A DNA stretch of 64,000 nt. Source: Halolamina pelagica (lineage in GTDB: Archaea; Halobacteriota; Halobacteria; Halobacteriales; Haloferacaceae). Below the pieces are notes generated by a model, which saw only the letters and a list, made by a program, of their open reading frames with translations, did no database searches and had not been told where the DNA came from. A program made the position numbers and the translations under genes. Below, piece after piece: positions 1 to 64,000 of the stretch. How positions within the stretch are numbered: the first letter of the stretch is position 1; every line of letters begins with the position of its first letter. Location of the stretch: positions 258,767 to 322,766 of the forward strand of contig NZ_FOXI01000003.1 in the NCBI RefSeq assembly GCF_900115675.1, in the 5' to 3' direction.

Positions 1-296
1 TACGGGATCCCCAGCGACTGGGCGACCGCCTCGGCGTCGCTCATCAGCTCGTCGTCGCTGACGCGGGCGGGCATGGTGAGCCCGTGGAGCCCCTCCTCAC
101 CCAGTGCCTCGACGGCGAGGTAGGCGGTGAGCGTGGAGTCGATGCCCCCGGAGAGCCCCAGCACGGCCCCCTCGGCGCCGGCGGCGTCGACGGTGTCCTC
201 GATGAACGAGACGATCTCCCCGCGGGCGGTTTCGAGTTCTTCCTCCGAGAACCGGAGGTCGAGCGGCGCGTTCTCGGTCAGAACGTCTTCGGACAT
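1..296 (-). CDS. nadE: NAD+ synthase, N-terminal part (runs off window)
   Basis: Adenylation and amidation of nicotinate adenine dinucleotide to NAD+, the last step of NAD synthesis in the cytoplasm. The first ~98 residues are visible. They contain the PP-loop ATP-pyrophosphatase signature LGLSGGIDST at about residues 46-55, in the position typical of NadE. The start ATG (complement of 294-296) follows the gene-free gap before tRNA-Gly. The rest of the gene lies left of the window, so completeness cannot be judged. Other N-type ATP-PPases share the SGGIDS motif, but the surrounding sequence and the N-terminal helix fit NadE best. Confidence 0.85.
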   Translation of the reverse strand, partial: MSEDVLTENAPLDLRFSEEELETARGEIVSFIEDTVDAAGAEGAVLGLSGGIDSTLTAYLAVEALGEEGLHGLTMPARVSDDELMSDAEAVAQSLGIP

Positions 297-441
297 ATGC
301 GGTGGTTCTGCCGCCGCCGGCAAATAGCCACGGCTCGACCCGGGGCCGGTGGACGCGCGTCCGGTTCCGGCGGCGTCGACGCGGCGGGGGTGGCGGATTC
401 CGAAACCGACTTACCGGAGGCTGGCGTTCTGTCGGATACGA

Positions 442-512
442 GCGCCGTTGGTCCAGTGGTAGGACAGTAGCTTCCCAAGCTACCGGCCCGGGTTCAATTC
501 CCGGACGGCGCA
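442..512 (+). tRNA. tRNA-Gly (anticodon CCC)
   Basis: The 71-nt cloverleaf folds cleanly. The seven-pair acceptor GCGCCGT/ACGGCGC has discriminator A512, the D arm is GTCC...GGAC, the anticodon stem is GTAGC/GCTAC with loop TTCCCAA (anticodon CCC), and the T-loop is TTCAATT. CCA is not encoded. The last 14 bases recur at 584-597. Confidence 0.95.
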
Positions 513-546
513 CTCCTTCCCTGCGGTCAGTCGTGCGCCCTCCGTA

Positions 547-597
547 GTCTCACTCGCTCGGCCTTCGGCCTCGCTCGCGAGACTCCCGGACGGCGCA
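547..597 (+). repeat. Hairpin plus 14-nt duplicate of the tRNA-Gly 3' end
   Basis: Bases 584-597 repeat the final 14 bases of tRNA-Gly (499-512, TCCCGGACGGCGCA). Just before them lies an inverted repeat (547-583, arms AGTCTC...GAGACT and GGCC-TTCG-GGCC-like core) that could act as a terminator or processing stem. The duplicate could be a relic of site-specific integration at the tRNA or a slipped duplication. Only about 70 bp separate the two copies, so no element remains between them. Confidence 0.5.
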
Positions 598-643
598 TTT
601 CTGCTCACCGCGCTTTCTTGTTCTCGACTGTCGAACTCCGCAT

Positions 644-973
644 ATGAATACCGTCTACCACGTCTCCGACGTCGACGCCTACCGCGTCGCCGAGCCGAAA
701 GTCCGGAACCTCCTCGACGACGAGACCCTCGACGTCGACGCCGTCACGGTCGTCGTCGACCGGCCCGCGGTCATCGACGCCGCGGCGGGGGACCTTCAGG
801 AGACGAGCGACGCGCTGGTGGAGATGGGCGCGACCGTGAAGTTCTGTTCGAACGCTGCGCAGGGCGCCGATGCTGGCGAGGCTGATTTCGGCGATGGCGT
901 CGAGTTCGTCTCCTCCGGCGTCGGGGAACTGACGCGACTACAGACGAACGGCTGGGCGTACATCCGGCTTTAG
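644..973 (+). CDS. DsrE-like small protein
   Basis: Small (109 aa) acidic cytoplasmic protein with the alternating strand/helix pattern of the DsrE/DsrF fold: an N-terminal YHVSDVDAYR segment, a central VTVVVDRPAV strand and a GATVKFCSNA segment. The single cysteine at residue 68 sits where DsrE-like proteins often carry a conserved Cys. Members are implicated in sulfur relay or are uncharacterised. It overlaps the last bases of the convergent acyltransferase gene at 970-973. The family call rests on fold-like pattern and size; the function is unknown. Confidence 0.6.
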   Translation: MNTVYHVSDVDAYRVAEPKVRNLLDDETLDVDAVTVVVDRPAVIDAAAGDLQETSDALVEMGATVKFCSNAAQGADAGEADFGDGVEFVSSGVGELTRLQTNGWAYIRL

Positions 974-1881
974 CTGTCGTCGCCGCCCGGCGGGTTCAGG
1001 TCCCGCTGGAACTCGTCGAAGACCTCCAGATCGTCGGGGAGGTCGTACTCGATCCGACGCTGCTCCTTGTTGCGTTCGAGTCGGTCTTCCATCGGTTCGG
1101 CCACGTCCTCCCACCCCGGCTTGATGCGCACCGACTTCGCCGGCTGCCCGACCGCGACGTGGTGGGCCGGCACGTCGCCGTCGACGATGGCTTTCGCGCC
1201 GACGACGGAGTTCTCGCCGAGCTTCGAGCCCGCGCGGACCATCGTGTCGTACGTGAGGCGAACGTCGTCCTCGACGATCGTCCGGTAGTTCTCCACCTCG
1301 GTCTGGTCGACGATGTCGTGGTCGTGGCTCAGGACCTGCGCGGAGTCCGAAATCGAGACGCGGTCGCCGATCTCGAGGGCGCCGCGGTCGTCGAGGTGTA
1401 CGTCGTCGTGGACCACCACGTTGTCGCCGACGCGGATGTTGTGGCCGTAGGTGAACGTGATCCCCTTGAAGAAGCGGCAGTCGTCGCCACACTCCTCGAA
1501 CAGGTGGTCGGCGAGCATCCCCCGGAACCGCAGTGCGAACTCGACGTTGTCGGCCATCGGCGTCGCGTCGAACTGCCGCCAGAGCCACTGGAGGTGTTTC
1601 GAGCGCTGGAAGCGGTCCTCGTCCTTCTCGGCGTAGTACTCCGACTCGAGGGTCGCGTTACACGGGTCGTACCCCTGCAGGCGGACGCGCTCGGCCGGGG
1701 TCACGTCGCCGCCCTCCTGCCAGCGTTCGTAGGCGTCGCGGTCGCCGAACAGGTCGACCAGCACGTCCTGCACCACGTCGCACGTCTCCTCGTCGGAAGC
1801 GAGCCGCTCGTCGACCTCCTCGATGAAGGCGTCCACTCCTGCCTCGGTGTCCGGCGGGAGCGAGGCGTGCCGTTTAGTCAT
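970..1881 (-). CDS. Left-handed beta-helix (hexapeptide-repeat) acyltransferase
   Basis: 303 aa. Residues ~110-240 carry imperfect hexapeptide repeats (HNIRVGDNVVVHDDVHL, LEIGDRVSI, SVVGAKAIVDGDVPAH) ending in the characteristic VAVGQPAKSVR turn of the maltose/galactoside O-acetyltransferase family. The ~100-residue N-terminal part matches the extended maltose acetyltransferase-like leader. It would transfer an acetyl or acyl group from CoA to a sugar or small molecule in the cytoplasm; the substrate is unknown. The start at MTKRHASL is preferred because further upstream the frame becomes Arg/Pro-rich and overlaps the pitA gene end. Confidence 0.8.
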   Translation of the reverse strand: MTKRHASLPPDTEAGVDAFIEEVDERLASDEETCDVVQDVLVDLFGDRDAYERWQEGGDVTPAERVRLQGYDPCNATLESEYYAEKDEDRFQRSKHLQWLWRQFDATPMADNVEFALRFRGMLADHLFEECGDDCRFFKGITFTYGHNIRVGDNVVVHDDVHLDDRGALEIGDRVSISDSAQVLSHDHDIVDQTEVENYRTIVEDDVRLTYDTMVRAGSKLGENSVVGAKAIVDGDVPAHHVAVGQPAKSVRIKPGWEDVAEPMEDRLERNKEQRRIEYDLPDDLEVFDEFQRDLNPPGGDDS

Positions 1882-2020
1882 GCACGGAGACTGGAGTGGC
1901 GCGGGCATATGGGTTCGGGTGTTCACATGCCGTGCAAAACCCGTCGGGCGGGGGCGTCCGTGGGGACGCCCGACCCGGCGACGGCACGCGGAAACGACGA
2001 AAAACCGCCCTGTCGGTTGT

Positions 2021-3502
2021 TCAGGCCAGGAACACGTGTCGCGGCCGGTCCGCAAGCACGTCCCGTCCCCACTGGACGGTGTCACGGAACGCGTCCGAGC
2101 GGAAGAACTCCATCGCGTCCTCCTGGGAGACCCACTGGCTCGCGATGAACATGTCGTTCTCGTCCGCGCGGTTCATCATCAGGTCCGTCTCCATGTGGCC
2201 CTCCATGTCGTCGAGCAGGTCGCCGACCGTGTCGAACTTCTCGACGAACTCCTCGTGGTAGTCGGGCTTGACGGTGTAGAACATCCCCATCGTGCCGAAG
2301 CCGGACTCCTCGCCGGCCCGGGAGACGACGCCCGGCAGGTCCGAGAGGAACCCCGCCGCGGTCTCGGCGGCGCTGGCGGTGTCCCAGATGCTCACGACCG
2401 CGACGCGGTCGGTGTAGGTGCCCTCGTAGACGGCGGTCTTGACGTGGGTGTCGTAGTGCTCGAAGTTGCCCCGGAGGCCGTCGACCTCGTCGGCGACCTC
2501 GTCGGCGTCGGCATCGCTGTAGAGCACCGTCGCGTACACGTCCTCGCCGTGGGGCTGGCCGGCGTAGATGTCGAGGTCCTCGAGTTCGCCCCGGATGTCA
2601 CCCTCGTCGGCGTCGTCTTCGCCGTCGCCGTGGTCGTGATGGCCGTCGCCATCGCCGTGTTCGCCATCGCCATGGTTGTGGCCCTCATCGCTCTCGGCGT
2701 GGTGGTGGCCCTCGGTGTCGCTGGTCGGCACCGTCTCGCCGCGCAGGTACGCGCCCAGGTCGGCGGGCGGGAACCGCCGGCCGACGAAGAAGGAGCCGAA
2801 CTCGCCGTACTTCGAGGTGGCGTCGTCGAAGCGGAGCTCGTAGACGATGTCCTTGATGTCGGTCGCGTTGCCCGCGAACAGGGTCACGCCCCACTCCCAG
2901 TCGTCGAGGCCGAGCGAGGAGGAGATGATCTGGTCGACCTTCCCGCCCCACTTCCGGGCGGTCTCGCCGTGGCCGGCCATCAGGTCCGCGCGCTCGTCGA
3001 ACGGCAGGTCGTACCAGTTGACCTCCTCGCCGCGGCGCTTGTCCATCGGGTAGAAGCAGACGTACTCGTCGTCGGGCAGCTCGGGCTTGATCTTCCCCTC
3101 GATGTACTGCTTCAGCCCCTCGTCGACCTCCTCCTCGTCCTCCGAGAAGTAGGCGTCGGAGACGTAGCCCGAGACTTCGGTCACCGAGACGTAGGCGGTA
3201 GCCTGCTCGGTCACCTCGCCCAGCGCCGTGCGCTCGAACCGGCGCTCGGCCGTCGAGAGGTGGTCGAGGCTGGGCCGGAGATGCAGGATCAGCAGGTCGG
3301 CCTTGTCGCCGACGACGCTGAACACCGCCGAGGTGCCCTCCTCGGCGTCGACGACGTCCTCGTGGTTCTGGAGGTAGTCGACGCCCTCGGAGATCGTGCG
3401 CTCCCGCTCCCGCTCGGGGGCGTCGCGCCAGGCGTCCCAGTCCACGTCACGGAAGTCGTGGAGGACGAACCATCCCTCTTCGGTCTGCGGTGGCTCGGTC
3501 AT
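2021..3502 (-). CDS. pitA: PitA-like heme protein (chlorite-dismutase domain + His-rich linker + ABM domain)
   Basis: 493 aa. Residues ~1-255 form the chlorite dismutase/HemQ-type double ferredoxin-like domain, with the proximal heme histidine in MAGHGETARKW (His178) followed by the conserved QIISSSLGLDDWEWGVTLF region. Residues ~266-291 are a linker with about ten histidines among Asp/Gly. Residues ~310-493 contain an antibiotic-biosynthesis-monooxygenase-like domain. The layout matches the haloarchaeal PitA described from Haloferax volcanii. HemQ homologues decarboxylate coproheme, so a role in heme synthesis is likely; the extra domain's role is unclear. The start ATG at 3500-3502 is followed directly by a typical acidic N-terminus. 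Confidence 0.88.
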   Translation of the reverse strand: MTEPPQTEEGWFVLHDFRDVDWDAWRDAPERERERTISEGVDYLQNHEDVVDAEEGTSAVFSVVGDKADLLILHLRPSLDHLSTAERRFERTALGEVTEQATAYVSVTEVSGYVSDAYFSEDEEEVDEGLKQYIEGKIKPELPDDEYVCFYPMDKRRGEEVNWYDLPFDERADLMAGHGETARKWGGKVDQIISSSLGLDDWEWGVTLFAGNATDIKDIVYELRFDDATSKYGEFGSFFVGRRFPPADLGAYLRGETVPTSDTEGHHHAESDEGHNHGDGEHGDGDGHHDHGDGEDDADEGDIRGELEDLDIYAGQPHGEDVYATVLYSDADADEVADEVDGLRGNFEHYDTHVKTAVYEGTYTDRVAVVSIWDTASAAETAAGFLSDLPGVVSRAGEESGFGTMGMFYTVKPDYHEEFVEKFDTVGDLLDDMEGHMETDLMMNRADENDMFIASQWVSQEDAMEFFRSDAFRDTVQWGRDVLADRPRHVFLA

Positions 3503-3668
3503 ACATGCCGTTGGGAACCGGGGGGCTTGGGCGTTGCGTGTTAGCGCGCTTGCACGCGTGGGCGCGGCCGAGCGCCCGCCACGCGTCGCACGGACGGCCG
3601 CGTGCGACGCTGAAGCGCCGACTCTCGAACCGAAACCCTTTCGAAGAGCCTCCACGGTACGCTGAACG

Positions 3669-4193
3669 ATGCGGAAGAGCGGCCCCCCGAAAGGCCTCAT
3701 CTCGTACATCGTGCTCGAACTCCTCGAGGAGAAACCCCGTTACGGCTACGAGATCCTCAAGGAGATCGGCGACATCAGCGGCGGACACTGGGAGCCCTCC
3801 TACGGATCGGTGTACCCGATCCTCTACAAGTTCGAGGACAACGGTTGGGCCGAGCGGATCGAACGCGAGGACGAGCCCGACCGGAAGTACTTCGAGCTCA
3901 CCCCCGAGGGCGAGGAGGAACTCGCGGAGAAGCGCGTCGAGACTGGCGCCAAGGCCCGGGAGTTCGCCGACGTGATCCTCGGGTTCTACCACGTCTACGT
4001 CGCCTTCGCCACCGACGAACGCTTCGACGTGGAACAGCCCGCGGAACACTGGCGCTTCGACGAGACGTTCTCCCGGTGGATCTGCGAGCAGGTGGTCCGC
4101 CACCACGAGTACTACTTCGACGACTTCGAGCGCATCGAGGACACCCCCGAGGAGTTCTACGAGCGGATGAACGTCGAGGAGGACCCCAACTAG
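3669..4193 (+). CDS. PadR-family transcriptional regulator
   Basis: 174 aa. The N-terminal winged helix begins KGLISYIVLELLEEKPRYGY and continues with SYGSVYPILYKFEDNGW and REDEPDRKYFELTPEGEE, the textbook PadR DNA-binding domain with its YxLTxxG wing. The C-terminal ~80 residues are helical and rich in aromatic and acidic residues, as in PadR dimerisation domains. It is divergent from pitA across a 166-bp gap, so it may regulate pitA or itself, but no ligand can be deduced. Confidence 0.9.
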   Translation: MRKSGPPKGLISYIVLELLEEKPRYGYEILKEIGDISGGHWEPSYGSVYPILYKFEDNGWAERIEREDEPDRKYFELTPEGEEELAEKRVETGAKAREFADVILGFYHVYVAFATDERFDVEQPAEHWRFDETFSRWICEQVVRHHEYYFDDFERIEDTPEEFYERMNVEEDPN

Positions 4194-4231
4194 CGTCGAC
4201 GCCCGCGCCACCGAAAAGGACGGTTCTCAGC

Positions 4232-6085
4232 TCAGTTGAGCAGTTGCGGCCCGAACACCACGAGCAGCAGCGAGGCCAGCATCGCCAGCCCCACGCTCGT
4301 CGTCACCGCCCGCGTGGCGGCGTGTTTGTCCTCGATCGGGAGCCGCGAGACCACCGCCTCGACGCAGGCCCGGAGGATCCGCCCGCCGTCGAGCGGGTAG
4401 CCGGGGATGCAGTTGAAGAAGGCGAGGTTGAGGTTGATCCACCCGGTCCAGAACAGCAGGTTCGCGAGCAGGAACACCCCGCCACCGAGCGGTTCGAGCG
4501 GCCCGGTCACCTCGTAGAAGTTCCGGTTGACCGCGACGAAGCCCGCGAAGTTGTACTGGGCGCCGCCGACGGCGCCGATGAAGGGGAGCAGCAGGATCAC
4601 CAGCGTCGCCCCGATAAGCGACCCCCCGCCGATCGCCGTCTCGCCGCCACCGGTCAACAGCCCGAGGAACTCGGCGGCCGGGTAGCTGTCGACGCCGAGA
4701 CTGCTCGTCTGGATCCCGCCGTAGCTCGCGAGCGGCGAGATGCCGAGGTAGCCGCCGGCCTCGCCCTCGCGGTAGTCAGCGGCGAGGGTCACCGTCTCGG
4801 TCCGGCGCTCGCCGTCGACGACGGCCACGACCTCGATCGGCTCGCCCGCCTCACGGCCGTCGAGGGCGGCGGTCACGTCGGCGGGCGTGTGCGTCGACTC
4901 GCCGGCGATGCTGAGCACGGTGAAGGAGTCCTGCGCCGGGAAGCCGGAGGCGTTGAGCGGGTGGTCCTCGGCCGAGCCGCCGACGCCCGGAAGGTCGGGC
5001 GAGGTCGCTCGCACGATCACACCCATCGGCGCGGTCGTCGTCCGCCCGTCGTCGGTCCGGAGTTCGACGACCGTCCGGTTCCCGATCGCCTCGCGGAAGC
5101 CGCGCTCGGTGCGGACCTCCGTGCCGTTGACGGCGGTGATCGTGTCGTTCACGTCGATCCCCGCCGCGCCCTCGCGGTCGAACGGCGACCCGCCGTGGAG
5201 TCTGGTGACGAGCAGCGACCGCTCGACGGTCGTCTCGGTGCCGTCGCCCAGTCGGATCGTCACCTCGCCCGCGGTGCTCGTCGCGAGGTAGGCGTCGAGT
5301 TCGCTGGCGTTCCCGATCTCCCGGTCGCCGGCCATCACGATCCGGTCCCCGGGCTCGATGCCGGCGTCGTCGGCTGGGGAACCGGGTGGGACCCCCCCGA
5401 TCGCGGCGCCGGAGGCGACGCCGATCGAGCCGACGACCGGCCCGAGCAGCAGGGCGAAAGCGAGGATCGTGATCGCGTAGTTGTTCGTGACGCCGGCGGC
5501 GAACATCCGGGCGCGGGCGCCGCGGTTGGCCGTCCGCTGGCTCTCCTCGTCGGGTTCGACGAACGCGCCGATGGGGAGGAACCCCAGCGTGACTAGCCCC
5601 ATCGAATCGATGTCGATGTTCCCGACCCGACAGAGCAGGCCGTGGCCGCCCTCGTGGACGACGAGGCCGATCAGCAGCCCGGCGAGGATCTCGGGGGCGA
5701 CCGACAGCGGGAGGAAGTCGTTGACGCCGGGGATCACCAGCACGTTCGCGGGCTCGTTCACCGGCGTCGGCGCCGGCGGGTTCTGGAGGATCGAGCGCCC
5801 CTGTTGGAGCAGCAGGACGAACATCCCGACCATGATCACCAGCGTCACGCCGAGCCCGACGTTGGTCCAGGCCCGCCAGAACCGCTTGGGGCCGGCGAGC
5901 CAGTTCAGAAACGCCCGGCCGCGCTTGGTGTGAATCGTCGTGATCGGCCCCGAGAGGCTGATCGAGTCGGGGATATAGCCCCGGCCGTCGAGCCAGTACG
6001 CCACGAGCGTGTAGGCGGTGACGCCGATCAACACCCAGGTTAGCGGGCCGAAAGCGGGAACAGCCTGAAGCAGCCCGTCGATCAT
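4232..6085 (-). CDS. Site-2 protease (M50 zinc metalloprotease) with PDZ domains
   Basis: 617 aa integral membrane protease. Predicted membrane segments lie near residues 10-30, 75-95 and 130-150. The zinc site HEGGH is at 144-148, and the third ligand motif PLDGG is at ~564-568 near the C-terminus. Between them are two PDZ-like regions (~235-300 and ~340-440) with the carboxylate-binding [16 protein letters not shown] pattern. Such proteases cut transmembrane substrates inside the bilayer. It is convergent with the PadR gene (39-bp gap). The long PDZ insert and the position of LDG at the far C-terminus fit the archaeal S2P-with-PDZ class. The substrate is unknown. Confidence 0.88.
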
Positions 6086-6139
6086 CTGCTCGAGAGTCCG
6101 GTCCGCCCGGGCAAATGCGTTCGGGTCCCGGGGCGTCGA

Positions 6140-7840
6140 TCAGCCCTCGCGACGGAGCCGCTCGACCACGAACGACCGGTCGAGTTCGCCGAGGAACTCG
6201 CCGAGGCGCGGGCCCTGCGTCTTGTCGAAGAACAGGCGGTAACCCGCGGCGAACAGGTCGCTGGTCCCCAGGCCGTGGGCCTCGGCGAGTTCGTAGATCT
6301 CGCCCTGAATCGCCTCGCCGCCGTGGCCCGCGGCGACGAAGTCGGCGAGGTCGTCGAGCGCCGCCGCCTCGTCGTCGTCGAGGTCCACGTCCGGCAGGTC
6401 GGGCTGGAGCCGGTAGTTGTAGGCGTTGTCACACCGCTCGGCCCAGGAGCGGGCCTTCTCGACACGCTCGAGCGCGTTCTCGACGGCGTCGTCGTCGGCG
6501 TCCTCGGGGATGTGGCCCTCGTTGCGGGCCATCCGGACGCGCAGGTCGCGGTCCTCGACCATCCCCAGCACCGCCGCGAACGTGTAGGGCAGGCGGATGC
6601 GGTCCTCGCGCACCTCCTCCACCACGAACGGGTACGCCCGCTCGGCGAACCGCGTCAGTTCCTCGTCGTCGACATCGCCGAAGTAGGCCCGCTCGAAGCG
6701 GTCGAAGTCGTCGACCAGTTGGTCGAGCCGGGAGATGTCGAAGTCCCGGGCCTTGTTCGGGTCGAGCGCGAAGAAGTACCGCAGCACCTCGGGTTCGAGC
6801 AGGTCGAGCACCTCCGGGACGGTGACGACGTTCCCCTCGGAGGAGGAGAGCGGCTCGCCGTTGAGCGTGAACCACTCGTAGGTCATCGGCACCGGGGGCT
6901 CGATCCCGAGGACGTTCCGGGCGATGTCCTCGCCGGAGGGCCACGAGCCCTCGGCGTGATCCTTGCCGAACGGCTCGAAGTCGACGCCGAGCAGGCTCCA
7001 CTGCGCGGGCCACTCGAAGCGCCAGGAGAGCTTGCCATCCCGCAGCGTCGCCTCGCCGTGGTGGCCACAGCCCTCGATCTCGCGATCGCCCGCGGTGATC
7101 CCCGTACACTCGTACTCGACGAGCCCCGCGTCCAGATCCGTGACGGCCACCTCGGTGGTGACGATGCCACACTCCTCGCAGACGACGCGGAACGGGGAGT
7201 AGGTCTCGTCGACGGAGTCCTGGTACGCCGAGAGCACCTCCCGCGCCGTGTCGACGTTCTCGAGGATCGTCCTGATCTCGGGCTCGAACTCGCCGGTCTC
7301 GTAGAGTTCGGTGTTCGAAAGCACTTCGACGGGCACGTCGACCATGTCGGCAGCCTGCGAAAGGAGGTCCGCGAAGTGTTCGCCGTAGGACTCGTGGCAG
7401 TCGCCGAAGGGATCCGGAATCGCGGTGTAGGGCTTGCCGAGGTTCTTCCCCAGCGCGCCGGCGTCGACCGCGCCGAGTTCGACGACGTTCCAGTCGGCGT
7501 CGGCGAGCCGTCGCGGGAGTTTCCGCAGCGGGTCGCGGTCGTCGGAGGTGAACACCTGCCGGACCTCGTGCCCGCGCTCGCGGAGCACTTCGGCGACGAA
7601 GTGGCCCCGGATGATCTCGTTGAAGTGACCAAGGTGGGGGATCCCCGAGGGGGAGACGCCGCCCTTGATCACGATCGGATCGTCGGGGTCGCGGGCCTCG
7701 ATCTCGTCGGCGACCGCGTCGGCCCAGAACGCGTGGAACTCGTCCTCGCCGCCGCCCTCGCCGGCGTCGCTGCCGGCGGTCGGCCCGGAGGAAGGGCCGA
7801 CGGCGTCGGCGTCCTGGTCGGGGGTCCGTTCGCTACTCAT
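6140..7840 (-). CDS. lysS: Lysyl-tRNA synthetase, class I
   Basis: 566 aa. It charges tRNA-Lys with lysine. The Rossmann HIGH signature appears as HLGH at residues 69-72, inside VIKGGVSPSGIPHLGH, and the KMSKS-type loop appears as LSSSEGN around residue 300. Both are diagnostic of the archaeal class I enzyme. A zinc-binding-like segment with two Cys pairs (VVCEECGIV and a later ECTG...GCGHH stretch) follows the catalytic core. The acidic extension before residue 34 is typical of haloarchaea. The start overlaps the end of pyrH by 8 nt, indicating translational coupling. Confidence 0.95.
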   Translation of the reverse strand: MSSERTPDQDADAVGPSSGPTAGSDAGEGGGEDEFHAFWADAVADEIEARDPDDPIVIKGGVSPSGIPHLGHFNEIIRGHFVAEVLRERGHEVRQVFTSDDRDPLRKLPRRLADADWNVVELGAVDAGALGKNLGKPYTAIPDPFGDCHESYGEHFADLLSQAADMVDVPVEVLSNTELYETGEFEPEIRTILENVDTAREVLSAYQDSVDETYSPFRVVCEECGIVTTEVAVTDLDAGLVEYECTGITAGDREIEGCGHHGEATLRDGKLSWRFEWPAQWSLLGVDFEPFGKDHAEGSWPSGEDIARNVLGIEPPVPMTYEWFTLNGEPLSSSEGNVVTVPEVLDLLEPEVLRYFFALDPNKARDFDISRLDQLVDDFDRFERAYFGDVDDEELTRFAERAYPFVVEEVREDRIRLPYTFAAVLGMVEDRDLRVRMARNEGHIPEDADDDAVENALERVEKARSWAERCDNAYNYRLQPDLPDVDLDDDEAAALDDLADFVAAGHGGEAIQGEIYELAEAHGLGTSDLFAAGYRLFFDKTQGPRLGEFLGELDRSFVVERLRREG

Positions 7841-8555
7841 GCTGGGTCCAGTAGGTGGGTACGTCCGTCTCGCCGGTGGGGACGATGTCGGTGCCGGTGT
7901 GGTCGCCGCGCAGGACGGCGTCGACGACGGCCTGGGGGTCGGTGCCGTCGAGGACGATCGTGCGCAGCGAGGAGCGCTGGATGAGTTTCGCCGCCAGCAG
8001 GTCGACCGGGGCGGAGGCGCCGGCGCCACGCTCCATCGGCGCGATCACTTCGACCAGTTCGCTGGGGGTGAGCTGGCCGTACTGTTCGGCGTCGTCGTCC
8101 TCCTCGGGGTCGGCGCTGTAGACGCCGTCGGCGCTGGTCGCGAACACCAGCAGTTCGGCGTCGACGTACTCGGCGAGCGCTGCGGCGACGGCGTCGGTGG
8201 TCTGGCCGGGCGTGATCCCGCCCATGACGGTCGTGTCGCCCCGCCGGATGGCTTCGCCCGCCTCGTCGTAACTGGTCGCGGGCGTCCGCTGGACGCCGTG
8301 CCCCATCGCCGCGATGAGCAGCCGGGCGTTGAGCCGCGTGACGCCGATCCCCAACTCGTCGAGTTGGAACTCGTTGGCCGCCAACTCGCGGGCGGCGCCG
8401 ATGTACTGTCTCGCGACGGTCCCCCCGCCGACGACCGCGCCCAGCTCACAGCCCTCCGACGAGAGCGTCTGCAGGGCGTCGGCGAACCCTTCGACGCGCT
8501 CGGGGTCGAGCCCGGGCGCGAGCACGCTACCCCCGATAGAGACGACGACTCGCAT
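7833..8555 (-). CDS. pyrH: Uridylate (UMP) kinase, archaeal type
   Basis: 240 aa amino-acid-kinase-fold enzyme phosphorylating UMP to UDP. It starts MRVVVSIGGSVLAP, the phosphate-binding strand-loop of archaeal PyrH. It continues with GGGTVARQYI, the nucleotide-site segment GGITPGQTTDAVAA and the DGVYSADP motif. Length and motif order match the family. It lies first in a pyrH-lysS pair on the minus strand. A putative promoter lies in the short divergent gap toward the MoaE-like gene (8556-8647). Confidence 0.93.
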   Translation of the reverse strand: MRVVVSIGGSVLAPGLDPERVEGFADALQTLSSEGCELGAVVGGGTVARQYIGAARELAANEFQLDELGIGVTRLNARLLIAAMGHGVQRTPATSYDEAGEAIRRGDTTVMGGITPGQTTDAVAAALAEYVDAELLVFATSADGVYSADPEEDDDAEQYGQLTPSELVEVIAPMERGAGASAPVDLLAAKLIQRSSLRTIVLDGTDPQAVVDAVLRGDHTGTDIVPTGETDVPTYWTQHE

Positions 8556-8647
8556 TAGGTGAGGTTCCGGCGGTGGCGCTCTTAAGGGCGGTGGTCGGGC
8601 GTCGCCGCGAGAAAAGGCCTAAGCCCGTCCCCCTCCGCCTCACAGGT

Positions 8648-9430
8648 ATGCAGAGTCTCTCCATCGTCGGTCCCGGCGCCGCCGAGGTTCGGGACGCGGT
8701 CGCCGCCCGTCTCGACGGCCGGGTCGCCACCGTCGGCCGAACCGAGTCGGTCGACGACGCCCCGAACGACGCCGACGGCCGGTTCGAACTGAGCGAGAAC
8801 GGCGACTGGACTGGCTCGGGCGACGATCGCTCCTTCGCGAACCTGCTCGCCGATCTCGCGGCCGAGTACGACTACGCCGTGATCTCCGGGTTCTCCAAAC
8901 TCCGGCTCCCGACGGTCGTGATCGGCGACGCGGAGGTACCGGGCGACGTGCTCCGGCGAGTCGCCGACGCGAGCGACCTCGATCCCGGCGACCTCGCCGC
9001 CGAACTCGCCGAACTCGACCCCTACGTCACCCTGGAGGCGCTCGTCGCGGAAGCCAAACGGTCGCCGCTCGCGGAGCGTTCGGGCGCCATCGCGACGTTC
9101 ACCGGACGGGTGCGGGCGAAGGACGCCGAGGACGACAGCCGCACGACCCACCTCAAGTTCGAGAAGTACGAGGGCGTCGCCGAGCAGCGGATGGCCGACA
9201 TCGCCGCCGAACTCGAGGAGCGCGAGGGCGTCTTCGAGGTGCTCTTCCACCACCGGACCGGCGTCGTCGTCGACGGCGAGGACATCGTGTTCGTCGTCGT
9301 GCTTGCGGGCCACCGCCGCGAGGCGTTCCGGACGGTCGAGGACGGGATCGACCGGCTGAAAGACGAGGTGCCGCTGTTCAAGAAGGAGACGACTGAGGAC
9401 GAGGAGTTCTGGGTCCACGACCGCGCGTGA
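8648..9430 (+). CDS. moaE: MoaE-type molybdopterin synthase large subunit with MobB-like N-terminus
   Basis: 260 aa. The C-terminal ~130 residues are MoaE: GAIATFTGRVRAKD (~155-168), LKFEKYEGVAEQRM, VFEVLFHHRTGVV, VVLAGHRREAFRTVEDGIDRLK and a terminal PLFKKE segment carrying the active-site lysines. The N-terminal ~120 residues begin MQSLSIVGPGAAEV and resemble a MobB-like P-loop domain, but no proper Walker A is present, so that domain is probably degenerate. It converts cyclic pyranopterin monophosphate to molybdopterin using thiocarboxylated MoaD/SAMP. The start ATG at 8648 follows a GG-rich leader and is preferred over the basic upstream extension. Confidence 0.88.
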   Translation: MQSLSIVGPGAAEVRDAVAARLDGRVATVGRTESVDDAPNDADGRFELSENGDWTGSGDDRSFANLLADLAAEYDYAVISGFSKLRLPTVVIGDAEVPGDVLRRVADASDLDPGDLAAELAELDPYVTLEALVAEAKRSPLAERSGAIATFTGRVRAKDAEDDSRTTHLKFEKYEGVAEQRMADIAAELEEREGVFEVLFHHRTGVVVDGEDIVFVVVLAGHRREAFRTVEDGIDRLKDEVPLFKKETTEDEEFWVHDRA

Positions 9431-9640
9431 GGCCGCCCCGGGGCACCGAGCGCGCTTGCGCCCCGGTTTCGACGCTCGGACCTGGATCCCTCTCCCGCCC
9501 GGGGATAGGACGATATTACCGGCTCAAAACTGTTTGTAAAACGTCTCGGCGATTTTCATGCGCTCGTTAACGATACGTTTCACGCCGATTTCACGCCTCA
9601 ATCCGTCTGAAACGGTTCGAATTCCGGCGGACGGTCTGGA

Positions 9641-9650
9641 ATTTATATCC
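9641..9650 (+). promoter_or_regulatory. TATA box of the 9,687 gene
   Basis: ATTTATATCC stands 37-46 bp before the ATG in an otherwise GC-rich stretch, so transcription would start about 15 bp before the coding region. The rest of the 256-bp gap 9431-9686 shows no gene. Confidence 0.6.
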
Positions 9651-9686
9651 CCCCAAAGGTCGTGGGCCTGAGTGAGGCGAACACCA

Positions 9687-9950
9687 ATGAGCGCAACCCG
9701 GAATCCCTCCACCGACGGCGTGACCGCGACCGACGATCTCTCGAAAGAGGAGCGCCTCACGCGCTACCTCCGCGAGAAGGCCGAGGACGGCGAGATGTAC
9801 TTCAAGTCGAAGTTCATCGCCGACGACGTCGACCTCTCGCCCAAGGAGATCGGCGCGCTGATGGTGAAGCTCAGCGACGCCGCCTCCGACCTCGAGGTCG
9901 AGAAGTGGTCGTACACGAGCGCGACCACGTGGCGCGTCGAGACGGCCTGA
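9687..9950 (+). CDS. Small haloarchaeal winged-helix-like protein (DUF7123-like)
   Basis: 87 aa, single domain. After a ~20-residue disordered acidic leader, KEERLTRYLREKAEDG, MYFKSKFIADDVDLSPKEIG and ALMVKLSDAA give the helix-helix-turn-helix spacing of a winged helix, with a short wing around KWSYTSATTWRV. It resembles the haloarchaeal family I know as DUF7123, a name given from memory and not checked. It is probably a nucleic-acid-binding protein. It stands alone with its own TATA box. The ATG at 9687 is chosen over an upstream in-frame ATG because it begins the typical MSATR leader. Confidence 0.65.
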   Translation: MSATRNPSTDGVTATDDLSKEERLTRYLREKAEDGEMYFKSKFIADDVDLSPKEIGALMVKLSDAASDLEVEKWSYTSATTWRVETA

Positions 9951-10090
9951 CCGATCCGTACAGTCTCGATACCCACGCCGCCGGGCGACGCGACGCCGGC
10001 GGTCCCCACTGACAGTCGCCGAACGCCCTCCGTTCGGTTCCCTCTTCTCCCGTACCAAGCCTTATGCGCGAGCGTCGGTAATCGCGATTG

Positions 10091-11236
10091 ATGGCAGATA
10101 GGTCCGGGTCCGAGGAGGTCCCCCGCCCGGAGGCGCTCGAGACGTGGTTCCACCTGACGGCGGTCCGACGAGACGGCGAGCGGATCCGCTACCACGGCGA
10201 GTCACTGGTCCCGCGCTCCCGGCTCGCCGAGGAGCTGCGGCCCGCCTTCGAGGCGGCGGGGTACGACCTCCGGTTCTCGGTCGACGAGGCGGGCAACGAC
10301 GTACTGATCGCTCGCCCCTTCGGCGCATCTACGACTTCCGAGACGAACCCCACCACCAACGTCGCGCTGCTGTTCGCGACGATCGTGTCGACGATGTTCG
10401 TGGGCGCGACCGTCTGGTACTACATCCCGCTCTCGGCGATCGCCGAGAACCCGCTCCGCGTGCTGGAGGCGTGGCCGTTCACCGCCGCGGTGCTGGGCGT
10501 GCTGTTGACCCACGAGATGGGCCACTACGTCGCCGGGCGCCGGCACGGCGTCGACGTGAGCCTCCCCTACGTGATCCCGTTCTACATCCCCTTCGGCACG
10601 ATGGGCGCGGTGATCCGGATGCGGAGCCGGATCCCCGACCGCGAGGCGCTGTTGGACATCGGTGCCGCCGGCCCGCTGGCTGGGCTGTTCGCGACGGTCG
10701 TCGTCACCGCCATCGGCGTCTCGCTGGACCCGATGTCGGTCCCCCAGCGCGTGCTGGCGGGAAGCGGTGAGGCGATCATCTTCCACAATCCACCACTGCT
10801 GACCCTGATCGCCGACCTGCTGGGGCAGCCGACCACCTACGGCGACCCCACGAAGGCGGTTCACCCCGTCGTGATGGGCGGCTGGATCGGGATGTTCTTC
10901 ACCGTCTTGAACCTGCTCCCGGTCGGCCAACTCGACGGCGGCCACATCACGCGGGCGCTGCTGGGTCGGCGCCAGGAGACCGTCGCGGCGCTGGTCCCCG
11001 GCGCCCTGTTCGCGCTCGCGGGCTACCTCTGGTACGTCCGCGACATGGGGATGCAGAACTCGGTCGGCCTCTGGATCCTCTGGGGGTTCATCACCCTGCT
11101 CGTCTCCTTCGGCGGCTCCGCGGACCCCGTCGACGAGACGCCGCTGGGCTGGAAGCGCACCCTCGTGGCCGCGCTGACGTTCGGGCTCGGGGCGCTCTGT
11201 TTCCTCCCGGTCCCGATCGAGATCGCGACCGTCTGA
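10091..11236 (+). CDS. Site-2 protease-like M50 family membrane protein
   Basis: 381 aa. A ~95-residue cytoplasmic N-terminal domain is followed by about six to seven membrane segments. The zinc motif HEMGH is at residues ~140-144, and the downstream partner NLLPVGQLDGGH supplies the third ligand Asp. This is the compact archaeal/plant-type S2P without PDZ domains, clearly different from the PDZ-bearing paralogue at 4,232. Substrates are unknown. ATG 10091 is preferred to the TTG immediately before it. Confidence 0.88.
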   Translation: MADRSGSEEVPRPEALETWFHLTAVRRDGERIRYHGESLVPRSRLAEELRPAFEAAGYDLRFSVDEAGNDVLIARPFGASTTSETNPTTNVALLFATIVSTMFVGATVWYYIPLSAIAENPLRVLEAWPFTAAVLGVLLTHEMGHYVAGRRHGVDVSLPYVIPFYIPFGTMGAVIRMRSRIPDREALLDIGAAGPLAGLFATVVVTAIGVSLDPMSVPQRVLAGSGEAIIFHNPPLLTLIADLLGQPTTYGDPTKAVHPVVMGGWIGMFFTVLNLLPVGQLDGGHITRALLGRRQETVAALVPGALFALAGYLWYVRDMGMQNSVGLWILWGFITLLVSFGGSADPVDETPLGWKRTLVAALTFGLGALCFLPVPIEIATV

Positions 11237-11265
11237 GCCGGCGGCCGCCGATCACTCCCCGAACC

Positions 11266-12147
11266 TCAGTGCTCGCCGTGCGTGTACCCTCGGTCCGGTA
11301 GCGCATCGCCGTCCGCGACCACGCCGCTCTCGGTCGCCTCGCCGATCACCGTCGCGTCGGTGCCGGTCGCCTCGACGGCCGCCACCGCGGCGGCGGGATC
11401 GGGCGTCGTGAACACGAGTTCGAAGTCCTCGCCGACGTGGGCGGCACACTCCCGGCGGTCGGCCTCGTCGTCGGCGACGGCGTCGACGGCCGGGTGGACC
11501 GGGAGCCGGTCCCACTCGATCTCGAACCCGCAGTCGCTCGCTTCGGCCAACTGGTGGAGCGAGCGCGCGAGCCCGTCGCTGGAGTCCATCATGGCGCTCG
11601 TGTGCCCCCGGAGCGCGCGGCCGGCGGCGACGCGGGGCGTGAACCGGAACAGGTCGTTCCCGGCTTCGGCGTCGTCCGCTGCGAACTTCCGGAGCCCGGC
11701 CGCCGTCCGGCCGAGTTCGCCCGTCACGCAGACCGCGTCTCCCGGGGCCGCGCCGTCCCGGTAGATCGGGTCCTCGACGTGGCCGACGGCGGTCGTGGCG
11801 GTCGTGAACTCCGTGTGCTCGTCCAGATCACCGCCGACGTACTCGGCGTCGACGCGCTCGCAGACCTCGCTCGCGCCCCGGACGAACGCCGAGAGTTCGG
11901 CCTCCTCGAACGCGGGGGCGGCGTAGACCGCGACCGCACAGGTCGCGTCGGCGCCCATCGCCGCGAGATCGGAGAGCGACGCGCCGACCGCCCGCCAGCC
12001 GGCGGTCTCGCGGGTCGTTCCCGCGGGGAAGTCGGAGCGCTCGTGGAGCATGTCGGTCGTGATCGCGAGGTCGCCGACGACCGCGGCGTCGTCGCCGGCG
12101 CCGGGGAGGGCGGTCGACAGCATCGCCAGCGCGCTTCGCTCGTCCAT
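11266..12147 (-). CDS. thiL: Thiamine-monophosphate kinase
   Basis: 293 aa PurM-like ATPase making thiamine diphosphate from thiamine monophosphate. Diagnostic motifs are LPGAGDDAAVV at the N-terminus, TTDMLHE, the SLSDLAAMGADATCAVAVYA nucleotide-binding segment, YVGGDLDEH, DAVCVTGELGRTAAGL and the C-terminal MMDSSDGLARSL. Length and motif order are normal. The start codon lies 90 bp from the divergent membrane-protein gene, so the two share a promoter region. The nearest other gene, the S2P at 10,091, is convergent. Confidence 0.93.
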   Translation of the reverse strand: MDERSALAMLSTALPGAGDDAAVVGDLAITTDMLHERSDFPAGTTRETAGWRAVGASLSDLAAMGADATCAVAVYAAPAFEEAELSAFVRGASEVCERVDAEYVGGDLDEHTEFTTATTAVGHVEDPIYRDGAAPGDAVCVTGELGRTAAGLRKFAADDAEAGNDLFRFTPRVAAGRALRGHTSAMMDSSDGLARSLHQLAEASDCGFEIEWDRLPVHPAVDAVADDEADRRECAAHVGEDFELVFTTPDPAAAVAAVEATGTDATVIGEATESGVVADGDALPDRGYTHGEH

Positions 12148-12236
12148 ACGCCCGGGTGGTCGTGAGCGCCGATAAAGGGCCGGCGTCGATGGCCGTCATC
12201 GGAGGCTTGAAACGCGCGCCGGGAGTTTCCAGACGC

Positions 12237-13271
12237 ATGGAAACCGACCAGCTCAAGACGACCCTGGTTGGCTTCGTCGCGGCGATCACCGTGCTCGCGG
12301 TGTTGCTCTACTTCGTTGGCGTCGGCGACCTGCTCCGAACCCTCCGCGACGCCGACACCTCGACCGTGGGGCTGGTCGTCGTGGTCACCGTCGGCTGGCT
12401 GTTCGCGTGGGGGATGGCGCTGCACATCGTCCTCGACGTGCTCGGAACGGCCGTCTCACCGCTCAAGACGTTCCTCGTGTTCGCGGGCGCGACGTTCAAC
12501 AACAACGTCACCCCCTTCGGACAGGCCGGGGGCGAACCCGTCACCGCGCTGCTGATCTCCGAGGTGACAGACACCGAGTACGGCACCGGACTGGCCGCCA
12601 TCGCGAGCGTCGACACGCTCAACTTCGTCCCCTCGATCACGCTGGCGCTGCTGGGAATGGGCTACTTCGCGACCGAGACGACGTTCAACACGCGGCTGGA
12701 GTCCGCGGCGGTCGTCGTCGTCGGCCTCACCGTCGCGGTCGTCGGCGCCCTCGCCTTCGCGTGGCGGAACCACGAGCGCGTCCAGGCGGCCGTCGTGACC
12801 GCCGCTGCCCGCGTCTCGCGGGTCGCCGGCGAGTACGTTCCGCGCGCGACCGACCCGGGACGGGACGCCATCGAGCGCCGCGTCGGCCACTTCTTCGCGG
12901 CCATCGAACGGGTCGCGACCAGCCCGCGGGGGCTCGCGCTCGCGCTGGGGTTCTCCGCGCTGGGCTGGTTCCTCCAGATGTCGGGGCTCTGGCTGGCGTT
13001 CCAGGCCATCGGCGTCCCGGTGAGCCTGCCGGTGGTGATGTTCGTCGTCCCCATCGGCGCCATCGCGGGGATGACGCCGCTGCCCGGCGGCGCCGGCGGG
13101 ATCGAGGCGGTGCTCGTCTTCCTGCTCGTGGCGGCGCCGCTGCCGGCGGTGACGGAGTCGGTCGCGCTCGCGGCGGTGGTGATCTACCGCGGCGCGGTGT
13201 TCTGGGTGCCGATCGCGATCGGCGGCGTGGTGATGGGGACCGTCGGGGCGGGCGCCCGTGCCGGCGCCTGA
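12237..13271 (+). CDS. UPF0104 / lysylphosphatidylglycerol-synthase TM-like membrane protein
   Basis: 344 aa with about eight predicted membrane segments. Marker stretches of the COG0392 family are GATFNNNVTPFGQAGGEPVTA in the first half and PLPGGAGGIEAVLVF near the C-terminus. Bacterial relatives are flippase-like domains of MprF; archaeal members have no proven function, and a lipid-flipping or transport role is only inference. ATG 12237 immediately precedes a short helical leader and TM1; longer in-frame starts would add basic non-membrane sequence. Confidence 0.82.
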   Translation: METDQLKTTLVGFVAAITVLAVLLYFVGVGDLLRTLRDADTSTVGLVVVVTVGWLFAWGMALHIVLDVLGTAVSPLKTFLVFAGATFNNNVTPFGQAGGEPVTALLISEVTDTEYGTGLAAIASVDTLNFVPSITLALLGMGYFATETTFNTRLESAAVVVVGLTVAVVGALAFAWRNHERVQAAVVTAAARVSRVAGEYVPRATDPGRDAIERRVGHFFAAIERVATSPRGLALALGFSALGWFLQMSGLWLAFQAIGVPVSLPVVMFVVPIGAIAGMTPLPGGAGGIEAVLVFLLVAAPLPAVTESVALAAVVIYRGAVFWVPIAIGGVVMGTVGAGARAGA

Positions 13272-13296
13272 CACGCCGCGTGGACACCGATACGAT

Positions 13297-13306
13297 GGGT
13301 TTATCC
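13297..13306 (+). promoter_or_regulatory. TATA box of the rps19e cluster
   Basis: GGTTTATCCG lies ~25-33 bp upstream of the S19e ATG (13330), implying a leaderless or very short-leader transcript for the S19e-PDCD5-PP-loop-hisS run. Confidence 0.55.
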
Positions 13307-13329
13307 GGAACAGGAAAGAATTCCTCCCT

Positions 13330-13785
13330 ATGGTAACCCTCTACGACGTTCCGGCAGAGGACCTCCTCGAGGCCCTCGCCGAGGAGCTCGACGGCCGCAT
13401 CGAGGAACCCGACTGGGTGGAGTTCACCAAGACCGGCGTCGACCGTGAACTCCCGCCCCAGCAGGAGGACTTCTGGCAGGTCCGTACGGCCAGCCTCCTG
13501 CGGAAGGTGGCGATCCGCGGTCCCGTCGGCGTCGAGCGACTCGCGACGGAGTACGGCGGCTCGAAGAAGGGGACGACGCGTTACCGCGTCTCCGGCAACG
13601 AACACACCGGCGGCTCCCGGAAGATCATCCGGGTCGCGCTCCAGCAGCTCGAGGAGGAGGGCCTCGTGGAGACGGCCAAGGGTGAGGGTCGACGCGTGAC
13701 CGACGAGGGCCAGAGCCTGCTCGACACCGTCGCGGGCGAGACGCTCGAGGACCTCGACCGGCCGGAGCTCCAGAAGTACGCCTGA
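13330..13785 (+). CDS. rps19e: Small-subunit ribosomal protein S19e (eS19)
   Basis: 151 aa. It shows the eS19 signatures MVTLYDVPAEDLLEALAEEL at the N-terminus, WVEFTKTG, DFWQVRTASLLRKVAIRGPV, YGGSKKGTTRY, GGSRKIIRVALQQLEEEGLV and the C-terminal RRVTDEGQSLLDTVA. It belongs to the archaeal/eukaryotic-only small-subunit head proteins involved in 30S maturation. It is followed after 43 bp by the PDCD5-like gene, an order often seen in euryarchaea. Confidence 0.96.
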   Translation: MVTLYDVPAEDLLEALAEELDGRIEEPDWVEFTKTGVDRELPPQQEDFWQVRTASLLRKVAIRGPVGVERLATEYGGSKKGTTRYRVSGNEHTGGSRKIIRVALQQLEEEGLVETAKGEGRRVTDEGQSLLDTVAGETLEDLDRPELQKYA

Positions 13786-13828
13786 GGACGCCGCAACCGT
13801 TTTGCGCGGAGAGCAGTAATACACGCCC

Positions 13829-14179
13829 ATGAGTGGTAACCCCGACGAGGACCGGATCGAACAGCTTCGCCAGGAGCGACTCGAAGAGCTACAGGACCAG
13901 GCCGGCGACGAGGAGGCCCAGCAGGCCGCACAGGAGCAACAGGAGCGCGCGAAGGCCCAGCAGGACGCGCTGCTGAAGCAGTACCTCACCGACGACGCCC
14001 GTCAGCGGCTCAACGCCGTCGAGATGAGCAAGCCCGAGTTCGCGGAGAAGGTCAAACAGCAGGTGACCGCGCTGGCCCAGAGCGGGCGCCTCCAGGGGAA
14101 GATCGACGAGGACCGGATGAAGGAGATCCTCCGCGAGCTGAAGCCCGACGAGAAGAGCTTCGACATCCGCCGGCGCTGA
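13829..14179 (+). CDS. PDCD5/TFAR19-family DNA-binding protein
   Basis: 116 aa. The N-terminal half is a charged Gln/Glu-rich helix ([20 protein letters not shown]). The compact C-terminal bundle carries [20 protein letters not shown] and [20 protein letters not shown], then KSFDIRRR, the standard archaeal PDCD5 ending. Archaeal members are small nucleic-acid-binding proteins linked to translation by gene context. The stop codon overlaps the ATG of the next gene by one base (TGATG), so the pair is translationally coupled. Confidence 0.92.
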
Positions 14180-14769
14180 TGGAACTGGCGCTTCTCTACA
14201 GCGGCGGCAAGGACTCCTCGCTCGCGGCGCTGACGCTCGATCGCTTCTACGACGTGACGCTCGTGACCGCCCACTTCGGCGTCACCGAGGAGTTCGAGAA
14301 CGCCCGCAGCGCCGCCGACGCGCTGGGGTTCCCCTTCGACACGGTCGAACTCGACCGCGAGGTCGCCGAGGAGGCCGTCGACCGCATGCTCGAGGACGGT
14401 TACCCCCGCAACGGGATCCAGCGCGTCCACGAGCACGCGCTCGAAGTCGTCGCCGAACGCGACGTGGTCGCCGTCGCCGACGGCACCCGTCGTGACGACC
14501 GCGTTCCGACCGTCTCACGCGCGACCGCCCAGAGCCTCGAGGACCGCCACGGGATCGACTACCTCTCGCCGCTGGCGGGGTTCGGCCGCGGCGCCGTCGA
14601 CCGACTGGTCGAACGGGAACTCGACGTGGAGACCGGGCCGAGCGAGGAGATCGCCCGCGCCGACTACGAGGGCGAGCTCCGGGAGCTCATCCGCGAGCGC
14701 GGCGGCGAGGAGGCCGTCGCGACCGTGTTCCCCGAGCACGATCAGACGATCGTCCGCGGACTGGCCTAA
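14179..14769 (+). CDS. PP-loop (N-type) ATPase, archaeal COG2117-like
   Basis: 196 aa. It opens [20 protein letters not shown], the SGGKDS pyrophosphatase loop of the N-type ATP-PPases, followed by the predicted Rossmann strands VTLVTAHFGV and VVAVADGTRRDDRVPTVS. This short single-domain type is universal in euryarchaea beside S19e/PDCD5 and has been proposed to act on tRNA, but the substrate is not established. It starts on the A of the PDCD5 stop codon. hisS follows 37 bp downstream, which supports a translation-related role. Confidence 0.82.
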   Translation: MELALLYSGGKDSSLAALTLDRFYDVTLVTAHFGVTEEFENARSAADALGFPFDTVELDREVAEEAVDRMLEDGYPRNGIQRVHEHALEVVAERDVVAVADGTRRDDRVPTVSRATAQSLEDRHGIDYLSPLAGFGRGAVDRLVERELDVETGPSEEIARADYEGELRELIRERGGEEAVATVFPEHDQTIVRGLA

Positions 14770-14806
14770 CACAGGATTCAAGCGCCGGCGCCCGGAACGC
14801 TGGGTC

Positions 14807-16117
14807 ATGTACGACCGGCTGAAGGGGTTCAAGGACTTCTACCCCGACGAGATGGCCGCCAGGCGCGCGGTCATCGACACGACCGAGGGGGTTGCTCGCC
14901 GCTACGGGTTCCGGGAGATCGCCACGCCCGCGCTGGAGGACGTCCAGATGTACGTCGACAAGTCCGGCGAGGGGATCGTCGACGAACTGTACAACTTCAC
15001 CGACAAGGGTGGTCGGGAGGTGTCGCTCACCCCCGAACTGACGCCGACGGTCGCGCGGATGGTCGTCGCCAAACAGCAGGCGCTCTCGAAGCCGATCAAG
15101 TGGTTCTCGACGCGTCCGTTCTGGCGCTACGAGCAGGTCCAGCAGGGCCGCTTCCGGGAGTTCTACCAGACGAACGTCGACATCTTCGGCTCCGAGGCGC
15201 CCGAGGCCGACGCGGAGATCCTCGCCTTCGCGGGCGACATGCTGACCGAACTCGGCCTGCCCGCCTCGGAGTTCGAGTTCCGGGTCTCCCACCGGGACAT
15301 CCTCGGCGAACTCCTGCGTTCCTTCGACGAGGACGTCGACGTGCAGGCGGCGATCCGGGCGGTCGACAAGAGCGAGAAGGTCGACCGTGCCGAGTACCTC
15401 GGGCTGCTGGCCGACGCCGGCCTCTCCATCGAGGACGCCGAGGCGTTCGACGACCTGCTCGCGGCCGGGAACGGGGACCTGGACGCGCTGCTGGCCGAGG
15501 TCGACCGGCCGAAACTCACCGCCGCCGTCGAGAACCTGCAGGCGGTGCTCGACGCGACCGAGGACTTCGGCGTCCGGGAGCACTGTGAGGTCTCCCTCCG
15601 GACGGCGCGGGGGCTCGACTACTACACCGGCGTCGTCTTCGAGTGCTTCGACACCGAGGACCGCGTCTCCCGGGCCATCTTCGGCGGCGGCCGCTACGAC
15701 GACCTGATCGAGTCCTTCGGCGGCAAGCCCACCCCCGCCGTGGGCGTCGCGCCGGGCGTGATGAACTCGACGCTGCCGCTGCTGCTCCAGGAGGCGGGCG
15801 TCTTCCCCGACGAGGAGATCTCGACTGACTACTACGTCCTCACGGTCGGCGACACCCGCGAAGTCGCCGCCCGGATCGCCCGGGAGCTCCGGGCGGGGGG
15901 GAACGTCGTCGAGACCGACGTGTCCGACCGGAGCTTCGGCGCCCAGATGGGCTACGCCGACTCGATCAACGCCGAGACCGTCGTGATCGTCGGCGAGCAG
16001 GACCTCGCGAACGACGAGGTGACGATCAAGGAGATGGAAAGCGGCGACCAAACCACCGTCCCCGTCGACGACTTCCCCGGCGATCGCGAACAGCCACGCT
16101 ACGAGGACGTCGCGTAG
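14807..16117 (+). CDS. hisS: Histidyl-tRNA synthetase
   Basis: 436 aa class II synthetase. Motif 1 region RLKGFKDFYPDEMAARR is at the N-terminus, motif 2 is RPFWRYEQVQQGRFREFYQ (~100-118), the His-specific loop RGLDYYTGVVFE is at ~267-278, and motif 3 is FGGGRYDDLIESFGGKPTPA. The C-terminal ~100 residues are the anticodon-binding domain (YYVLTVGD...). Length is normal. ATG 14807 follows the PP-loop ATPase gene with a 37-bp gap and is the only start that begins with the conserved KGFKD block close to the N-terminus. Confidence 0.96.
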   Translation: MYDRLKGFKDFYPDEMAARRAVIDTTEGVARRYGFREIATPALEDVQMYVDKSGEGIVDELYNFTDKGGREVSLTPELTPTVARMVVAKQQALSKPIKWFSTRPFWRYEQVQQGRFREFYQTNVDIFGSEAPEADAEILAFAGDMLTELGLPASEFEFRVSHRDILGELLRSFDEDVDVQAAIRAVDKSEKVDRAEYLGLLADAGLSIEDAEAFDDLLAAGNGDLDALLAEVDRPKLTAAVENLQAVLDATEDFGVREHCEVSLRTARGLDYYTGVVFECFDTEDRVSRAIFGGGRYDDLIESFGGKPTPAVGVAPGVMNSTLPLLLQEAGVFPDEEISTDYYVLTVGDTREVAARIARELRAGGNVVETDVSDRSFGAQMGYADSINAETVVIVGEQDLANDEVTIKEMESGDQTTVPVDDFPGDREQPRYEDVA

Positions 16118-16284
16118 GCGCCGCTGTTCGTCGGCGAACAGGTGACGGATCGCTCCGCGCGGGGGTCGTCACGCTTCCGCCTCGTACCCCGCGCGGTTGT
16201 GGTCAGCGCACGCAGGGGCTGGTCACGCCATCCTACGTGAACTCGGCCCCCAGAGTTATGCCCCCGCGAGATCCATCTCCGTGC

Positions 16285-16491
16285 ATGTCTAACACACTGC
16301 CTGCGCTGTCGCTGGCGTTACTCCAACTCCCGATCCCGGAGGGGCCGATCGGACAGGCACTGGTGTTGCTGCTCGTCATCGCCGTCGTCATCGTCGTCGG
16401 TCGGGTGGTCCTCAGTATCGCCTGGAAGCTCGTGCTGATCGCGTCGGTGATACTCGGTGCGCTCTGGATCGTGACGACGTTCCTGGGCTGA
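16285..16491 (+). CDS. Small two-helix membrane protein
   Basis: 68 aa. An N-terminal Leu-rich stretch (LPALSLALLQLP) is followed by two strongly hydrophobic segments (~24-42 and ~46-65) joined by a short SIAWK turn, and almost no polar tail. I do not recognise a family. Codon use is the same as in neighbouring core genes, so it is probably a real protein. It stands between hisS and the convergent trpG. The preceding gap 16118-16284 shows nothing else. Confidence 0.6.
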   Translation: MSNTLPALSLALLQLPIPEGPIGQALVLLLVIAVVIVVGRVVLSIAWKLVLIASVILGALWIVTTFLG

Positions 16492-16502
16492 CCCCGCCGT
16501 CG

Positions 16503-17147
16503 TCACTCCAGCGCGCCGTCGAGGAAGTTGCCGATCACGTCGTGACCCACCGCGGTCAGCACCGACTCGGGGTGGAACTGCACGCACTCGATGGGGTGCT
16601 CGCGGTGGCGGACGCCCATCACCAGTTCTGCCGCCTCGTCGTCGCCGTTCTCGGGGACGTCGACGGTCGTCGCCGTCACCTCGAACTCGTCGGGGACCTC
16701 GGTGGCGACCAGCGAGTGGTACCGTCCGGCCTGGAACCCCTGTTCGAGGCCGGCGTAGACGCCCTCGCCGTCGTGTTCGACCGGGAACGCCTTCCCGTGG
16801 ATCGGTCGCGGGGCGTGGCCCACTTCGCCGCCGTACTCGTAGACGGCGGCTTCGAGGCCGAGGCAGACCCCGAGCGTTGGAACCTCGGGGCTGACCTCGC
16901 GGAGCACGTCCATCGTCAGCCCCACGTCGCGCTCGTTCTCCGGGTGGCCCGGGCCGGGGCTGATGACGACGGCGTCGGGGCCGATCTCCCGCACGTCGTC
17001 GATCGAGGCCGTGTTTCGCAGGACCTCCACGTTCGCGCCGGGCGCACCCTCGCCGACGTACTCCACGAGGTTGTACGTGAACGAGTCGAAGTTGTCGACG
17101 AACAGGACCGTCGGCGCCTCGGCCTCGTCGGTACTCGGGGTGCTCAT
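16503..17147 (-). CDS. trpG: Anthranilate synthase component II (glutamine amidotransferase)
   Basis: 214 aa class I amidotransferase that supplies ammonia to TrpE. VLFVDNFDSFTYNLVEYVGE is the classical TrpG N-terminus, VVISPGPGHPEN follows, the nucleophile Cys sits in LGVCLGLEA (~98), and the catalytic His-Glu lie in QFHPES near residue 195. The nucleophile elbow reads CLGLE rather than the usual CLGHQ. Its ATG overlaps the trpE stop (ATGA), and it is the last gene of trpDFEG. Confidence 0.93.
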   Translation of the reverse strand: MSTPSTDEAEAPTVLFVDNFDSFTYNLVEYVGEGAPGANVEVLRNTASIDDVREIGPDAVVISPGPGHPENERDVGLTMDVLREVSPEVPTLGVCLGLEAAVYEYGGEVGHAPRPIHGKAFPVEHDGEGVYAGLEQGFQAGRYHSLVATEVPDEFEVTATTVDVPENGDDEAAELVMGVRHREHPIECVQFHPESVLTAVGHDVIGNFLDGALE

Positions 17148-18784
17148 ACGTCACCTCCCTCGATCCGCTCCAGCGCGTCCAGCACGCCGCGGACCTTCTG
17201 TTCGGTCTCCTCGTACTCGCTTTCGGGGTCGCTGTCGGCGACGACGCCCGCGCCAGCGCGGACCCGAACCGCGTCCGGCTCGTCGCCGTCGCCGTGTTCG
17301 ACGGTCGCGGTCCGAATCACGATCGCCGTGTCGGCGTCGCCGGTCCACGAGAAGTAGCCGACGCCGCCGCCGTAGACGCCGCGCGGCTCGACTTCGAGCT
17401 CGTCGAGGAGCTCCATCGCCCGGACTTTCGGTGCGCCCGTGAGCGTCCCGGCGGGGAACGCCGCCCGCGTGGCGTCGAAGCCGTCGAAATCAGGCGCGAG
17501 CCGCCCGGTGACGGTCGACTCGATGTGCTGGACGTGGCTGTACTTGAGCACGTTCATGAACTCCTCGACGCGCACGCTGCCCTGCCGGGAGACTTGGCGC
17601 ACGTCGTTCCTGGCGAGGTCGACCAGCATCGTGTGCTCGGCGCGCTCCTTGTCGTCGGCCAGCAGTTCGCCCGCGAGGCGGCGGTCCTCGACGGGGCTGG
17701 CGCCGCGGGCGCAGGTGCCCGCGATGGGGTTCGAGACGACGCGTTCGCCCGTGACCGAGACCAGCGTCTCGGGACTGGCGCCGACGACCGAGCGGTCGCC
17801 GAAGGAGAGCAGGTACATGTACGGCGAGGGGTTCACCTCGCGCAGCGACTCGTAGAGCCCCAGCGCGTCGAGATCGCCCTCGATCTCGTGGCTGCGGGAG
17901 ACGACGCCCTGGTACACGTCGCCGTCGAGGACGTGCTCCTGCATCTCGGCGACGGCCCCCTCGTAGTCCTCGCGGGCGCCCGCACTCTCGCGCTCGCGAT
18001 CGAACCCGCCCGTCTCCGGCGGCGTCGCGGCCGCGAGGTCGGCGGTAACGGACTCGGCTTCGGCGACCAGTCGGTCGTAGACCGCACCGGCGTCGTCTGC
18101 TTCGGCGACGATCGGAGTGACCACCAGTTCCACGGTCCCCTCGCGGTCGTCGAACGCGAGCGTCCGGGTCGTGAGCACGAACTGCGCGTCCGGGACGACC
18201 GGGTCGGGCCGCTCGACACCCACTTCGGCGAGGTGGAGGTCGTAGACGGCGTCGTAGGCGAGGAAACCGACGAGGCCACCGTCGAGGCGCTGGCGGTCGC
18301 CCGCTTCGAAGCCGACGCGCTCGACCCCCGGGAGCGCGAGTCGCAGGCGGTCGAGCGTGTCCGGGTCGTCGAGTTCCGTGCCGCAGGCGCCCACCTCCTC
18401 GCCCGCTTCGGCGTCGATGTCGTCGAGGAAGCGCGCCGCGGGGCCGAACCTTTCGACTTCGGTTCGTTCGGGGTAGACCGAGACCAACGCCTCGGGGTCG
18501 TAGCCGACGAAGGAGAAGCGCGCGTGGCGGTCGGCCTCGCCGTCGCCGGCAGCCGGATCGCTGTGGCCGTCCGCGGGGGCGAACGCGCCCGCGGGGTCGC
18601 TGGAAGCCACTTTCTCGGCGCTCTCGAGCAGGAACGTGTGGTCGCTCCGCTCGGAGAGCGCGGCGTAGGCCGACAGGGGCTCGGTGTCCACGTCGAGCGT
18701 CGCCGTGAGCCGCGCGACTGCGGGTCCGTCGGCGTCGGCGAGGAGTCCCTCGAACTCGCTCCGGGAGTGGTCGAACGCCGGCAT
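17144..18784 (-). CDS. trpE: Anthranilate synthase component I
   Basis: 546 aa chorismate-utilising enzyme. The N-terminal regulatory half contains DHTFLLESAEKV and RFSFVGYDPEA; the LLES element normally contributes to the tryptophan feedback site. The C-terminal catalytic half has GDVYQGVVSRS, NPSPYMYLLSFGD, VVGASPETLV, PIAGTCARG, VDLARNDVRQV and AFPAGTLTGAPKVRAMELLDE, then GVYGGGVGYFSWTGD, all in canonical order. Start ATG (complement 18782-18784) overlaps the trpF stop by one base. Insertions rich in Asp/Glu before the catalytic half are typical halophilic additions. Confidence 0.95.
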   Translation of the reverse strand: MPAFDHSRSEFEGLLADADGPAVARLTATLDVDTEPLSAYAALSERSDHTFLLESAEKVASSDPAGAFAPADGHSDPAAGDGEADRHARFSFVGYDPEALVSVYPERTEVERFGPAARFLDDIDAEAGEEVGACGTELDDPDTLDRLRLALPGVERVGFEAGDRQRLDGGLVGFLAYDAVYDLHLAEVGVERPDPVVPDAQFVLTTRTLAFDDREGTVELVVTPIVAEADDAGAVYDRLVAEAESVTADLAAATPPETGGFDRERESAGAREDYEGAVAEMQEHVLDGDVYQGVVSRSHEIEGDLDALGLYESLREVNPSPYMYLLSFGDRSVVGASPETLVSVTGERVVSNPIAGTCARGASPVEDRRLAGELLADDKERAEHTMLVDLARNDVRQVSRQGSVRVEEFMNVLKYSHVQHIESTVTGRLAPDFDGFDATRAAFPAGTLTGAPKVRAMELLDELEVEPRGVYGGGVGYFSWTGDADTAIVIRTATVEHGDGDEPDAVRVRAGAGVVADSDPESEYEETEQKVRGVLDALERIEGGDV

Positions 18785-19440
18785 CAGGCAGTCCCCGTGT
18801 GGGCCGTCCGGGTGGCCTCCCGGACGAACGCGCGCAGGGCGTCGTGGTCCTTCCGCCCCGGTTCGTCGGCGCGCTCGACGCCGCTGGCCACGTCGACGGC
18901 GAAGGGCTCGACCGTCCCGACGGCCTCGTGGACGTTCCCGGGGGTCAGTCCCCCGGCGAGCACCAGCGGCGTCGAGAGTTCGTGGCGAAGTTCGCGGGTC
19001 GCGGCCCAGTCGTGGGTCTCGCCCGTGCCGCCGGCGCCCTCCTCGGTCAGCGAGTCGACGAGGAGTGCGTCGGCGACGCCGTCGAGGTCGCGGGCGCGCT
19101 CGGGTTCGTCGGCGCCGAGGGCGACGATCACGTCGACCCCCGCACGCTCGCGGATCGCTCGGACCTCGTCGGGGGCGAAATCGCCGTGGACCTGGAGCGC
19201 GTCCGTGTCGACGCGGGCAGCCACGTCGACGGCATCGTCGACGCTCTCGGGGATGGTGACGGCGACGGTCGTGACGAACGGCGGTACGCTCGTGGCCAGT
19301 TCGCGGGCGCGGTCGGGGGACACCTCTCTGGGGGTGTCGACGCCAACGTCCGTGATGAACCCCAGCGCGTCGGCGCCGGCGTCGACCGCGGCGTGAACGT
19401 CCGCCTCGGTTCCCAGCCCACAGAGCTTCGTCCGGACCAT
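18784..19440 (-). CDS. trpF: Phosphoribosylanthranilate isomerase
   Basis: 218 aa TIM-barrel enzyme converting phosphoribosylanthranilate to CdRP. It starts MVRTKLCGLGTEADVHAA (the catalytic Cys7 in KxCG), has DALGFITDV, LQVHGDF, the catalytic Asp region ADALLVDS and the phosphate-binding LAGGLTPGNV plus VDVASGVE near the end. All active-site blocks are present. Coupled on both sides by one-base overlaps to trpD (19440) and trpE (18784). Confidence 0.95.
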   Translation of the reverse strand: MVRTKLCGLGTEADVHAAVDAGADALGFITDVGVDTPREVSPDRARELATSVPPFVTTVAVTIPESVDDAVDVAARVDTDALQVHGDFAPDEVRAIRERAGVDVIVALGADEPERARDLDGVADALLVDSLTEEGAGGTGETHDWAATRELRHELSTPLVLAGGLTPGNVHEAVGTVEPFAVDVASGVERADEPGRKDHDALRAFVREATRTAHTGTA

Positions 19441-20450
19441 CACTCGGCCTCGACCCGCTCCCCACAGAGCGCGTCGAACTTCGCGGCGGCGTCGCCGCCG
19501 TCGATGGCCTGTGCGGCCCGCTCGACCCCGTCGCGGAGGTCGTCGGCGAGCCCGGCGACGTAGATGGCGGCGCCGGCGTTGGCGAGGATCACGTCGCGTT
19601 TGGGGCCGGTCACGTCGCCGGTGACGACCCCGCGGAGGTCCGCGGCGTTCTCCTCGGGCGTGCCGCCGGCGATGGCGTCGACGGGCGCGCTGTCGAGCCC
19701 GAGATCCTCGGGGGTGATCGTGTACTCGGTGACCTCCTCCCCCTCGACCTCCGCGACCGTGGTGGGCCCGTGGAGCGCAATCTCGTCCATCCCGTCGCCG
19801 TGGACGACCAGCGCGTGGTCGACGGGCATGTGGGTCAGCGCGTTCGCGATCAGCGGGACCAGCTCCTCGCTGTAGACGCCGAGCACCTGCGCGTCGGCGC
19901 CCGCGGGGTTGGTCAGCGGCCCGAGCACGTTGAAGATCGTCCGCATCCCGAGCTCCTTCCGCGGGCCGATGACGGCCTTCATCGCGGGGTGGAACACGGG
20001 CGCGAGCATGAAGCCGATGTCGTCGCGCTCGATCGCGGCCTCGACGGCCGGCGGTTCGGCCTCCACGTCGGCGCCCGCAACTTCGAGCACGTCGGCGCTC
20101 CCCGAGGAGGAGGAGACCGAGTAGTTGCCGTGCTTGGCGACGGCGACGCCCGCGCCGGCGGCGACGATGGCGCTGGTCGTCGAGACGTTGATCGTGCTGT
20201 AGTCGTCGCCGCCGGTGCCGCAGGTGTCGACGAGCGGCGCGCCGTCGGGGTCGATCGTGCGCGCGGCGTCGCGCATCCCCTGGGCGAAGCCGGCGATCTC
20301 GGCCTCCGTCTCGCCTTTGGCCCGGAGCGCGGACAGCAGCGCGCCGATCTGTGCCTCCGTCGCCTCCTCGAAGACCAGCGTCGCGGCCTCGCGGGCCTCG
20401 TCGACGCTCAGGTCCTCGCCGTCTGTCACGCGTCGGATGAGTTCCTGCAT
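19440..20450 (-). CDS. trpD: Anthranilate phosphoribosyltransferase
   Basis: 336 aa. It transfers phosphoribose from PRPP to anthranilate. Diagnostic blocks: DTCGTGGDDYSTINVSTTSA (PRPP site), VAKHGNYSVSSSSGSADVLE, FNVLGPLTNPAGA and the VVHGDGMDEI segment. First gene of the trpDFEG operon. The start ATG (20448-20450) is 36 codons shorter than... no longer start is credible because the 14 upstream in-frame residues (MYTIHPIRTFGSSP) correspond to promoter-like AT-rich DNA that contains the TGTACA boxes. Confidence 0.94.
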   Translation of the reverse strand: MQELIRRVTDGEDLSVDEAREAATLVFEEATEAQIGALLSALRAKGETEAEIAGFAQGMRDAARTIDPDGAPLVDTCGTGGDDYSTINVSTTSAIVAAGAGVAVAKHGNYSVSSSSGSADVLEVAGADVEAEPPAVEAAIERDDIGFMLAPVFHPAMKAVIGPRKELGMRTIFNVLGPLTNPAGADAQVLGVYSEELVPLIANALTHMPVDHALVVHGDGMDEIALHGPTTVAEVEGEEVTEYTITPEDLGLDSAPVDAIAGGTPEENAADLRGVVTGDVTGPKRDVILANAGAAIYVAGLADDLRDGVERAAQAIDGGDAAAKFDALCGERVEAE

Positions 20451-20465
20451 GGGTGAGGATCCGAA

Positions 20466-20505
20466 TGTACGGATTGGGTGTATAGTGTACAAATTTGTTC
20501 ATCGA
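20466..20505 (-). promoter_or_regulatory. Candidate TRP-box operator/promoter of trpDFEG
   Basis: Upstream of trpD the perfect palindrome TGTACA occurs at 20486-20491, a partial copy TGTACG at 20466-20471 (exactly 20 bp away), and TGTATA at 20479-20484. An imperfect palindrome around AACAAATTTGT follows (20489-20501). TGTACA is the half-site known as the TRP box for the methanogen regulator TrpY. Whether haloarchaea use a comparable protein here is inference. Confidence 0.45.
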
Positions 20506-20625
20506 CTTAAGGCTGTCGCGAGACGGCGACACACGGAAGCGGCGCTCAATCCCCCGCCGGAGCCGACTTTCGAAAGGTTCAACTAAGGCCGCGGGGTATC
20601 TTTGGTTGCGAGGTAAGCCCCGTCG

Positions 20626-20699
20626 GGTTGGTAGTCTAGTCCGGTTATGACACCTCCTTGACATGGAGGAGGCCGGCGGTTCAAATCCGCCCCAACCCA
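20626..20699 (+). tRNA. tRNA-Val (anticodon GAC)
   Basis: 74-nt cloverleaf: acceptor GGGTTGG/CCAACCC, discriminator A20699, D arm GTC...GAC, anticodon stem CCTCC/GGAGG with loop TTGACAT (anticodon GAC), T arm GGCGG TTCAAAT CCGCC. No encoded CCA. It marks the left edge of the accessory region; no second copy of its 3' end was found by eye within the window. Confidence 0.95.
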
Positions 20700-20957
20700 C
20701 TTCCTCAACGTTTCTAGCCCAAGTAGACGGTCGTATCGCCGTCCGTGGGTTTTCCCGAGAAGCCCGGTTTCAGTTCAGACGTTCGGGTCACGGTCTTGTC
20801 CGATGACGTCGCCGTGCCACGATTCGGCTACAAGTAGAAACTACTGGTGAGTGCCATACTTTGGGCGGATTTCGGCCCCTCCGATATTGACGAGAGTATT
20901 GTTCCCAACGGCGCTTCGGCAGTAGTTACTTGTTGATTGACAGTCTGGTGACGAATA
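20700..20957. other. Intergenic, no gene seen
   Basis: 258 bp, AT-richer than the core on the left. I see no coding pattern or tRNA-derived repeat. Base composition changes within the first ~100 bp after tRNA-Val. Confidence 0.5.
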
Positions 20958-21491
20958 GTGCCTTCCGAGGAAACCTCATCTTCAAGTCTTGAGCAGATTA
21001 GTGAAAACGCCGAGTTTGTGGCTGACAGCGCCTTCCGGCTACTCAGACTTGACATGGTTCTTATTGGAATATACATCACCGCCGGTGGGTTCATCACCAG
21101 CCTTAACCCGAACTTCCAGCAAGAAATCTGGACGAGTCGGTACATGGCCGGTTGAGTCGTATTACTTCTCATGTCTGTTGTAGCCGGCTATCTCACATAC
21201 GAATCAGCGAGCCGGATTGCGGCTGTCAATATGTACGACGGCCCACAAGAGGTCTACCAGAGGTACAATAGCACCGGAAGGCTGGTCTTCAACCTTCGAT
21301 ATTCGGTATTGCTTGCCCTTCTATCAGGACTTGGCTTCGGGTTCGGAGTGCTTGACGGTGTTTCCCCTGAAGGTGTCCCCCTTAGCGAGGTATTGACGTT
21401 CGTCTACGCACTCATCGTACTGACGACGCTGCCTCTTGTCTCAGCACATTTCGGGCTGCGCATCTTTGAGCGGGTTCGGTCTTTTCCGTAG
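20958..21491 (+). pseudogene. Membrane protein interrupted by an in-frame TGA
   Basis: One continuous frame of 177 sense codons, starting at GTG 20958 and ending at 21491, is broken only by TGA at 21153-21155. Upstream: MPSEETSSSSLEQISENAEF, then a hydrophobic segment MVLIGIYITAGGFI and ...SRYMAG. Downstream, five codons on, VVLLLMSVVAGYLTYES resumes in the same frame, followed by two more membrane segments (YSVLLALLSGLGFGFG, VLTFVYALIVLTTLPLV). A single TGG-to-TGA change would restore a four-helix membrane protein. The alternative is two separate short proteins with a re-start at ATG 21171. Family not recognised. Confidence 0.6.
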
Positions 21492-22245
21492 TTCCGACTA
21501 ACTCTAAGGTGTCTGTATCGGCGGCGGGATGAGGTCTTTCGGTGCCATGACTCGATGAGGCCGGCAGTTAGTACACCAGCCGACCGGGTTTCAGTATTAG
21601 TTGGTAACCCGGCTCGCGAGTTTGCCGGGATTTGGCTGGGAGTAGTCGACCTACACCCGGGTTTCGAGGTCGGAGCCTGCGGCGATGTACCCACACGGCC
21701 GAACCCGACGCGCGTGGATACGGGCGAGCGCGTTCGAGAATGGCCCACCGGACAGCCGGCTCTCGAACCCAGTTGTCCGGGCGACCCGGGACGCAATTCC
21801 GTCTATCCGTTTCCTGGGGAACGGGTGACCAACAGGAGTATTGTGCATTTGATGCAATGATGTTTTATCGCTCCAACGCGTAGCGTGATCCGTTCGATGA
21901 CAGAACCCGAGCGTGGTGAGGCGACCAGCGACCAAGACTTCCCCGGCAGGTCCAATGGAATTCGATTCCGTAACCCGCCCGAGACGTTGTCGGCGGAAGA
22001 ATCGCTCGTGCCGGTCGAATTTCGCGCTCGAGACGATCGTGGAGGCGGCCGAACGCATCAGGCGTCAGCGAGCACTCGATGCGGCCGAGTCCCCAGTCCA
22101 TGCCGTCCCCGCGGATTCCGGACGAGCCGTTGGCCGGACGTAACTACGAGCGAGCACGGTTCGAAAGCGAGACGGAAGGACACTCCTGACGAACCGACTC
22201 GCGTGACAGTGGACGACGAGTGGCGTGGTTCCGGAGGCACAACCC
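21492..22245. other. 754-bp gap with no convincing gene; possible decayed coding sequence
   Basis: Short overlapping frames occur on both strands, none with haloarchaeal amino-acid composition throughout. Two pieces look protein-like: a frame from ATG 21897 (MTEPERGEATSDQDF...) that turns Arg-rich after ~45 residues, and a second frame near 22020-22100 reading ALETIVEAAERIRRQRALDA. They could be halves of one frameshifted gene, but I cannot identify it. Confidence 0.35.
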
Positions 22246-22851
22246 GTGTCTGAGGAGGGAACGATCGACGTCGGGACAGTTACACGGGTGTGGTCCGTTG
22301 GCTGGCAGTGGCCCTGGGCCGCCATTCTCGTGGTAATGTTAGGCGGCAATTTCCTATTCGCGGCCGACCGGACTGTACTGGGAATCGGCGTGCTGGTCGC
22401 CGGTCTGGGAATAGCTGTCGCCGGGGTGCGGGCCGTGAACCGACACAGTGGGGATGCGTTCGCCGACGGAATCAGGAGCGTCCGTCGCGCCGTGGCGGAT
22501 GAACTCGACCTGGACGATACGTCCACTATACACCCGCTAGCGGTCGGTTCCGACTCCGTGGTCGGCTTCGACTGTTCGAAGCGCTACGACCTCGCCGTCG
22601 TGACCCTCGGTGAGTCGGCGCTGACAGTCCACCACGACGGTTCGATGAACCTGCTCAGCAGGACCTGGACGGTGGGGGACCAGACGGAGCGGATTCCGTA
22701 CGAAGACGTCAGGTCCGTCACGGAGGGGGACGGAACGCTCCGGATGGAACTCGTCGACGGGGAGACGAAGTCGCTTCCCGCGAGCAGTCGACCGGACGAC
22801 CTTTTGACGGCCCTCGGTCGCCGACTCGAAGGCACCGACGCCGCCGAATAG
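22246..22851 (+). CDS. Haloarchaeal membrane protein with PH-like C-terminal domain
   Basis: About 201 aa. A short N-terminus (GTG start, MSEEGTIDVGTVTRVW) is followed by two membrane segments (WPWAAILVVMLGGNFLFA and LGIGVLVAGLGIAVAGV). The cytoplasmic part reads RYDLAVVTLGESALTVHHDG, TERIPYEDVRSVTEGDGTLR and LPASSRPDDLLTALGRRL. The run of strands ending in a helix resembles bacterial PH-like domains. Function unknown. An in-frame GTG at 22225 would add seven residues. Composition is normal for the organism, unlike the flanking gaps. Confidence 0.6.
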   Translation: MSEEGTIDVGTVTRVWSVGWQWPWAAILVVMLGGNFLFAADRTVLGIGVLVAGLGIAVAGVRAVNRHSGDAFADGIRSVRRAVADELDLDDTSTIHPLAVGSDSVVGFDCSKRYDLAVVTLGESALTVHHDGSMNLLSRTWTVGDQTERIPYEDVRSVTEGDGTLRMELVDGETKSLPASSRPDDLLTALGRRLEGTDAAE

Positions 22852-23049
22852 GCGCGAGCGGTGACGCGTTCTCCGTGACAGACGTGAGCCGTCCGTGCCG
22901 ATTCGAGAGCGGAAGTCGATTGCCGGTTTGGGAAGCCAGCGAACGTAGCACAGCCTACGATGGCTTAGATATTTTCCCACGTTCGTACCCTTTTCTCGCT
23001 GACACTCACGTATTCGTTCAGCGGTTATTCCCATACAGGGGCGTTTCCA

Positions 23050-23160
23050 ATGTCCATTGGAGCGTTCGACGAAGAGGAGCACAAGCGGCGTGAGAAGGAG
23101 ATCAGTTCCGTCGCTGCCGACTCGTCTACAGCCAATCGACCTTCCTGCGTTCCCGTGCCT
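23050..23160 (+). pseudogene. N-terminal fragment resembling a DUF5786-type small protein
   Basis: From ATG 23050 the frame reads MSIGAFDEEEHKRREKEISS, very like the start of small haloarchaeal proteins of the DUF5786 type (MSMGAYDExEHERREK...). After about 30 residues it loses any similarity and runs antisense through the tail of the integrase. The family core is missing. I read it as a gene start truncated by the integrase-bearing DNA. Family name is from memory. Confidence 0.4.
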
Positions 23161-23711
23161 GCGCCCTCTCAGTCGCTTCACCGCGGTAATGGTTCGGAAA
23201 ACGTATCGAGATCGTTCCACCCGCCCCATCGAAGTGCGATCGTCTCGTCGACATCGGCGTTGGCCAGCTGCCCGGCCCATGTCCGCCGGAGACCGTGGAA
23301 CGTCAGATACCGCCAACGATCCTCGCCAGTTCCATCGACCAACTTTCCTCGAGCTGCCTCGATCCAGTTCCGAAGCGCTCGCGTCGAACGGTCGACGAGG
23401 ACCTCGCCGGCGTCGACGCCACCGAAACTCGCTGCGGCGTCGACGAGATCTGCGAGCGAATCAGGTATGGGAACCTCACGATACTTCTCGCCTTTCCCCT
23501 CGGGGACGACAAGCATTTGTCCCGCCTCACCACCGTCGACGACGTGATCGGGTGTGACTGCGACGATTTCGTGCCTCCGGAGCCCACACTCGGCGGCAAG
23601 TCGAAACGCGACCTTCCGCAGTGGGTCGTCGACGACCTCGAGCAGCGCATCGACCTCGTCACGACTCAGCCAGACCCGGCGGCCGTTCTGGTCCTTGTAC
23701 TCTTCGGTCAT
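23126..23711 (-). pseudogene. Tyrosine recombinase/integrase, frameshifted before the catalytic Tyr
   Basis: From ATG (complement 23709-23711) the protein starts MTEEYKDQNGRRVWLSRDEV, as in the short single-domain haloarchaeal phage-integrase family. It has the first catalytic Arg in AECGLRRHEIV (~41-51), the H-x-x-R box FHGLRRTWAGQLA and RWGGWNDLDTF. The read frame then ends SEPLPR-stop. Removing one C from GAACCATTACCGC (around 23186-23190) gives EHYRGEATERAQ...RRKVDWL-stop at 23126, which is the normal family ending and contains the nucleophilic Tyr. The gene is therefore one base from intact. As written the product lacks its nucleophile and is inactive. Confidence 0.85.
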
Positions 23712-23947
23712 CCTGGATAGCTTCCCCTTTGCCGACATCCCGGAAGAATCTCCGCCGAGAACGGTCGAAATTGACCCGGTTTTGGGGTGTCATCGGAGCT
23801 GATCGAGCGTTGAACTTCCGATTCTTCCCGGAAGCCGGTTGCGATGAGAAACCCCCACTTTTCCCAGCCTACAAGAGAATGAAACAGCCGCTAAGTGGGA
23901 TTGCGTACGTCTCAAAACCCCATGTGATTTAACCGCTTTCCCCCGCT

Positions 23948-24112
23948 ATGACCACTATGTCATCCCAGACAACGCTTGGATGGTCGCTTCTGTCATCAGG
24001 TATTGTGACAATTATCCTTACACTACTGCCCGGGGATGACCTTTGGTGGGGAATTGGCCTCTGTGTACTCGGTCTCACCGTCTTCTACAAGCGTCGTAAT
24101 CGAGGCTTCTAA
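23948..24112 (+). CDS. Small two-helix membrane protein (54 aa)
   Basis: Reads MTTMSSQTTLGWSLLSSGIV, then hydrophobic TIILTLLP, a GDDLWWG turn, a second hydrophobic stretch GIGLCVLGLTVFY and a basic end KRRNRGF. Two short membrane helices with a positive tail. Not recognised. It is below usual gene-caller length, and codon use is AT-richer than the core, as in the rest of this island. An internal ATG three codons in is also possible. Confidence 0.45.
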   Translation: MTTMSSQTTLGWSLLSSGIVTIILTLLPGDDLWWGIGLCVLGLTVFYKRRNRGF

Positions 24113-24137
24113 CGAGTCAGTTGAGAGTGTCATAGAA

Positions 24138-24368
24138 CTATTCACACGGTATAGTTTTCGGGCAACCTGTCTCGAATCTCCTGCTAAGTGGATCTGCGAA
24201 TTTATCACTCGATTTTAACTGGCCGCTCCCGCCGTTTCCCTTATCCTCGTTCTCGCCCCATTCGAGTTCGAACTCGATACTCAATTCACCGGGCCCTTCC
24301 GATGGTCCTTCGCGCTCGGCTTTGACCTCAAACGCTTCAGTTTGAGTTTCGTTCCCGTGGCCACTCAT
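24138..24368 (-). CDS. Truncated amphi-Trp-like small protein
   Basis: 76 aa. Residues ~12-45 (AFEVKAEREGPSEGPGELS then IEFELEWGE) match the C-terminal half of amphi-Trp domain proteins, a small haloarchaeal family with an amphipathic Trp-bearing strand. The N-terminal half of that domain is absent, replaced by a short MSGHGNETQTE leader, and the tail after SDKFADPL is unfamiliar. A TATA-like TTTATATTC (complement of 24385-24393) sits ~20 bp ahead of the ATG, so it may still be expressed. Function unknown. Confidence 0.5.
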   Translation of the reverse strand: MSGHGNETQTEAFEVKAEREGPSEGPGELSIEFELEWGENEDKGNGGSGQLKSSDKFADPLSRRFETGCPKTIPCE

Positions 24369-24438
24369 ATCAGGGAAACGGGGGAATATAAACTACTTAA
24401 CCATTCCCGCGGTCTCGAAAAATGGTGCCGTCCTTGGA

Positions 24439-25137
24439 TTAGTGCCCGTGGCCGAGCGCGCTGTTACACATCTCGTTGAGTTCCGTAATCTTCTCGCGGA
24501 CGCTGTCGGGCATGTCCTGTGGCGGCTCCTCAAGCGCTGGTTGCCCGTGGGCTTCCGGTTCACCGACGATGATGCTTCCGATCATCCCGACGGTTTCGTG
24601 GGGCGTACAGTAGTAGTGGTAGACCCCTTCAGTTTCGAAGGTGTGTTCGAACGTCGCGCCTTCCTCAGAGAGGATGCTGCTGTCCCAGGAGGCGGCGCCG
24701 TCGGGGACGAGCTGCGGTTGATCGTTGTCTGGGTGGTAGGCCGTTGCAGAGTGGCTCCCACTTTCGTTGTGGAAGGTCACCGTCCCGCCGACCTTGACTC
24801 GCGCCACGTGCGGGGTGAAGTGGTACGTCCCGTCCTTCGTGATCATGTCCACCTGTGCCGTTTCCGTCGGCTCACCGATCTCCTCCTCATGGTGGCTGTC
24901 ATCACCGTGACCCGCTTCTTCGTCGTTGTGTCCGCCCTCCGTTTCATCGTGCCCATCCGTCTCGCTGTGGCCCCCCTCCGTTTCGTCGTGGCTATCCGTC
25001 TCAGAGTGTGCCTCCGTCGCCGTGGGCTCCTCTTCAGTGTCCGCCTGGCTGGCCGAGCAGCCAGCCAGCCCAACGGCTGCCACGGTTCCAGTTATGCTGA
25101 GCAGGCGTCGCCGTGTGTGCAGGGAGTCGTTTGTCAT
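24439..25137 (-). CDS. Halocyanin-like type 1 copper lipoprotein
   Basis: 232 aa. Tat-like lipoprotein leader (HTRRRLLSITGT... LAGC, lipidated Cys27). Residues ~43-82 form a His/Glu/Asp-rich linker (repeats of HSETDGHDETEGG type). The cupredoxin domain (~95-192) has the copper ligands His135 (ATAYH), Cys177 and His180 (YYCTPH) and Met185 (VGM). A ~40-residue helical tail ends LGHGH. It would be anchored outside the membrane and carry electrons or bind copper. Divergent from a winged-helix gene with a 7-bp inverted repeat between them. ATG 25137 is preferred to an in-frame GTG four codons upstream. Confidence 0.88.
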   Translation of the reverse strand: MTNDSLHTRRRLLSITGTVAAVGLAGCSASQADTEEEPTATEAHSETDSHDETEGGHSETDGHDETEGGHNDEEAGHGDDSHHEEEIGEPTETAQVDMITKDGTYHFTPHVARVKVGGTVTFHNESGSHSATAYHPDNDQPQLVPDGAASWDSSILSEEGATFEHTFETEGVYHYYCTPHETVGMIGSIIVGEPEAHGQPALEEPPQDMPDSVREKITELNEMCNSALGHGH

Positions 25138-25193
25138 GTCATCAGTCACCTTCTAATTCAGGATAGGGGGGCAGGGAGAATGGGTGGATTGCT

Positions 25194-25214
25194 GTTTTGC
25201 ACGGGACGCAAAAC
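25194..25214. promoter_or_regulatory. Perfect inverted repeat between halocyanin and HTH genes
   Basis: GTTTTGC-ACGGGAC-GCAAAAC: two perfect 7-bp arms with a 7-bp spacer, centred midway in the divergent gap. A TATA-like CTTTAAGTA (25223-25231) follows it on the plus strand. It is a good candidate operator for the adjacent winged-helix protein, controlling both directions. Confidence 0.6.
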
Positions 25215-25267
25215 GGTCCCCTCTTTAAGTAGATTGGAGTAATCATCATCTATTGCGAGGAACCGCC

Positions 25268-25618
25268 GTGTCCAAAAACGACCGCTCTGACGAACTGTTA
25301 GAGCTTCTCGGTAAAGAACGAGTCCGGCAGATTCTGGCCGCGACGAGTGATAAATCCAGGTCAGCGAAGGAACTCAGCACGGAGTGCGATGTTGCTCTAT
25401 CGACCATTTATCGCCGAGTTGAGGACATGATTGCCAACGACTTGCTCGTTGAAGGGACACGGATCGAAGCAGATGGGAGCCACCACAGCGTCTACGAGGC
25501 GAACATCGACCATCTCGACGTAGATATCGACGATGGAACCATAGACGTCAGCATTCACGTGCGTGAGGACGCCGCTCAGCGGTTCTCACGCATCTGGAGC
25601 GACATCCGGGAGAGTTGA
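25268..25618 (+). CDS. ArsR-type winged-helix regulator
   Basis: 116 aa. MSKNDRSDELLELLGKERVR is followed by an HTH (KSRSAKELSTECDVALSTIYRRVEDM), a wing with SHHSVYEANIDHLDVDID and a short C-terminal helix; this is the common haloarchaeal helix-turn-helix type that precedes small DUF7521-like membrane genes. No Cys is present, so metal sensing through thiols is unlikely; two adjacent His in the wing (GSHHS) could matter. GTG 25268 is preferred over TTG 25253. Followed by the membrane-protein pair with a 7-bp gap. Confidence 0.82.
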   Translation: MSKNDRSDELLELLGKERVRQILAATSDKSRSAKELSTECDVALSTIYRRVEDMIANDLLVEGTRIEADGSHHSVYEANIDHLDVDIDDGTIDVSIHVREDAAQRFSRIWSDIRES

Positions 25619-25625
25619 TTCAACC

Positions 25626-25925
25626 ATGCACATCGAACTCGTCATCGCGAAACTCATCACGGTCGGATTAGGGCTGCTGATAACGTACAAGGCCTACAAG
25701 GGGTATCGAACGTACGGCAGCGAGCCGATGCTGTACGTCGCTATCGGGTTCCTGTTCATCAGTATCGGATCTGTCATTGAGGGTGTCCTGTTCGATGTGT
25801 TGGGCTTGTCGATATTCCTCTCTGGAACTATCCAGACTGCTATCGTCGCATTCGGGATGCTCATCATTCTGTACTCGCTGTACGGTCAACTGCCACAACA
25901 AGCGAACGAAGGGGAGTCTCCATGA
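25626..25925 (+). CDS. DUF7521-like three-helix membrane protein (copy 1)
   Basis: 99 aa, three membrane helices: IAKLITVGLGLLITYKAYKG, a central LYVAIGFLFISIGSVIEGVL and TIQTAIVAFGMLIILYSL. The YKAYKGYR turn and G-F-x-F-I-S-I-G-S-V-I-E-G block recur in the next gene, showing that the two are paralogues. I know the family as DUF7521, next to HTH and copper-protein genes; function unknown. Its stop overlaps the next ATG by four bases. Confidence 0.65.
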   Translation: MHIELVIAKLITVGLGLLITYKAYKGYRTYGSEPMLYVAIGFLFISIGSVIEGVLFDVLGLSIFLSGTIQTAIVAFGMLIILYSLYGQLPQQANEGESP

Positions 25926-26197
25926 CTGGCCACTGGGAACTTGCATTGATCGCTGTTCGCGTCCTGCTCCTTGGCGTCGGTCTCGCGACCACCGCAATCA
26001 GTTTCCGGGCCTACCGGCAGCAACAGACCCGATACCTCCGCGACGCCACGCTCGGATTCGGATTCATCACAGTCGGCGTCCTCATCGAAGGATTTCTCTA
26101 CCAGTTCACCGAACTGACGCTCACCCAAGTTCACGTTGCCGAATCCGTGGCTCTCGTCTTCGGACTCGGTATCCTTCTTCGATCGTTCCTCGATTAA
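25922..26197 (+). CDS. DUF7521-like three-helix membrane protein (copy 2)
   Basis: 91 aa, same layout as the preceding gene: AVRVLLLGVGLATTAISFRA, then the shared block LGFGFITVGVLIEGFLYQF and a third helix SVALVFGLGILLRS. The pair is co-transcribed with the winged-helix gene (ATGA overlap). A role in a copper or redox response is inferred only from the adjacent halocyanin. Confidence 0.65.
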   Translation: MTGHWELALIAVRVLLLGVGLATTAISFRAYRQQQTRYLRDATLGFGFITVGVLIEGFLYQFTELTLTQVHVAESVALVFGLGILLRSFLD

Positions 26198-26962
26198 CTA
26201 GACAAGCGGCGGTTACGATGGGCAGGTACCGTTGATGCCGACGCACGACGAATGATTCCAACGTACTAACTACAGCTTTCGAATGAAGGACGCGATTCGT
26301 GTTCTCTACTGGGCTACTGAACGCCGTCATCGAGAGGCATCGATCGAGTATCAAATTCCAGCAGTACACTGCCTTGTGGACGAAATTATCGAGGATGCCC
26401 TACTCGTCGAACGGTTCCGTTTGAATTAGTGTTCGTGGCACCGACGCGTCTATACTCTCGTTCACCGATCCGGGAACGAAAGAGAAACTGCGGGAAGAAG
26501 ATTTTGTAATTCGAACCGCATTAGATCCTCTGAAACGCCCGAATTCGACTATCGGCTTTTCCCGCTGCTCCACCTTGTTCAAGCTTATCAGCGACGCTTC
26601 GGAGATACGATGCGATTTCTTCTCGGGTCTGGTTACTCTCTGATTTGAACAGGACTTCTTCAGGCATACTGAACAATACGCTTCCTCCACCGATAAGTGA
26701 ATCCCTGCACTTACCGCTGGCCGACTTTCTACTCTCAGTTACTCACGCATAGCTCCTCGAGGATGGCGCGGCCAGGATGATCGTGATGATGCTGGCGCTG
26801 ACGATCTCGATACAGCTCATCGACTCGAACCCACTCCTCGGCGTCTTTTCCCACCATCGACACCGACAAACAGGGACGATACCCCACTCTACTGGCGAGA
26901 TTCTGGCCTTTCATTAGGATCAGGACTGACACTGAGATGCGACCCCGCCAACTACGCGCGCA
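26198..26962. other. 765-bp region of remnants
   Basis: Contains a 48-residue frame 26284-26430 (+; MKDAIRVLYWATERRHREAS...) followed in another frame by FTDPGTKEKLREEDFVIRTA (~26450-26510), which may be pieces of one broken gene. A minus-strand frame ends at 26735 with ...DAEEWVRVDELYRDRQRQ. None is recognisable. Composition is AT-richer than the core. Confidence 0.35.
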
Positions 26963-28498
26963 CTATAGACCCCCGTAGCGATCGAGCCAGCCGCGGTCCG
27001 TGTCGGAGAGCCCGCAGCGGGCGCCGCCGAACTCCACGGGCCAGCGCTTCCAACTCGGCGTGTGGATCAGCCCTTGGCCAGGATCGAAGCCCTTGATGAC
27101 CTCGGCGCCACTCTTCCCGTCACGCCCCACGTCGTCGATGTTGATGCTCTCTTTCAGCGTCTTGATGCCCTCGTCCTCGTTCGAGAGGACGTTCTTGTGT
27201 TCGTCGGCGGCCTGCCAGATGAGCTGCATCCAGAGGTCCATGATCACGTAATGCAGCGCGCCGTGGCCGTCGTCGAGGAAGTTGCAGTTGAGCGCAGCCA
27301 CCCGATCCTGCGCTTTCAGCACCTCCGCCATGTCGATGTTCGTGTCGGCACCCACGTCCTCGATCAGGCCGTCGCCGGCGTACTGGGCCAGCGTGTTGGC
27401 CGCTCGCTGGAGAGTCTCGTCTTCCTCGATCCGGTAGCTAATGTCCCGGAGGCTGTCGTCGTCGGGTTTCTCCATCGTGACCGTCGCCTCCATCTCGCCG
27501 GCCATCTCCTGGAGCTCCTCGACGAGCTGATCGACCGTTCCGGTCCCCGATTGAGCGGCCTCGAGCACGCGGTTGATCCGGCGCTCGGTCGAGCCGTTGG
27601 CGGGTGTCTTCCCTGCCAGTCGAAGGATGATCTCCGGCGTGAGCGTGTCGACGCCGATCGTGAACGACCGGAAGTTCGATGGCAGCCGATCGGGCACGCC
27701 CGGTATCGCGGGGACGTACACCCGCGTGTCGTAGGCCTTCGGCTCCTGGCTCAACCGTTCGAGGCTCCGTCGGATCGCGTCCTCGTCGTTGGGGATCGCG
27801 ATCATCGGGAGCTCGTTGCGGCCGTCGTCGAGGATGCTCACCCACTTGTAGCCGTGCTGGTCTTTGAGGTTGCCACAAATGCGGGCGTTCGTCGAGTCCT
27901 TTCCCTGCCGCGGCGACGCCGTCGTGAGGATGTGGTCGCAGGCTTCGTGCGGGATGGCTGCGCTCATGTACTCGATGCTCGCGGTGGAGTCCTTCCGCAT
28001 CCGCTTCCGGCCGATCGGGAGCACTTCGTCCTCGTCGACCAGCGAACTGAACCCCTTCTTGTCGATGTGCTCGAGCGTGATCGGCGCGTAGTCGGTCTTG
28101 TCCGTCGCCGCCGAGATGTAGCCCTGTGCCTTCGCGACTTCGAGCAGGACCGGGTACTCGTCCTCTGGATCGGGACGGCGCCCGCGGGTGCGGAGGCGGT
28201 GAATACGCGTGAACTGGCTGGCCGCCCAGTTCGGGAGCTCGTCGCCCCGAAGGACGTCCGTTCGATCGGGATCGAGCCAGAGCATCCAGTGGGCCCGCGA
28301 GAGCAGCTTCTCTGGATCGTCGTCACTCTGACCGACCAGCGCGGCCTCGGCGTCGCTGACGAGCGACCGGACCTCGGCCTCGATCTCGAGGTTCTCCTGG
28401 TAGAGCTGGTGTTCGACGCGCTCCTTCAGTAGGTTCTCGGCAGCGGTCGCTGTATCGGTTCGATCGCGGGTCTGAATGGCGTCGTAGCTGTTGCTCAT
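26963..28498 (-). CDS. Virus/plasmid-type P-loop ATPase-like protein
   Basis: 511 aa. Residues 194-203 (ASPRQGKDST) form a Walker A-like loop preceded by a strand (CDHILTT), in the style of HerA/FtsK packaging or conjugation ATPases. The C-terminus PVEFGGARCGLSDTD with GWLDRYGGL recalls ATPases of haloarchaeal pleolipovirus-like elements. I cannot place a convincing Walker B; the region after ALNCNFLDDGHGALHYVIMD jumps to VLSNEDEGIKTL, so an internal deletion is possible. It could be intact or decayed. Isolated from the small viral-like genes at 30,001-31,439 by an opposing lipoprotein gene. Confidence 0.5.
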   Translation of the reverse strand: MSNSYDAIQTRDRTDTATAAENLLKERVEHQLYQENLEIEAEVRSLVSDAEAALVGQSDDDPEKLLSRAHWMLWLDPDRTDVLRGDELPNWAASQFTRIHRLRTRGRRPDPEDEYPVLLEVAKAQGYISAATDKTDYAPITLEHIDKKGFSSLVDEDEVLPIGRKRMRKDSTASIEYMSAAIPHEACDHILTTASPRQGKDSTNARICGNLKDQHGYKWVSILDDGRNELPMIAIPNDEDAIRRSLERLSQEPKAYDTRVYVPAIPGVPDRLPSNFRSFTIGVDTLTPEIILRLAGKTPANGSTERRINRVLEAAQSGTGTVDQLVEELQEMAGEMEATVTMEKPDDDSLRDISYRIEEDETLQRAANTLAQYAGDGLIEDVGADTNIDMAEVLKAQDRVAALNCNFLDDGHGALHYVIMDLWMQLIWQAADEHKNVLSNEDEGIKTLKESINIDDVGRDGKSGAEVIKGFDPGQGLIHTPSWKRWPVEFGGARCGLSDTDRGWLDRYGGL

Positions 28499-28720
28499 GG
28501 ATTTTCGTTGACTTCGATCTCCGAGTTGTTCGAATCGCGATTCTCAATCAGCCTGCGGCTCGTGGCCCAGCTTTCGTTTTGCTAAGTGTAATTGGGGATT
28601 CATCGGAGGTTTCTGGAGTAATATATGATATCTTATTATATTTGATTACTGACTAGTCGAATACATCAATGGATGTTGATTCGTAGCGAGTCTGCGGATA
28701 TCTGAGGAGAGTTTAGTGAT

Positions 28721-28730
28721 TATTTATATC
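28721..28730 (+). promoter_or_regulatory. TATA box of the 28,753 lipoprotein
   Basis: TATTTATATC stands 23-32 bp before the ATG, in the position expected for a leaderless haloarchaeal transcript. The AT-rich 254-bp gap before it (28499-28752) holds no other gene. Confidence 0.6.
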
Positions 28731-28752
28731 AGGAGACTGTCGGCCACCTTGC

Positions 28753-29907
28753 ATGACAGAGAAGACCGACATGTCGAGACGGCTATTCTTAGGTAGTGCT
28801 ATCACTACAAGTACTATTCTTGCAGGTTGCTCCGGTAGTGGGGGAACGAACACACCTACAGAGACAGCAACGGACACAGCTACTGAGACGGACACTCCTA
28901 CCCCGACTGAAACGGAAACAGAAACCGAGACTCCTACGGAAGAGCCAACGACGGTTGAGAATTTCCCATACCCTGATGGCGCCAGTCAGGACGGGATTAC
29001 CCCGACACAGCTTTTCAGTACTCACCGTTCGTCGATAATCAATGGAGGTTCCGCTACTGTCTCTATTGAACAAGCTACCGATCGCGACGATTACACCTCA
29101 TCCGTCGTGTTCACTAACACGTACAGCTCTAGCGGGATTCTCCGGGTTGAGGAAGGAAGTAACCTGACAGAACGACTCTGGTCGCCGGCTAACAAAGGTG
29201 TCGGGTATGTTGAGATGGACACCGGATTCGAACAACGATATCGAATCGACAACCACGCACCTAGCCCACAACAGATTCTTCGTCTTCCAGACGTCGAACA
29301 ACTTCTCGCAGGGGGCCAGTGGAGCGAAGCAAAATCAATCGCGGAGGATGCTCCTGTCGAGGCAGTCGTATACGAAGCATCTGGAGTTGAGAGCGAAGAG
29401 AATCTGCTACGGTTGCTTCCCGGAGACAAAGTGTCTGCGTTTGATGCAACGATCTCTGTGACAGAAGCCGGCTACCTCAACGACCTTACCTATGATATTA
29501 CCATCGAACGGGATGATCGGACTGTGCAACAGCGGGCAACGGTCACTACTGGAAAGGTAGGTGAGTCGACTGTTGAGGAACCGTCGTGGGCTACGACCGC
29601 TCAGGAGAACGGCGCCCAATTCAACGTCGGTGTTACTGACGATAACAAGGCTGTCAGGATGGAATTAGTGAATGGCGAAGTGCCGAGTGATACCACCGTC
29701 AACCTCTCTTCGAACCAATTCGGCAGTGCCACTCTCGGTCAGTCCCTCTCTGCAGGGGATTCGTTGTACGCCTCCTTTTCCCAAAACGGTAACGTGCTGC
29801 TTGGGATCAATGAAGTACCGAATGGGTCGACCGACCTAGGAAACTTCGTATTCGTTGACCTTCGGGATGGGCAGTTCTCCCTCCTTGAGCAGGATATTTC
29901 TACGTAG
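28753..29907 (+). CDS. Haloarchaeal Tat lipoprotein (DUF7537-like)
   Basis: 384 aa. Signal MSRRLFLGSAITTSTILAGC has the twin-Arg motif and lipobox Cys. A Thr/Glu/Pro linker (~30-70) leads to a ~310-residue extracellular domain rich in strands. It starts PDGASQDGITPTQLFSTHRS, a pattern I associate with the haloarchaeal DUF7537 lipoproteins and distantly with LolA/LppX-like folds. Lower GC and more Ser/Thr/Asn than core proteins suggest transfer. Function unknown. It runs opposite to the viral-like genes on both sides, so it is probably a later insertion or independent cargo. Confidence 0.65.
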   Translation: MTEKTDMSRRLFLGSAITTSTILAGCSGSGGTNTPTETATDTATETDTPTPTETETETETPTEEPTTVENFPYPDGASQDGITPTQLFSTHRSSIINGGSATVSIEQATDRDDYTSSVVFTNTYSSSGILRVEEGSNLTERLWSPANKGVGYVEMDTGFEQRYRIDNHAPSPQQILRLPDVEQLLAGGQWSEAKSIAEDAPVEAVVYEASGVESEENLLRLLPGDKVSAFDATISVTEAGYLNDLTYDITIERDDRTVQQRATVTTGKVGESTVEEPSWATTAQENGAQFNVGVTDDNKAVRMELVNGEVPSDTTVNLSSNQFGSATLGQSLSAGDSLYASFSQNGNVLLGINEVPNGSTDLGNFVFVDLRDGQFSLLEQDIST

Positions 29908-30000
29908 ACCCACCTGCGGATTTCCGTGATTGAGTTGTCCTAAAGGGAGAAATGAGAACGAATCTACGCGTCACGCGACTTTGATTTTGTCCGGCGATTA

Positions 30001-30604
30001 CTATTCGTTATTCGGACGTCGGAACCCGCGAGCCGATTCGTCCGGCTCGACGGCCGGGAGGTCGTAGCGGTCGGGTATCTGCCGGATCGGGAAGCGATCG
30101 GAGAAGCTGGCCCGGAGTTTCGCCACGTCCGGCGGCAGCGTCTCCGTCCGGGCGCGGACGGCCGTCACCTCGCGCTCCGCGTCGGGCGCGCTGATGGTGA
30201 ACTCGTGTTCGACGAGCGTGTTCGGCACGAGCTCGTCGTAGCACTCGGCGACGAGGTCCGGGTCATAGCCCATCCCCACGTACCGGAGCCCTCATCCAGA
30301 CATGCCGTCGATCGTGCTCGACGACGCGCTGGGCCAGGACCTCCTTCGGGAGCATCCCGTCCTCGGAGTCGAGCACTTCGTTCACGAGCTGGTCCATCAC
30401 CTGCGGCTTCTCCATGTTCTCCCGCCAGCCGGCGAAGTTCTGGATGTAGCGGTCGAGGCACCAGGCGTAGTGTTCCTCGATCGCTGGTGAGGGGTGGTAA
30501 CCGTAGGCGCGTTCGAGCGCCCGGGTCGCGAGCGTGTCGATCAGTTCTTCGCGGTCCGTCGACGCGTAGGTGCGACCGGCGAGAAAGCCCATATGGCAGG
30601 TCAT
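30001..30604 (-). pseudogene. Gene of viral-like block, probably frameshifted
   Basis: First part from ATG 30604: MTCHMGFLAGRTYASTDREE, ...AYGYHPSPAIEEHYAWCLDR, ending ...LAQRVVEHDRRHVW and a run-on to stop at 30263. Another frame continues as GLRYVGMGYDPDLVAECYDE... and ends at 30001 with ESARGFRRPNNE. The change occurs near 30290-30310, where a one-base indel plus a TGA is needed to join them. It could instead be two overlapping genes, the second starting at GTG/ATG ~30273-30279. Start overlaps the preceding gene's stop by ATGA. Family unknown; context suggests a conserved pleolipovirus-like protein. Confidence 0.5.
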
Positions 30605-30879
30605 TCCCCGGCGTCGACGGTCTTCACCAACACCGCGATCTCCTCCCACGTCTCGCCGCCGCGATCCTGCCGGAGACTCCGTAGGCGCCGCTGGCGGAGC
30701 CACTGGTCACCGCGATAGACGCCGACGCCGACCAGCAGCGCACCGGCCAGCAGCGACGGGTAAAGCCACCACTGCACCCAGAACCGAACGAGGATGAGCT
30801 CGAGGACGAACACGATCGCCGTCGGCACCAACAGCTTCCAGATCACGTCGTCCGTCCGGAGTCCGGTCGCGAGATCCAC
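30601..30879 (-). CDS. Small two-helix membrane protein of the viral-like block
   Basis: 92 aa, GTG start. Two membrane helices (VIWKLLVPTAIVFVLELILV and WWLYPSLLAGALLVGVGVY), then a basic Arg/Gln helix (RGDQWLRQRRLRSLRQDRGG) and a short acidic tail. Overlaps the end of the upstream acidic gene by 37 bp and is coupled to the next gene (ATGA at 30601-30604). Small membrane proteins of this type occur in membrane-containing haloviruses. Function unknown. Confidence 0.6.
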   Translation of the reverse strand: MDLATGLRTDDVIWKLLVPTAIVFVLELILVRFWVQWWLYPSLLAGALLVGVGVYRGDQWLRQRRLRSLRQDRGGETWEEIAVLVKTVDAGE

Positions 30880-31439
30880 CGCCAGAGCTTGAACCGCTCG
30901 GCGTTGCTGGCGTCGTCTGCGTCGTCGTCAGCCTCTGACTCCGGGTCGCCGTCCGTCGGGGCGGGGAGGTTCATCGCCCCTGATCCGTTGCCGGCCTCGA
31001 CGTCGTCGACGTCCGCGTCGCCACGATCGTCGCCGCCGAAGGAGATCCGATCGTCGTTCCCGTTGAACGCCTCCCGGATCCGCTCCCGGGCGGTCTCGGT
31101 GTCGTCGTCGCCGAAGATGATCGCCCGGTTGGTGCCGTCGGTCGTACGGATCTCGTCGGCCATCTGTCCGACCGTCTGTGGGTCATGGCCAGTCTCGCGA
31201 GCAGCCCTCGCAATTCGAGCCTTCCTGATCCCCCAGATGGACCCACGACCGAACACGAGCGCGGCGAAAACGTAGCCCCAGCCTTACGTTGCCCACTCGA
31301 GAATGGCGGAAAGGAGCGGCGCACTGGAAGCGGAGACGTCCATTTCGGCCTGCGTCATGAAGAAGACGCCCGCCCCAGCGACGGCGGCGAGGATGAACAC
31401 CACTGCCAAAAACGAGGGGGGAGAGGGATGGACTTCCAA
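30843..31439 (-). pseudogene. Membrane protein split by in-frame TAA
   Basis: A single frame from TTG 31439: LEVHPSPPSFLAVVFILAAV, ...GAGVFFMTQAEMDVSA... ending ILEWAT, then TAA (31284-31286), then GWGYVFAALVFGRGSIWGIR in the same frame and on through KARIARAARETGHDPQTV to an acidic Asp/Glu-rich C-terminus ending RPDSGRTT. Two hydrophobic segments fall on either side of the stop. A TAC/TAT-to-TAA change would explain it. Without the stop the protein would be ~198 aa. An internal start at GTG/ATG ~31253-31256 could still give the C-terminal part. Confidence 0.55.
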
Positions 31440-31685
31440 CCGCCTCTGACAAGTGTGCTGGAAGTCAAGAGAGTATAATAAGTGTAGGTACCAGTAGGTG
31501 TTGCTTGGTAGGCAAGGAGATTCAAGAGGTAGAGAAAATAACTCGCTCGTCTGGTCCGCTCCCGCCAGCCACGAGTGAACCGGAAACGGTGTAGACGTGA
31601 TCGAAACCCGCCCCTCCCACTCCTTCGGAATCGGCTCGTCCGAACGCGCACTCGTCGCGTCCCCCTTGCTAACAATCGTCGAGAA
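31440..31685. other. Gap with no gene seen
   Basis: 246 bp between the viral-like block and the histidine kinase stop. AT-rich around 31465-31550, GC-rich after. No coding pattern seen. Confidence 0.45.
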
Positions 31686-32738
31686 TCAACTGAGGAAGTC
31701 GATACCGGTGATTTCGAACCGTGCACCGCCGGTTTGCGCGTCCGTAGCGACGATGTCCCAGCCGTGGGCGTTGACGATGGTCCGGACGACCGAGAGCCCG
31801 TACCCGTGACCGTCCTCCCTCGTGGTGAACCCGTGATCGAAGACCTCCCCTCTGTGTTCGCTGGTGATCCCCGGTCCGTCGTCCTCGACATAGAACCCGG
31901 TTTCGAGCGGGCCGACACGAACTCCCACGTCGTCCCCCCCGTGCTCCACGGCGTTTCGGAAGAGGTTCTCGAACAACTCACGGAGCCTGTCGGGATCACT
32001 GCTTACCGCTCCGACGGTCTCGTAGTCGAGGGTCGCGCGGGAGTCGGTGGGGAGGCTCTGCCAGGCCGTTTCGATGACGTTCCCGATGTCAGTCGGCTCC
32101 GGGTCGCTGACGACGTTGCCCTGTCGTGCCACACGGAGCAGATCCTCGACGAGCCGTGCCATCCTGTCGGTCGTCTCGCTGATCGTCTCGAGATGCTCCC
32201 CGTCGCCGGTCTCCTGGTACAGAGCCAGGTTCCCCTCGATAACGTTCAACGGGTTTCGGAGGTCGTGCGCGAGGATGTCGGTGAACTCCTTGAGGCGGTC
32301 GTTCTGTCGTTCCAGCATCCGCTCGTACTCCTTCGTCGTCGTCGTGTCCCGACTGATCGCCGCGTATCCGTGACCCGGCTCGTTCCACAGGGGCGACAAC
32401 GTCAGCGTTCCCCAAAAGACGGATTCGTCCGCCCGTCGGTGCCAGTGTTCGAACTCCATCGTCTCCGCCTTCGGCCCTTCGAAGAACTCCTCGGAGAGCG
32501 AGTCGGACTCCCCACCCTCCTCGTCGGCGAACAACACTCCCACGTGCTGGTCGAGGACCTCCTCCGCCTCGTGTCCGTAGAGCGCTTTCGCCGGGGCAGG
32601 CCACGTGACGATATTTCCGCCGGGATCGAGCATGAAGATCGCGTGGGTAGAAGCGTTTTCAATGAGCTGACGAGCGACAGTTCCTCCCGATCCGGACCGA
32701 TCGTTCGGCGAACCTGAAGAACCGAGAGTGTCCGTCAT
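31686..32738 (-). CDS. PAS-domain sensor histidine kinase
   Basis: 350 aa, soluble. PAS domain ~20-135 (HAIFMLDPGGNIVTWPAPAK, ...YAAISRDTTTTKEYERML). Phospho-acceptor helix with His158 in LAHDLRNPLNVIEG. ATP lid: N box NLFRNAVEHGG, G1 VEDDGPGI, F/G2 GHGYGLSVVRTIV, then AHGWDIVATDAQTGGARFE. No membrane segment and no receiver domain; no response regulator is adjacent, as is common in haloarchaea. The 3' ~90 bp are nearly duplicated at 34,079-34,175. A 12-bp palindrome lies directly before the ATG. Confidence 0.9.
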   Translation of the reverse strand: MTDTLGSSGSPNDRSGSGGTVARQLIENASTHAIFMLDPGGNIVTWPAPAKALYGHEAEEVLDQHVGVLFADEEGGESDSLSEEFFEGPKAETMEFEHWHRRADESVFWGTLTLSPLWNEPGHGYAAISRDTTTTKEYERMLERQNDRLKEFTDILAHDLRNPLNVIEGNLALYQETGDGEHLETISETTDRMARLVEDLLRVARQGNVVSDPEPTDIGNVIETAWQSLPTDSRATLDYETVGAVSSDPDRLRELFENLFRNAVEHGGDDVGVRVGPLETGFYVEDDGPGITSEHRGEVFDHGFTTREDGHGYGLSVVRTIVNAHGWDIVATDAQTGGARFEITGIDFLS

Positions 32739-32740
32739 AC

Positions 32741-32752
32741 GCGGATATCCGC
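32741..32752. promoter_or_regulatory. 12-bp palindrome at the kinase start
   Basis: GCGGATATCCGC is perfectly self-complementary and lies 2 bp upstream of the kinase ATG. It may be an operator or a chance palindrome. Confidence 0.35.
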
Positions 32753-32826
32753 CCCCGTTCTAGAACCCTTTCGGGATGGTCTACCAGGGGGTTGAAACTA
32801 GCCCCGCCGGTGCGGGTATCCGAGCG

Positions 32827-33006
32827 TCAATCCGCCAGCTCGACAACCATGATCTCCATATCCGACGCCGTCCCGTCGGTACGATACTCCCACGTACCTC
32901 GCGGGTCGATGTCGTTTTCGAGAGCGGAGAGAAGCACCCGGCTGAGCGCCTCCTCGAAGTCTTCTGTACTCGACATCTCGCCGTCGGAAGTGAAGTCGAT
33001 TGTCAT
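32827..33006 (-). CDS. Small acidic haloarchaeal protein
   Basis: 59 aa: MTIDFTSDGEMSSTEDFEEA, ...LLSALENDIDPRGTWEYRTD... ending MEIMVVELAD. A helix followed by WEYRTDG and a final strand resembles small haloarchaeal proteins with a conserved WxxR-type motif found near regulators; I have no firm family name. ATG 33006 is preferred because the upstream extension in the same frame is Cys/Ser/Pro-rich. Confidence 0.5.
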   Translation of the reverse strand: MTIDFTSDGEMSSTEDFEEALSRVLLSALENDIDPRGTWEYRTDGTASDMEIMVVELAD

Positions 33007-33222
33007 GGTGGGAGCCACACTCGACTGCGGAACGACGCTACTGGGACTGTGTGATCCGTCACACAAACAGTGGAGGCCGCAGTCGTGTGCCTCCACACGA
33101 TAGAGTACGCCCCCGCACGGGAAACACTACCGAAAAGCATGGCACACCATGTCCAGAAATAGCCGGGAAGACAGGCTCTACCAAGTCTTTAACGGAGGTG
33201 CGACAGAACAAACGACTATCTA

Positions 33223-33879
33223 ATGAGTGTCATCGTCGAGCTAACTATTCCATCTGCGGCGTTCGAGCTAGGACGGATCCTCCGGGTCAAAGGAGCGACC
33301 CAACTCACACTCGAAACGATGGTGCCGCTGGGCGGGAAGCCCACACCGTTCGTTCGGATCCGGAACGACGCACGGGAGACGTTCGAGCGCTCCGTCCGCG
33401 AACACCCGTCGGTGAACGAGATCAACCTCGTCAATACACACGACGACGAATCGTTGTACGCACTGAATTGGGAGCCGTCCGATAGCTCGCTGTTACGACG
33501 GATTCTTGATCTTGACGCGGCGCTGCTGGGCGCAACCGCAACTGCCGACACGTGGGGGCTCGAACTCAGGTTCCCGACACACGCGGCGCTCTCGACGTTC
33601 CAGGACTACTATCTCGAGGAGGACATCGAAGTGTCCATCGAGCGCATCTACAATCTCACGAAACCCGATGCCGGCCCCTGGTACGGATTGACGGGCCCCC
33701 AGCGTGAAACGCTCACCTACGCCGTGGAGACCGGCTACTATTCGCTCCCGCGCCAGATCTCGACTCAGGAGCTCGCAAGTACGTTCGACATCTCGGATCA
33801 GGCCGTAACCGAACGCCTCCGGCGCGGGATCTCCACCCTGGTACTGAACACGCTGTTGATCGACGAGAAGGAGGACTGA
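33223..33879 (+). CDS. Bat-type HTH-10 transcriptional regulator
   Basis: 218 aa. N-terminal ~155 residues form the bacterio-opsin-activator-like sensor module (MSVIVELTIPSAAFELGRIL ...). The C-terminal HTH-10 domain reads LTGPQRETLTYAVETGYYSL, PRQISTQELASTFDISDQAV and TERLRRGISTLVLNTLL. Such proteins are typical haloarchaeal regulators of redox, light or metabolism genes; target unknown. A TATA-like TCTTTAACG lies ~35 bp upstream. Confidence 0.88.
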   Translation: MSVIVELTIPSAAFELGRILRVKGATQLTLETMVPLGGKPTPFVRIRNDARETFERSVREHPSVNEINLVNTHDDESLYALNWEPSDSSLLRRILDLDAALLGATATADTWGLELRFPTHAALSTFQDYYLEEDIEVSIERIYNLTKPDAGPWYGLTGPQRETLTYAVETGYYSLPRQISTQELASTFDISDQAVTERLRRGISTLVLNTLLIDEKED

Positions 33880-33997
33880 CGCCGACGTCCTCTGCCGGAC
33901 GGATGGTGAGAGAACGATCCCCCGCGAAACCGTCGACGAGTAGCTATCTACACATCCTATAACTAACTTGTTAGGAGGCCCCCCTGATTACCCGTGA

Positions 33998-34175
33998 AAC
34001 GGAGGTGTTCGACCAGGGAGTATCGGCTTACGTGGCGGTTCCGACCGAGCAATCGCCGAAGTGGTGGTGCATTCCCGTCCGTGTTCCGTCGTTCGGACCA
34101 TCGTCAACGCCCACGGCTGGGACACGTTCGCTACGGACGCGCAAACCGGCGGAGCACGGTTCGAATCGCCGGTAC
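33998..34175 (+). pseudogene. Histidine-kinase C-terminal fragment
   Basis: From ~34,079 to 34,175 the DNA is almost identical to the 3' end of the kinase at 31,686-32,738 (in inverted orientation), encoding SVVRTIVNAHGWDTFATDAQ and TGGARFE. Upstream, EVFDQGVSAY (~33,998-34,030) matches the kinase EVFDHGF region in another frame, so this is a frameshifted, truncated remnant. It lies in the 632-bp gap 33,880-34,511, which holds no other convincing gene. Confidence 0.8.
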
Positions 34176-34511
34176 CAACGTTCAAGATCGGTTCGCAAAT
34201 CGGTCCGTGGTACGAGCGTGCTGGGGGCGGGCTGGAAAGCCCCCACAAAAGCACGGGAGATCCGGTTTACGACTGGTGATGCTGTCGTCGTATAAACTTC
34301 CTTACTGACCATCCCCACTCCCCATCTGTTAGCATAACGATAACAATCTCGTGATTACTTTTCAGGAGTACGGTCTCCCGGATCGGGCCCTGGGTGACAC
34401 TGAAAGCATCGGGAGCGGGCGGGTAGCCCTCCCGCATAACGAAGGCGATTACGGCACGCTCGCAGGGAGTATATTTCACGTTAAGACACGCTTCGCGGTC
34501 ACCCTGGGTTC

Positions 34512-34901
34512 ATGACTGAGCAACTGGTGTCGTATCTCGAACGGCGTGCTGGAAGCTACCTCCGTACAGTCGCCGTCTACGACGAGGAATCCTGGGAGAT
34601 CGTGTACCTGCGTGACGACCTCGACAGACGGAGTGCCCGGCAGCAGACGGAGAAGATTTACGGGGGCGTCAAAACGGGACTCGGCCCGAGCGGGCTTTCC
34701 GACGAGATCGGCGAGCGGTACGCGACACTCCAAGTGCGCGACGACGCAGTGCTCCTGAACATGCCGTGGAACGGATCGGAAGGCGCGTTCGTGGACCTGG
34801 AACCGGGGGCTGCCAGCCAATTGACGGGGTTCATCGACGAGTGCTTGAAACATGGCTATCGTGGCACCGTCTCCCTTCCCCGGTCGCCGAACACTGATTA
34901 G
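34512..34901 (+). CDS. Conserved haloarchaeal protein of unknown function
   Basis: 129 aa. Begins MTEQLVSYLERRAGSYLRTV, then YDEESWEIVYLRDDL, QQTEKIYGGVKTGLGPSG, ATLQVRDDAVLLNMP and a C-terminal helix ASQLTGFIDECLKHG. Mixed alpha/beta, no membrane segment. It resembles a widespread haloarchaeal family of regulators-of-output type (possibly DUF7522; not checked). No enzymatic motif seen. Single gene with a promoter-like AT stretch ahead. Confidence 0.55.
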   Translation: MTEQLVSYLERRAGSYLRTVAVYDEESWEIVYLRDDLDRRSARQQTEKIYGGVKTGLGPSGLSDEIGERYATLQVRDDAVLLNMPWNGSEGAFVDLEPGAASQLTGFIDECLKHGYRGTVSLPRSPNTD

Positions 34902-34992
34902 TCCGTCCGTTCTGCTGTCCGGACTTCCGCCACTTCCCGGTCAGCCACCCCGCCGAAACGGCGCTTAGGGGAACAGCGAACGCAGGGGCGGA

Positions 34993-35712
34993 TTACCTGT
35001 CGCGGTCGACGAAGGATTTCGCGAGTTCAGCGGTTGCGCGGCGAAGCCGGTACGAGACCGTCGACCGGGGGAGGTCGAGGTCGGTGGCGAGTTCGTCGAG
35101 GGTGACCTCGCGTGGCGTCTCGAAGTAGCCACGGTCCACCGCTGCCCTGAGAACCTCCTGCTGTTCGGCACGGATCTCGTTCGGGTGGAGGAGGCGGCTC
35201 TCCCACTGATCGACCTCCCGCAAGTGGTTGAACGAGAACGTGGCGCAGTCCGTGAGCCGCCCGCCTACCGCGTCGTAGAGGAGGCCAACGTTCTCGTCGT
35301 CCTGGACGAGGATGTCCCACGTCGCGCTCCGGCCGCTCCGGGTCTGTCTGAACAGCGCCCCCGCCGAGAAGAAAGTCGCCGCAATAAGCGGGACCGCGTC
35401 ACAGCGTGTCACGTCGGAGAGATAGGTGAACGTCGTTCGCTGTCGCCGCTTTTCCTCCAGCAGGCTCGTCCGTCGGTCCCCGTCACAACGCCGATCCGTG
35501 ATCGAGTATCGCTCGATCGAGTCGTCGAGCAGCCGGTCGTCGATCGCGGCCAGCACCTCGGGATCTCCGGTCAGTAGCTCCAGCGCCCACATCTCCGAGG
35601 GATCGAGACACGCATAGAGGGTTTCCGATCGGAGCGATCCGTGCTCGATGAAGAGGTCCGAGTACTCACGACAGCCGGGTTCGTACCTGAGCGTGAAACT
35701 GAACTCGTACAT
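34993..35712 (-). CDS. Bat-type HTH-10 transcriptional regulator
   Basis: 239 aa. N-terminal sensor part starts MYEFSFTLRYEPGCREYSDL and runs to ~175. C-terminal HTH-10: NEIRAEQQEVLRAAVDRGYF, ETPREVTLDELATDLDLPRS, TVSYRLRRATAELAKSF. Same family as the 33,223 gene but with only distant similarity. ATG 35712 is chosen; the 12-residue upstream extension is basic. Regulated genes unknown. Confidence 0.88.
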   Translation of the reverse strand: MYEFSFTLRYEPGCREYSDLFIEHGSLRSETLYACLDPSEMWALELLTGDPEVLAAIDDRLLDDSIERYSITDRRCDGDRRTSLLEEKRRQRTTFTYLSDVTRCDAVPLIAATFFSAGALFRQTRSGRSATWDILVQDDENVGLLYDAVGGRLTDCATFSFNHLREVDQWESRLLHPNEIRAEQQEVLRAAVDRGYFETPREVTLDELATDLDLPRSTVSYRLRRATAELAKSFVDRDR

Positions 35713-35882
35713 GTCGTCGGTCGAGTGTCGCCGTCGAGGTCGGATCACCGACGGTTCGGTTCCCGTGGTGCCCGAGTACGCTTTCGGCCGGTATCACCGT
35801 TCCGCCCCCGACAACTGGCTGCCGACCCGGAGGGCCCGGATTCCGCCCGTACCCTCATCGGGACGTCACTGTGGGAGCGCTG

Positions 35883-36239
35883 TCAGTCATCCATCGCTAC
35901 CTGTCCCCCGTCGCACTCGTCCGACGGTCGGTCGACGGCAACCGAGAAACCCCCGTCCTCGACGGCGATCGCCACGCGCTCGATGTTTCGCTCGTAGACG
36001 CTGCACCGTCCGTATCCCGGCTTGAGGATGACTCGTTCTTCGATCAGTTCTGCACGGGTGAGTACGTCGAGCTTCCGGTACACCGTCGAGCTCGGGATGT
36101 CGCAATCGTCGGCCAACTCAGCGGCGGCTGTCGGCTCCGTGAGCGTGGACAGGATCCTTCGGCTGGTTTCGTCGCTGAGCGCGTCGAGGAGTCTATCGAC
36201 GGGATACGACTCGTCGGATTCGACGTCACGGCTACTCAT
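35883..36239 (-). CDS. ArsR-type winged-helix regulator
   Basis: 118 aa. YPVDRLLDALSDETSRRILS, TLTEPTAAAELADDCDIPSS and TVYRKLDVLTRAELIEERVI give a standard haloarchaeal winged helix. The wing GYGRCSVYERNIERVAIAVE carries one Cys; a second Cys sits at DECDGG in the tail, so redox sensing is possible. Same general type as the 25,268 regulator. No partner gene follows. Confidence 0.8.
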   Translation of the reverse strand: MSSRDVESDESYPVDRLLDALSDETSRRILSTLTEPTAAAELADDCDIPSSTVYRKLDVLTRAELIEERVILKPGYGRCSVYERNIERVAIAVEDGGFSVAVDRPSDECDGGQVAMDD

Positions 36240-36784
36240 GATTCGGCGAGTTGACGTACGTCGACCCTCCCCTCGTGCGGTTCCGGTACGCTGTTCCGTC
36301 GATACCCCCGTCCCGGTTCAGAAGCCGTCTCACCCCTGGAGTTAGGGCACCCGTGAACTAATCGGCCGGGTTGTCGTAGGACAACTTCATTGCGCCGGCG
36401 TTCCTGTGCTGTCGGGCCTTGTCACGGACCAAGCGAAACCACCCGGCGCGAGGCCGGGTCGACGCGGATTCCGTGCCGCTGATGGCCCCGGCGACCCGGT
36501 CGGTGTGACTGTCGGGCTTCGAGACGGGGACCGCCTCCGTCGAGATGAGGGACTGGTTCCGACTCGATTCGTGCCGTGTCGGACGGTCGGCGACCGGGAT
36601 CCGGACTGAGCACGCTGTCAGATCGTCGACGTACCGACCATCCGAGGTAGTCGAGTGACCATCGAGGCTCGACTCGTCCGGATCCCGGACCTGACCGAGC
36701 CGCTGAACGCGCGGAGATGTCGGCAGAAACGTTCTCGAAAACCGATGGACGCGTTCGGGAACCCGCGTAATCGGGAAACGGGAG
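36240..36784. other. 545-bp gap, no gene seen
   Basis: GC-rich with several imperfect inverted repeats around 36,590-36,700 (GGTCGG...CCGACC, CGAGTC...GACTCG types). The only protein-like piece is a minus-strand tail ending at 36358 (AGWFRLVRDKARQHRN...YDNPAD), which may be the end of a lost gene. It separates the degraded island from the sulfide gene cluster. Confidence 0.4.
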
Positions 36785-37960
36785 TTAGTCGTCGGCGACG
36801 GTGCTCTCAGCGGTAGCCGCACAGCGGTTCGGGCCGAGTTCGAGTTCGGTCTCCTCGTCGGCGTCGGCGGGTTCGTACTCGCCGGCGTTGGTCGCGATGA
36901 CCTGTTCGTAGTTCGGCGGCTTCGAGGGGAGGTTCTCGAACATGTGCTCGACGAACTCGTCCTCGGGTAGCCGAAGGATCTCGTTGTTCTCCCAGAGGTA
37001 GCCGACCGTGGAGAACATCGGCTGGCCCGGCGTCACGTCGACGTACTCGCCGTCGTCCGTGACCGAGAAGTGGCCGGGCAGGATCTTCACGTCGTTCGGC
37101 TCGGTCATGATCGTCCGGTGGAGTGTCTCGTACTGGATGCGGGCGCCGTCTCGAGCGTCCGCGTCGGCGAACTGGAGCTCGGTGCGGCCGATGGACTCGA
37201 CGAACAGGGTGTCGCCCGTGAGCAGGGCCTCGTCGTCGACGAGGTAGGAGGTCATGCCCGTCGTGTGTCCGGGCGTGTGGACCGCCTTGATCTCCACGTC
37301 GCCGAGTTCGACGGTGTCGTTCGGCTCGATGGGGTCGAACTCGAACTCGGGCTCCCGCGTCTCGGCGGGTGCGCCGAGGTGGTACGGCACGCCCAGTCGG
37401 TCGGCGAGACGCCGGCCGCCCGAGATGTGGTCCGCGTGAATGTGGGTGTCGAGGATCTTGGTGACTTCCAGCCCCCGCTTCGCGGCGGCGTCGAGGAACT
37501 CGTCGGTCGCACGGGTCACGTCGACGAGCGCGGCCTCGCCGGCCCGCTTCGAGCCGACGAGGTAGCCGAGACAGCCCTTCGACCGCCGCTGGAGCTGGAC
37601 GACGACGAGGTCGTCGTTCTCGGTGGCGATGGGCACCTCGTCGTACACCATGCTCCACGCTTCCATGCCGCCCTCGACGGATTTGGCCTCGTCCGCGTAG
37701 CCCTCCTCTTCGAGGTACGCGGCGAACTTGCCGGCGGAACTCCCCGTGGCACAGATCGTCACGACGGTGTCGTCGTCGCCGATTACGTCGGGGTCGAAGT
37801 CGCCGACGAGTTCGTCGTCGTCGCCGGAGTACTCCACGTTTCGCGCCTCGGCGATATGCCAGTCCTCGAAACTGTCGGGCGATCGTGTGTCGAAGAGGAC
37901 GAACTCCTCGTCCGCGTCGATCATGTCGCGCAACTGTTCTGCCGTGATTGTCTCGACCAT
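36785..37960 (-). CDS. Rhodanese + metallo-beta-lactamase fusion (persulfide dioxygenase-like)
   Basis: 391 aa. Residues 1-~115 are a rhodanese domain with active-site loop VTICATGSSAGK (Cys70). Residues ~118-345 are an ETHE1/glyoxalase-II-type metallo-beta-lactamase: THIHADHISGG (His173, His175, Asp177, His178), HTPGHTTG, LLTGDTLFVESIGR and LPGHF. A C-terminal ~45-residue tail has FVEHMFENLPSKPPNY, seen in persulfide dioxygenases. It probably oxidises glutathione-like or protein persulfide to sulfite, with the rhodanese moving the sulfane sulfur. Divergent from the HTH-rhodanese gene, next to SQR. Confidence 0.88.
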   Translation of the reverse strand: MVETITAEQLRDMIDADEEFVLFDTRSPDSFEDWHIAEARNVEYSGDDDELVGDFDPDVIGDDDTVVTICATGSSAGKFAAYLEEEGYADEAKSVEGGMEAWSMVYDEVPIATENDDLVVVQLQRRSKGCLGYLVGSKRAGEAALVDVTRATDEFLDAAAKRGLEVTKILDTHIHADHISGGRRLADRLGVPYHLGAPAETREPEFEFDPIEPNDTVELGDVEIKAVHTPGHTTGMTSYLVDDEALLTGDTLFVESIGRTELQFADADARDGARIQYETLHRTIMTEPNDVKILPGHFSVTDDGEYVDVTPGQPMFSTVGYLWENNEILRLPEDEFVEHMFENLPSKPPNYEQVIATNAGEYEPADADEETELELGPNRCAATAESTVADD

Positions 37961-38163
37961 CGTCGGTGTATTGCACGATAAGCACACGTATAACCGTTCG
38001 AGCGGTGAGGATAATGTGTCACAAGCACGATCGGGCTCCGTCACCACCGAAAATATCTCCGCTACTCTCGTGTCGTGAGCCGCCCCGAGACACCACAATC
38101 ACCTTTATCCGCGTGCGTAGTGCGCAGTCACCAGTTCAACAACGTCTTTATTACTCCGTGGCG

Positions 38164-38171
38164 CAATATTG
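38164..38171. promoter_or_regulatory. CAATATTG palindrome upstream of the HTH-rhodanese gene
   Basis: An 8-bp palindrome inside GCGCAATATTGTTC lies just before the start at 38180, downstream of a TATA-like CTTTATTAC (38143-38151). A related GAGATATTGTC occurs at 39336-39346 upstream of SQR. The shared ATATTGT core suggests a common binding site. Confidence 0.4.
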
Positions 38172-38179
38172 TTCATCAA

Positions 38180-39268
38180 ATGAAATTCTCCGATGCCGAG
38201 GACGTGCTCGAGGACCTGCCGCCCAGCTCCAAGTTCATCTACAAGGAGTTGACTCGGGAGGGGTCGATGACCCTGAAGGGGATCACTGAAAGGACCCTAT
38301 TGGGGTCGCGGACGGCCCGGTACGGGTTGGAGAAACTCCAGGAGGCGGGGCTAGTCGAGAGTGCGCCCGCCATTCACGACGGCCGACAGACCTGTTACAG
38401 CATCCGGACCCGGTCGATGGGCGACGACCGGACGGGATACCCCGAACGGCTACTCGTAAGCCCGGACGCCGTCCGGGACATGCTGTCGGCGTTCGAGGAC
38501 GACGACCCCGAGTTTCGCCTCGTCGAAGTGTCGGGGACGTACGACGAAGGTCACATCCCGGGTGCGGTGGAACTCGACCCGCAACGAGACTTCAGCGACG
38601 CCGGTGGCCGAACCGTTCCCGACGGGGAACGCCTCGCCTCGATCCTCGGCGAGCGGGGCATCGCGGGCGACAGCACGGTCGTCCTCTATAGCGACGGGGT
38701 CAACGAGTTCGCCGCGTTCGTCTACTGGGTGCTGAAACACTACCGGCACCGCGACGTTCGCCTCCTCGACGGCGGGAAGCAGTACTGGACGGCGAACGAC
38801 TACCGGACGACCGGGCGGGAGCCGGAGGTCACCCCCGTCGAGTACGACGTCCAGCCCCCGAACGATCAGATCCGGGCGTACCGTGACGACGTCCAGGACG
38901 CGCTCTCGACGGACGTCACGCTCGTCGACGTCCGGTCGCCCGAGGAGTACCGTGGGGAGACGAGCGTCCCCGCTCGAGCGTCCGGACACATCCCGCGGAC
39001 GGTCAACGTCGAGTGGACGAGCGTCGTCCAGGAGAGCGGTCGGTTCGAGCACCGGGAGGCGCTCGAACACCCCTTCGTCGAGGCCGGCGTCGACGGGGAC
39101 GAGGAGATCATCCTCTACTGTAACGTCGGCGAACGGTCCGCACTCGTGTGGTTCGCGCTCTCGGAACTCCTCGGCTACCCGCACGTCCGGAACTACGACG
39201 GCTCCTGGAGCGAGTGGGGGAACCTGGTCGACGCTCCCGTCGAGTCCCCCGAGCAGGACCGGAACTGA
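38180..39268 (+). CDS. Winged-helix domain fused to tandem rhodanese (candidate persulfide-responsive regulator)
   Basis: 362 aa. Residues 1-78: winged helix (DLPPSSKFIYKELTREGSMT, RTARYGLEKLQEAGLVES). Residues ~92-215: first rhodanese with VEVSGTYDEGHIPGAVELD but Ser171 in the loop LYSDGVNEF where Cys would sit, as in the inactive half of thiosulfate sulfurtransferases. Residues ~235-350: second rhodanese with VDVRSPEEYRG and active-site Cys314 in LYCNVGERSALVW. A DNA-binding domain joined to a catalytic-looking sulfurtransferase, divergent from a persulfide dioxygenase-like gene and upstream of SQR, suggests regulation by sulfane sulfur. Could instead be an enzyme tethered to DNA. Confidence 0.85.
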   Translation: MKFSDAEDVLEDLPPSSKFIYKELTREGSMTLKGITERTLLGSRTARYGLEKLQEAGLVESAPAIHDGRQTCYSIRTRSMGDDRTGYPERLLVSPDAVRDMLSAFEDDDPEFRLVEVSGTYDEGHIPGAVELDPQRDFSDAGGRTVPDGERLASILGERGIAGDSTVVLYSDGVNEFAAFVYWVLKHYRHRDVRLLDGGKQYWTANDYRTTGREPEVTPVEYDVQPPNDQIRAYRDDVQDALSTDVTLVDVRSPEEYRGETSVPARASGHIPRTVNVEWTSVVQESGRFEHREALEHPFVEAGVDGDEEIILYCNVGERSALVWFALSELLGYPHVRNYDGSWSEWGNLVDAPVESPEQDRN

Positions 39269-39391
39269 GCCCGGTCGCGGACGGGCGGCTCCCGGAAGTT
39301 TTTGTGGCTATCCACCGGATCGACCGCCGGATCGCGAGATATTGTCTTTTCCGAAGGAGACAGACGTTCTTACGGTGTATCTGGAGCCGGT

Positions 39392-40567
39392 ATGGATCAC
39401 ATAGTGGTGCTCGGTGCGGGAGTCGGGGGCGCGATGAGCGCGAACATGCTCGATCGCCGCCTCGACGACGACACACGGATCACCGTCGTCGACAAGAGTA
39501 CGGAACACGCGTATCAACCGTCGTTCTACCTGTTGCCGTTCGGGTACATGGAACCGGAAGACCAGTTCCGTGACGTCCGGGAGATCATGCGCCCGGGCGT
39601 CGAGTTCATCGAGGACGAGGTAACCGGCGTCGATCCCGACGCGAAGACCGTCGACCTGGCGGAGGAGAGCCTCTCCTACGACTACCTGATCGCCGGCCTG
39701 GGCAACCGACTCGCCGCCGAGTCGACGCCGGGGATGATGGACGGGTGGAAGGAAACCGACTCGGTCTTCCCGTTCTACTACTACGAGGCGGCGATGGAGA
39801 TGCGGGAGGAACTGGCAGCGTTCGACGGCGGCACGTTCGTCGTCACCGTCCCGGACACGCCGTTCAAGTGCGGGGGCGCGCCGCTGAAGATGACGATGCT
39901 CGCCGAGGACTACTTCCGGCGGCAGGGGATCCGCGACGACGTCGACGTGGTGATGACCAAGCCCGGCGACGCCGTCTTCGGCGTCTCCCCGTACCGCGAG
40001 AAACTGGAGGAGATCTGGGCGGACCGGGACATCGAGTTCCGCGGCGGCTTCACCGTCGAGGAGGTCGACTACGAGGCCCAGGAGATCCACTCGGAGGAGG
40101 GTGAAACCCAGGAGTACGACTTCTACGCGCCCGTCCCGCCGCAGTACGGCCAGCCGGCGCTGACCGAGGGCTCGCCGCTGACCGAGGGCGACGACGAACA
40201 CGGCGGCGAGTACGTCACCGTCGACGAGAACACGATGCAACACACCGAGTACCCCGACGTCTTCGGGATCGGTGACGCCGGCGACACGCCGAACGCGAAG
40301 ACCGCGGCCGCGGCCCGGAAGCAGGCCCACGTCGTCGTCGACAACCTCGTCGCCCACATGAACGACGGTCGGATGACCGCCGCCTACCACGGCTACGCCG
40401 CCTGCCCCCTGCTGACGAAGAAGGGGAAGGCGATGATCGCCGAGTTCGACTACGAGGACAGCATCTCGGCGCCGGTCGAGAGCCGGGCGAACTGGATACT
40501 GGACGTCAACGTCCTCCCGAGCGTCTACTGGAACGCGTGGCTCCGCGGGTACGACCCCCTCCCCTAA
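39392..40567 (+). CDS. Sulfide:quinone oxidoreductase-like flavoprotein
   Basis: 391 aa. FAD-binding Rossmann at the N-terminus (VVLGAGVGGAMSANML), HAYQPSFYLLPFG, redox Cys160 in PFKCGGAPLK, second Cys338 in YAACPLLTKKGK, and FGIGDAGDTPNAKTAAAARK for the FAD-binding loop. These two Cys and the C-terminal amphipathic end (NVLPSVYWNAWLRGY) fit SQR, which oxidises sulfide and passes electrons to the membrane quinone. Followed immediately (2 bp) by the DUF1641 gene. Confidence 0.9.
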   Translation: MDHIVVLGAGVGGAMSANMLDRRLDDDTRITVVDKSTEHAYQPSFYLLPFGYMEPEDQFRDVREIMRPGVEFIEDEVTGVDPDAKTVDLAEESLSYDYLIAGLGNRLAAESTPGMMDGWKETDSVFPFYYYEAAMEMREELAAFDGGTFVVTVPDTPFKCGGAPLKMTMLAEDYFRRQGIRDDVDVVMTKPGDAVFGVSPYREKLEEIWADRDIEFRGGFTVEEVDYEAQEIHSEEGETQEYDFYAPVPPQYGQPALTEGSPLTEGDDEHGGEYVTVDENTMQHTEYPDVFGIGDAGDTPNAKTAAAARKQAHVVVDNLVAHMNDGRMTAAYHGYAACPLLTKKGKAMIAEFDYEDSISAPVESRANWILDVNVLPSVYWNAWLRGYDPLP

Positions 40568-40569
40568 CA

Positions 40570-41403
40570 ATGGCGAGCGATGACCACACTGCCGACACGA
40601 CGGTGTCCCTCGAGGACGACAGCGAACTCGCACGCGTCGTCGAGGAGAACGACGCGGAACTGGCCGAGCTGCTCCGGCTCCTGCTGACGGCGGAGGACCT
40701 CGCTGGCGACCTCACGCCAGAGCTCCGTGAGGCCGTCCACGAGAACCGGGAGCCCCTCGCCGAGCTCCGGGTGGCCTTCGAGCGGGAGGAGACGCTGACG
40801 CTCCTCAGAAAAGTCGGCGACGAGACCGACACGCTCGTCGAACTCCTCGACGTCCTCGCGGTGTCGAAGGACCTCACGGACGACCTCGTTCCCGAACTGC
40901 TCGTGGCCGTCCGGGAGAACCGGGAGACGGTCGAGCGACTCCGCGGATCGCTCGAGGACGAGGCGACGCTGATCCTCCTCGAGCGCCTCGGGGACAACGC
41001 CGACACGCTGGCGGAGCTGCTCGACCTCCTCGACGCGACGCACGACCTCGCGACCGAGCTCGTACCGGAGTTGCAGGCGGTCGCACGGGACAACCGGGAC
41101 GTGATCCGGGAGTTCCGGATGGCCGTCGCGGGGTTTACGGACGTGCACGGCGAGCGAGACGTCGACATGTACCAGCTCGGCCGGAACGCCGGCAACATGG
41201 TTGCGACCGTGGAGACGCTCGGCGACCCGAAGGTCACCGCCGCCCTCGACGCCACCGTCGAGGGGTTCGCGCGAGAGGACCCCGAACCGGTCGGCGTCCT
41301 CGGGCTCGTTCGGGCGCTCTTCGACGCCGACGTACGGCGCGCGCTGGGGCGGCTGGTCGCGGCCGCGCGGGCTCTGGGGCGGGCCGACCTCGGCGAGGAC
41401 TGA
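40570..41403 (+). CDS. DUF1641-type helical protein coupled to SQR
   Basis: 277 aa, highly acidic, all-helical with a repeated pattern (LLDVLAVSKDLTDDLVPELL and LLDLLDATHDLATELVPELQ repeat the same unit two or three times). The C-terminal part ends DPEPVGVLGLVRALFDADVR, ...RRALGRLV, typical of DUF1641, which is often next to or fused with SQR or formate dehydrogenase proteins. It may be a membrane-associated partner of SQR. Start ATG lies 2 bp after the SQR stop. Confidence 0.8.
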   Translation: MASDDHTADTTVSLEDDSELARVVEENDAELAELLRLLLTAEDLAGDLTPELREAVHENREPLAELRVAFEREETLTLLRKVGDETDTLVELLDVLAVSKDLTDDLVPELLVAVRENRETVERLRGSLEDEATLILLERLGDNADTLAELLDLLDATHDLATELVPELQAVARDNRDVIREFRMAVAGFTDVHGERDVDMYQLGRNAGNMVATVETLGDPKVTAALDATVEGFAREDPEPVGVLGLVRALFDADVRRALGRLVAAARALGRADLGED

Positions 41404-41520
41404 GCCACGCCCCATCGGTTTACGAAAACAGTGTCGCGTTTCGGGAAACCATCTTTCGGAAGCGAGAAAACAGCTCGTAGGCTCGTCGTTTAACGCCGGC
41501 AGCCCCGAAGACTAGCCGTG

Positions 41521-42210
41521 ATGAGCGAGCGATCGGAGACGGCGGCCGACGGCGTCACGGCACCGGGAATCGGCGACGAGTTCCCCGACCTCACGGTCGA
41601 GACAAGCCGCGGCGAGGTGTCCCTCCCGGACGACTACGAGGGGTCGTGGCTGGTGCTCTTCAGCCACCCGGGAGACTTCACGCCGGTGTGTACCTCCGAG
41701 TTCGTCGCCTTCGAACAGCGCCGGGAGGAGTTCGAGAAACTCGACGCCGAACTGCTCGGCCTGTCAGTGGACCGCGTCCACTCACACATCAAGTGGACCG
41801 AGTGGATCGGCGAGAACCTCGGGGTCGACATCAGTTTCCCGATCATCGCCGACGATCAGGGTACCGTCGCCCGATCGCTCGGGATGATCCACCCGGGCGC
41901 GGGCACCGCGACGGTCCGGAGCGTCTTCGTGGTCGATCCGTCGGGGACCGTCAGACTGGTGTTGACGTACCCGATGGAGATCGGGCGGAACATCGACGAG
42001 ATCCTTCGATCGCTGCGTGCCCTCCAACGGAGTGACCAGGAGGAAGGCGTCGCCGTCCCCGCCGACTGGCCCGAGAACGAGGCCTTCGGTGACCGCGTTC
42101 TCCTCTCCCCGCCCGGGACCGTCGACGAGGCAGAGGCACGGACGGCCGAGGCCGAGGCGACGGAGGGAATGGAAGCGTACGACTGGTGGTTCGTGACCCG
42201 GTCGGAATAA
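41521..42210 (+). CDS. 1-Cys peroxiredoxin (Prx6 type)
   Basis: 229 aa. Thioredoxin fold with SHPGDFTPVCTSEF; the peroxidatic Cys57 is the only cysteine in the protein. Prx6-type continuation GLSVDRVHSHIKWTEWI, ...RSVFVVDPSGTVRLVLTYP and a long C-terminal dimer extension with VLLSPPGT. It reduces peroxides (or persulfides) with an external thiol. Lies 117 bp after the SQR-DUF1641 pair, fitting a sulfide/oxidative-stress context. Confidence 0.9.
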   Translation: MSERSETAADGVTAPGIGDEFPDLTVETSRGEVSLPDDYEGSWLVLFSHPGDFTPVCTSEFVAFEQRREEFEKLDAELLGLSVDRVHSHIKWTEWIGENLGVDISFPIIADDQGTVARSLGMIHPGAGTATVRSVFVVDPSGTVRLVLTYPMEIGRNIDEILRSLRALQRSDQEEGVAVPADWPENEAFGDRVLLSPPGTVDEAEARTAEAEATEGMEAYDWWFVTRSE

Positions 42211-42240
42211 GCCGCCTCTCGGGGGGGCCGGCGTGCCGGT

Positions 42241-42249
42241 AATTTATCT
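42241..42249 (+). promoter_or_regulatory. TATA box of the APC permease gene
   Basis: AATTTATCT lies 30-38 bp before ATG 42279, giving a short or absent leader for the permease-stress-protein pair. Confidence 0.55.
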
Positions 42250-42278
42250 GTCGCCCTTCCCGAGTGACACGAGTAGGC

Positions 42279-43706
42279 ATGGGTACGACCAACGAGGCCG
42301 GTGGGACGAACAGAACCGGCGAGACGCCCGAATCGGCGTCGGCGACGGTGGAAGACGGATCGGCCAGCGTCACCGAGGAGGGGTCGGAGCTCGAACGCTC
42401 GATCGGCCTCGTCGGCGGGCTCTCCATCGGTATCGGGACGATGATCGGCGCGGGCATCTTCGTGTTCCCGGGGCTCGCGGCCGGGCGCGCGGGACCGGCG
42501 GCCGCGGGCTCGTTCGCCATCGGCGCGGTCATCGCGCTGCTGGTCGCGCTGCCCGCCTCCGAACTCGCGACGGCGATGCCGAAATCCGGCGGGGGGTACT
42601 ACTACATCTCGCGTGCGCTCGGGACGCTGCCGGGCGCCGTGGTCGGCATCAGCATCTGGCTGGGGCTGGTGTTCGCGACCGCGTTCTACCTCGTCAGCTT
42701 CGGCAACTACGCCGCCGCGCTGCTCTCGGAGGGCGGCGTGAACCTCGCCGGGCTCCCGATCGTCGACGCGCTGGCGCTGGTGTTCGGCGTCGCCCTCACC
42801 GCGCTCAACCTCGTGGGGACCGAGAACGCGGCGAAACTCCAGAACTACGTCGTCGGGCTGCTGTTGACCATCCTCGTGCTGTTCCTGAGCTACGGCAGCC
42901 TCGACGTGTTGGGGGTGTTCGGCACGGAGAGCACGCCCGAGCAGTTCATGCCGTTCGGGCCGATGCCGATGTTCACGACCGCGGCGCTGGTGTTCACCTC
43001 CTACCTCGGCTTCGCGCAGGTGGCGACGGTCGCCGGCGACATCAAGAACCCCGGTCGGAACCTGCCGCTGGCGATGGTCGGCTCGGTCCTGACCGTGGCC
43101 GTGCTCTACGTGGCCACCATCTTCGTCGCGACCAGCGCGTTCGGGAGCGGTCCCCTCGCGGGGTTCGGCGAGACGGCGATCGTCGAGGTGGCGCGGGCCT
43201 TCTTCGGCGACGCCGGCGCGTTGGCCATCCTGCTCGGCGGGCTGCTCGCGACGGTGTCGAGCGCGAACGCGTCGATCCTCTCCACCTCGCGGGCTGTGTT
43301 CGCGGTGAGCAAGGACGCGCTACTGCCGACGGTCGCGAGCCGCGTGAACCTCCAGTACGGCACGCCCCACGTCGCGCTGTCGATGGCCGGTGGGCCCGTG
43401 CTGGTGCTGATCGCCCTCGGCGAGGTCGAAGTGCTCGCGGAGGTGGCCTCGTTCCTCCACCTGATCATGTACGGGCTGATGTGCGTGGCGCTGATCGTGA
43501 TGCGTCGCGACGAGCCCGAGTGGTACGATCCGGACTTCCGGGTTCCGGCCCATCGACTCGTCGCCGGCGTCGGCGCCCTCGCGAGTTTCGGGCTCATCGC
43601 GTTCATGCAACGCGAATCGCAGATCGTTGGCGTCGCCATCATGCTCGGCGCCGCCGGGTGGTACAAGTACTACGCGGCCGACGTCAAACTCAAGGGGGTG
43701 CTGTAA
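42279..43706 (+). CDS. APC-family amino acid permease
   Basis: 475 aa with a ~45-residue acidic soluble N-terminus and about twelve membrane helices. The first helix carries [20 protein letters not shown], the G-rich substrate/ion site of the APC fold. Also [20 protein letters not shown] and [20 protein letters not shown]. Likely an amino acid or cationic-amine transporter; substrate unknown. The stop directly abuts the ATG of the universal stress protein, a common haloarchaeal pairing. Confidence 0.9.
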
Positions 43707-44462
43707 ATGTCCGAGAACGAATACATGCCGGACCTGACCGTCGAGGGGGAACCACTCGCGATCCGAGAGCCGCCGAAAGTGCTCGTCCCGATCGAAGTGC
43801 TCGAAGGCGAGTCGATCTCGGAGTCGCTCGTCGAGTTCCTCGCCCCCGCCGAGGTGGTGCTGCTTGGCTACCACGTCCTGCCCGACCAGACGTCGACCGA
43901 ACAGGCGAGCCTGCAGTTCGAGGACCGGGCACGGTCAGCCATCGACGAGATCGCCACCGCGTTCCGCGAGCTGGGCGGTGAGGTCGAGACCCGCGTCGCG
44001 TTCACTCACGACCGCGACGCGACCGTCGACCGTGTCGCCGCCGATGCGGCGGCGACGGCCGTTCTGCTCCCCAACCCCGTCGGCGATGTCGAGGAGGTCG
44101 TCGTGCCGATCCGTGGCGCGATCGACGGCGACCGGCTGGCCGACCTCGTGGCGACGCTGCTCGTCGGTCGCGGCGGGTCAGTGACGCTCTGGGGGCTCGA
44201 CATCGACGAGTTCGATACGCAGGCGGCCGTCGACCGTGTTCGTGAGACCCTCACCGGTCGCGGCCTCGCCGCGGAGCGTATCCGGACCGAGGTCACCGAC
44301 GTCGACTCTCCCGTCCGGGCGGTCGTCGACCGCTCGGGCGAGTTCGACGTGATCGTGATGGGCGAGGGCGGCCCCGGGCTGCTCTCCTCGCTGTTCGGCG
44401 ACCCCTCCGAGCGCGTCGCCGAGGGCGCCGTCGCGCCGGTGCTCGTCGTGCGGGACCGGTAG
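43707..44462 (+). CDS. Universal stress protein (tandem UspA)
   Basis: 251 aa with two UspA-like halves. First: KVLVPIEVLEGESISESLVE, ...AEVVLLGYHVLPDQT. Second half keeps the C-terminal ATP-binding-type strand and loop FDVIVMGEGGPGLLSSLFGD, ...RVAEGAVAPVLVVRD. It probably binds to and modulates the permease encoded immediately upstream. Zero-base spacing implies co-translation. Confidence 0.85.
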   Translation: MSENEYMPDLTVEGEPLAIREPPKVLVPIEVLEGESISESLVEFLAPAEVVLLGYHVLPDQTSTEQASLQFEDRARSAIDEIATAFRELGGEVETRVAFTHDRDATVDRVAADAAATAVLLPNPVGDVEEVVVPIRGAIDGDRLADLVATLLVGRGGSVTLWGLDIDEFDTQAAVDRVRETLTGRGLAAERIRTEVTDVDSPVRAVVDRSGEFDVIVMGEGGPGLLSSLFGDPSERVAEGAVAPVLVVRDR

Positions 44463-44465
44463 GAG

Positions 44466-45062
44466 TCAGGAGAGGACCCGACTCCGGTGTGTCCGGACCA
44501 TGTGGACCAGTGCCGAGAGACCGAAGGCGGCGCCGACGAGCAGGCCGGCGACGCTCGGCGACAGGGGGGCGAACGGAGGGAGTTCGACGGTGACCGCGAT
44601 CAGGAACGCGAACGACAGCAGCGAGAGCCCGAGGAAGTAGTCGCTCCAGGGCAGGTCGTTCCCGCTGACGACCTCGAGGTACGCGTCGAGCGTCTCCCCC
44701 TCCTCGGTGAGCCGGACCTCCCCCCGGTTCTGCTCGTACTCGACGACCCCGTACTCGTCCATCTTCGGCAGGTGGGACTGGTACAGCGAGGTGTACACTC
44801 GTTTTCGCTGCTTGTAGGTCACGGCGGCCTCCTCGACGCCGTTCTCCCACGCCGCGATCTCCGAGGCGAGTTCGCGCACCGTCGCTTCGTCCTCCTCGTT
44901 CCGCAGGTAGTACAGCACGAGCCGTCGCCGCCGGTTCGAGAGCAGTTCGAACACGCGATCCCGCGAGAACGACTGTGTCGGCGTCTCCGGACAGTGTTCG
45001 GAGCTCGTTGGCAGTTCGGCTGTGCGATCGGCCGCCTCCTCAACCTGTGTGAGTTGTGCCAT
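44466..45062 (-). CDS. DUF7344-type HTH membrane protein (copy 1)
   Basis: 198 aa. N-terminal winged helix: VFELLSNRRRRLVLYYLRNE, EATVRELASEIAAWENG, VYTSLYQSHLPKMDEYGVVE and RGEVRLTEEGE. Two membrane helices near the C-terminus (DYFLGLSLLSFAFLIAVTVE, VAGLLVGAAFGLSALVHM). Known from haloarchaea as DUF7344; presumed membrane-bound transcriptional regulators. Paralogue of 47,045. Convergent with the stress-protein gene. Confidence 0.82.
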   Translation of the reverse strand: MAQLTQVEEAADRTAELPTSSEHCPETPTQSFSRDRVFELLSNRRRRLVLYYLRNEEDEATVRELASEIAAWENGVEEAAVTYKQRKRVYTSLYQSHLPKMDEYGVVEYEQNRGEVRLTEEGETLDAYLEVVSGNDLPWSDYFLGLSLLSFAFLIAVTVELPPFAPLSPSVAGLLVGAAFGLSALVHMVRTHRSRVLS

Positions 45063-45363
45063 CCTCCTACTCGCCGTACCACCGTGTGACGGCCGGTGGA
45101 CCCAGCGTTATCACCCGACAGACCCGACTGCGAAGGGACGCTGTCGGAGCGCCGGTGCGACCGTTCGAATCTTGTATAGTATGATTCACATGATGCCGTA
45201 TCGTGTTCTTTGTTATCAATTGCACTGAATTTCACCCTGATATTGTTTTTGATGATTCGGGTGAAACAGTGCTTTAGCGACGGACTGTTGTCGAAAAAAC
45301 GTATCAAGGCACCAATACTTATCTACTCGTGGCCATAGGCTACAGTATCGGTGTGGTTCGACC
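45063..45363. other. Divergent gap with promoter of the TrmB-type gene
   Basis: 301 bp between the DUF7344 and TrmB-like starts. AT-rich from ~45,170 to 45,330. TATA-like ATACTTATC at ~45,316-45,324 serves the plus-strand gene. No coding sequence seen. Confidence 0.45.
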
Positions 45364-46140
45364 ATGGACATCCAGGACCCGGTTGAGGACGCGGTCGAAC
45401 TCCTGCAGCAGTTAGGACTGAAGGAGTACGAGGCGAGATGTTTCGTCGCGCTCTCGCAGATTTCGGCCGGGACTGCAAAGGAGGTCGCGGCGATCGCCGA
45501 CGTCCCCAAAACCCGGGTGTACGACTCCGTTCGCGTACTCGAGGCGCGCGGGCTCGCGGAGGTCCAACACGCGAGCCCGCGGCGGTTTCGGGCAGTCAGG
45601 ACCGACGAGGCGGTGTCGACGCTCCGGTCCCAGTACGAGAACCGGATCGACCGGCTGACGGAAGCGCTCGATCGAAGCCGGGACGGGCGGCCCGACCCGG
45701 TCTCGGAGGCACAGGAGGTCTGGTCGCTCGTCGGGAAGGAGGCCATCCGGAGCCGCGTCGATCGGATGATCGCCGACGCCGACGACCGGGTCGTCGTGAT
45801 CGCCGGCCACGAGGACCGCGTGACCGAGGACTTCCTGAGCCCCCTCGGCGGTGTCGACGGCCCGGACGTCGTGGTCAGGGTCCCGACGGACCGCGCCGAG
45901 CGTCGTGTCCGCGAGCACGCGCCCCGCGTGGAGGTGTCGGTCTCGGCGTTCGACTGGGCTGGCGCCGGCGCCGACGCGGACGGCGCGGCTATCGGGACGC
46001 TGCTACTCGCCGACGGCTCCTGCGTACTGGTCAGTACTGTCCTCCCACGGGGGGAGGAGCGGGCGGTGATCGGCACCGCCCGCCACAACGGGCTGGTCGT
46101 GCTCGTGCGCCGACTGATCGAACTCTCGATCGACCGGTAG
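45364..46140 (+). CDS. TrmB-family transcriptional regulator
   Basis: 258 aa. N-terminal TrmB helix-turn-helix: AVELLQQLGLKEYEARCFVA, SAGTAKEVAAIADVPKTRVY and DSVRVLEARGLAEVQHASP, then a coiled-coil (STLRSQYENRIDRLTEAL). C-terminal ~140 residues: VWSLVGKEAIRSRVDRMIAD, phospholipase-D-like effector fold as in many haloarchaeal TrmB-type proteins. No sugar-binding motif evident; ligand unknown. Confidence 0.88.
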   Translation: MDIQDPVEDAVELLQQLGLKEYEARCFVALSQISAGTAKEVAAIADVPKTRVYDSVRVLEARGLAEVQHASPRRFRAVRTDEAVSTLRSQYENRIDRLTEALDRSRDGRPDPVSEAQEVWSLVGKEAIRSRVDRMIADADDRVVVIAGHEDRVTEDFLSPLGGVDGPDVVVRVPTDRAERRVREHAPRVEVSVSAFDWAGAGADADGAAIGTLLLADGSCVLVSTVLPRGEERAVIGTARHNGLVVLVRRLIELSIDR

Positions 46141-46174
46141 GCGGCCGATAACTACGGCGACTACGCCCCCGGGC

Positions 46175-47038
46175 ATGGGTATGAACTCGGTGAGCCGCAT
46201 CGAGCAGGCGACCGGCGTCGCATCGCTCAAAGACCCCGAGTACACCGGCCCGAACCGCTGCTGGCCGTGCACGCTGTCGAACCTCGGTATCGCGGCCGTG
46301 TTGACCGCAGGGGTCGGCGCGGCGGCGACACGGTGGGTTCCGGCCACGGGCGTGGCGGGCCCCGCGGCGGCCACGGTCGCCGCCGTCTCGCTGGCCGTGA
46401 TCTACCTCCGTGGCTACCTCGTCCCGGGGACGCCGAGGCTGACCCGCCGGTACTTCCCGGCGTGGCTGCTGGACTGGTTCGGGAAGGAGCCCGAGCGTCC
46501 GCCTGCGGCCGTCGACCCCCGGGAAACACTGGTGTCGATGGGCGTGCTCGTCGACGATCCCGCTGCCGACGACGTGATGCTTGACTCCGCGTTCGCGGCC
46601 GCGTGGCGCGAGCGCATCGACGCCCACTGGAACGACGAAGACGCGGTCCGCGCGACCATCGGCGACTTCGCCGGCGTCCCCCCCGGAAGCATCGAGTTCG
46701 AGTCCTACCCCGGGATGCTGGTGGCGTACGACGGCCCGGAACGGATCGCGTCCTGGGAGTCCCGGCCGGCCTGCGTGGCCGACGCCGCGGCGGCGGCGAC
46801 GCTCCCGGCGTTCGATCCGGAGTGGGAGCGGCGCCCGCTGGCGGTGCGGGCGGAGCTCCTCGGCGCGCTCCGGCTGTTCGTGGAGGAGTGTCCGGCATGC
46901 GGGGGGCAGGTGTCGCTCCGGACCGAGGTGGTCGAGTCCTGCTGTTCGAGCCGCGACGTTGTCGCCGCGACTTGCGACTCCTGTGGCGCCAGACTGTTCG
47001 AGGTCGACGCCCCGCCGGACCTCCTCGCGGCGGAGTGA
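46175..47038 (+). CDS. Haloarchaeal membrane protein with C-terminal zinc ribbon
   Basis: 287 aa. Begins ...YTGPNRCWPCTLSNLGIAAV with a Cys-x-x-Cys just before two membrane segments (~36-55, ~64-82), then a ~170-residue soluble part (TLPAFDPEWERRPLAVRAEL) and a zinc ribbon ECPACGG...CDSCGARLFEVD near the C-terminus. Additional paired Cys (ESCCSS) lie between. Looks like a conserved haloarchaeal protein; function unknown. An alternative start is ATG 46181, two codons downstream. Confidence 0.7.
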   Translation: MGMNSVSRIEQATGVASLKDPEYTGPNRCWPCTLSNLGIAAVLTAGVGAAATRWVPATGVAGPAAATVAAVSLAVIYLRGYLVPGTPRLTRRYFPAWLLDWFGKEPERPPAAVDPRETLVSMGVLVDDPAADDVMLDSAFAAAWRERIDAHWNDEDAVRATIGDFAGVPPGSIEFESYPGMLVAYDGPERIASWESRPACVADAAAAATLPAFDPEWERRPLAVRAELLGALRLFVEECPACGGQVSLRTEVVESCCSSRDVVAATCDSCGARLFEVDAPPDLLAAE

Positions 47039-47044
47039 GTCGGC

Positions 47045-47614
47045 TCAGCGCCGACCGAGCGGCCGTCGTAGGCGGTCGACCCATCCCCGGAACGTTTCCA
47101 CGAGGTACCACCGCGCCCCCCAGAGCTGGGCGGTGACGGAGGCCGCGAGCACGAAGAGCGACCCGCTCGCCCAGAGCAGCGGGTCCACGGCCGAGACGAG
47201 CGGGACCCCGGCGAGCGAGGTCACCACCAGCGTCAGCGTCACCGCCGCCAGCGCCCGGTAGTACTCGTCCCACGTGATCCCGTACGGCGTCGCCACCGAC
47301 ATGTAAACGTTCACGTCGCGGGCGCGTGGCTGGAGCGACACTTCGGCGGTCTCGCGATCGTACCGCACCACGCCCAGTTCCTCCAGCTTCGGCAGGTGGG
47401 TCTGGTGGAGCGAGCTGTACACGCTCTCCCGAAGCGCCCGGGGTGGCGGCGAGGTGCCGGCCTCGGCGGCGGCGACGGCCTCCGAGAGTTCGTGGAGCTC
47501 GATCGTCGTCGGGTACACGCCATCGCTCAATTGTTGGATCGTCGCCCGTCGGCGCCGGTTCGCCAGTACTTCGTAGATCTCTGACTCCGGTAGCGTGTTC
47601 CGTCTGAGCTGCAT
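47045..47614 (-). CDS. DUF7344-type HTH membrane protein (copy 2)
   Basis: 189 aa, same layout as 44,466: YEVLANRRRRATIQQLSDGV, TIELHELSEAVAAAEAG, VYSSLHQTHLPKLEELGVVR, DRETAEVSLQ, then two membrane segments (AVTLTLVVTSLAGVPLVSAV, LLWASGSLFVLAASVTAQLW). Divergent from the vWA/TasA-like operon across 377 bp, so it is the best local candidate for its regulator. Start at MQLRRNTLP fits better than the longer basic form. Confidence 0.82.
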   Translation of the reverse strand: MQLRRNTLPESEIYEVLANRRRRATIQQLSDGVYPTTIELHELSEAVAAAEAGTSPPPRALRESVYSSLHQTHLPKLEELGVVRYDRETAEVSLQPRARDVNVYMSVATPYGITWDEYYRALAAVTLTLVVTSLAGVPLVSAVDPLLWASGSLFVLAASVTAQLWGARWYLVETFRGWVDRLRRPLGRR

Positions 47615-47991
47615 GGCTGGGATACTCCGAGGGTTTGCTCGGACCACCGTGGTTATGAGTCACGTACCACGTTGTCGCCGACGTGGAGGGGAGGAACCGA
47701 CCCGATCGTGTTGCCGGGTGCGGTTTTTCGCCCGCAGAGTGTGGTATAATGACACGGTAGTGATTCACACGAAACTCGTACGCACGTCCTTCTCGTCCGG
47801 GCGCGGCCCGTAACTGCAGCTTACTCGATCGAACCGCGGGTTCGATGCTGACGGCTTCCCGGCCGACTGCTGGCGATTCTCCCGTTTGACTGTGACATGC
47901 TCGCTCGTAACTATCCTCCTCCCGTGATAGGGTGTCACCAACCGAGCGAGGGCCAGTCCCGGCAGGGGGCACCCGACGTTCGGGAGCAACC
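47615..47991. other. Divergent promoter region of the TasA-like operon
   Basis: 377 bp. The middle part (47,740-47,800) is AT-richer: TGGTATAATGACACGGTAGTG and a GATTCACACG stretch. A short AACTATCCTCC lies at 47,908-47,925 and could be part of the operon's promoter. No gene seen on either strand. Confidence 0.45.
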
Positions 47992-49545
47992 ATGACCGAC
48001 GACGACAACCCGATCCGACTGTCACGGCGCAAAGTGCTGGGCGGGCTCGGCGGCGTCGGCCTCGCCTCCGCGGGCGCGGGGCTCGGCACCACGGCCTACT
48101 TCAGCGACGAGGAATCGTTCACCGATAACTCCCTGACTGCGGGGGAGCTCGACCTCAAACTCGACTACAAGTCGACGTACGCGGGCGGGCCGGGGCGGCT
48201 CGACGAGATCGACGAGATGTACCCCGACTTCGACGTCGAGGAAATCGAAGACGGGGTCTACCTCACCGGCGAGGTTCCCGGTGCGGGTGATTACCCCGGT
48301 GACTGGTCCGGGGCAGTGCAGGACTGGGACCTGTGTGATCCGGAGCACAACCTCATCAACGGCGACGAGATCCCCGTGTTCAATCTCGAGGACGTCAAGC
48401 CGGGGGACAGCGGGGAGGTCACTATCAGCCTCCACATCTGTGACAACGCTTCGTGGGTGTGGATGGGCGGCGAGCTGACCGAGAACGCTCAGAACGGAAC
48501 CACCGAGCCGGAGAACGAGACGCTGTCGGAGGAGTTCGAGACGATCCCCGATCACGGCCAGCTCGCCGATGCCGTGGACGTGACGATGTGGTACGACGAG
48601 AACTGTAACAACGTCTACGAGCCCGGTGGCGAGGGCGAGCCACCCTGTGTCCAGCTCGTACTGGACGCGTCGGGTTCGATGTCAGGCAGCCGAAACGACG
48701 AGGCCATCGAGGGCGCGAAAGAGCTGGCGGACCGCATCCTCAGCGAGGCACCCGCCGGCAGCCGCGTCGGCGTGACGTTCTTCAGCGGCGACGGGTACGA
48801 CTCGGGCGCGAACACGGTCCAAACGCTCACCGACGACCTCTCGGCCGTCCAGGGCGCCATCGACACGCTTCCCGCTGACGGTGGCAGCACCGCAATCGGG
48901 GAGGGGATCGCGGCTGGGCAAGCCGAACTCGCGAACTGCGGACCGGACGAGGACCCGGTCATGGTCGTTCTGACTGACGGCCGAAACAACGAGGGACAGG
49001 ATCCGGCTTCCGCCGCGACCGCGGCCAAGAACGCCGGGACGGAGATCTTCGCGCTCGGTGTCGGTGGTGCACAGACCCAAACCCTCAACGAAATCGCCAG
49101 CGACCCGGACGACGCGCACGTCTTCGGGTCGACGACCAACCAGGCGATCAATCAGGCATTCAGCCAGATCGCGGAGACGATCGTCGGCGAGACGGTCATC
49201 TTCGAGGGCTCGCTCGCCGAGACGATGGCGGCGCTGGAGGACGGGATCCCCCTCGACGGCAACCGCGCCAACGAGGCGCGCGAGCCGTTCGCCGGCGGGA
49301 TGACCCAGTGTCTCGGCTTCGAGTGGGAGGTCCCCGCCGACGTGGGCAACGAGATCCAGACGGACTCGGTGATGTTCGACATCGATCTCTACGCCGAACA
49401 GTCGCGGCACAACGAGAACCCGACGAACCCGTACAACGAGACGGTGACGGGTAACGGCACGGCGACGCCGAACGGCACGGCGACGCCGAACGGCACGGCG
49501 ACGCCGAACGGCACGGCGACGCCCAACGGGAACAACACCTCGTAG
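47992..49545 (+). CDS. TasA/camelysin-like secreted protein with inserted vWA domain
   Basis: 517 aa. Tat-like/SipW-type leader RLSRRKVLGGLGGVGLASAG followed by the family marker AYFSDEESFTDNSLTAGELD (35-54). The TasA-type beta domain runs 45-215, is interrupted by a von Willebrand A domain (~219-397; MIDAS DASGSMS at 225-231, Thr300, Asp329 in LTDGRNN), then resumes with GETVIFEGSLAETMAALEDG and VPADVGNEIQTDSVMFDIDL. C-terminus: four NGTATP repeats, each an N-glycosylation sequon. A secreted fibre or adhesin subunit with a metal-dependent binding module is my inference. Confidence 0.85.
   Translation: MTDDDNPIRLSRRKVLGGLGGVGLASAGAGLGTTAYFSDEESFTDNSLTAGELDLKLDYKSTYAGGPGRLDEIDEMYPDFDVEEIEDGVYLTGEVPGAGDYPGDWSGAVQDWDLCDPEHNLINGDEIPVFNLEDVKPGDSGEVTISLHICDNASWVWMGGELTENAQNGTTEPENETLSEEFETIPDHGQLADAVDVTMWYDENCNNVYEPGGEGEPPCVQLVLDASGSMSGSRNDEAIEGAKELADRILSEAPAGSRVGVTFFSGDGYDSGANTVQTLTDDLSAVQGAIDTLPADGGSTAIGEGIAAGQAELANCGPDEDPVMVVLTDGRNNEGQDPASAATAAKNAGTEIFALGVGGAQTQTLNEIASDPDDAHVFGSTTNQAINQAFSQIAETIVGETVIFEGSLAETMAALEDGIPLDGNRANEAREPFAGGMTQCLGFEWEVPADVGNEIQTDSVMFDIDLYAEQSRHNENPTNPYNETVTGNGTATPNGTATPNGTATPNGTATPNGNNTS
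49453..49524 (+). repeat. Four tandem 18-bp units encoding NGTATP
   Basis: Unit AACGGCACGGCGACGCCG repeated four times, the last with one change (...CCC). It encodes a sequon-bearing stalk at the C-terminus of the vWA protein. Copy number is likely to vary between strains. Confidence 0.9.
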
Positions 49546-49578
49546 AGCTGCACAGCCCGTCGACGACCACGCTCCGTG

Positions 49579-49639
49579 GGCGGGGCCACGAGGCCCGGGC
49601 CCAGCGCCGGTTCGACTCCGGCGGCGGAGCTTCCCCGCC
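49579..49639 (+). other. tRNA T-arm-like hairpin inside a larger stem (element 1)
   Basis: GCCGG-TTCGACT-CCGGC (49606-49622) has a 5-bp stem and the canonical 7-base T-loop. An outer stem GGCGGGG (49579-49585)/CCCCGCC (49633-49639) encloses it. It ends 15 bp before the next gene's ATG, so it may affect translation or RNA processing. Confidence 0.5.
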
Positions 49640-49654
49640 AGGGGATGACCAACG

Positions 49655-51016
49655 ATGACTGACGACAACCCGATCAGACTCTCCCGCCGCAAGATGCTCG
49701 GTGGCGTCGGCGCCATCGGTCTCGCGAGCGCGGGCGCCGGACTCGGGACGACAGCGTACTTCAGCGACGAGGAATCGTTCACCGACAACAGCCTGACCGC
49801 CGGCGAGCTCGACCTGTTCGTCCACGTCGACTACGAGGAGGACCAGGGCGACTACGCCCAGTACAGCACGCCCGACGGCACGTACATCAACGGCGGCGTC
49901 GTCGGCGGCGAGGAGGAGGGCGAGCCCCTCCGGATCGAAGTGGAGGACCTCAAACCCGGCGACTCCGGCTGGGGGGAGCTCTGTTTCTCCGTCGTCGACA
50001 ACCCGGCGTACATGTGGATGTGCGGCGGGCTGACCGGGAACGCCCAGAACGGGACGACCGAACCCGAGCAGGAGACGCTCGAAGGGATGTACGAGACGAT
50101 CCCCGAGGAGGGCCAGCTCGCCGACGCGATGCAGGTCACGGTCTCGTACTGTTCCGAGAACGAGGACGGCGAAACCGTGATCGGCGACGAGATCGCCTCC
50201 GGCTCCCTCGCGGACGTGATGGCGGCCCTCGCGACGGGCGTGCCGCTGGCCGGCGACGGCGACGCCGACGCCGGGGTCGCGAACCGGCCCACCTTCGAGG
50301 GCGTCGAGCAGCCGTTCGTGGAGGAGGAGGTCAACGCCGCTGAGACCTGCGTCTGCTTCGAGTGGGCGGTCCCGACCGACGTGGGCAACGAGATCCAGAC
50401 GGACTCGGTGACGTTCGACTTCTCGTTCTACGCCCAGCAGGCCCGCCACAACGACGGCACGACCAACCCCTGCATCGACGAGTCCTACTCCGCGGAGTAC
50501 GACAACCCCGACGGGATCACTCAGCCCATCCCCGACGGCGTCGCCCAGGTCGACGTGACCTACGGCGAGAAGTGCGTCGTCTACGGCGTCACGTTCGACG
50601 AACCCGACGACAGCCAGTACAGTCTGGCCGACCCTGGCTTCGCGAACACCAACTTCTCGCTCCCGTTCGACGCCGACGCGGACGGCACCTACGACTTCCA
50701 GGTCGCGTGGAACGTCGACGGCAACGACGGGTTCCACTACTCGGCGGTCGATCAGAGCGTCCCGGAGTGGGAGAAAGACGCCGCGGCCGGCTGGTCCGCG
50801 CTCCCGCCGGGGTTCACCGCGGTCAAGATGGGGAACCAGGCGGCCATCTGTGTCCCGCGCTCGCTGCTCGAAGCGAGCAGCGACGACTTCGTCTTCGGGT
50901 TCTTCGCCGGTGCGGGCGGGGAACAGCCGTCGGTTGCCATCCCGACAGGCGGTCCGTACTCCTCCAGCGACAACTGGACCGCGAGCGAGAACGGTCTCGA
51001 TGCGACACTCCAGTAA
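49655..51016 (+). CDS. TasA/camelysin-like secreted protein with C-terminal extra domain
   Basis: 453 aa. The leader is almost identical to the previous protein (RLSRRKMLGGVGAIGLASAG, then AYFSDEESFTDNSLTAGELD). The beta domain is uninterrupted (~45-270): EVEDLKPGDSGWGELCFSVV, MWMCGGLTGNAQNGTTEPEQ, GSLADVMAALATGVPL and VPTDVGNEIQTDSVTFDFSF. Residues ~275-453 form a further domain rich in Asp and aromatic residues (VYGVTFDEPDD...). Three Cys in the beta domain are shared with the vWA protein. It probably co-assembles with it. Follows T-arm-like element 1. Confidence 0.82.
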   Translation: MTDDNPIRLSRRKMLGGVGAIGLASAGAGLGTTAYFSDEESFTDNSLTAGELDLFVHVDYEEDQGDYAQYSTPDGTYINGGVVGGEEEGEPLRIEVEDLKPGDSGWGELCFSVVDNPAYMWMCGGLTGNAQNGTTEPEQETLEGMYETIPEEGQLADAMQVTVSYCSENEDGETVIGDEIASGSLADVMAALATGVPLAGDGDADAGVANRPTFEGVEQPFVEEEVNAAETCVCFEWAVPTDVGNEIQTDSVTFDFSFYAQQARHNDGTTNPCIDESYSAEYDNPDGITQPIPDGVAQVDVTYGEKCVVYGVTFDEPDDSQYSLADPGFANTNFSLPFDADADGTYDFQVAWNVDGNDGFHYSAVDQSVPEWEKDAAAGWSALPPGFTAVKMGNQAAICVPRSLLEASSDDFVFGFFAGAGGEQPSVAIPTGGPYSSSDNWTASENGLDATLQ

Positions 51017-51048
51017 GCGTTGAAAACGCGTCGAGGCGCCGACCTCGG

Positions 51049-51091
51049 CCCCCCACATGGTGTACGGCGGTTCGACTCCGCCGGTGGGGTT
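51049..51091 (+). other. tRNA T-arm-like hairpin inside a larger stem (element 2)
   Basis: GGCGG-TTCGACT-CCGCC (51066-51082) carries the same 7-base T-loop as element 1, enclosed by CCCCAC (51051-51056)/GTGGGG (51084-51089). It lies in the 204-bp gap after the second TasA-like gene. A TATA-like CATTCATATCC (51170-51180) follows and may serve the next gene. Confidence 0.5.
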
Positions 51092-51220
51092 CCCGGAGGG
51101 GAAACCGACCATGTCCGAGATCGCTCGTGTCCGACCGACCGCCCCACGGCGCGCACCCGGTAGGGAGCGCATTCATATCCCGATTCGGTCCCTGCGTGCC
51201 GTTGAGGACGACCCATACCG

Positions 51221-51910
51221 ATGACCCGTCCTGATACACCCGAGCTCAACCGCCGCCGCGTCCTCGCCAGCGCCGGCCTGGTCGGTGCGGGTGCGTTCGG
51301 CGGCGCCGTCGGCGTCGCCGACCGCGTCACGCGGGACCCCCGCGAGTACACCCACTACACCTACGCTCGCGTCCCGGCGCAGGTGGACGGTACGGACACC
51401 GCGGACCCCCGGCTCCGGGTCGCGTGGGAGAGCAGGTACAACGGCGAGCGGGTCGCCACGAGCGGCGAGGGCCCCGAGTTCGTCGACGACGCCGCGGGCC
51501 CGCTGTTCTCGGCGTCGAACGTGTTGCCGGGGGACTACGGCACCGCGAGCATCCGGCTCGCGGTCGAGGGTGACGAGCCGGTGCAGGTCCGCGTCGTCCC
51601 CGTCGTCCGGGGCTCGCTCGCGACGGCGGTCTCGGTCCGCCTCGGTTACGACACGGGGGTCTTCGGCATCGGCGCTTGCGACGGCGCCGACCGCCCCGAC
51701 GACGTGGCCGGGGACGTGACGATGTCGCTCGCGGCGTTCGGGGAGGCCTACGGCGACGAGGGCCTGTCGCTGAACCCGGACTGCCTCGCCCCGGACGAGG
51801 AGCTCTGTCTCGGGTTCGGCTGGAAGTTCCCCGCGACCGAGACCAACGAGTGGCAACGGGCGTCGACTACCTTCGAACTGGCGTTCCACGCCGAGGGGTG
51901 TTCGGAATGA
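51221..51910 (+). CDS. Tat-exported TasA-like protein (short form)
   Basis: 229 aa. Leader LNRRRVLASAGLVGAGAFGG is Tat-like. The body keeps the family layout: LFSASNVLPGDYGTASIRLA, ...VRGSLATAVSVRLGYDTGVF, MSLAAFGEAYGDEGLSL, LCLGFGWKFPATETNEWQRA and FELAFHAEGC. Four to five Cys could form disulfides outside the cell. It lacks the AYFSDEE motif seen in its two upstream paralogues. Its stop overlaps the next ATG (ATGA). Confidence 0.75.
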   Translation: MTRPDTPELNRRRVLASAGLVGAGAFGGAVGVADRVTRDPREYTHYTYARVPAQVDGTDTADPRLRVAWESRYNGERVATSGEGPEFVDDAAGPLFSASNVLPGDYGTASIRLAVEGDEPVQVRVVPVVRGSLATAVSVRLGYDTGVFGIGACDGADRPDDVAGDVTMSLAAFGEAYGDEGLSLNPDCLAPDEELCLGFGWKFPATETNEWQRASTTFELAFHAEGCSE

Positions 51911-53013
51911 CCGACAACCGCCCCCCAGGGGTCCCCACGCGCCGGCAGTTGCTCGCGGGACTGGGCACGCTCGGCGCCGCGAGCGCGTTCGGCGGCGGCG
52001 CCGGGGCGGCGTTGCTCTCGGATTCGGAGGCCATGGGCGGGACGATCACGGCGGGTGACGTGTCGCTGACCGTCGACTGCCCGGACTGTCTCGCCACCCC
52101 GGACGGCATCGCGTTCGACCTCGCAGTCGACCCCGGCGAGAGCGGCTCGACGACGCTCTCGGTCGCCCCCGACGGCAACCCCGTCAGGCTGTGGGTCCGG
52201 ACCACCTGTCCCCCCGTCGGCGACGCGTTCGCCCGGGCGCTCGAGGTGACGCTCGGGCTCGACGCTGACTGCGACGGCGAGGCCGAGTCCACGCTGTTCG
52301 AGGGTTCGCTCGCCGACCTCCGGCGTTCGCTCGTCGACGGCCGGCGGCTCGAGGGATCGTCCCCGTGTGTTCCCACCGGCCAGTCGCTCTGTCTCGACCT
52401 CGGGTGGGAGCTCCCCGCTGACGTGACGATCCCCGCGTCGTCGACGACGCTCGCCTTCGAGTTCTACGCCGAGCAGTGCCGCCACCAGCCGGAGTCAGCC
52501 GTGACCGACCCGTTCGCCGGGACCGAACCCTGCCCCGAGGAGCCGGACTGTCCCGCGTGTGTCGACCTCGGCAAGATCGACGTCCAGGGCGACCAGCTGA
52601 CCGTCGGCGAGTCGTACGCCTTCACGGACGCCCCGAACGAGCAGTACCGGGACGACGGTCACGAGTACGCGATCGAGGTCCTGTCGGTCACCGACGAGGG
52701 CCAGCCCCCGGAGACCGTCGGCGCCGGCTTCCGACTGCTCCGGGACGGTGACCCCGCCGACGACCTGCGGATCTGTGCGGTCGCGGTGGGCGGCGGGCGG
52801 CCGGACCCCGATCTCAAGCCGTCGGACCCCGACGCGCGGGTCGCCCGCTACACGTTCGACCCGCCGTCGTCGTCGACGCCCGGGCAGGTGTACGCCGCCC
52901 ACGGGGCGTACAAGGACGACCCGCTGAGCCAACCCGACGACGATCGCCCGGCGATCAGCAACATCACTGTCTCCGTCTGCGCCGACGGGACGGGGGAGGA
53001 GACCGATGACTGA
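51907..53013 (+). CDS. TasA-like secreted protein with C-terminal domain
   Basis: 368 aa. Leader PTRRQLLAGLGTLGAASAFG (Tat-like) ending ALLSDSEAMGGTITAGDVSL, the SipW-type signal pattern in degenerate form. Beta domain to ~200: FEGSLADLRRSLVDGRRLEG, SLCLDLGWELPADVTIPASS and FEFYAEQCRHQPE, matching the preceding paralogues. Residues ~205-365 form an added domain (CPACVDLGKIDVQGDQLTVG...) with a CxxC. Overlaps the signal peptidase gene by 8 bp. Confidence 0.78.
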   Translation: MTDNRPPGVPTRRQLLAGLGTLGAASAFGGGAGAALLSDSEAMGGTITAGDVSLTVDCPDCLATPDGIAFDLAVDPGESGSTTLSVAPDGNPVRLWVRTTCPPVGDAFARALEVTLGLDADCDGEAESTLFEGSLADLRRSLVDGRRLEGSSPCVPTGQSLCLDLGWELPADVTIPASSTTLAFEFYAEQCRHQPESAVTDPFAGTEPCPEEPDCPACVDLGKIDVQGDQLTVGESYAFTDAPNEQYRDDGHEYAIEVLSVTDEGQPPETVGAGFRLLRDGDPADDLRICAVAVGGGRPDPDLKPSDPDARVARYTFDPPSSSTPGQVYAAHGAYKDDPLSQPDDDRPAISNITVSVCADGTGEETDD

Positions 53014-53992
53014 GACAGACGACACCACCGACGAACGAACCGACACGACGGCCACCGCGGAGGGATCTGATCCCGCCGATGCCCCGCCCGACGACCAGGT
53101 GCCGTCCGAACCCCGGGACGCCGACGGGTCTGGGAGCGCCCAGCGCGTGACGCTCCGGCGGGTGCTGAACGTCCTCGGCGTCCTCCTGTTGCTCGCCGTG
53201 GTGGCACCGTTCGTGGTGTACGCGGTGCCCGGCGTCGTCGGCGCGGACGCGAGCTTCGTCGTCCTGAGCGGCAGCATGGAGCCGGCGATATCCGCGGGCG
53301 ACGTGGTGGTCGTCGAGTCGGTGCCGCCCGGGGCGATCGCCGTCGACGACGTGGTCACCTACTCCCGGAGCGACGAGGGCGCGACGGTGACCCACCGCGT
53401 CATCGAGGTGGACGACACCGGCGACGAGCGCGTGTTCTACACAAAGGGTGACGCCAACGAGGACGCCGACCAGCGGCCGGTGCCCGCGTCGGCGCTCGTC
53501 GGCTCGGTCGTACTCACCATCCCCTACATCGGCTACGTGATCCAGTTCGTCGGCACCAGAACGGGGTTCGCGCTGCTGGTCGTCCTCCCCTTCGGCGCGC
53601 TGCTGGTCACGGAAGTCGGGTCGTACCTGCGACGCAGGCGCCACGGGGACGGGCAGGCCACGGAGCGGGAATCGCCGGCGCCGGTTCGGACGACCGCAGA
53701 GCGGGACGCGTCGACCGAGGCCGTGGCGATATCCTCCACGGACATGCTGCTCACGCTGGGCGTGCTCGCGGCGGTCCTGCCCTACCTGGGCTTCGTCGCC
53801 CTCCAACGGGAGTCGGCGCTCTCGATCGGCATCGCCGTCGGGTTCGGCACGGCGTTCGCGCTGCTCGCCGGCGTGTTCATCTCCGCCCGGCTCCGCGAGC
53901 GGTCCCAAGCGTCGGGGACGCGAGACTCGGCCGTGCCCGACCGTCCGACCGCGGCAAGCGACGGCGGCACGACGCCGGAGGAGGAACGATGA
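53006..53992 (+). CDS. Signal peptidase I, archaeal/SipW type
   Basis: 328 aa. Acidic N-terminal tail (1-48), membrane helix ~52-78, catalytic Ser90 in VLSGSMEP, and the archaeal/ER-type catalytic His130 in VTHRVIEV (instead of bacterial Lys), then YTKGDANEDAD with the third conserved Asp. Further helices (~175-205, ~245-300). Embedded between TasA-like genes and the Thr/Pro-rich protein, it most likely processes these exported subunits, as SipW processes TasA in Bacillus. Stop overlaps next ATG. Confidence 0.88.
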   Translation: MTETDDTTDERTDTTATAEGSDPADAPPDDQVPSEPRDADGSGSAQRVTLRRVLNVLGVLLLLAVVAPFVVYAVPGVVGADASFVVLSGSMEPAISAGDVVVVESVPPGAIAVDDVVTYSRSDEGATVTHRVIEVDDTGDERVFYTKGDANEDADQRPVPASALVGSVVLTIPYIGYVIQFVGTRTGFALLVVLPFGALLVTEVGSYLRRRRHGDGQATERESPAPVRTTAERDASTEAVAISSTDMLLTLGVLAAVLPYLGFVALQRESALSIGIAVGFGTAFALLAGVFISARLRERSQASGTRDSAVPDRPTAASDGGTTPEEER

Positions 53993-54525
53993 CCCGGACC
54001 CACCGTGCCGGGGTGCTCGTGGTGGTCTGCCTGCTGATCGTCGTCCTGGGCAGCGGGATCGGCGCCGAGACGGTCGCGCTCCTGACCGCCAGCGAGACCG
54101 TGACGGGGACGTTCTACACCAACGGCTCAGCCGGCAATCAGCCCCTCGCCACCGAGAGCCTCGGCGGAACCGAGCCGGCGTCGGCGAACGGGACTGCGGT
54201 ACCGAACGGAACGCCGACGCCGACGGCGGCACCGACTCCGACGCCGGACGGAACGGACACTTCGACCCCCGCGTCCACGCCGAACGGGACCGACACGCCA
54301 ACCCCGACGGCGACGCCCGCGCCCACCCGGACCGCGACACCGACCGAAACAGCGACGCCGACGCCCACCGAGACTGCAACACCGGCGCCGACGCCGACCG
54401 AAACAGCGACGCCGACCGAAACCGCGACGCCGACGTCGAACGGGACGGCGACGGCCACGCCGAACGGGACAGCCACCGCCAGCGTCGGCGTTTCGCTGGA
54501 CGGGCTGGCCGGGGGTGACAGCTGA
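53989..54525 (+). CDS. Thr/Pro-rich surface protein with N-glycosylation sequons
   Basis: 178 aa. N-terminal hydrophobic helix GVLVVVCLLIVVLGSGIGAE works as signal or anchor, followed by a short TVTGTFYTNGSAG segment with the SipW-type feel. About 110 residues are a low-complexity TPTPTATP region with several NGT sequons. No C-terminal membrane anchor. Probably a glycosylated stalk or wall-spanning linker of the system. ATGA overlap with the peptidase gene; TGATG overlap with the next small gene. Confidence 0.75.
   Translation: MTRTHRAGVLVVVCLLIVVLGSGIGAETVALLTASETVTGTFYTNGSAGNQPLATESLGGTEPASANGTAVPNGTPTPTAAPTPTPDGTDTSTPASTPNGTDTPTPTATPAPTRTATPTETATPTPTETATPAPTPTETATPTETATPTSNGTATATPNGTATASVGVSLDGLAGGDS
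54195..54475 (+). repeat. Thr/Pro-coding low-complexity repeats
   Basis: Imperfect runs of ACGCCGAC/ACCGAAAC-type units encode TxTP/TETATP repeats in the surface protein. Prone to length variation. Confidence 0.8.
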
Positions 54526-54695
54526 TGATCGGCCCCTTCGACGGATGGTTCCGATCGTTGCTGCTCGGGCGCGTGCCCTCCCCCGTCGTGTTCGTCGACG
54601 GGGGGAGCCCACCGATCTCGAAGCGCATGGTGCTGTACCTGCTCTCCCTGCTCCTGCTCGCCGCGGTGGCCCTGGGCTGGGTCTTCCACCCGTAG
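54525..54695 (+). CDS. 56-aa membrane protein ending the TasA-like operon
   Basis: Reads MIGPFDGWFRSLLLGRVPSP, VVFVDGGSPPISK, then one membrane helix (MVLYLLSLLLLAAVALGWVF) and HP at the end. Start ATG overlaps the preceding stop (TGATG), so it is almost surely translated with it. Too short for many gene callers. It could be a membrane anchor or assembly factor for the fibre system. Family not recognised. Confidence 0.65.
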   Translation: MIGPFDGWFRSLLLGRVPSPVVFVDGGSPPISKRMVLYLLSLLLLAAVALGWVFHP

Positions 54696-54730
54696 GGCCG
54701 CCGTCGCCGCCGTCGTGGGGCTACCGCGGA

Positions 54731-54740
54731 AGCTTTACCC
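54731..54740 (+). promoter_or_regulatory. TATA box of the peptide ABC transporter
   Basis: AGCTTTACCC lies 25-34 bp before ATG 54765, suggesting a leaderless transcript for the five-gene ABC operon. Confidence 0.5.
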
Positions 54741-54764
54741 TCCGCGGTGTTGCCTCCGGTAACG

Positions 54765-56393
54765 ATGGCTGAGGACTCCGCGACCGATCGGCGCACCTTC
54801 CTCTCGGCGGTCGGCGGCGCGGCCGCGGCGGCGATGGCCGGCTGTACTGGCGACGGGACGCCGACTGACCCCACATCGACGACGGCGCCGCCGAGCAGTT
54901 CGACCGACGTATCGACGCCGGAGGGTGGCCCACAGCCGGGGGGCACCCTCCGTGTCGGCTTCGAGTCCGAACTCACGGGGCTGGACCCCCACCGTACCGA
55001 GAGCGTGGTCTCGTGGGTGGTCGTGTTCAACGTCTGCGAGACGCTGATCACTTTCGAGGACGGCGCGCCGGCCGGCCGGCTGGCGACCGACTGGGAGATC
55101 GGCGAGGACGGCCGCACCTACACGTTCACGCTGACGGAGGACGCGCGCTTCCACCCGCCGGTCGACCGCGGGATGACCGCCGAAGACGTGGTCTACTCCT
55201 TCGAGCGCATGAACCAGGACGGCGCGATGGGCTCGGACCTCGCCGCCGTCGAGGCCGTCGAGGCCACCGGCGAGTACGAGGTGACGTTCACGCTCGCGGA
55301 GACGTTCGCACCCTTCTTCAACTTCCTCGGTCGCGTCCCGTGGGTGATCGTCCCCGAGGAGGCCGTCGAGGAGCAGGGCGGCGACCTCGGCGAGTTCCAG
55401 GAACCCGTGGGAACCGGCCCGTTCCAGTTCGACGAGCACGAACCCGGCGACCACCTCACGCTGACGGCGTTCGACGACTACCGCGCGGACGACGTGCCGC
55501 TGCTCGACGCCGTCGAGATCACGCCGATCCCCGACGCGGACTCCCGGGTCTCGGCGCTGCGCGGCGGCGACGTCGACATGGTCCGGGGGGTCGGCGGCAG
55601 CGACGCCGACGTGGTGCGGAACGACGCGGAGACTAAACTCTCCCGCCAGCGCGGCACGGAGTGGGGCCAGCTCCACATCAACTGTAGCGAGCCACCGTGG
55701 GACGACCCGGCGGTCCGGCGCGCCGTCGCCCACGCGATGGACCGCGGCGCGATCGTCGACGCAGCCGTCTCGGGCTACGGCCAGCCGGCGTGGCAGCCCT
55801 ACGCCGAGGAGAGCGTCTGGCACTACGACCTCGGCGACAGCCGGCGCACCCACGACCCCGAGCGCGCCCGCCAGATCCTCGACGACGCCGGCAACCCCCT
55901 CGAGAGCGAGACGCTGACGATCAAGACCAACACGCGCTACGGGCTGATGGAGACCACCGCGGAGCTACTGGTCGCCCAGCTCGCCCAGGCGGGCATCGAC
56001 GCCGAGACCGAGGTGCTGGAGTGGGGGACCCAGCTCTCGGACTTCGTCGGCGGCAACTTCGGCGCGATGGCCTTCTCGGTCCCGTTCAAGATCGACCCGG
56101 ACCGGCACTACTACGGCTTCATCCACCCGGAGGGCACGCAGTTCAACCACTACGGGGAGGACCAGCCCGACGCCCAGCGCATGTACGAACTCCTCGAACA
56201 GGGCCGCAGCGAGACCGACCGGGACGAACGCGTCGAGATCTACAGCGAGTTCGAGAAACTGGTCAACGAGCACTGTCCGTGGATCTCGGTCGCGCGCGCC
56301 GACGGGCTCGCGGGGCTGCGCGCGGACGTGTACGGCGTGCAGCCGTGGCTGCTACCCTACACGCGGTTCTGGACGATGTGGACGGAGGACTGA
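54765..56393 (+). CDS. Oligopeptide/dipeptide-type ABC solute-binding lipoprotein
   Basis: 542 aa. Tat lipoprotein leader DRRTFLSAVGGAAAAAMAGC, Thr/Ser/Pro linker, then the SBP_bac_5 fold: GTLRVGFESELTGLDPHRTE, ADGRT-type WEIGEDGRTYTFTLTEDARF, TAEDVVYSFERM, AVRRAVAHAMDR and ERVEIYSEFEKLV. It captures peptides, nickel or similar ligands outside the membrane. First gene of an SBP-permease-permease-ATPase-ATPase operon; ligand not predictable from sequence. Confidence 0.93.
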   Translation: MAEDSATDRRTFLSAVGGAAAAAMAGCTGDGTPTDPTSTTAPPSSSTDVSTPEGGPQPGGTLRVGFESELTGLDPHRTESVVSWVVVFNVCETLITFEDGAPAGRLATDWEIGEDGRTYTFTLTEDARFHPPVDRGMTAEDVVYSFERMNQDGAMGSDLAAVEAVEATGEYEVTFTLAETFAPFFNFLGRVPWVIVPEEAVEEQGGDLGEFQEPVGTGPFQFDEHEPGDHLTLTAFDDYRADDVPLLDAVEITPIPDADSRVSALRGGDVDMVRGVGGSDADVVRNDAETKLSRQRGTEWGQLHINCSEPPWDDPAVRRAVAHAMDRGAIVDAAVSGYGQPAWQPYAEESVWHYDLGDSRRTHDPERARQILDDAGNPLESETLTIKTNTRYGLMETTAELLVAQLAQAGIDAETEVLEWGTQLSDFVGGNFGAMAFSVPFKIDPDRHYYGFIHPEGTQFNHYGEDQPDAQRMYELLEQGRSETDRDERVEIYSEFEKLVNEHCPWISVARADGLAGLRADVYGVQPWLLPYTRFWTMWTED

Positions 56394-56405
56394 GAACGCA
56401 CGGCA

Positions 56406-57362
56406 ATGGTGTCACGGCTCCAGGCGTTCCTGATCCGGCGGCTGCTCTGGGCGCTGCCGGTGCTGGCGCTGGTCTCGGTCGCGATCTTCGGGCTGATCAG
56501 GCTCGTCCCCGGCGATCCCGCGATCGTGATGCTCGGCGCCGACGCCCCGCCGGCCCAGCTGGCCGCGGTCCGCGCGGAACTCGGCCTGGACGAGCCCCTA
56601 CCCGTGCAGTACGTCGACTACGTCGCCGACGCCGTCCGGGGCGACCTCGGCCGCTCCTACGTCGACGACCGCGAAGTGAGCGCGGCGATCGCCTCGCGGC
56701 TCCCGACGACGCTGTTTCTCACGGCCGCGGGCTTTCTGGTCTCGCTCACGATCGCGATCCCCGCGGGCCTGCTGAGCGCGACCAACCGGGGGGAGTGGCT
56801 CGACGGCGTCGGCCTCGGCTTCGGTCTGCTGGGCGTCTCAGTCCCGAACTTCTGGCTGGGCGTCGTGCTCCTGTTGCTGTTCGGGGTCACCCTCGACTGG
56901 CTCCCCGTCGCGGGCTACGTCTCGCCGCTCGAGGACCCCGTCGCGGGGATCCGGTACCTGCTCCTCCCGGGGATCACCTTGGGGACCGCGATGGCCGCCG
57001 TCGTGACCCGGATGCTGCGCTCGGAACTGCTGGAGGAACTGCGCCGTGAGTACCTGAACGCCGTCCGGATGAAGGGCGTCGGCGAGCTACGGGTGCTGAC
57101 TCACGCGACCAAGAACGCGTTCATCCCGGTCGTCACCGTGATCGGGATGCAGTTCGGCTACCTGCTCGGGGGGTCGATCGTCGTCGAGACGGTGTTCTCG
57201 ATCCCCGGGATGGGGCGGCTCCTGATCGACGCGATCCAGAGCCGCGACTACATCATGCTCCAGGGCGTGGTGCTCGTCTACACCACGTTCTTCGTCGCGG
57301 TGAACATCGTCGTCGACGGCGCGTACTTCTACCTGAACCCGAAACTGGGGGGTGAGCGATGA
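56406..57362 (+). CDS. ABC transporter permease, DppB type
   Basis: 318 aa with six membrane helices. Starts LIRRLLWALPVLALVSVAIF; contains FGLIRLVPGDPAIVMLG typical of DppB/OppB and the ATPase-contact EAA loop EYLNAVRMKGVGELRVLTHA. First inner-membrane subunit of the peptide-type ABC system. Four-base overlap (ATGA) with the next permease. Confidence 0.94.
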   Translation: MVSRLQAFLIRRLLWALPVLALVSVAIFGLIRLVPGDPAIVMLGADAPPAQLAAVRAELGLDEPLPVQYVDYVADAVRGDLGRSYVDDREVSAAIASRLPTTLFLTAAGFLVSLTIAIPAGLLSATNRGEWLDGVGLGFGLLGVSVPNFWLGVVLLLLFGVTLDWLPVAGYVSPLEDPVAGIRYLLLPGITLGTAMAAVVTRMLRSELLEELRREYLNAVRMKGVGELRVLTHATKNAFIPVVTVIGMQFGYLLGGSIVVETVFSIPGMGRLLIDAIQSRDYIMLQGVVLVYTTFFVAVNIVVDGAYFYLNPKLGGER

Positions 57363-58276
57363 GCGACGCGACCGAGTCCGACGCCGACGGGACGACCGCG
57401 GCGCCGGAGCGGCCGCAGTCCCCGCTGGCCCGCCGCACCCGGACGTTCGTGCGACGGTTCCGCCGGAACCGGCTCGCGATGGGCGGCCTCGTCGTGACCG
57501 CCGGGTTCGTGCTGCTCGCGTTGCTGGCGCCGGTGCTGGCGCCGTACGACCCCGCGGCCGTCGACGTGCCCGCGCGGCTGCAGGGCCCGAGTCCCGCCCA
57601 CCCGTTCGGCACCGACCGCTACGGCCGGGACCTGTTCTCGCGAGTGCTCTTCGGCGCCCGGATCGCGCTGCAGGTCGCCGTGGCGACGCCGCTGGTGGCC
57701 GGCGCCGTCGGCGTCCCGATCGGGCTGGTCGCGGGGTACGTCGGCGGCCGCGTCGACGACGTGCTGATGCGCCTGATGGACAGCGTCTTCGCGTTCCCCG
57801 CGATCCTGCTCGGCCTGACCCTCGTCGCGGTGTTCGGCCAGTCGCTGACCAACATCGTCGTCGCCCTCGGGATCGTCTACGTCCCACAGTTCGCCCGCGT
57901 CACCCGCGGCAGCGCGGTCTCGGTCGTCGAGGAGGAACACGTCCGTGTCGCGCGCTCGCTCGGCGCCTCCCACGCCCGGATCGTCCTCGTCCACGTGCTG
58001 CCGTTCTGCCTCTCGGCGATCCTCGTGCAGGCGACGGTGACGGCCGCGCTGGCGATCGTGCTCGAGTCCTCGCTCTCCTTCCTCGGCGTCGGCGTCCCCT
58101 CGCCGACGCCCTCCTGGGGGTCGATCCTCCGGGTCGGCAAGGGGTACGTCGACAGCGGCGAGTGGTGGTACAGCGTCTTCCCGGGGGTGGCGATCGTGAT
58201 CGCCGTCCTCGGGTTCAACCTCCTCGGGGACGGCCTGCGCGACGTGCTGGACCCCCGAACCGACCCCAACAGGTGA
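57359..58276 (+). CDS. ABC transporter permease, DppC type
   Basis: 305 aa, six membrane helices after a ~35-residue acidic/basic leader. FRRNRLAMGGLVVTAGFVLL, then HPFGTDRYGRDLFSRVLFGA is the diagnostic DppC/OppC block, with EAA loop EEHVRVARSLGASHARIVLV. Second permease subunit; pairs with the preceding gene. Confidence 0.94.
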   Translation: MSDATESDADGTTAAPERPQSPLARRTRTFVRRFRRNRLAMGGLVVTAGFVLLALLAPVLAPYDPAAVDVPARLQGPSPAHPFGTDRYGRDLFSRVLFGARIALQVAVATPLVAGAVGVPIGLVAGYVGGRVDDVLMRLMDSVFAFPAILLGLTLVAVFGQSLTNIVVALGIVYVPQFARVTRGSAVSVVEEEHVRVARSLGASHARIVLVHVLPFCLSAILVQATVTAALAIVLESSLSFLGVGVPSPTPSWGSILRVGKGYVDSGEWWYSVFPGVAIVIAVLGFNLLGDGLRDVLDPRTDPNR

Positions 58277-58282
58277 TCCAGC

Positions 58283-59341
58283 ATGAGTGAACCCCTCCTC
58301 CGAGTCGAGAACCTCCGCACCCAGTTCGGTCGCCGTGACCCACTCGTCGCCGTCGACGGCATCAGCTACGACCTCCGGGCGGGCGAGACGCTGGGCATCG
58401 TCGGCGAGTCGGGCGCCGGCAAGTCCGTCTCCGTGCGCTCGCTCGTCGGCCTGATCGACGACGGCGAGGTCGCGGGCTCCGTGGAGTGGCGCGGCGAGGA
58501 ACTGGTCGGCGCCAAGCCGCGCGAACTCCGCGCGGTCCGGGGCTCGGGGATCGGGATGGTGTTCCAGAACGCCGAGGCGGCGTTCGACCCGATCGAGACG
58601 GTCGGGAGACAGATCGTCGAGGCGGTCCGGGCGAACCGCGACCTCTCGAAGCGGGACGCCCGCACCGAGGCGATCGACCTGCTCGAGGAGGTCGGCATCG
58701 GCGACCCCGCGGGCCGGTTCGACGACTACCCCCACGAGTACTCCGGCGGGATGGCCCAACGGGCGGGTATCGCGATGGCGTTGGCGGGCGAGCCGGACCT
58801 GCTGATCGCCGACGAGCCGACGACGGGGCTGGACGTGAGCGTCCAGGCCGGCATCGTCGACCTGTTCCGCGACCTCGTCGCCGAGCGAGACATGTCGCTG
58901 CTGCTGATCAGCCACGACCTCGGCGTGGTCTCCCAGCTCTGTGAACGGATCATGGTGATGTACGCCGGCCGGATCGTCGAGCGCGGCAGCCGGAAGCAAC
59001 TGCTCGACTCGCCGCGGCACCCCTACACGGGGGCGTTCCTCCGGAGCGTCCCCGACGTGGACGTGCGAAAGGATCTCGAACCCATCGGCGGCTCGCCGCC
59101 GAGCCTCGACGATCCGCCCGCCGGCTGTCGGTTCCACCCGCGCTGTCCCGCCGCGGAGGCGGGAGTCTGTGACGGCGCGGCGCCGCCGACGGTCAGCTTC
59201 GAGGACGGCGGTGAGGACGCCGAGCGCCACGAGGCGACCTGCCACGGTTACACCGACGCCCACCCCGGCGGCGACGCGTTCGACCGCGAAGCCGTCGAGT
59301 GGATCGAGCCGGCCGACGGGGCGGAGCGGGGTGAACGATGA
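58283..59341 (+). CDS. ABC transporter ATPase, DppD type
   Basis: 352 aa. Walker A GESGAGKS (~42-49), Q loop GMVFQNAEAAFDPI, signature YSGGMAQRAGIAMALAG and Walker B LLIADEPTTGLD. The C-terminal oligopeptide-transporter domain has CRFHPRCPAAEAGVC and a later Cys, the pattern that in DppD relatives can bind an iron-sulfur cluster. Overlaps the following ATPase (ATGA). Confidence 0.93.
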   Translation: MSEPLLRVENLRTQFGRRDPLVAVDGISYDLRAGETLGIVGESGAGKSVSVRSLVGLIDDGEVAGSVEWRGEELVGAKPRELRAVRGSGIGMVFQNAEAAFDPIETVGRQIVEAVRANRDLSKRDARTEAIDLLEEVGIGDPAGRFDDYPHEYSGGMAQRAGIAMALAGEPDLLIADEPTTGLDVSVQAGIVDLFRDLVAERDMSLLLISHDLGVVSQLCERIMVMYAGRIVERGSRKQLLDSPRHPYTGAFLRSVPDVDVRKDLEPIGGSPPSLDDPPAGCRFHPRCPAAEAGVCDGAAPPTVSFEDGGEDAERHEATCHGYTDAHPGGDAFDREAVEWIEPADGAERGER

Positions 59342-60420
59342 GCGACCCCCTGCTCTCGGTCCGGGACCTGAAACGCCACTATCCGGTCCGCTCGGGGATC
59401 CTCAAGCGGAAGAGGGGGGCGGTTCGGGCCGTCGACGGCGTGAGCTTCGACCTCCAGGCCGGCGAGACCCTCGCCGTCGTCGGCGAATCGGGCTGCGGGA
59501 AGTCGACGCTCGCGGAGACGGTGATCGGGCTGGACGAACCCACCGCGGGCGAGGTGCTGTTCGAGGGGGAACCGCTCGCCGGCACGCAGTCGGGCGGCGT
59601 GTTGGGGTCGCTCGCCGGCGGCGTCGACAAGGCGTTCCGCCGCCGGGTCCAGATGGTGTTCCAGGACCCGTTCTCGACGCTGAACGAGCGCATGAGCGTC
59701 GGTCGGATCGTCGCCGAACCGCTGGTGATCCACGGGGAGCGCGAGGACGACCGCGCGGGATACGTGCGGGAGTTGCTCGAAACGGTCGGGCTCGATCCCG
59801 ACCGCCACTACGACGCGTTCCCGCACGAACTCTCCGGCGGCCAGCGCCAGCGCGTGGGCATCGCGCGGGCGCTCGCGCTCGAACCCGACCTCCTCGTCCT
59901 CGACGAACCCGTCTCGGCGCTGGACGTGAGCGTCCGCGCGGGGATTCTGGAACTGCTCCGGGACCTGCAGGCCGAGCGCGGCCTGACCTACCTCCTGATC
60001 TCCCACGACGTGAGCGTCGTCCGGCAGGTCGCCGACCGCGTGGCGGTGATGTACCTCGGCGAGTTCGTGGAGCTCGGCGACCTCGGCGACGTGCTCGACG
60101 ACCCGGCCCACCCCTACACGGAGGCGCTGCTGTCGAGCGTGCCGCGAGTGTGCGCGGCGCCGGACCCGGACGACCGGATCCGCCTGCCGGGCTCCCCACC
60201 TGACCCCTCGGAGCCGCCGGCCGGCTGTCGGTTCCACCCCCGGTGTCACCTCAGGGAGCGCCTCGACGACGAGGACGCCGCGCGCTGTGTCGCCGAGGAC
60301 CCGGCACTCACCGAGCGCGATGCCGGCGGCGAGCCCCGACCCGGCGGCGACGGCCGGACCGTCGCCTGTCACTTCCGGCCGGCCGCGGTGGGGATTACTG
60401 ATAGGAATCCACGAGAGTAG
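59338..60420 (+). CDS. ABC transporter ATPase, DppF type
   Basis: 360 aa. Walker A GESGCGKST, Q loop QMVFQDPFSTLNERMSVGRI, signature LSGGQRQRVGIARALALEPD, Walker B LLVLDEPVSALD. C-terminal CRFHPRCHLRERLD plus RCVAEDP and VACHF Cys cluster. Last gene of the transporter operon; AT-rich TATA for metE follows right after its stop. Confidence 0.93.
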   Translation: MSDPLLSVRDLKRHYPVRSGILKRKRGAVRAVDGVSFDLQAGETLAVVGESGCGKSTLAETVIGLDEPTAGEVLFEGEPLAGTQSGGVLGSLAGGVDKAFRRRVQMVFQDPFSTLNERMSVGRIVAEPLVIHGEREDDRAGYVRELLETVGLDPDRHYDAFPHELSGGQRQRVGIARALALEPDLLVLDEPVSALDVSVRAGILELLRDLQAERGLTYLLISHDVSVVRQVADRVAVMYLGEFVELGDLGDVLDDPAHPYTEALLSSVPRVCAAPDPDDRIRLPGSPPDPSEPPAGCRFHPRCHLRERLDDEDAARCVAEDPALTERDAGGEPRPGGDGRTVACHFRPAAVGITDRNPRE

Positions 60421-60430
60421 TAATTATTAA
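60421..60430 (+). promoter_or_regulatory. TATA box of the methionine synthase pair
   Basis: TAATTATTAA lies 25-34 bp before ATG 60455, directly following the DppF stop codon; a strong AT island in GC-rich DNA. Confidence 0.6.
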
Positions 60431-60454
60431 GCTCCTGCATCCGCTACGACGCCC

Positions 60455-61471
60455 ATGACCGACCGAGTCGCGACCACCCTGGGACTGTACCCGCTCCCGG
60501 ACTGGGCGAAAGACGAACTCTCGAACCTGAAAGGCCATCAGAAGGCGGACCTCGTCGACGGCAGCGAGGGGCCGGAGGTCCGGGCGGCCTACGAGCGCGT
60601 CCGCGAGGACCTGATCGACGACCAGCGCGAGGCCGGCCTCGACCGCGTCGTCGAGGGGCAGGGCCGCTGGGACGACTGGCTCGCGCACCCGCTGGCGGTC
60701 CACGAGGGCGTCGAGACCGGCGGCATCGTGCGCTACTACGACAACAACAACTTCTACCGCGACCCGCGGGTCGTCGACGAGTTGACGCCCGACGGCGACG
60801 TGGCCGCCGAACTCGACGCCGCCACGGGCCTGCTGAACGAGGGCGACTCCCTGCAGGCGGTTCTCCCGGGTCCCTACACGCTCGCGGAACTCGCGACCGA
60901 CGAGCACTACGGCGACGAGGCTGATTTCCTCGCCGCGATTGCCGAGTTCCTCGCCGCCGAGGTCGAGGCGCTCCCGCCCCACGAGACGCTGTTCCTGCTC
61001 GACCCCTCGCTGGTGACGGATTCGCCGGAGGACGACGCGAACGAGCGCGTCAGCGACGCCGTCGACACGGTCGCGGCCGCGACCGACGCCGACGTGGTGC
61101 TCCAGAGCTACTGGGGTGCCCACGCGGAGAAGACCTACGCGCACCTGATGGACGCCGACTTCGACGCGTTCGGCTTCGACTTCGTCGCCGGCGACCGCGA
61201 CGCCCACCTCTACAACGTCACCGAGTTCGGCACGAAAGACGACGTCTCGCTGGGGCTCGTCGACGGCCAGAACACCGCCGTCGAGAGCCCCGAGACCGTC
61301 GCCGAGCGCATCGACTGGGTGACCGAACAGGTCCCGAGCCAGACGTTCGACACCGTCTACGCGACGCCCAACACCGAACTCGCGTACCTGCCCGTCTCGA
61401 CCTACCGGGAGAAGCTCTCCGTGTTGGCCGACGGGGTTGATCTCGCGCCGGAGACGGAGGTGAGCGCCTGA
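60455..61471 (+). CDS. MetE-like protein, first of a split methionine synthase pair
   Basis: 338 aa (beta/alpha)8 protein of the UROD/MetE-like family: TTLGLYPLPDWAKDELSNLK, RYYDNNNFYRDPRVVDELTP, VLPGPYTLAELATDEHYGDE, VLQSYWGAHAEKTYAHLMDA and TVYATPNTELAYLP. It lacks the His-x-Cys...Cys zinc site seen in the next gene, so it corresponds to the N-terminal or folate-side half of cobalamin-independent methionine synthase. Ends on the A of the next ATG (TGATG), so both halves are made together. Confidence 0.85.
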   Translation: MTDRVATTLGLYPLPDWAKDELSNLKGHQKADLVDGSEGPEVRAAYERVREDLIDDQREAGLDRVVEGQGRWDDWLAHPLAVHEGVETGGIVRYYDNNNFYRDPRVVDELTPDGDVAAELDAATGLLNEGDSLQAVLPGPYTLAELATDEHYGDEADFLAAIAEFLAAEVEALPPHETLFLLDPSLVTDSPEDDANERVSDAVDTVAAATDADVVLQSYWGAHAEKTYAHLMDADFDAFGFDFVAGDRDAHLYNVTEFGTKDDVSLGLVDGQNTAVESPETVAERIDWVTEQVPSQTFDTVYATPNTELAYLPVSTYREKLSVLADGVDLAPETEVSA

Positions 61472-62547
61472 TGGCCCGCGACGCCACCAATCGCGAGCAG
61501 TTCCGCCCCGACGACCACGAGCACGAGCACTTCCTGCTGACCAGCGTCGTCGGCTCCTACCCCAAGCCGACGTGGCTCAACCGGGCCGACGACCTCGCCG
61601 CGGATTCCGACTCCGCGTTCGACGAGGACGACCTCGAGGAGGCACACGACGACGCCGCCCGCCTCATCACCGAGGAGCACGAGCGAACCGGCCTCGACAC
61701 CGTCGTCGACGGCGAGATGCGCCGCAACGAGATGGTGGAGTTCTTCGCCGAGCGCATCGACGGCTACGAGTTCAACGGCCCCGTGAAGGTGTGGGGCCAC
61801 AACTACTTCGACAAGCCGAGCGTCGTCGAGGAGGTTGAGTACGACGAGCCGTGGCTGGTCGACGAGTTCGAGTTCACCGATTCCGTCGCGGAGCGCCCGG
61901 TCAAGGTCCCGATCACGGGCCCCTACACGCTCGCGAACTGGGCGTTCGACGAGCACTACGGCGACAGCGAGGCGCTCGCCTACGACCTCGCGGACCTGGT
62001 GAACGAGGAGATCGAGAAACTCGTCGAGGCGGGCGCGCGCTACATCCAGATCGACGAGCCCGCGCTGGCGACGACGCCGGACGACCACGCCATCGTCGGT
62101 GGCTGTCTGGAGCGCATCGTCGACGGCGTGCCCGACGAGGTCCGGGTGGGCGTCCACGTCTGCTACGGCGACTACTCCCGGATCTACCCCGAACTCAACG
62201 AGTTCCCCGTCGACGAGGTCGACCTCGAACTCTGTAACGACGACTACGAGCAGATCGAGACGTTCGCCGACGGCGAGTTCGCGCCCGACCTCGCGCTGGG
62301 GGTCGTCGACGCCCACGCCGCCGAGGTCGAGAGCGTCGCGGAGATCAAGGAGAACATCCGGCAGGGGCTGAAGGTGGTGCCGCCCGAGAAACTCACCGTC
62401 TCGCCGGACTGCGGGCTGAAGCTGCTGCCCCGCGAGGCCGCCTATCAGAAGACCGAGAACCTCGTGACTGCGGCCCGAGAGGTGGAGGCCGAACTCGACG
62501 CCGGCGAGATCGAGGTGCCGGTCTCGACGCCGCCCGCCGACGACTGA
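61471..62547 (+). CDS. Cobalamin-independent methionine synthase, catalytic half
   Basis: 358 aa. LLTSVVGSYPKPTWLNRADD at the N-terminus, GEMRRNEMVEFFAERI, PITGPYTLANWAFDEHYGDS, IQIDEPALATTPDD. Zinc/homocysteine site: VHVCYGDYS (His and Cys, ~227-229), a downstream Glu, and SPDCGLKLLP (~Cys310). Transfers methyl from a folate or pterin donor to homocysteine. Works with the preceding gene. Confidence 0.88.
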   Translation: MARDATNREQFRPDDHEHEHFLLTSVVGSYPKPTWLNRADDLAADSDSAFDEDDLEEAHDDAARLITEEHERTGLDTVVDGEMRRNEMVEFFAERIDGYEFNGPVKVWGHNYFDKPSVVEEVEYDEPWLVDEFEFTDSVAERPVKVPITGPYTLANWAFDEHYGDSEALAYDLADLVNEEIEKLVEAGARYIQIDEPALATTPDDHAIVGGCLERIVDGVPDEVRVGVHVCYGDYSRIYPELNEFPVDEVDLELCNDDYEQIETFADGEFAPDLALGVVDAHAAEVESVAEIKENIRQGLKVVPPEKLTVSPDCGLKLLPREAAYQKTENLVTAAREVEAELDAGEIEVPVSTPPADD

Positions 62548-62616
62548 GGACGCCGGACCTTTCGTCGATCTCGCTCCAAACATCTATACGGTAGATTGGC
62601 GAACGGCCCTACGAGC

Positions 62617-62760
62617 ATGGCCGCGATGAGTACACTCGACTGGCTCGGGGTCGTCGGACCGTACGCGATCTTCTTCGTGATGTTGATCGTGTACTACGTC
62701 TGGGAGGGGCGGCGCGAACGCGCGCTCCGGAAACAGTACGAGGAGGGGGAGCATGCATAG
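62617..62760 (+). CDS. Symporter small accessory protein
   Basis: 47 aa: MAAMSTLDWLGVVGPYAIFF, one membrane helix (VVGPYAIFFVMLIVYYVW) and a charged tail EGRRERALRKQYEEGEHA. Same size and layout as the small accessory proteins encoded directly ahead of SSS-family symporters. Its last eight bases overlap the symporter start. TATA-like ATCTATACG lies at 62582-62590. Confidence 0.75.
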   Translation: MAAMSTLDWLGVVGPYAIFFVMLIVYYVWEGRRERALRKQYEEGEHA

Positions 62761-64000
62761 CGGCGCGCTCGTGCCGATGCAGGGCACCGGCGGCATCGCG
62801 GGCGCCGCGGGGATCTGGGTCCTCGCCACCTTCGCGCTCTACCTCGTCGTCCTCGTCGGGATCGGCCTGTGGGCCTCCCGGTTCATGGACTCCGTCGGCG
62901 ACTACGTCATCGGCGGCCGCGAGATCGGGCCGGTGGTGACGGGGTTCTCCGAGCGCGCCTCCGAGATGAGCGGCTGGCTCACGCTGGGGGTCCCCGCCGA
63001 CGCCTACGGGACGGGGATCATGGCGTTCCTCAACGGGCTGGGGATGATCCCGGCCGACCTGTTCGCGTGGGCCGGGATCGCCAAGCGCCTCCGCAAGTAC
63101 ACCGAGATCGTCCGCTCGGTGACGCTGCCGACGTTCTTCGAGACGCGACTGGGTGACGACACCGGGCGGGTGAAGGCCGTCTCGGCGCTCGTGCTCATGC
63201 TGTTCGAGGGCGGCTACGTCGGCGCCCAGATCGTCGCCGCCGGGACGCTGCTGCAGGTGCTGACCGGGATCGAGCCCTGGATCGGCATCATCGCCGGCGG
63301 GGTCATCGTCATCGGCTACACGTTCCTCGGCGGCTACTTCGCCGTCGCGTGGTCGGACTACTTCCAGGGCGCGATCATCCTGATCGCGTTCATCATCCTC
63401 CCGGTGCTCGCGTTCACGGAGATGGGGCTGCCGTTCGAGGCGGTGGCGGCCGCGGCGGGCGACTCCGCGACCAGCATCACCGCCGGGATGGCCGGCTGGG
63501 CCGCCGTCTTCGGCGTCATCAGCTACGCCGCGATCGGGCTGGGCGTCCCCGGGAACCCCCACATCATGGTGCGGTTCATGGGGATCGACAAGGTGCGGAA
63601 CGTCCGCCTCGCGGCGATGGTCGCACAGCTGTTCATGTTCGTCGCGTACGTCGGCGCCGCGCTCGTCGGGCTGTACGCCATCGCGATGTTCGGCGACGGC
63701 GCGCTCGCGGACCCCGACAACGCGATGCCCCGGCTCACGCTCGACCTGCTGCCGAGCGTCGTCGCCGGCATCGTGCTCGCGGCCGCGCTGGCGGCGATGA
63801 TGTCCAGCGCCGACTCCCAGCTGCTCGTGGCGACGAGCGCGGTCGTCGAGGACGTCTACCACGGCTTCCTCGACCGCGACGCGACCCAGGAGGAGCTGGT
63901 TCGCTACTCCCGCTACGTCACCTTCGGGCTCGGCGCCGCGAGCGTCGCGTTCGCCTTCATCGCCCAGGACACGCCGATCTACACGCTCGTCCTCGACTAC
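62753..64000 (+). CDS. Sodium/solute symporter (SSS family, PutP-like), runs off window
   Basis: First 416 residues are visible. SSS signatures: DYVIGGREIGPVVTGFSERA, SEMSGWLTLGVPADAYGTGI, GGYFAVAWSDYFQGAIILIA and ALAAMMSSADSQLLVATSAV, the last being the Ser-rich helix of the sodium site. GFSERASEMSGW and SDYFQG point to a proline-transporter-like subclass, but the solute cannot be proven. About ten helices of the usual thirteen fall inside the window. Confidence 0.92.
   Translation, partial: MHSGALVPMQGTGGIAGAAGIWVLATFALYLVVLVGIGLWASRFMDSVGDYVIGGREIGPVVTGFSERASEMSGWLTLGVPADAYGTGIMAFLNGLGMIPADLFAWAGIAKRLRKYTEIVRSVTLPTFFETRLGDDTGRVKAVSALVLMLFEGGYVGAQIVAAGTLLQVLTGIEPWIGIIAGGVIVIGYTFLGGYFAVAWSDYFQGAIILIAFIILPVLAFTEMGLPFEAVAAAAGDSATSITAGMAGWAAVFGVISYAAIGLGVPGNPHIMVRFMGIDKVRNVRLAAMVAQLFMFVAYVGAALVGLYAIAMFGDGALADPDNAMPRLTLDLLPSVVAGIVLAAALAAMMSSADSQLLVATSAVVEDVYHGFLDRDATQEELVRYSRYVTFGLGAASVAFAFIAQDTPIYTLVLDY

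Follow-up and report, generated by a model that had tools for sequence, protein, structure and literature searches.

Can a single haloarchaeal protein be at once a sulfurtransferase and the regulator of the sulfide-oxidation genes that surround it? The question is raised by an open reading frame found in the window (the whole stretch of DNA analyzed, 64,000 nucleotides), which starts at an ATG at 38180, has a stop codon ending at 39268, and has a product of 362 aa. The frame stays open 5' as far as a GTG at 38075; the alignment of relatives, however, begins at the ATG, which has a TATA-like TCTTTATTAC some 30 bp 5' of it (by eye). A reading made from the sequence alone had placed here a winged helix fused to a tandem rhodanese, next to a divergent dioxygenase-rhodanese gene, an SQR-DUF1641 pair and a 1-Cys peroxiredoxin. 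The fusion is borne out by the reading frame, by Pfam and by a structure model, and the neighbors were found at the expected places. The relevant features are:

36785..37960, minus strand: PDO, a persulfide dioxygenase-like protein made of a rhodanese (the N-terminal part) and a metallo-beta-lactamase, divergent from the fusion (Pfam, profile matches)
38180..39268, plus strand: fusion gene, MarR-like winged helix and tandem rhodanese, 362 aa (reading frame, Pfam, structure match, relatives)
38180..38413, plus strand: winged-helix domain, approximately residues 1-78 (Pfam, PDB profiles, secondary structure of the model)
38393..38395, plus strand: codon of Cys72, second wing strand (alignment of fusions against standalone winged helices)
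38690..38692, plus strand: codon of Ser171, inactive first rhodanese site (sequence, alignment)
38888..39220, plus strand: second rhodanese domain, residues 237-347 (Pfam)
39119..39121, plus strand: codon of the catalytic Cys314, loop CNVGER (sequence, alignment)
39392..40567, plus strand: SQR, a sulfide:quinone oxidoreductase-like protein (Pfam, profile matches)
40570..41403, plus strand: DUF1641 protein (Pfam)
41521..42210, plus strand: PRX, a 1-Cys peroxiredoxin with one Cys in its sequence (Pfam, profile matches)

An amino-acid-permease-like gene (42264-43706) is found 3' of PRX in the window, and a 118-aa HTH protein is encoded near PDO (35883-36239, minus strand), related copies being present in two of the 34 other loci.

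In the AlphaFold2 model of the fusion protein (mean pLDDT 83, pTM 0.73) the N-terminal part consists of helices 4-11, 15-27, 32-39 and 43-55 and wing strands 59-63 and 71-75, followed by a loose linker (residues 78-84, pLDDT below 50). HTH_27 scores 21.8 bits on the whole protein, against a cut-off of 22.2, and 24.8 bits on residues 1-100 alone; the MarR_2 match is under its cut-off. The top PDB profile matches of the winged helix are MarR-type zinc regulators, e.g. ZitR. Full MarR proteins have flanking dimerization helices; these are absent from the model, which has only the four helices and the wing before the linker. The tandem rhodanese spans residues 88-358 and contains PF00581 (Rhodanese) twice (E 1.1e-30), with the TST fold, the nearest structure being Thermus TST 1uar. 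In structural alignment 1uar and CysA2/CysA3 are 43% and 40-41% identical to the fusion, share its fold, and carry a Cys in the second domain only; unlike the fusion, they have no DNA-binding domain and feature the loop CRIAER or CRIGER. Ser171 and Cys314, correctly numbered in the sequence-only reading, are the first and second sites. The first-site residue is Ser in 25 of 35 relatives, Gly in three, Asp in three (four could not be read by pattern), and Gly in 1uar. Ser171 is the ordinary dead N-terminal site of tandem rhodaneses, with no peculiarity.

A search for the architecture and its neighbors, proposed in the sequence-only reading, was run on 391 genomes of the haloarchaeal class. The whole protein matches 376 of them, mostly through standalone sulfurtransferases. 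When only the winged helix is modeled, 390 of 391 genomes match, standalone winged helices being nearly universal; the fusions, at 35 loci of 28 genomes, all score at least 125 bits, and the standalone winged helices at most 105. The number of loci and the score gap indicate that the fusion is not a chance event: it is real and conserved. The 35 loci may be 34, since the intergenic regions of L068 and L036 are identical and both loci lie on one contig of G190 (C3:2-856 and C3:250490-251569); one copy is cut by the contig end, and the pair is either a duplication or assembly redundancy. Named carriers include Natronorubrum bangense, Haloferax profundi and Halolamina species, the closest named fusions, with the winged helix as query, being those of Halolamina pelagica (92% identity) and H. 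rubra (89%), which points to a Halolamina-like haloarchaeon as the host of the window. Three plasmid-borne copies (Salarchaeum, Natronorubrum bangense, Natronosalvus) are annotated merely as rhodanese-like domain-containing protein. The fusion tree was built without L062 and L068, which are truncated or have an internal stop, and the rows of L002 and L033, a second and more distant paralogue, served as outgroup only; a single origin of the fusions is not demonstrated, since the tree requires two label changes.

The supposed link to sulfide oxidation holds well beyond the window. At least one of PDO, SQR, DUF1641 and PRX lies within the flanks fetched around the fusion in 32 of the 35 loci, and fusion homologues are thus not consistently found without sulfide-oxidation genes. 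Gene by gene, the fetched flanks contain PDO in 31 loci, SQR in 30, DUF1641 in 30 and PRX in 24. None of the four is found at L060 and L061, both complete fusion copies, and at L062, which carries an internal stop and, as L065, begins at a contig edge; in L037 SQR resides about 108 kb away on the same contig. An SQR orthologue is present in all 28 genomes with the fusion vs. 13 of 363 without it. Gene order varies by clade, PDO being either divergent or co-oriented and 3' of the fusion, and SQR inverted in L044 and L045, so that the linkage does not merely reflect one frozen block. At the 13 SQR loci without fusion, a standalone sulfurtransferase is found in the SQR neighborhood in 10; these loci (L102-L114) mostly contain tandem SQR-like genes with a standalone CRIGER sulfurtransferase nearby. 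A TauE-like exporter recurs at 13 fusion loci and a CydA/CydB-like pair at 12. The CydA/CydB-like genes lie 3' of PRX in relatives (L036, L042, L043 and others); at L060, the second copy of G212, the fusion paralogue is divergent from such a pair, with no strong palindrome in between.

The palindrome GCAATWATTGC was found de novo in pdo, sqr and fusion promoters. The EM model allowed each sequence either a single palindromic site or none, and was run on 49 promoters from 21 loci representative of the 35, PRX promoters being omitted. At width 13 the model reached a log-likelihood of 154, and at width 17 one of 196, against maxima of 19.5 and 28.7 in eight local-block shuffles each; the rows are phylogenetically related and not independent, and the shuffles ignore kinship. 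An earlier EM, allowing any number of sites per sequence, had drifted into generic A+T-rich stretches and was replaced. A short TATTGTAC-like element, seen by eye near the start codons of pdo and fusion, was not kept as a separate motif, its fusion-side copy overlapping the final palindrome site. The exact pattern MAATWATTK, picked after inspection, has 26 occurrences in promoters of the four types (29,551 bases in all) vs. seven elsewhere in these loci (506,810 bases). In a held-out test, with a matrix trained on 10 clade-B loci, the best site of the SQR promoter comes first, second or third out of 11,000-17,000 positions at 13 of the 14 other loci; the exception is L065, where five positions score higher. 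The median score is 14.75 bits for the 14 fusion-linked sqr promoters vs. 1.0 for 13 sqr loci without fusion (Mann-Whitney p 7e-6), though the latter carry a more distant SQR (55-59% identity), and lineage could explain the missing motif. On this matrix the sqr promoter of the window scores 7.9 bits. In Salarchaeum (G010), where SQR is unlinked, a weak site (8.5 bits) is found at -100. Strong sites are present at SQR and at neither PDO nor fusion in L064, L066 and L067, and are missing anywhere in L065 and in L060 and L061. The conserved palindrome, located in the right promoters, gives indirect support to DNA binding by the fusion.

Genome-wide, the pattern RMAATWATTKY occurs on average (means calculated by hand) 4.2 times per genome without fusion (2.8 for the reversed control) vs. 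6.0 times with fusion (2.7); it is not exclusive to fusion genomes, since it also occurs without the fusion, and exact-pattern counts were dropped as a discriminator, giving no clean split. Three copies reside in the genome of the window, none of them in the sulfide locus. Strong palindromes were also noticed 3' of the fusion start in L043 (7215), L042 (7533) and L037 (5177), nearby genes being of uncertain identity; a possible extra target 5-9 kb 3' of the fusion in some relatives was not retained, the adjoining genes being unrelated or uncertain.

Sites and promoter elements of the window are as follows:

37987..38003, minus strand: BRE/TATA-like stretch of the PDO promoter (by eye)
38007..38019, no strand: PDO-proximal site GAGGATAATGTGT, 1.1 bits (matrix score), just upstream of the PDO BRE/TATA-like stretch
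38048..38060, no strand: candidate operator CGAAAATATCTCC, 9.7 bits (matrix score), 41 bp from the PDO-proximal site
38162..38174, no strand: candidate operator CGCAATATTGTTC, 9.2 bits (matrix score), between the TATA-like box of the fusion and its ATG
39294..39306, no strand: candidate operator GGAAGTTTTTGTG, at -98 of SQR, 9.8 bits (matrix score), the best in window positions 30001-47000
39335..39347, no strand: second copy CGAGATATTGTCT, at -57 of SQR, 4.8 bits (matrix score), 41 bp from the first

The candidate operators of the window are weak (9.2-9.8 bits vs. 13-17 in many relatives), and the PDO-proximal position reaches 13-14 bits in five of 17 divergent regions. Their arrangement is conserved. 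Upstream of sqr, the main site begins near -98 and is accompanied by a copy near -57, in most cases of lower score; the two are 40-42 bp apart in 23 of 28 promoters vs. a maximum of eight in 500 shuffles; both the -98 position and the search range were fixed beforehand. The best site of the SQR promoter is found at about -219, rather than -98, in L040 and L041; in L044 and L045, where the gene is inverted, a site is still present some 90 bp upstream of SQR. In 16 of the 17 divergent pdo/fusion regions (L063 is the misfit), a site scoring among the best four is located 43-46 bp away from the start codon of pdo. The distance to the partner site is 41-42 bp in Halolamina, 51-53 bp in Natrinema/Natronomonas-type loci and in L039, and 62-64 bp in L044, L045, L046, L047 and L058. 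These spacing classes are about one helical turn apart, and would fit two dimers bound to the same face of the helix.

The fusion protein may be read as a one-component transcription regulator of haloarchaeal pdo, sqr-DUF1641 and often prx, the winged helix of which would bind GCAATWATTGC, usually at two copies in helical phase. When persulfide builds up, the fused rhodanese would load sulfane sulfur onto Cys314, and the state of this residue would be passed to the DNA-binding part, either directly or via Cys72. The sequence-only reading had suggested that the reactive Cys of a rhodanese could itself be the sensor. The fusion is probably, judging from gene neighborhood and promoters, the local regulator of haloarchaeal sulfide oxidation; persulfide sensing is the best-supported hypothesis, rather than a result, and the whole reading, a one-component regulator sensing persulfide through its rhodanese, is in our opinion somewhat more likely than not. 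If true, it would explain how haloarchaea control sulfide oxidation, and add an enzyme-built sensor to the known sulfane-sulfur regulators.

The sign of the regulation is where a competing reading fares best. The fusion could be a repressor of pdo and sqr released upon persulfidation, as H2S and polysulfides inactivate BigR (PMC5823870), and a protein bound at the pdo site, close to the BRE, could hinder TFB; this reading differs from the one-component regulator outlined above in sign only. In Haloferax volcanii, however, the place of the OxsR motif relative to BRE/TATA tracks the sign of regulation, motifs 5' of these elements being associated with activation and those 3' with repression, according to the part of PMC9426492 drawn upon. 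The sqr sites at -98 and about -57 are upstream of the TATA region, and at pdo a BRE/TATA-like GCTCGAA..TTATA or TTAATA closely follows the site (both by eye). Repression of pdo and sqr is judged rather unlikely. By the same rule of position, the proposed persulfide-sensing regulator would most likely activate pdo and sqr, and in the clade of the window would repress its own gene, the site at 38162..38174, between TATA and ATG, being a candidate for the autorepression type.

Two cysteines may be involved in sensing. Neither Cys314 nor the loop-end Arg319 varies in two fusion alignments, one covering 26 of the 35 loci and the other the window protein with 26 of the 27 named fusions (L119, 418 aa with no stop near the family end, was omitted from the latter). 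The catalytic Cys resides in the second domain together with the loop-end Arg, the role of which, as that of Thr or Ser at the same position, is taken from PMC8533005. The residue after Cys314 is His in 17, Asn in 13 and Gly in three of 33 readable fusions (two of the 35 being truncated). Arg at this place, a feature of the standalone relatives which is not obligatory for rhodaneses, is missing in all 33; it is found, as CRIGER, in all 14 standalone haloarchaeal enzymes compared. An invariant Cys314 within a loop altered specifically in the fusions would fit the rhodanese being the sensor. Cys72 was overlooked in the sequence-only reading; of the 35 fusion rows 33 carry it, and all 53 standalone winged helices examined lack it. 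It is also present in all 27 named fusions, a set biased toward it, the Cys motif being one of the two patterns used for retrieval. Taken together, the pattern of Cys314 and Cys72 would fit a sensor having one or two working cysteines. A bolder version, tentative and in our judgment unlikely, is a sulfur relay on DNA, in which Cys314 would load sulfane sulfur and hand it to Cys72 in the wing, so that catalytic turnover, rather than a bound ligand, would set promoter output; if true, the fusion would be a dedicated archaeal persulfide regulator having a working enzyme as sensor.

The distribution of Cys72 may also be read as evidence that the winged helix regulates with Cys72, or another ligand, as sensor, the rhodanese being a passenger enzyme which removes part of the signal or converts persulfide and sulfite to thiosulfate. 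A single winged-helix protein of the TrmB type, OxsR, is a thiol-based regulator in H. volcanii (PMC9426492), and the fused rhodanese retains the Cys and the loop-end Arg on which thiosulfate cleavage by RDL2 depends, as far as reported in the part of PMC8533005 used. Cys72 is nevertheless missing in L061 and displaced in L065, and the altered catalytic loop common to the fusions looks as if the rhodanese had been retuned; a passenger role is in our judgment unlikely. Still less probable is that the winged helix has lost specific DNA binding, the fusion being an ordinary sulfurtransferase and the palindrome the target of another regulator: the pattern does occur in genomes without fusion, and the ubiquitous standalone winged helices of the same family might bind similar DNA, but their own promoters reach 13 bits in none of 53 cases vs. 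16 of 27 named fusions (the matrix having been trained on fusion loci), other DNA-binding families recur at no more than three of the 35 fusion loci, and the winged-helix residues L41, R44 and T45 do not vary in the alignment covering 26 of the 35 fusions.

As a persulfide sensor, the fusion would be a variant among the known thiol-based sulfane-sulfur regulators. The sequence-only reading was wrong in holding that known sensors use folds other than the winged helix, BigR being an ArsR-type winged helix. CstR is persulfide-responsive, and the cst operon under its control encodes SQR, PDO-rhodanese and TauE, sulfide-oxidation genes of the same kinds as those of the fusion locus; CstR differs from the fusion in being bacterial, of the CsoR-type fold, and devoid of a fused rhodanese. 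Sulfane-sulfur sensors of the MarR family have also been published (PMC11211675). BigR controls, in response to sulfide and polysulfides, the gene of the fused sulfurtransferase-dioxygenase Blh (ST/SDO; PMC5823870), a task similar to that proposed here. BigR is a repressor using its own Cys and, unlike the fusion, has no enzyme domain. OxsR shares with the fusion a haloarchaeal single winged helix, and acts by thiol chemistry as the fusion is proposed to do, but, as described in the part of PMC9426492 drawn upon, is without rhodanese, recognizes a CG-rich motif and responds to hypochlorite. ChrB and ArsR-rhodanese fusions (PMC3817168) are regulators with a rhodanese-like domain; they differ in serving chromate or arsenic resistance and in having one rhodanese module, and the part of that source consulted mentions no sulfide locus. 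Neither an archaeal persulfide-responsive regulator nor a regulator with a tandem rhodanese was found among titles and beginnings of abstracts of the open-access literature, which is weak evidence. Variation within the family was observed in L061, the second copy of G029, located away from sulfide genes: Cys72 is lost (DRRKNLY) and the catalytic loop reads CHVGWR, changes which may mark an altered function.

Follow-up and report, generated by a model that had tools for sequence, protein, structure and literature searches.

Analysis of a 64,000-nt window of the Halolamina pelagica genome (contig NZ_FOXI01000003.1) revealed a haloarchaeal gene set at positions 47,992–54,695 that looks like the counterpart of the TasA fibres of Bacillus biofilms. 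With a probability of roughly 0.7, the locus represents a haloarchaeal TasA-type extracellular fibre operon, the assembly of its products into fibres being predicted from sequence comparisons and structural models.

Gene organization and conservation of the locus

All genes named in the first-pass annotation were recovered where it had placed them. On the forward strand, P1 (47,992–49,545) combines a Tat and SipW-type signal with a TasA-like jelly-roll, a nested vWA domain (MIDAS) and a sequon-rich TPNGTA tail, and P2 (49,655–51,016), a candidate fibre subunit, carries a Tat and SipW-type signal, a TasA-like jelly-roll and an extra C-terminal domain. P3 (51,221–51,910), a candidate terminal subunit, has a twin-arginine signal and a TasA-related domain without the SipW/donor motif, and P4 (51,907–53,013) has a Tat and degenerate SipW-type signal, a TasA-related domain and a conserved C-terminal domain. 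The SipW-like type I signal peptidase (53,006–53,992) is followed, as had been annotated, by the sequon-rich Thr/Pro stalk protein P6 (53,989–54,525), composed of a membrane/signal segment, the motif ALLTASETVTGTF and a disordered stalk, and by P7 (54,525–54,695), a 56-aa tail-anchored protein with a C-terminal transmembrane segment. The ATGA/TGATG overlaps claimed for the operon join P3, P4, the peptidase gene, the stalk gene and P7 (4, 8, 4 and 1 nt, respectively) and do not extend to P1–P2 and P2–P3, which lie 109 and 204 nt apart; each gap contains a tRNA-like element (49,572–49,645 and 51,051–51,104, respectively, both on the forward strand). The order divergent HTH gene, TasA-like genes, T3, T4, SipW and stalk was found again across 60 loci, with gene numbers per locus being lower bounds, as the simple gene caller overlooks genes in places, a TasA gene in locus L061 among them.

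The divergent gene (47,045–47,614, reverse strand) encodes a winged-helix-like membrane protein of the DUF7344 family (Pfam PF24035, 92.5 bits). Since in 52 of 57 clusters the immediate upstream neighbour is a divergent gene of this family, the idea that it is a candidate controller of the operon gains support from gene neighbourhood.

The peptidase scores 110.9 bits against TIGR02228 (cut-off 51.85) and contains SGSM and THRV motifs, in agreement with the annotated type I signal peptidase with Ser/His residues. Against the Bacillus SipW equivalog NF046067 it reaches 103.7 bits, and the genome's other three peptidases 43 bits or less; the cut-off of 190 was missed, hence the label 'SipW-like'. 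The annotation had made its reading depend on the co-occurrence of peptidase and fibre genes; among 292 sampled Halobacteria genomes the peptidase was present in all 138 genomes with a TasA domain, in conserved order, which places the TasA/SipW-type operon in roughly half of the genomes sampled.

In nearly all of 53 loci, the open reading frame directly 3' of SipW, overlapping or abutting it, starts with a P6-type N-terminus, and a P7-like small tail-anchored frame follows the stalk gene in 23 of 53. P6 keeps the SipW-cognate, donor-strand-like motif and has no TasA domain. Within its family, 21 of 47 members match the SipW-cognate signal model TIGR04088, the P6 of the window itself scoring 14.6 bits (cut-off 19), and four of 47 match the TapA model TIGR04087 weakly (best 0.012). 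A domain search found none in the low-complexity stalk, so that the likeness to TapA does not extend to its folded Ig-like part. Biofilms still form with TapA shortened to residue 57 (PMC10151520), and a donor peptide can therefore suffice. By analogy, this suggests that P6 works like a TapA-type starter.

Fold and export signals of the putative subunits

The first-pass annotation had attributed a common TasA-like ending to the four exported proteins. Their homology in fact spans the whole mature domain, and the ending itself is not uniform, P3 terminating in FHAEGCSE without RH. After removal of signals and vWA, P1 directly matches P2, P4 and P3 (1e-43, 5e-10 and 3e-5, respectively), and profile comparison with hhalign gives 99.8% for P3 against the P2 family and 100% for P4.

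Structure prediction, on which the annotation had staked the TasA relationship, gave a TasA-like domain for P2. In the AlphaFold (AF2) model the core has pLDDT >90 and residues 1–45 are largely disordered, in line with a signal and a free donor strand. A Foldseek search ranked the TasA fibre (8AUR) and monomer (5OF2) first and second (probability 1.00, E ~3e-4), and among 350,542 chains only these two reached E ≤ 0.001. Foldseek TM-scores are modest (0.33–0.51). The P2 sequence profile also aligns to TasA across the full domain, KPGD and FxFxAxQ included, albeit weakly (E 0.03). On the Pfam camelysin model PF12389 (cut-off 22.5), full-length P1 and P2 fall just short with 19.9 and 22.3 bits and the P2 domain fragment scores 25.7; the profile search of the organism's own genome with this model gave no match above threshold. 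The TasA equivalog NF046066 was not reached (11.4 vs a cut-off of 450), and phmmer found no match of P2 in the PDB. Sialoadhesin matches were dismissed as local chance.

The near-identical signal regions annotated in two of the proteins proved to be those of P1 and P2, which have AYFSDEESFTDNSLTAGELDL in common exactly. Both pass TIGR04088 (28.9 and 31.4 bits, respectively; cut-off 19), as do 11 of 22 P4 homologues; none of 32 P3 homologues matches, P3 having no SipW-type signal. Both arginines before the signal core are at least 90% conserved in alignments A1–A4, and the score of the generic TAT model TIGR01409 is below its cut-off. Judging by these sequence features, the subunits combine twin-arginine with SipW-type signals. 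In the putative donor segment, Phe36, Phe42 and Leu47 of P2, comparable with F29/I32/F39 of Bacillus TasA (PMC9674648), are hydrophobic in 93–100% of 46 homologues.

In P1, the vWA domain sits inside the TasA fold (VWA model, 88.1 bits; AF2 model with a vWA fold, pLDDT 75.6), and the same nesting occurs in homologues from 29 loci. Foldseek matches of P1 include the vWA pilus adhesins SpaC and Mfa5, which likewise carry vWA on a surface filament protein; the backbone domain of P1 is TasA-like instead. The combination with vWA, which the annotation had described as apparently new, is thus real and conserved, and a search of the open literature found no paper pairing SipW with haloarchaea and nothing relevant for SipW/TasA in haloarchaea, DUF1102 or 9P0A; the novelty does not extend to archaeal TasA-like proteins in general, which are known (PMC10151520, PMC10903470).

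tRNA-like elements between the subunit genes

The element in the P1–P2 gap comprises acceptor-like strands (49,572–49,577/49,624–49,629), a T-stem (49,606–49,610/49,618–49,622) with the T-loop TTCGACT (49,611–49,617), and a hairpin after the acceptor strand (49,630–49,645). In the P2–P3 gap the corresponding parts are acceptor-like strands at 51,051–51,056/51,084–51,089, a T-stem at 51,066–51,070/51,078–51,082 and a T-loop at 51,071–51,077, again followed by a hairpin; the near relative L037 shows no differences in the T-arm or the 3' acceptor strand. ARAGORN found no complete tRNA gene in the window between 40 and 60 kb, and the element corresponds to the top half of a tRNA only. Rfam returned no match to it (Cis52, DUF3800-XI, Atu_C3 and mir-598 scored below gathering thresholds, off the T-arm).

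Such elements precede 85 of 165 internal TasA genes, three of 65 first genes and two of 627 other genes, their strict form being missing before about half of the internal genes. All 88 oriented cases are sense and none antisense, a distance of about 41 nt to the start codon is the commonest, and a second hairpin follows in 79%. The T-stem pairs in 88 of 94 cases (shuffle maximum 68), and an acceptor partner is found in 43 of 94 (permutation maximum 28), indicating a covarying acceptor stem. The pattern has 33 exact matches in 79 genomes, compared with 0 for the reversed-pattern control, and all exact matches examined fall within clusters of either TasA genes or the 9P0A Pilin family. Folding of the whole P2–P3 gap was not significant (z -0.60), so covariation and position carry the structural argument.

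The idea of a promoter or general 5' leader was rejected on account of the scarcity of the element before first genes. It is tentatively proposed that a tRNA mimic, cut by RNase P and tRNase Z, separates the messages of filament subunits and sets their ratios, in TasA-type operons as well as in 9P0A-type pilin clusters. Cleavage inside the long polycistronic transcript would leave every fibre mRNA with a small, protective hairpin at its start and let its amount be set separately; if processed, the element would be a new way to set filament stoichiometry. That it instead acts uncut, as a structured leader for translation control or attenuation, appears rather doubtful: the nearby start codon and the frequent second hairpin would suit such a role, although leader control would be expected for the first genes too, which lack the element. 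An origin as a DNA recombination site or mobile, tRNA-derived repeat shuffling the fibre genes is unlikely. T-arms of tRNAs are classical integrase sites, and tandem paralogues have near-identical copies in front of them (e.g. L039 and L058), but the strict sense orientation, the preferred distance from the start codon, the absence before nearly all first genes, the compensatory pairing and the conserved hairpin after the element argue against it.

Proposed assembly and relation to known systems

In the fibre reading, the subunits would fold in the cytoplasm before Tat export and would remain anchored until cleavage by SipW next to the YFSD motif. The N-terminal strand released by this cut would then occupy the groove of the following subunit, in donor-strand exchange. 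A repeating or adhesive role is envisaged for P2 and possibly for P1, whose nested vWA would bind ligands or surfaces. P6, having a donor motif and no TasA domain, could initiate or anchor the fibre in the manner of TapA, and P3, with the domain kept and the donor motif absent, could cap it.

The same proteins might instead be TasA-fold surface adhesins, single or S-layer-bound, that never polymerise and are just released by SipW. Surface adhesins typically possess vWA domains and sequon-rich stalks, and several subunits carry extra C-terminal domains; nevertheless, polymerisation accounts better for the donor-strand motif conserved after the cleavage site, for the presence of several paralogous subunits in each operon and for a partner gene with the donor alone, which makes this quite improbable. 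Membership of the secreted camelysin (M73) metallopeptidases is a far more remote prospect, although Pfam describes PF12389 as camelysin metallo-endopeptidase and 42 of 46 homologues match it, the P2 domain fragment of the window exceeding its cut-off. The P2 match covers the signal and first strand only (residues 18–57), the invariant columns contain neither HExxH nor a His cluster, and the fold matches TasA, which is a structural fibre protein.

The proposed fibre operon resembles tapA-sipW-tasA of Bacillus subtilis in the TasA fold (the best structural match), the SipW-type peptidase, the SipW-cognate signals and the donor-strand motif (PMC9674648, PMC10151520), and in both systems the gene of a minor partner, tapA or P6, overlaps sipW (PMC10151520). 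It differs in its twin-arginine signals, several paralogous subunits, nested vWA, a stalk partner without a folded domain and located after sipW, a DUF7344 gene instead of SinR, and tRNA-like elements between genes. The Bacillus cereus sipW-calY operon likewise unites TasA/camelysin paralogues and SipW (PMC10151520), and the haloarchaeal operon differs from it in the same respects. Archaeal bundling pili (AbpA, Pyrobaculum calidifontis) are reported to be archaeal TasA-related donor-strand fibres as well (PMC9674648, PMC10903470); the top 50 Foldseek matches of P2 contain no ABP entry. Haloarchaeal biofilms have an amyloid-like component, marked in Haloferax volcanii by the protein-matrix stains Congo red and ThT (PMC4180959), for which the TasA/SipW-type operon offers a specific candidate of a fitting type. 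With it, the range of TasA-type fibres would grow to include adhesin-bearing filaments of several subunits that are exported by Tat.

9P0A, the first PDB profile match of the P2 family, was dropped as homology evidence: the match is limited to the signal region and does not reach the mature domain. This pilin has an RR-type signal with the same kind of GTxAF region at its end, and its haloarchaeal relatives lie in clusters where DUF7344-like neighbours and the tRNA-like element described above occur as well.

Organisation of the operon and fold of its exported proteins

The operon lies on contig C22 of G000, the haloarchaeal genome of which the window is part, and is composed of seven co-directional genes spanning positions 47,992-54,695. 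The first two genes encode P1 (517 aa) and P2 (453 aa). Both score above the cut-off of the SipW-dependent signal model TIGR04088, and in both the twin-arginine signal is followed by an identical AYFSDEESFTDNSLTAGELDL; the first-pass annotation had noticed near-identical signal regions in two of the proteins. P1 and P2 are followed by the RR-type exported proteins P3 (229 aa) and P4 (368 aa), an archaeal-type, SipW-like signal peptidase, a stalk protein (P6, 178 aa) whose hydrophobic N-terminus precedes a Thr/Pro/sequon stalk, and P7 (56 aa), which has a single C-terminal membrane segment. Gaps of 109 and 204 nt separate P1 from P2 and P2 from P3, respectively, and the genes from P3 through P4, sipW and the stalk gene to P7 overlap by 4, 8, 4, and 1 nt. 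In the interval 51112-51221, about 45 nt upstream of P3, a conserved AT-rich stretch, ATTCATATC, may be a separate promoter for P3-P7. The interval also holds a short ORF that begins at about 51112 and ends at the start codon of P3.

Relatedness of the four exported proteins beyond the shared ending noticed at first pass was borne out by searches with the signals and the vWA domain of P1 removed, in which P1 directly retrieved P2, P4 and P3, all four converging to one profile. Whole-domain profile-profile comparison matched the P2 family to the P3 and P4 families (99.8 and 100% probability, respectively); P1-P4 are one family. For the P2 domain, 46 haloarchaeal relatives went into an AlphaFold2 model, in which the core exceeds pLDDT 90 and the N-terminus is disordered. 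Foldseek comparison with 350,542 PDB chains placed the TasA fibre 8AUR first and the TasA monomer 5OF2 second (probability 1.00 for both, the sole matches with E≤0.001), and the sequence profile gives a weak but end-to-end alignment with TasA, covering the KPGD turn and the FxFxAxQ ending. The modelled fold of the P2 domain is that of TasA, in agreement with the TasA/camelysin-like assignment made at first pass. In TasA, the freed N-terminal strand enters the next subunit through hydrophobic contacts of F29, I32, and F39 (PMC9674648); comparable haloarchaeal positions are hydrophobic in 93-100% of sequences.

The vWA domain mentioned at first pass lies in P1 (88 bits), inside the TasA domain and after the WYDENCNNVYEP stretch. 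With the window counted, 29 loci yield 29 proteins with the same nesting, nearly all with a D-x-SGS motif. The P1 model resembles vWA folds, with the pilus adhesins SpaC and Mfa5 among the matches.

Conservation of the cluster and its SipW-like peptidase

Of 292 Halobacteria genomes, counted irrespective of relatedness, 157 have a SipW relative and 138 the TasA domain. The peptidase is present in all 138, consistent with the predicted co-occurrence, and among the 140 genomes that match SipW strongly only 2 lack the TasA domain. Across 60 fetched loci, most selected through their SipW match, a recurrent order was observed: a divergent DUF7344-type gene, several TasA-like genes, P3-type, P4-type, SipW, and stalk. 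The DUF7344-type gene is directly upstream and divergent in 52 of 57 clusters. Tested cluster peptidases scored 99-110 bits against the Bacillus SipW model, versus at most 43 bits for the three other G000 peptidases; none of those tested reached the model cut-off of 190, and the name "SipW-like" is therefore used.

G000 carries a second TasA/SipW operon on contig C36 (L035, 7301-15078) and a further TasA-like gene on contig C23 (L036, 613-2043). Two more signal peptidases, on C11 (L097) and C17 (L098), each beside other exported or membrane proteins, differ from SipW and from the L099 peptidase, which is probably the housekeeping one. Near the cluster, the window also encodes a second DUF7344 membrane protein (44466-45062, 114.5 bits) and an adjoining membrane protein (46175-47038) with an NPxYTGxNRCxPCT motif and a Cys-rich C-terminus; the latter has 41 homologues within the 60 loci and the window, exceeds the cut-off of no Pfam family and matches DUF7351 weakly.

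The stalk protein and a proposed assembly pathway

The stalk protein keeps a SipW-cognate, donor-like motif (consensus A-V/L-F/L-S/T-D...V...F), ends before the AGxLDL strand and lacks the TasA domain. In nearly all of 53 loci, a stalk-type ORF lies directly 3' of sipW, overlapping or abutting it; the few exceptions, such as L074 and L090, have a P4-like protein after sipW. Among 47 stalk N-termini, matches to TIGR04088 were obtained for 21 and weak matches to the TapA model for four; the window's own copy does not reach the TIGR04088 cut-off. The first donor strand in Bacillus comes from TapA, which remains functional when cut at residue 57, and tapA overlaps sipW (PMC10151520). Given these Bacillus data, the motif and the place next to sipW, a TapA-like role as starter or anchor is inferred for the stalk protein. 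The opposite holds for P3-type proteins, which have a TasA domain but carry the SipW motif in 0 of 32 cases; they may end the fibre.

The fold, signals, gene order and co-occurrence, like the covarying element described below, are established computationally. The overall first-pass interpretation of a TasA/camelysin-like surface operon is supported; known relatives are found in Bacillus, in the tapA-sipW-tasA and calY operons, and in the bundling pili of archaea. Fibre formation itself is proposed as follows: subunits would be exported by Tat, cleaved by SipW and polymerised by donor-strand exchange begun by the stalk protein, with adhesion through the vWA domain and putative control of the operon by the DUF7344 protein.

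A tRNA-like element in the intergenic gaps

GGTTCGACTCC is present in both the P1-P2 and P2-P3 gaps (two in the window versus 0.13 expected) and falls within a perfect tRNA T-arm, with a five-pair stem and a seven-base TTCGACT loop. The seven-base strand 3' of the T-arm pairs through its outer six bases with an upstream strand, like a tRNA acceptor stem, and is followed by a small hairpin, the whole occupying 49572-49645 and 51051-51104. In the 60 loci and the window, such a T-arm precedes 85 of the 165 internal TasA-family genes whose gap measures 40 nt or more. Before first genes it occurs in 3 of 65, before overlapping genes in 0 of 39, and before other genes in 2 of 627. Within 170 nt upstream, 88 elements were sense and none antisense, and a hairpin of at least 5 pairs followed in 79% (12% in shuffles). 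With copies treated irrespective of relatedness, outer T-stem pairs formed in 88 of 94 (shuffle maximum 68) and a strict six-pair acceptor partner in 43 of 94 (maximum 28 in 2000 permutations); the element pairing therefore covaries.

RNase P and tRNase Z recognise one half of tRNA, and the simplest reading is that the element is an RNA processing site mimicking that half, at which the transcript would be cut. A recombination site is also possible, as is a control structure that stays uncut. Neither ARAGORN nor Rfam recognised the element.

The exact pattern gave 33 matches in 79 whole genomes and none for the reversed control. By position beside TasA-domain matches or by inspection, 28 fall in TasA clusters; the other five fall in clusters that encode a different RR-exported family, one with homology to PDB 9P0A "Pilin" (E 3.6e-13), and G000 has one more copy inside such a pilin cluster. 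The element is shared by TasA-type and 9P0A-type haloarchaeal clusters (window copies, L174, L181, and L182-L187). Loci L182-L185 and L174 are clusters of 9P0A-type pilin paralogues with the motif MKRRxxxxxxGTGAFTSVxAxR, contain DUF1102 relatives and have DUF7344-like genes as neighbours. L184 also has a signal peptidase close to the pilin cluster.
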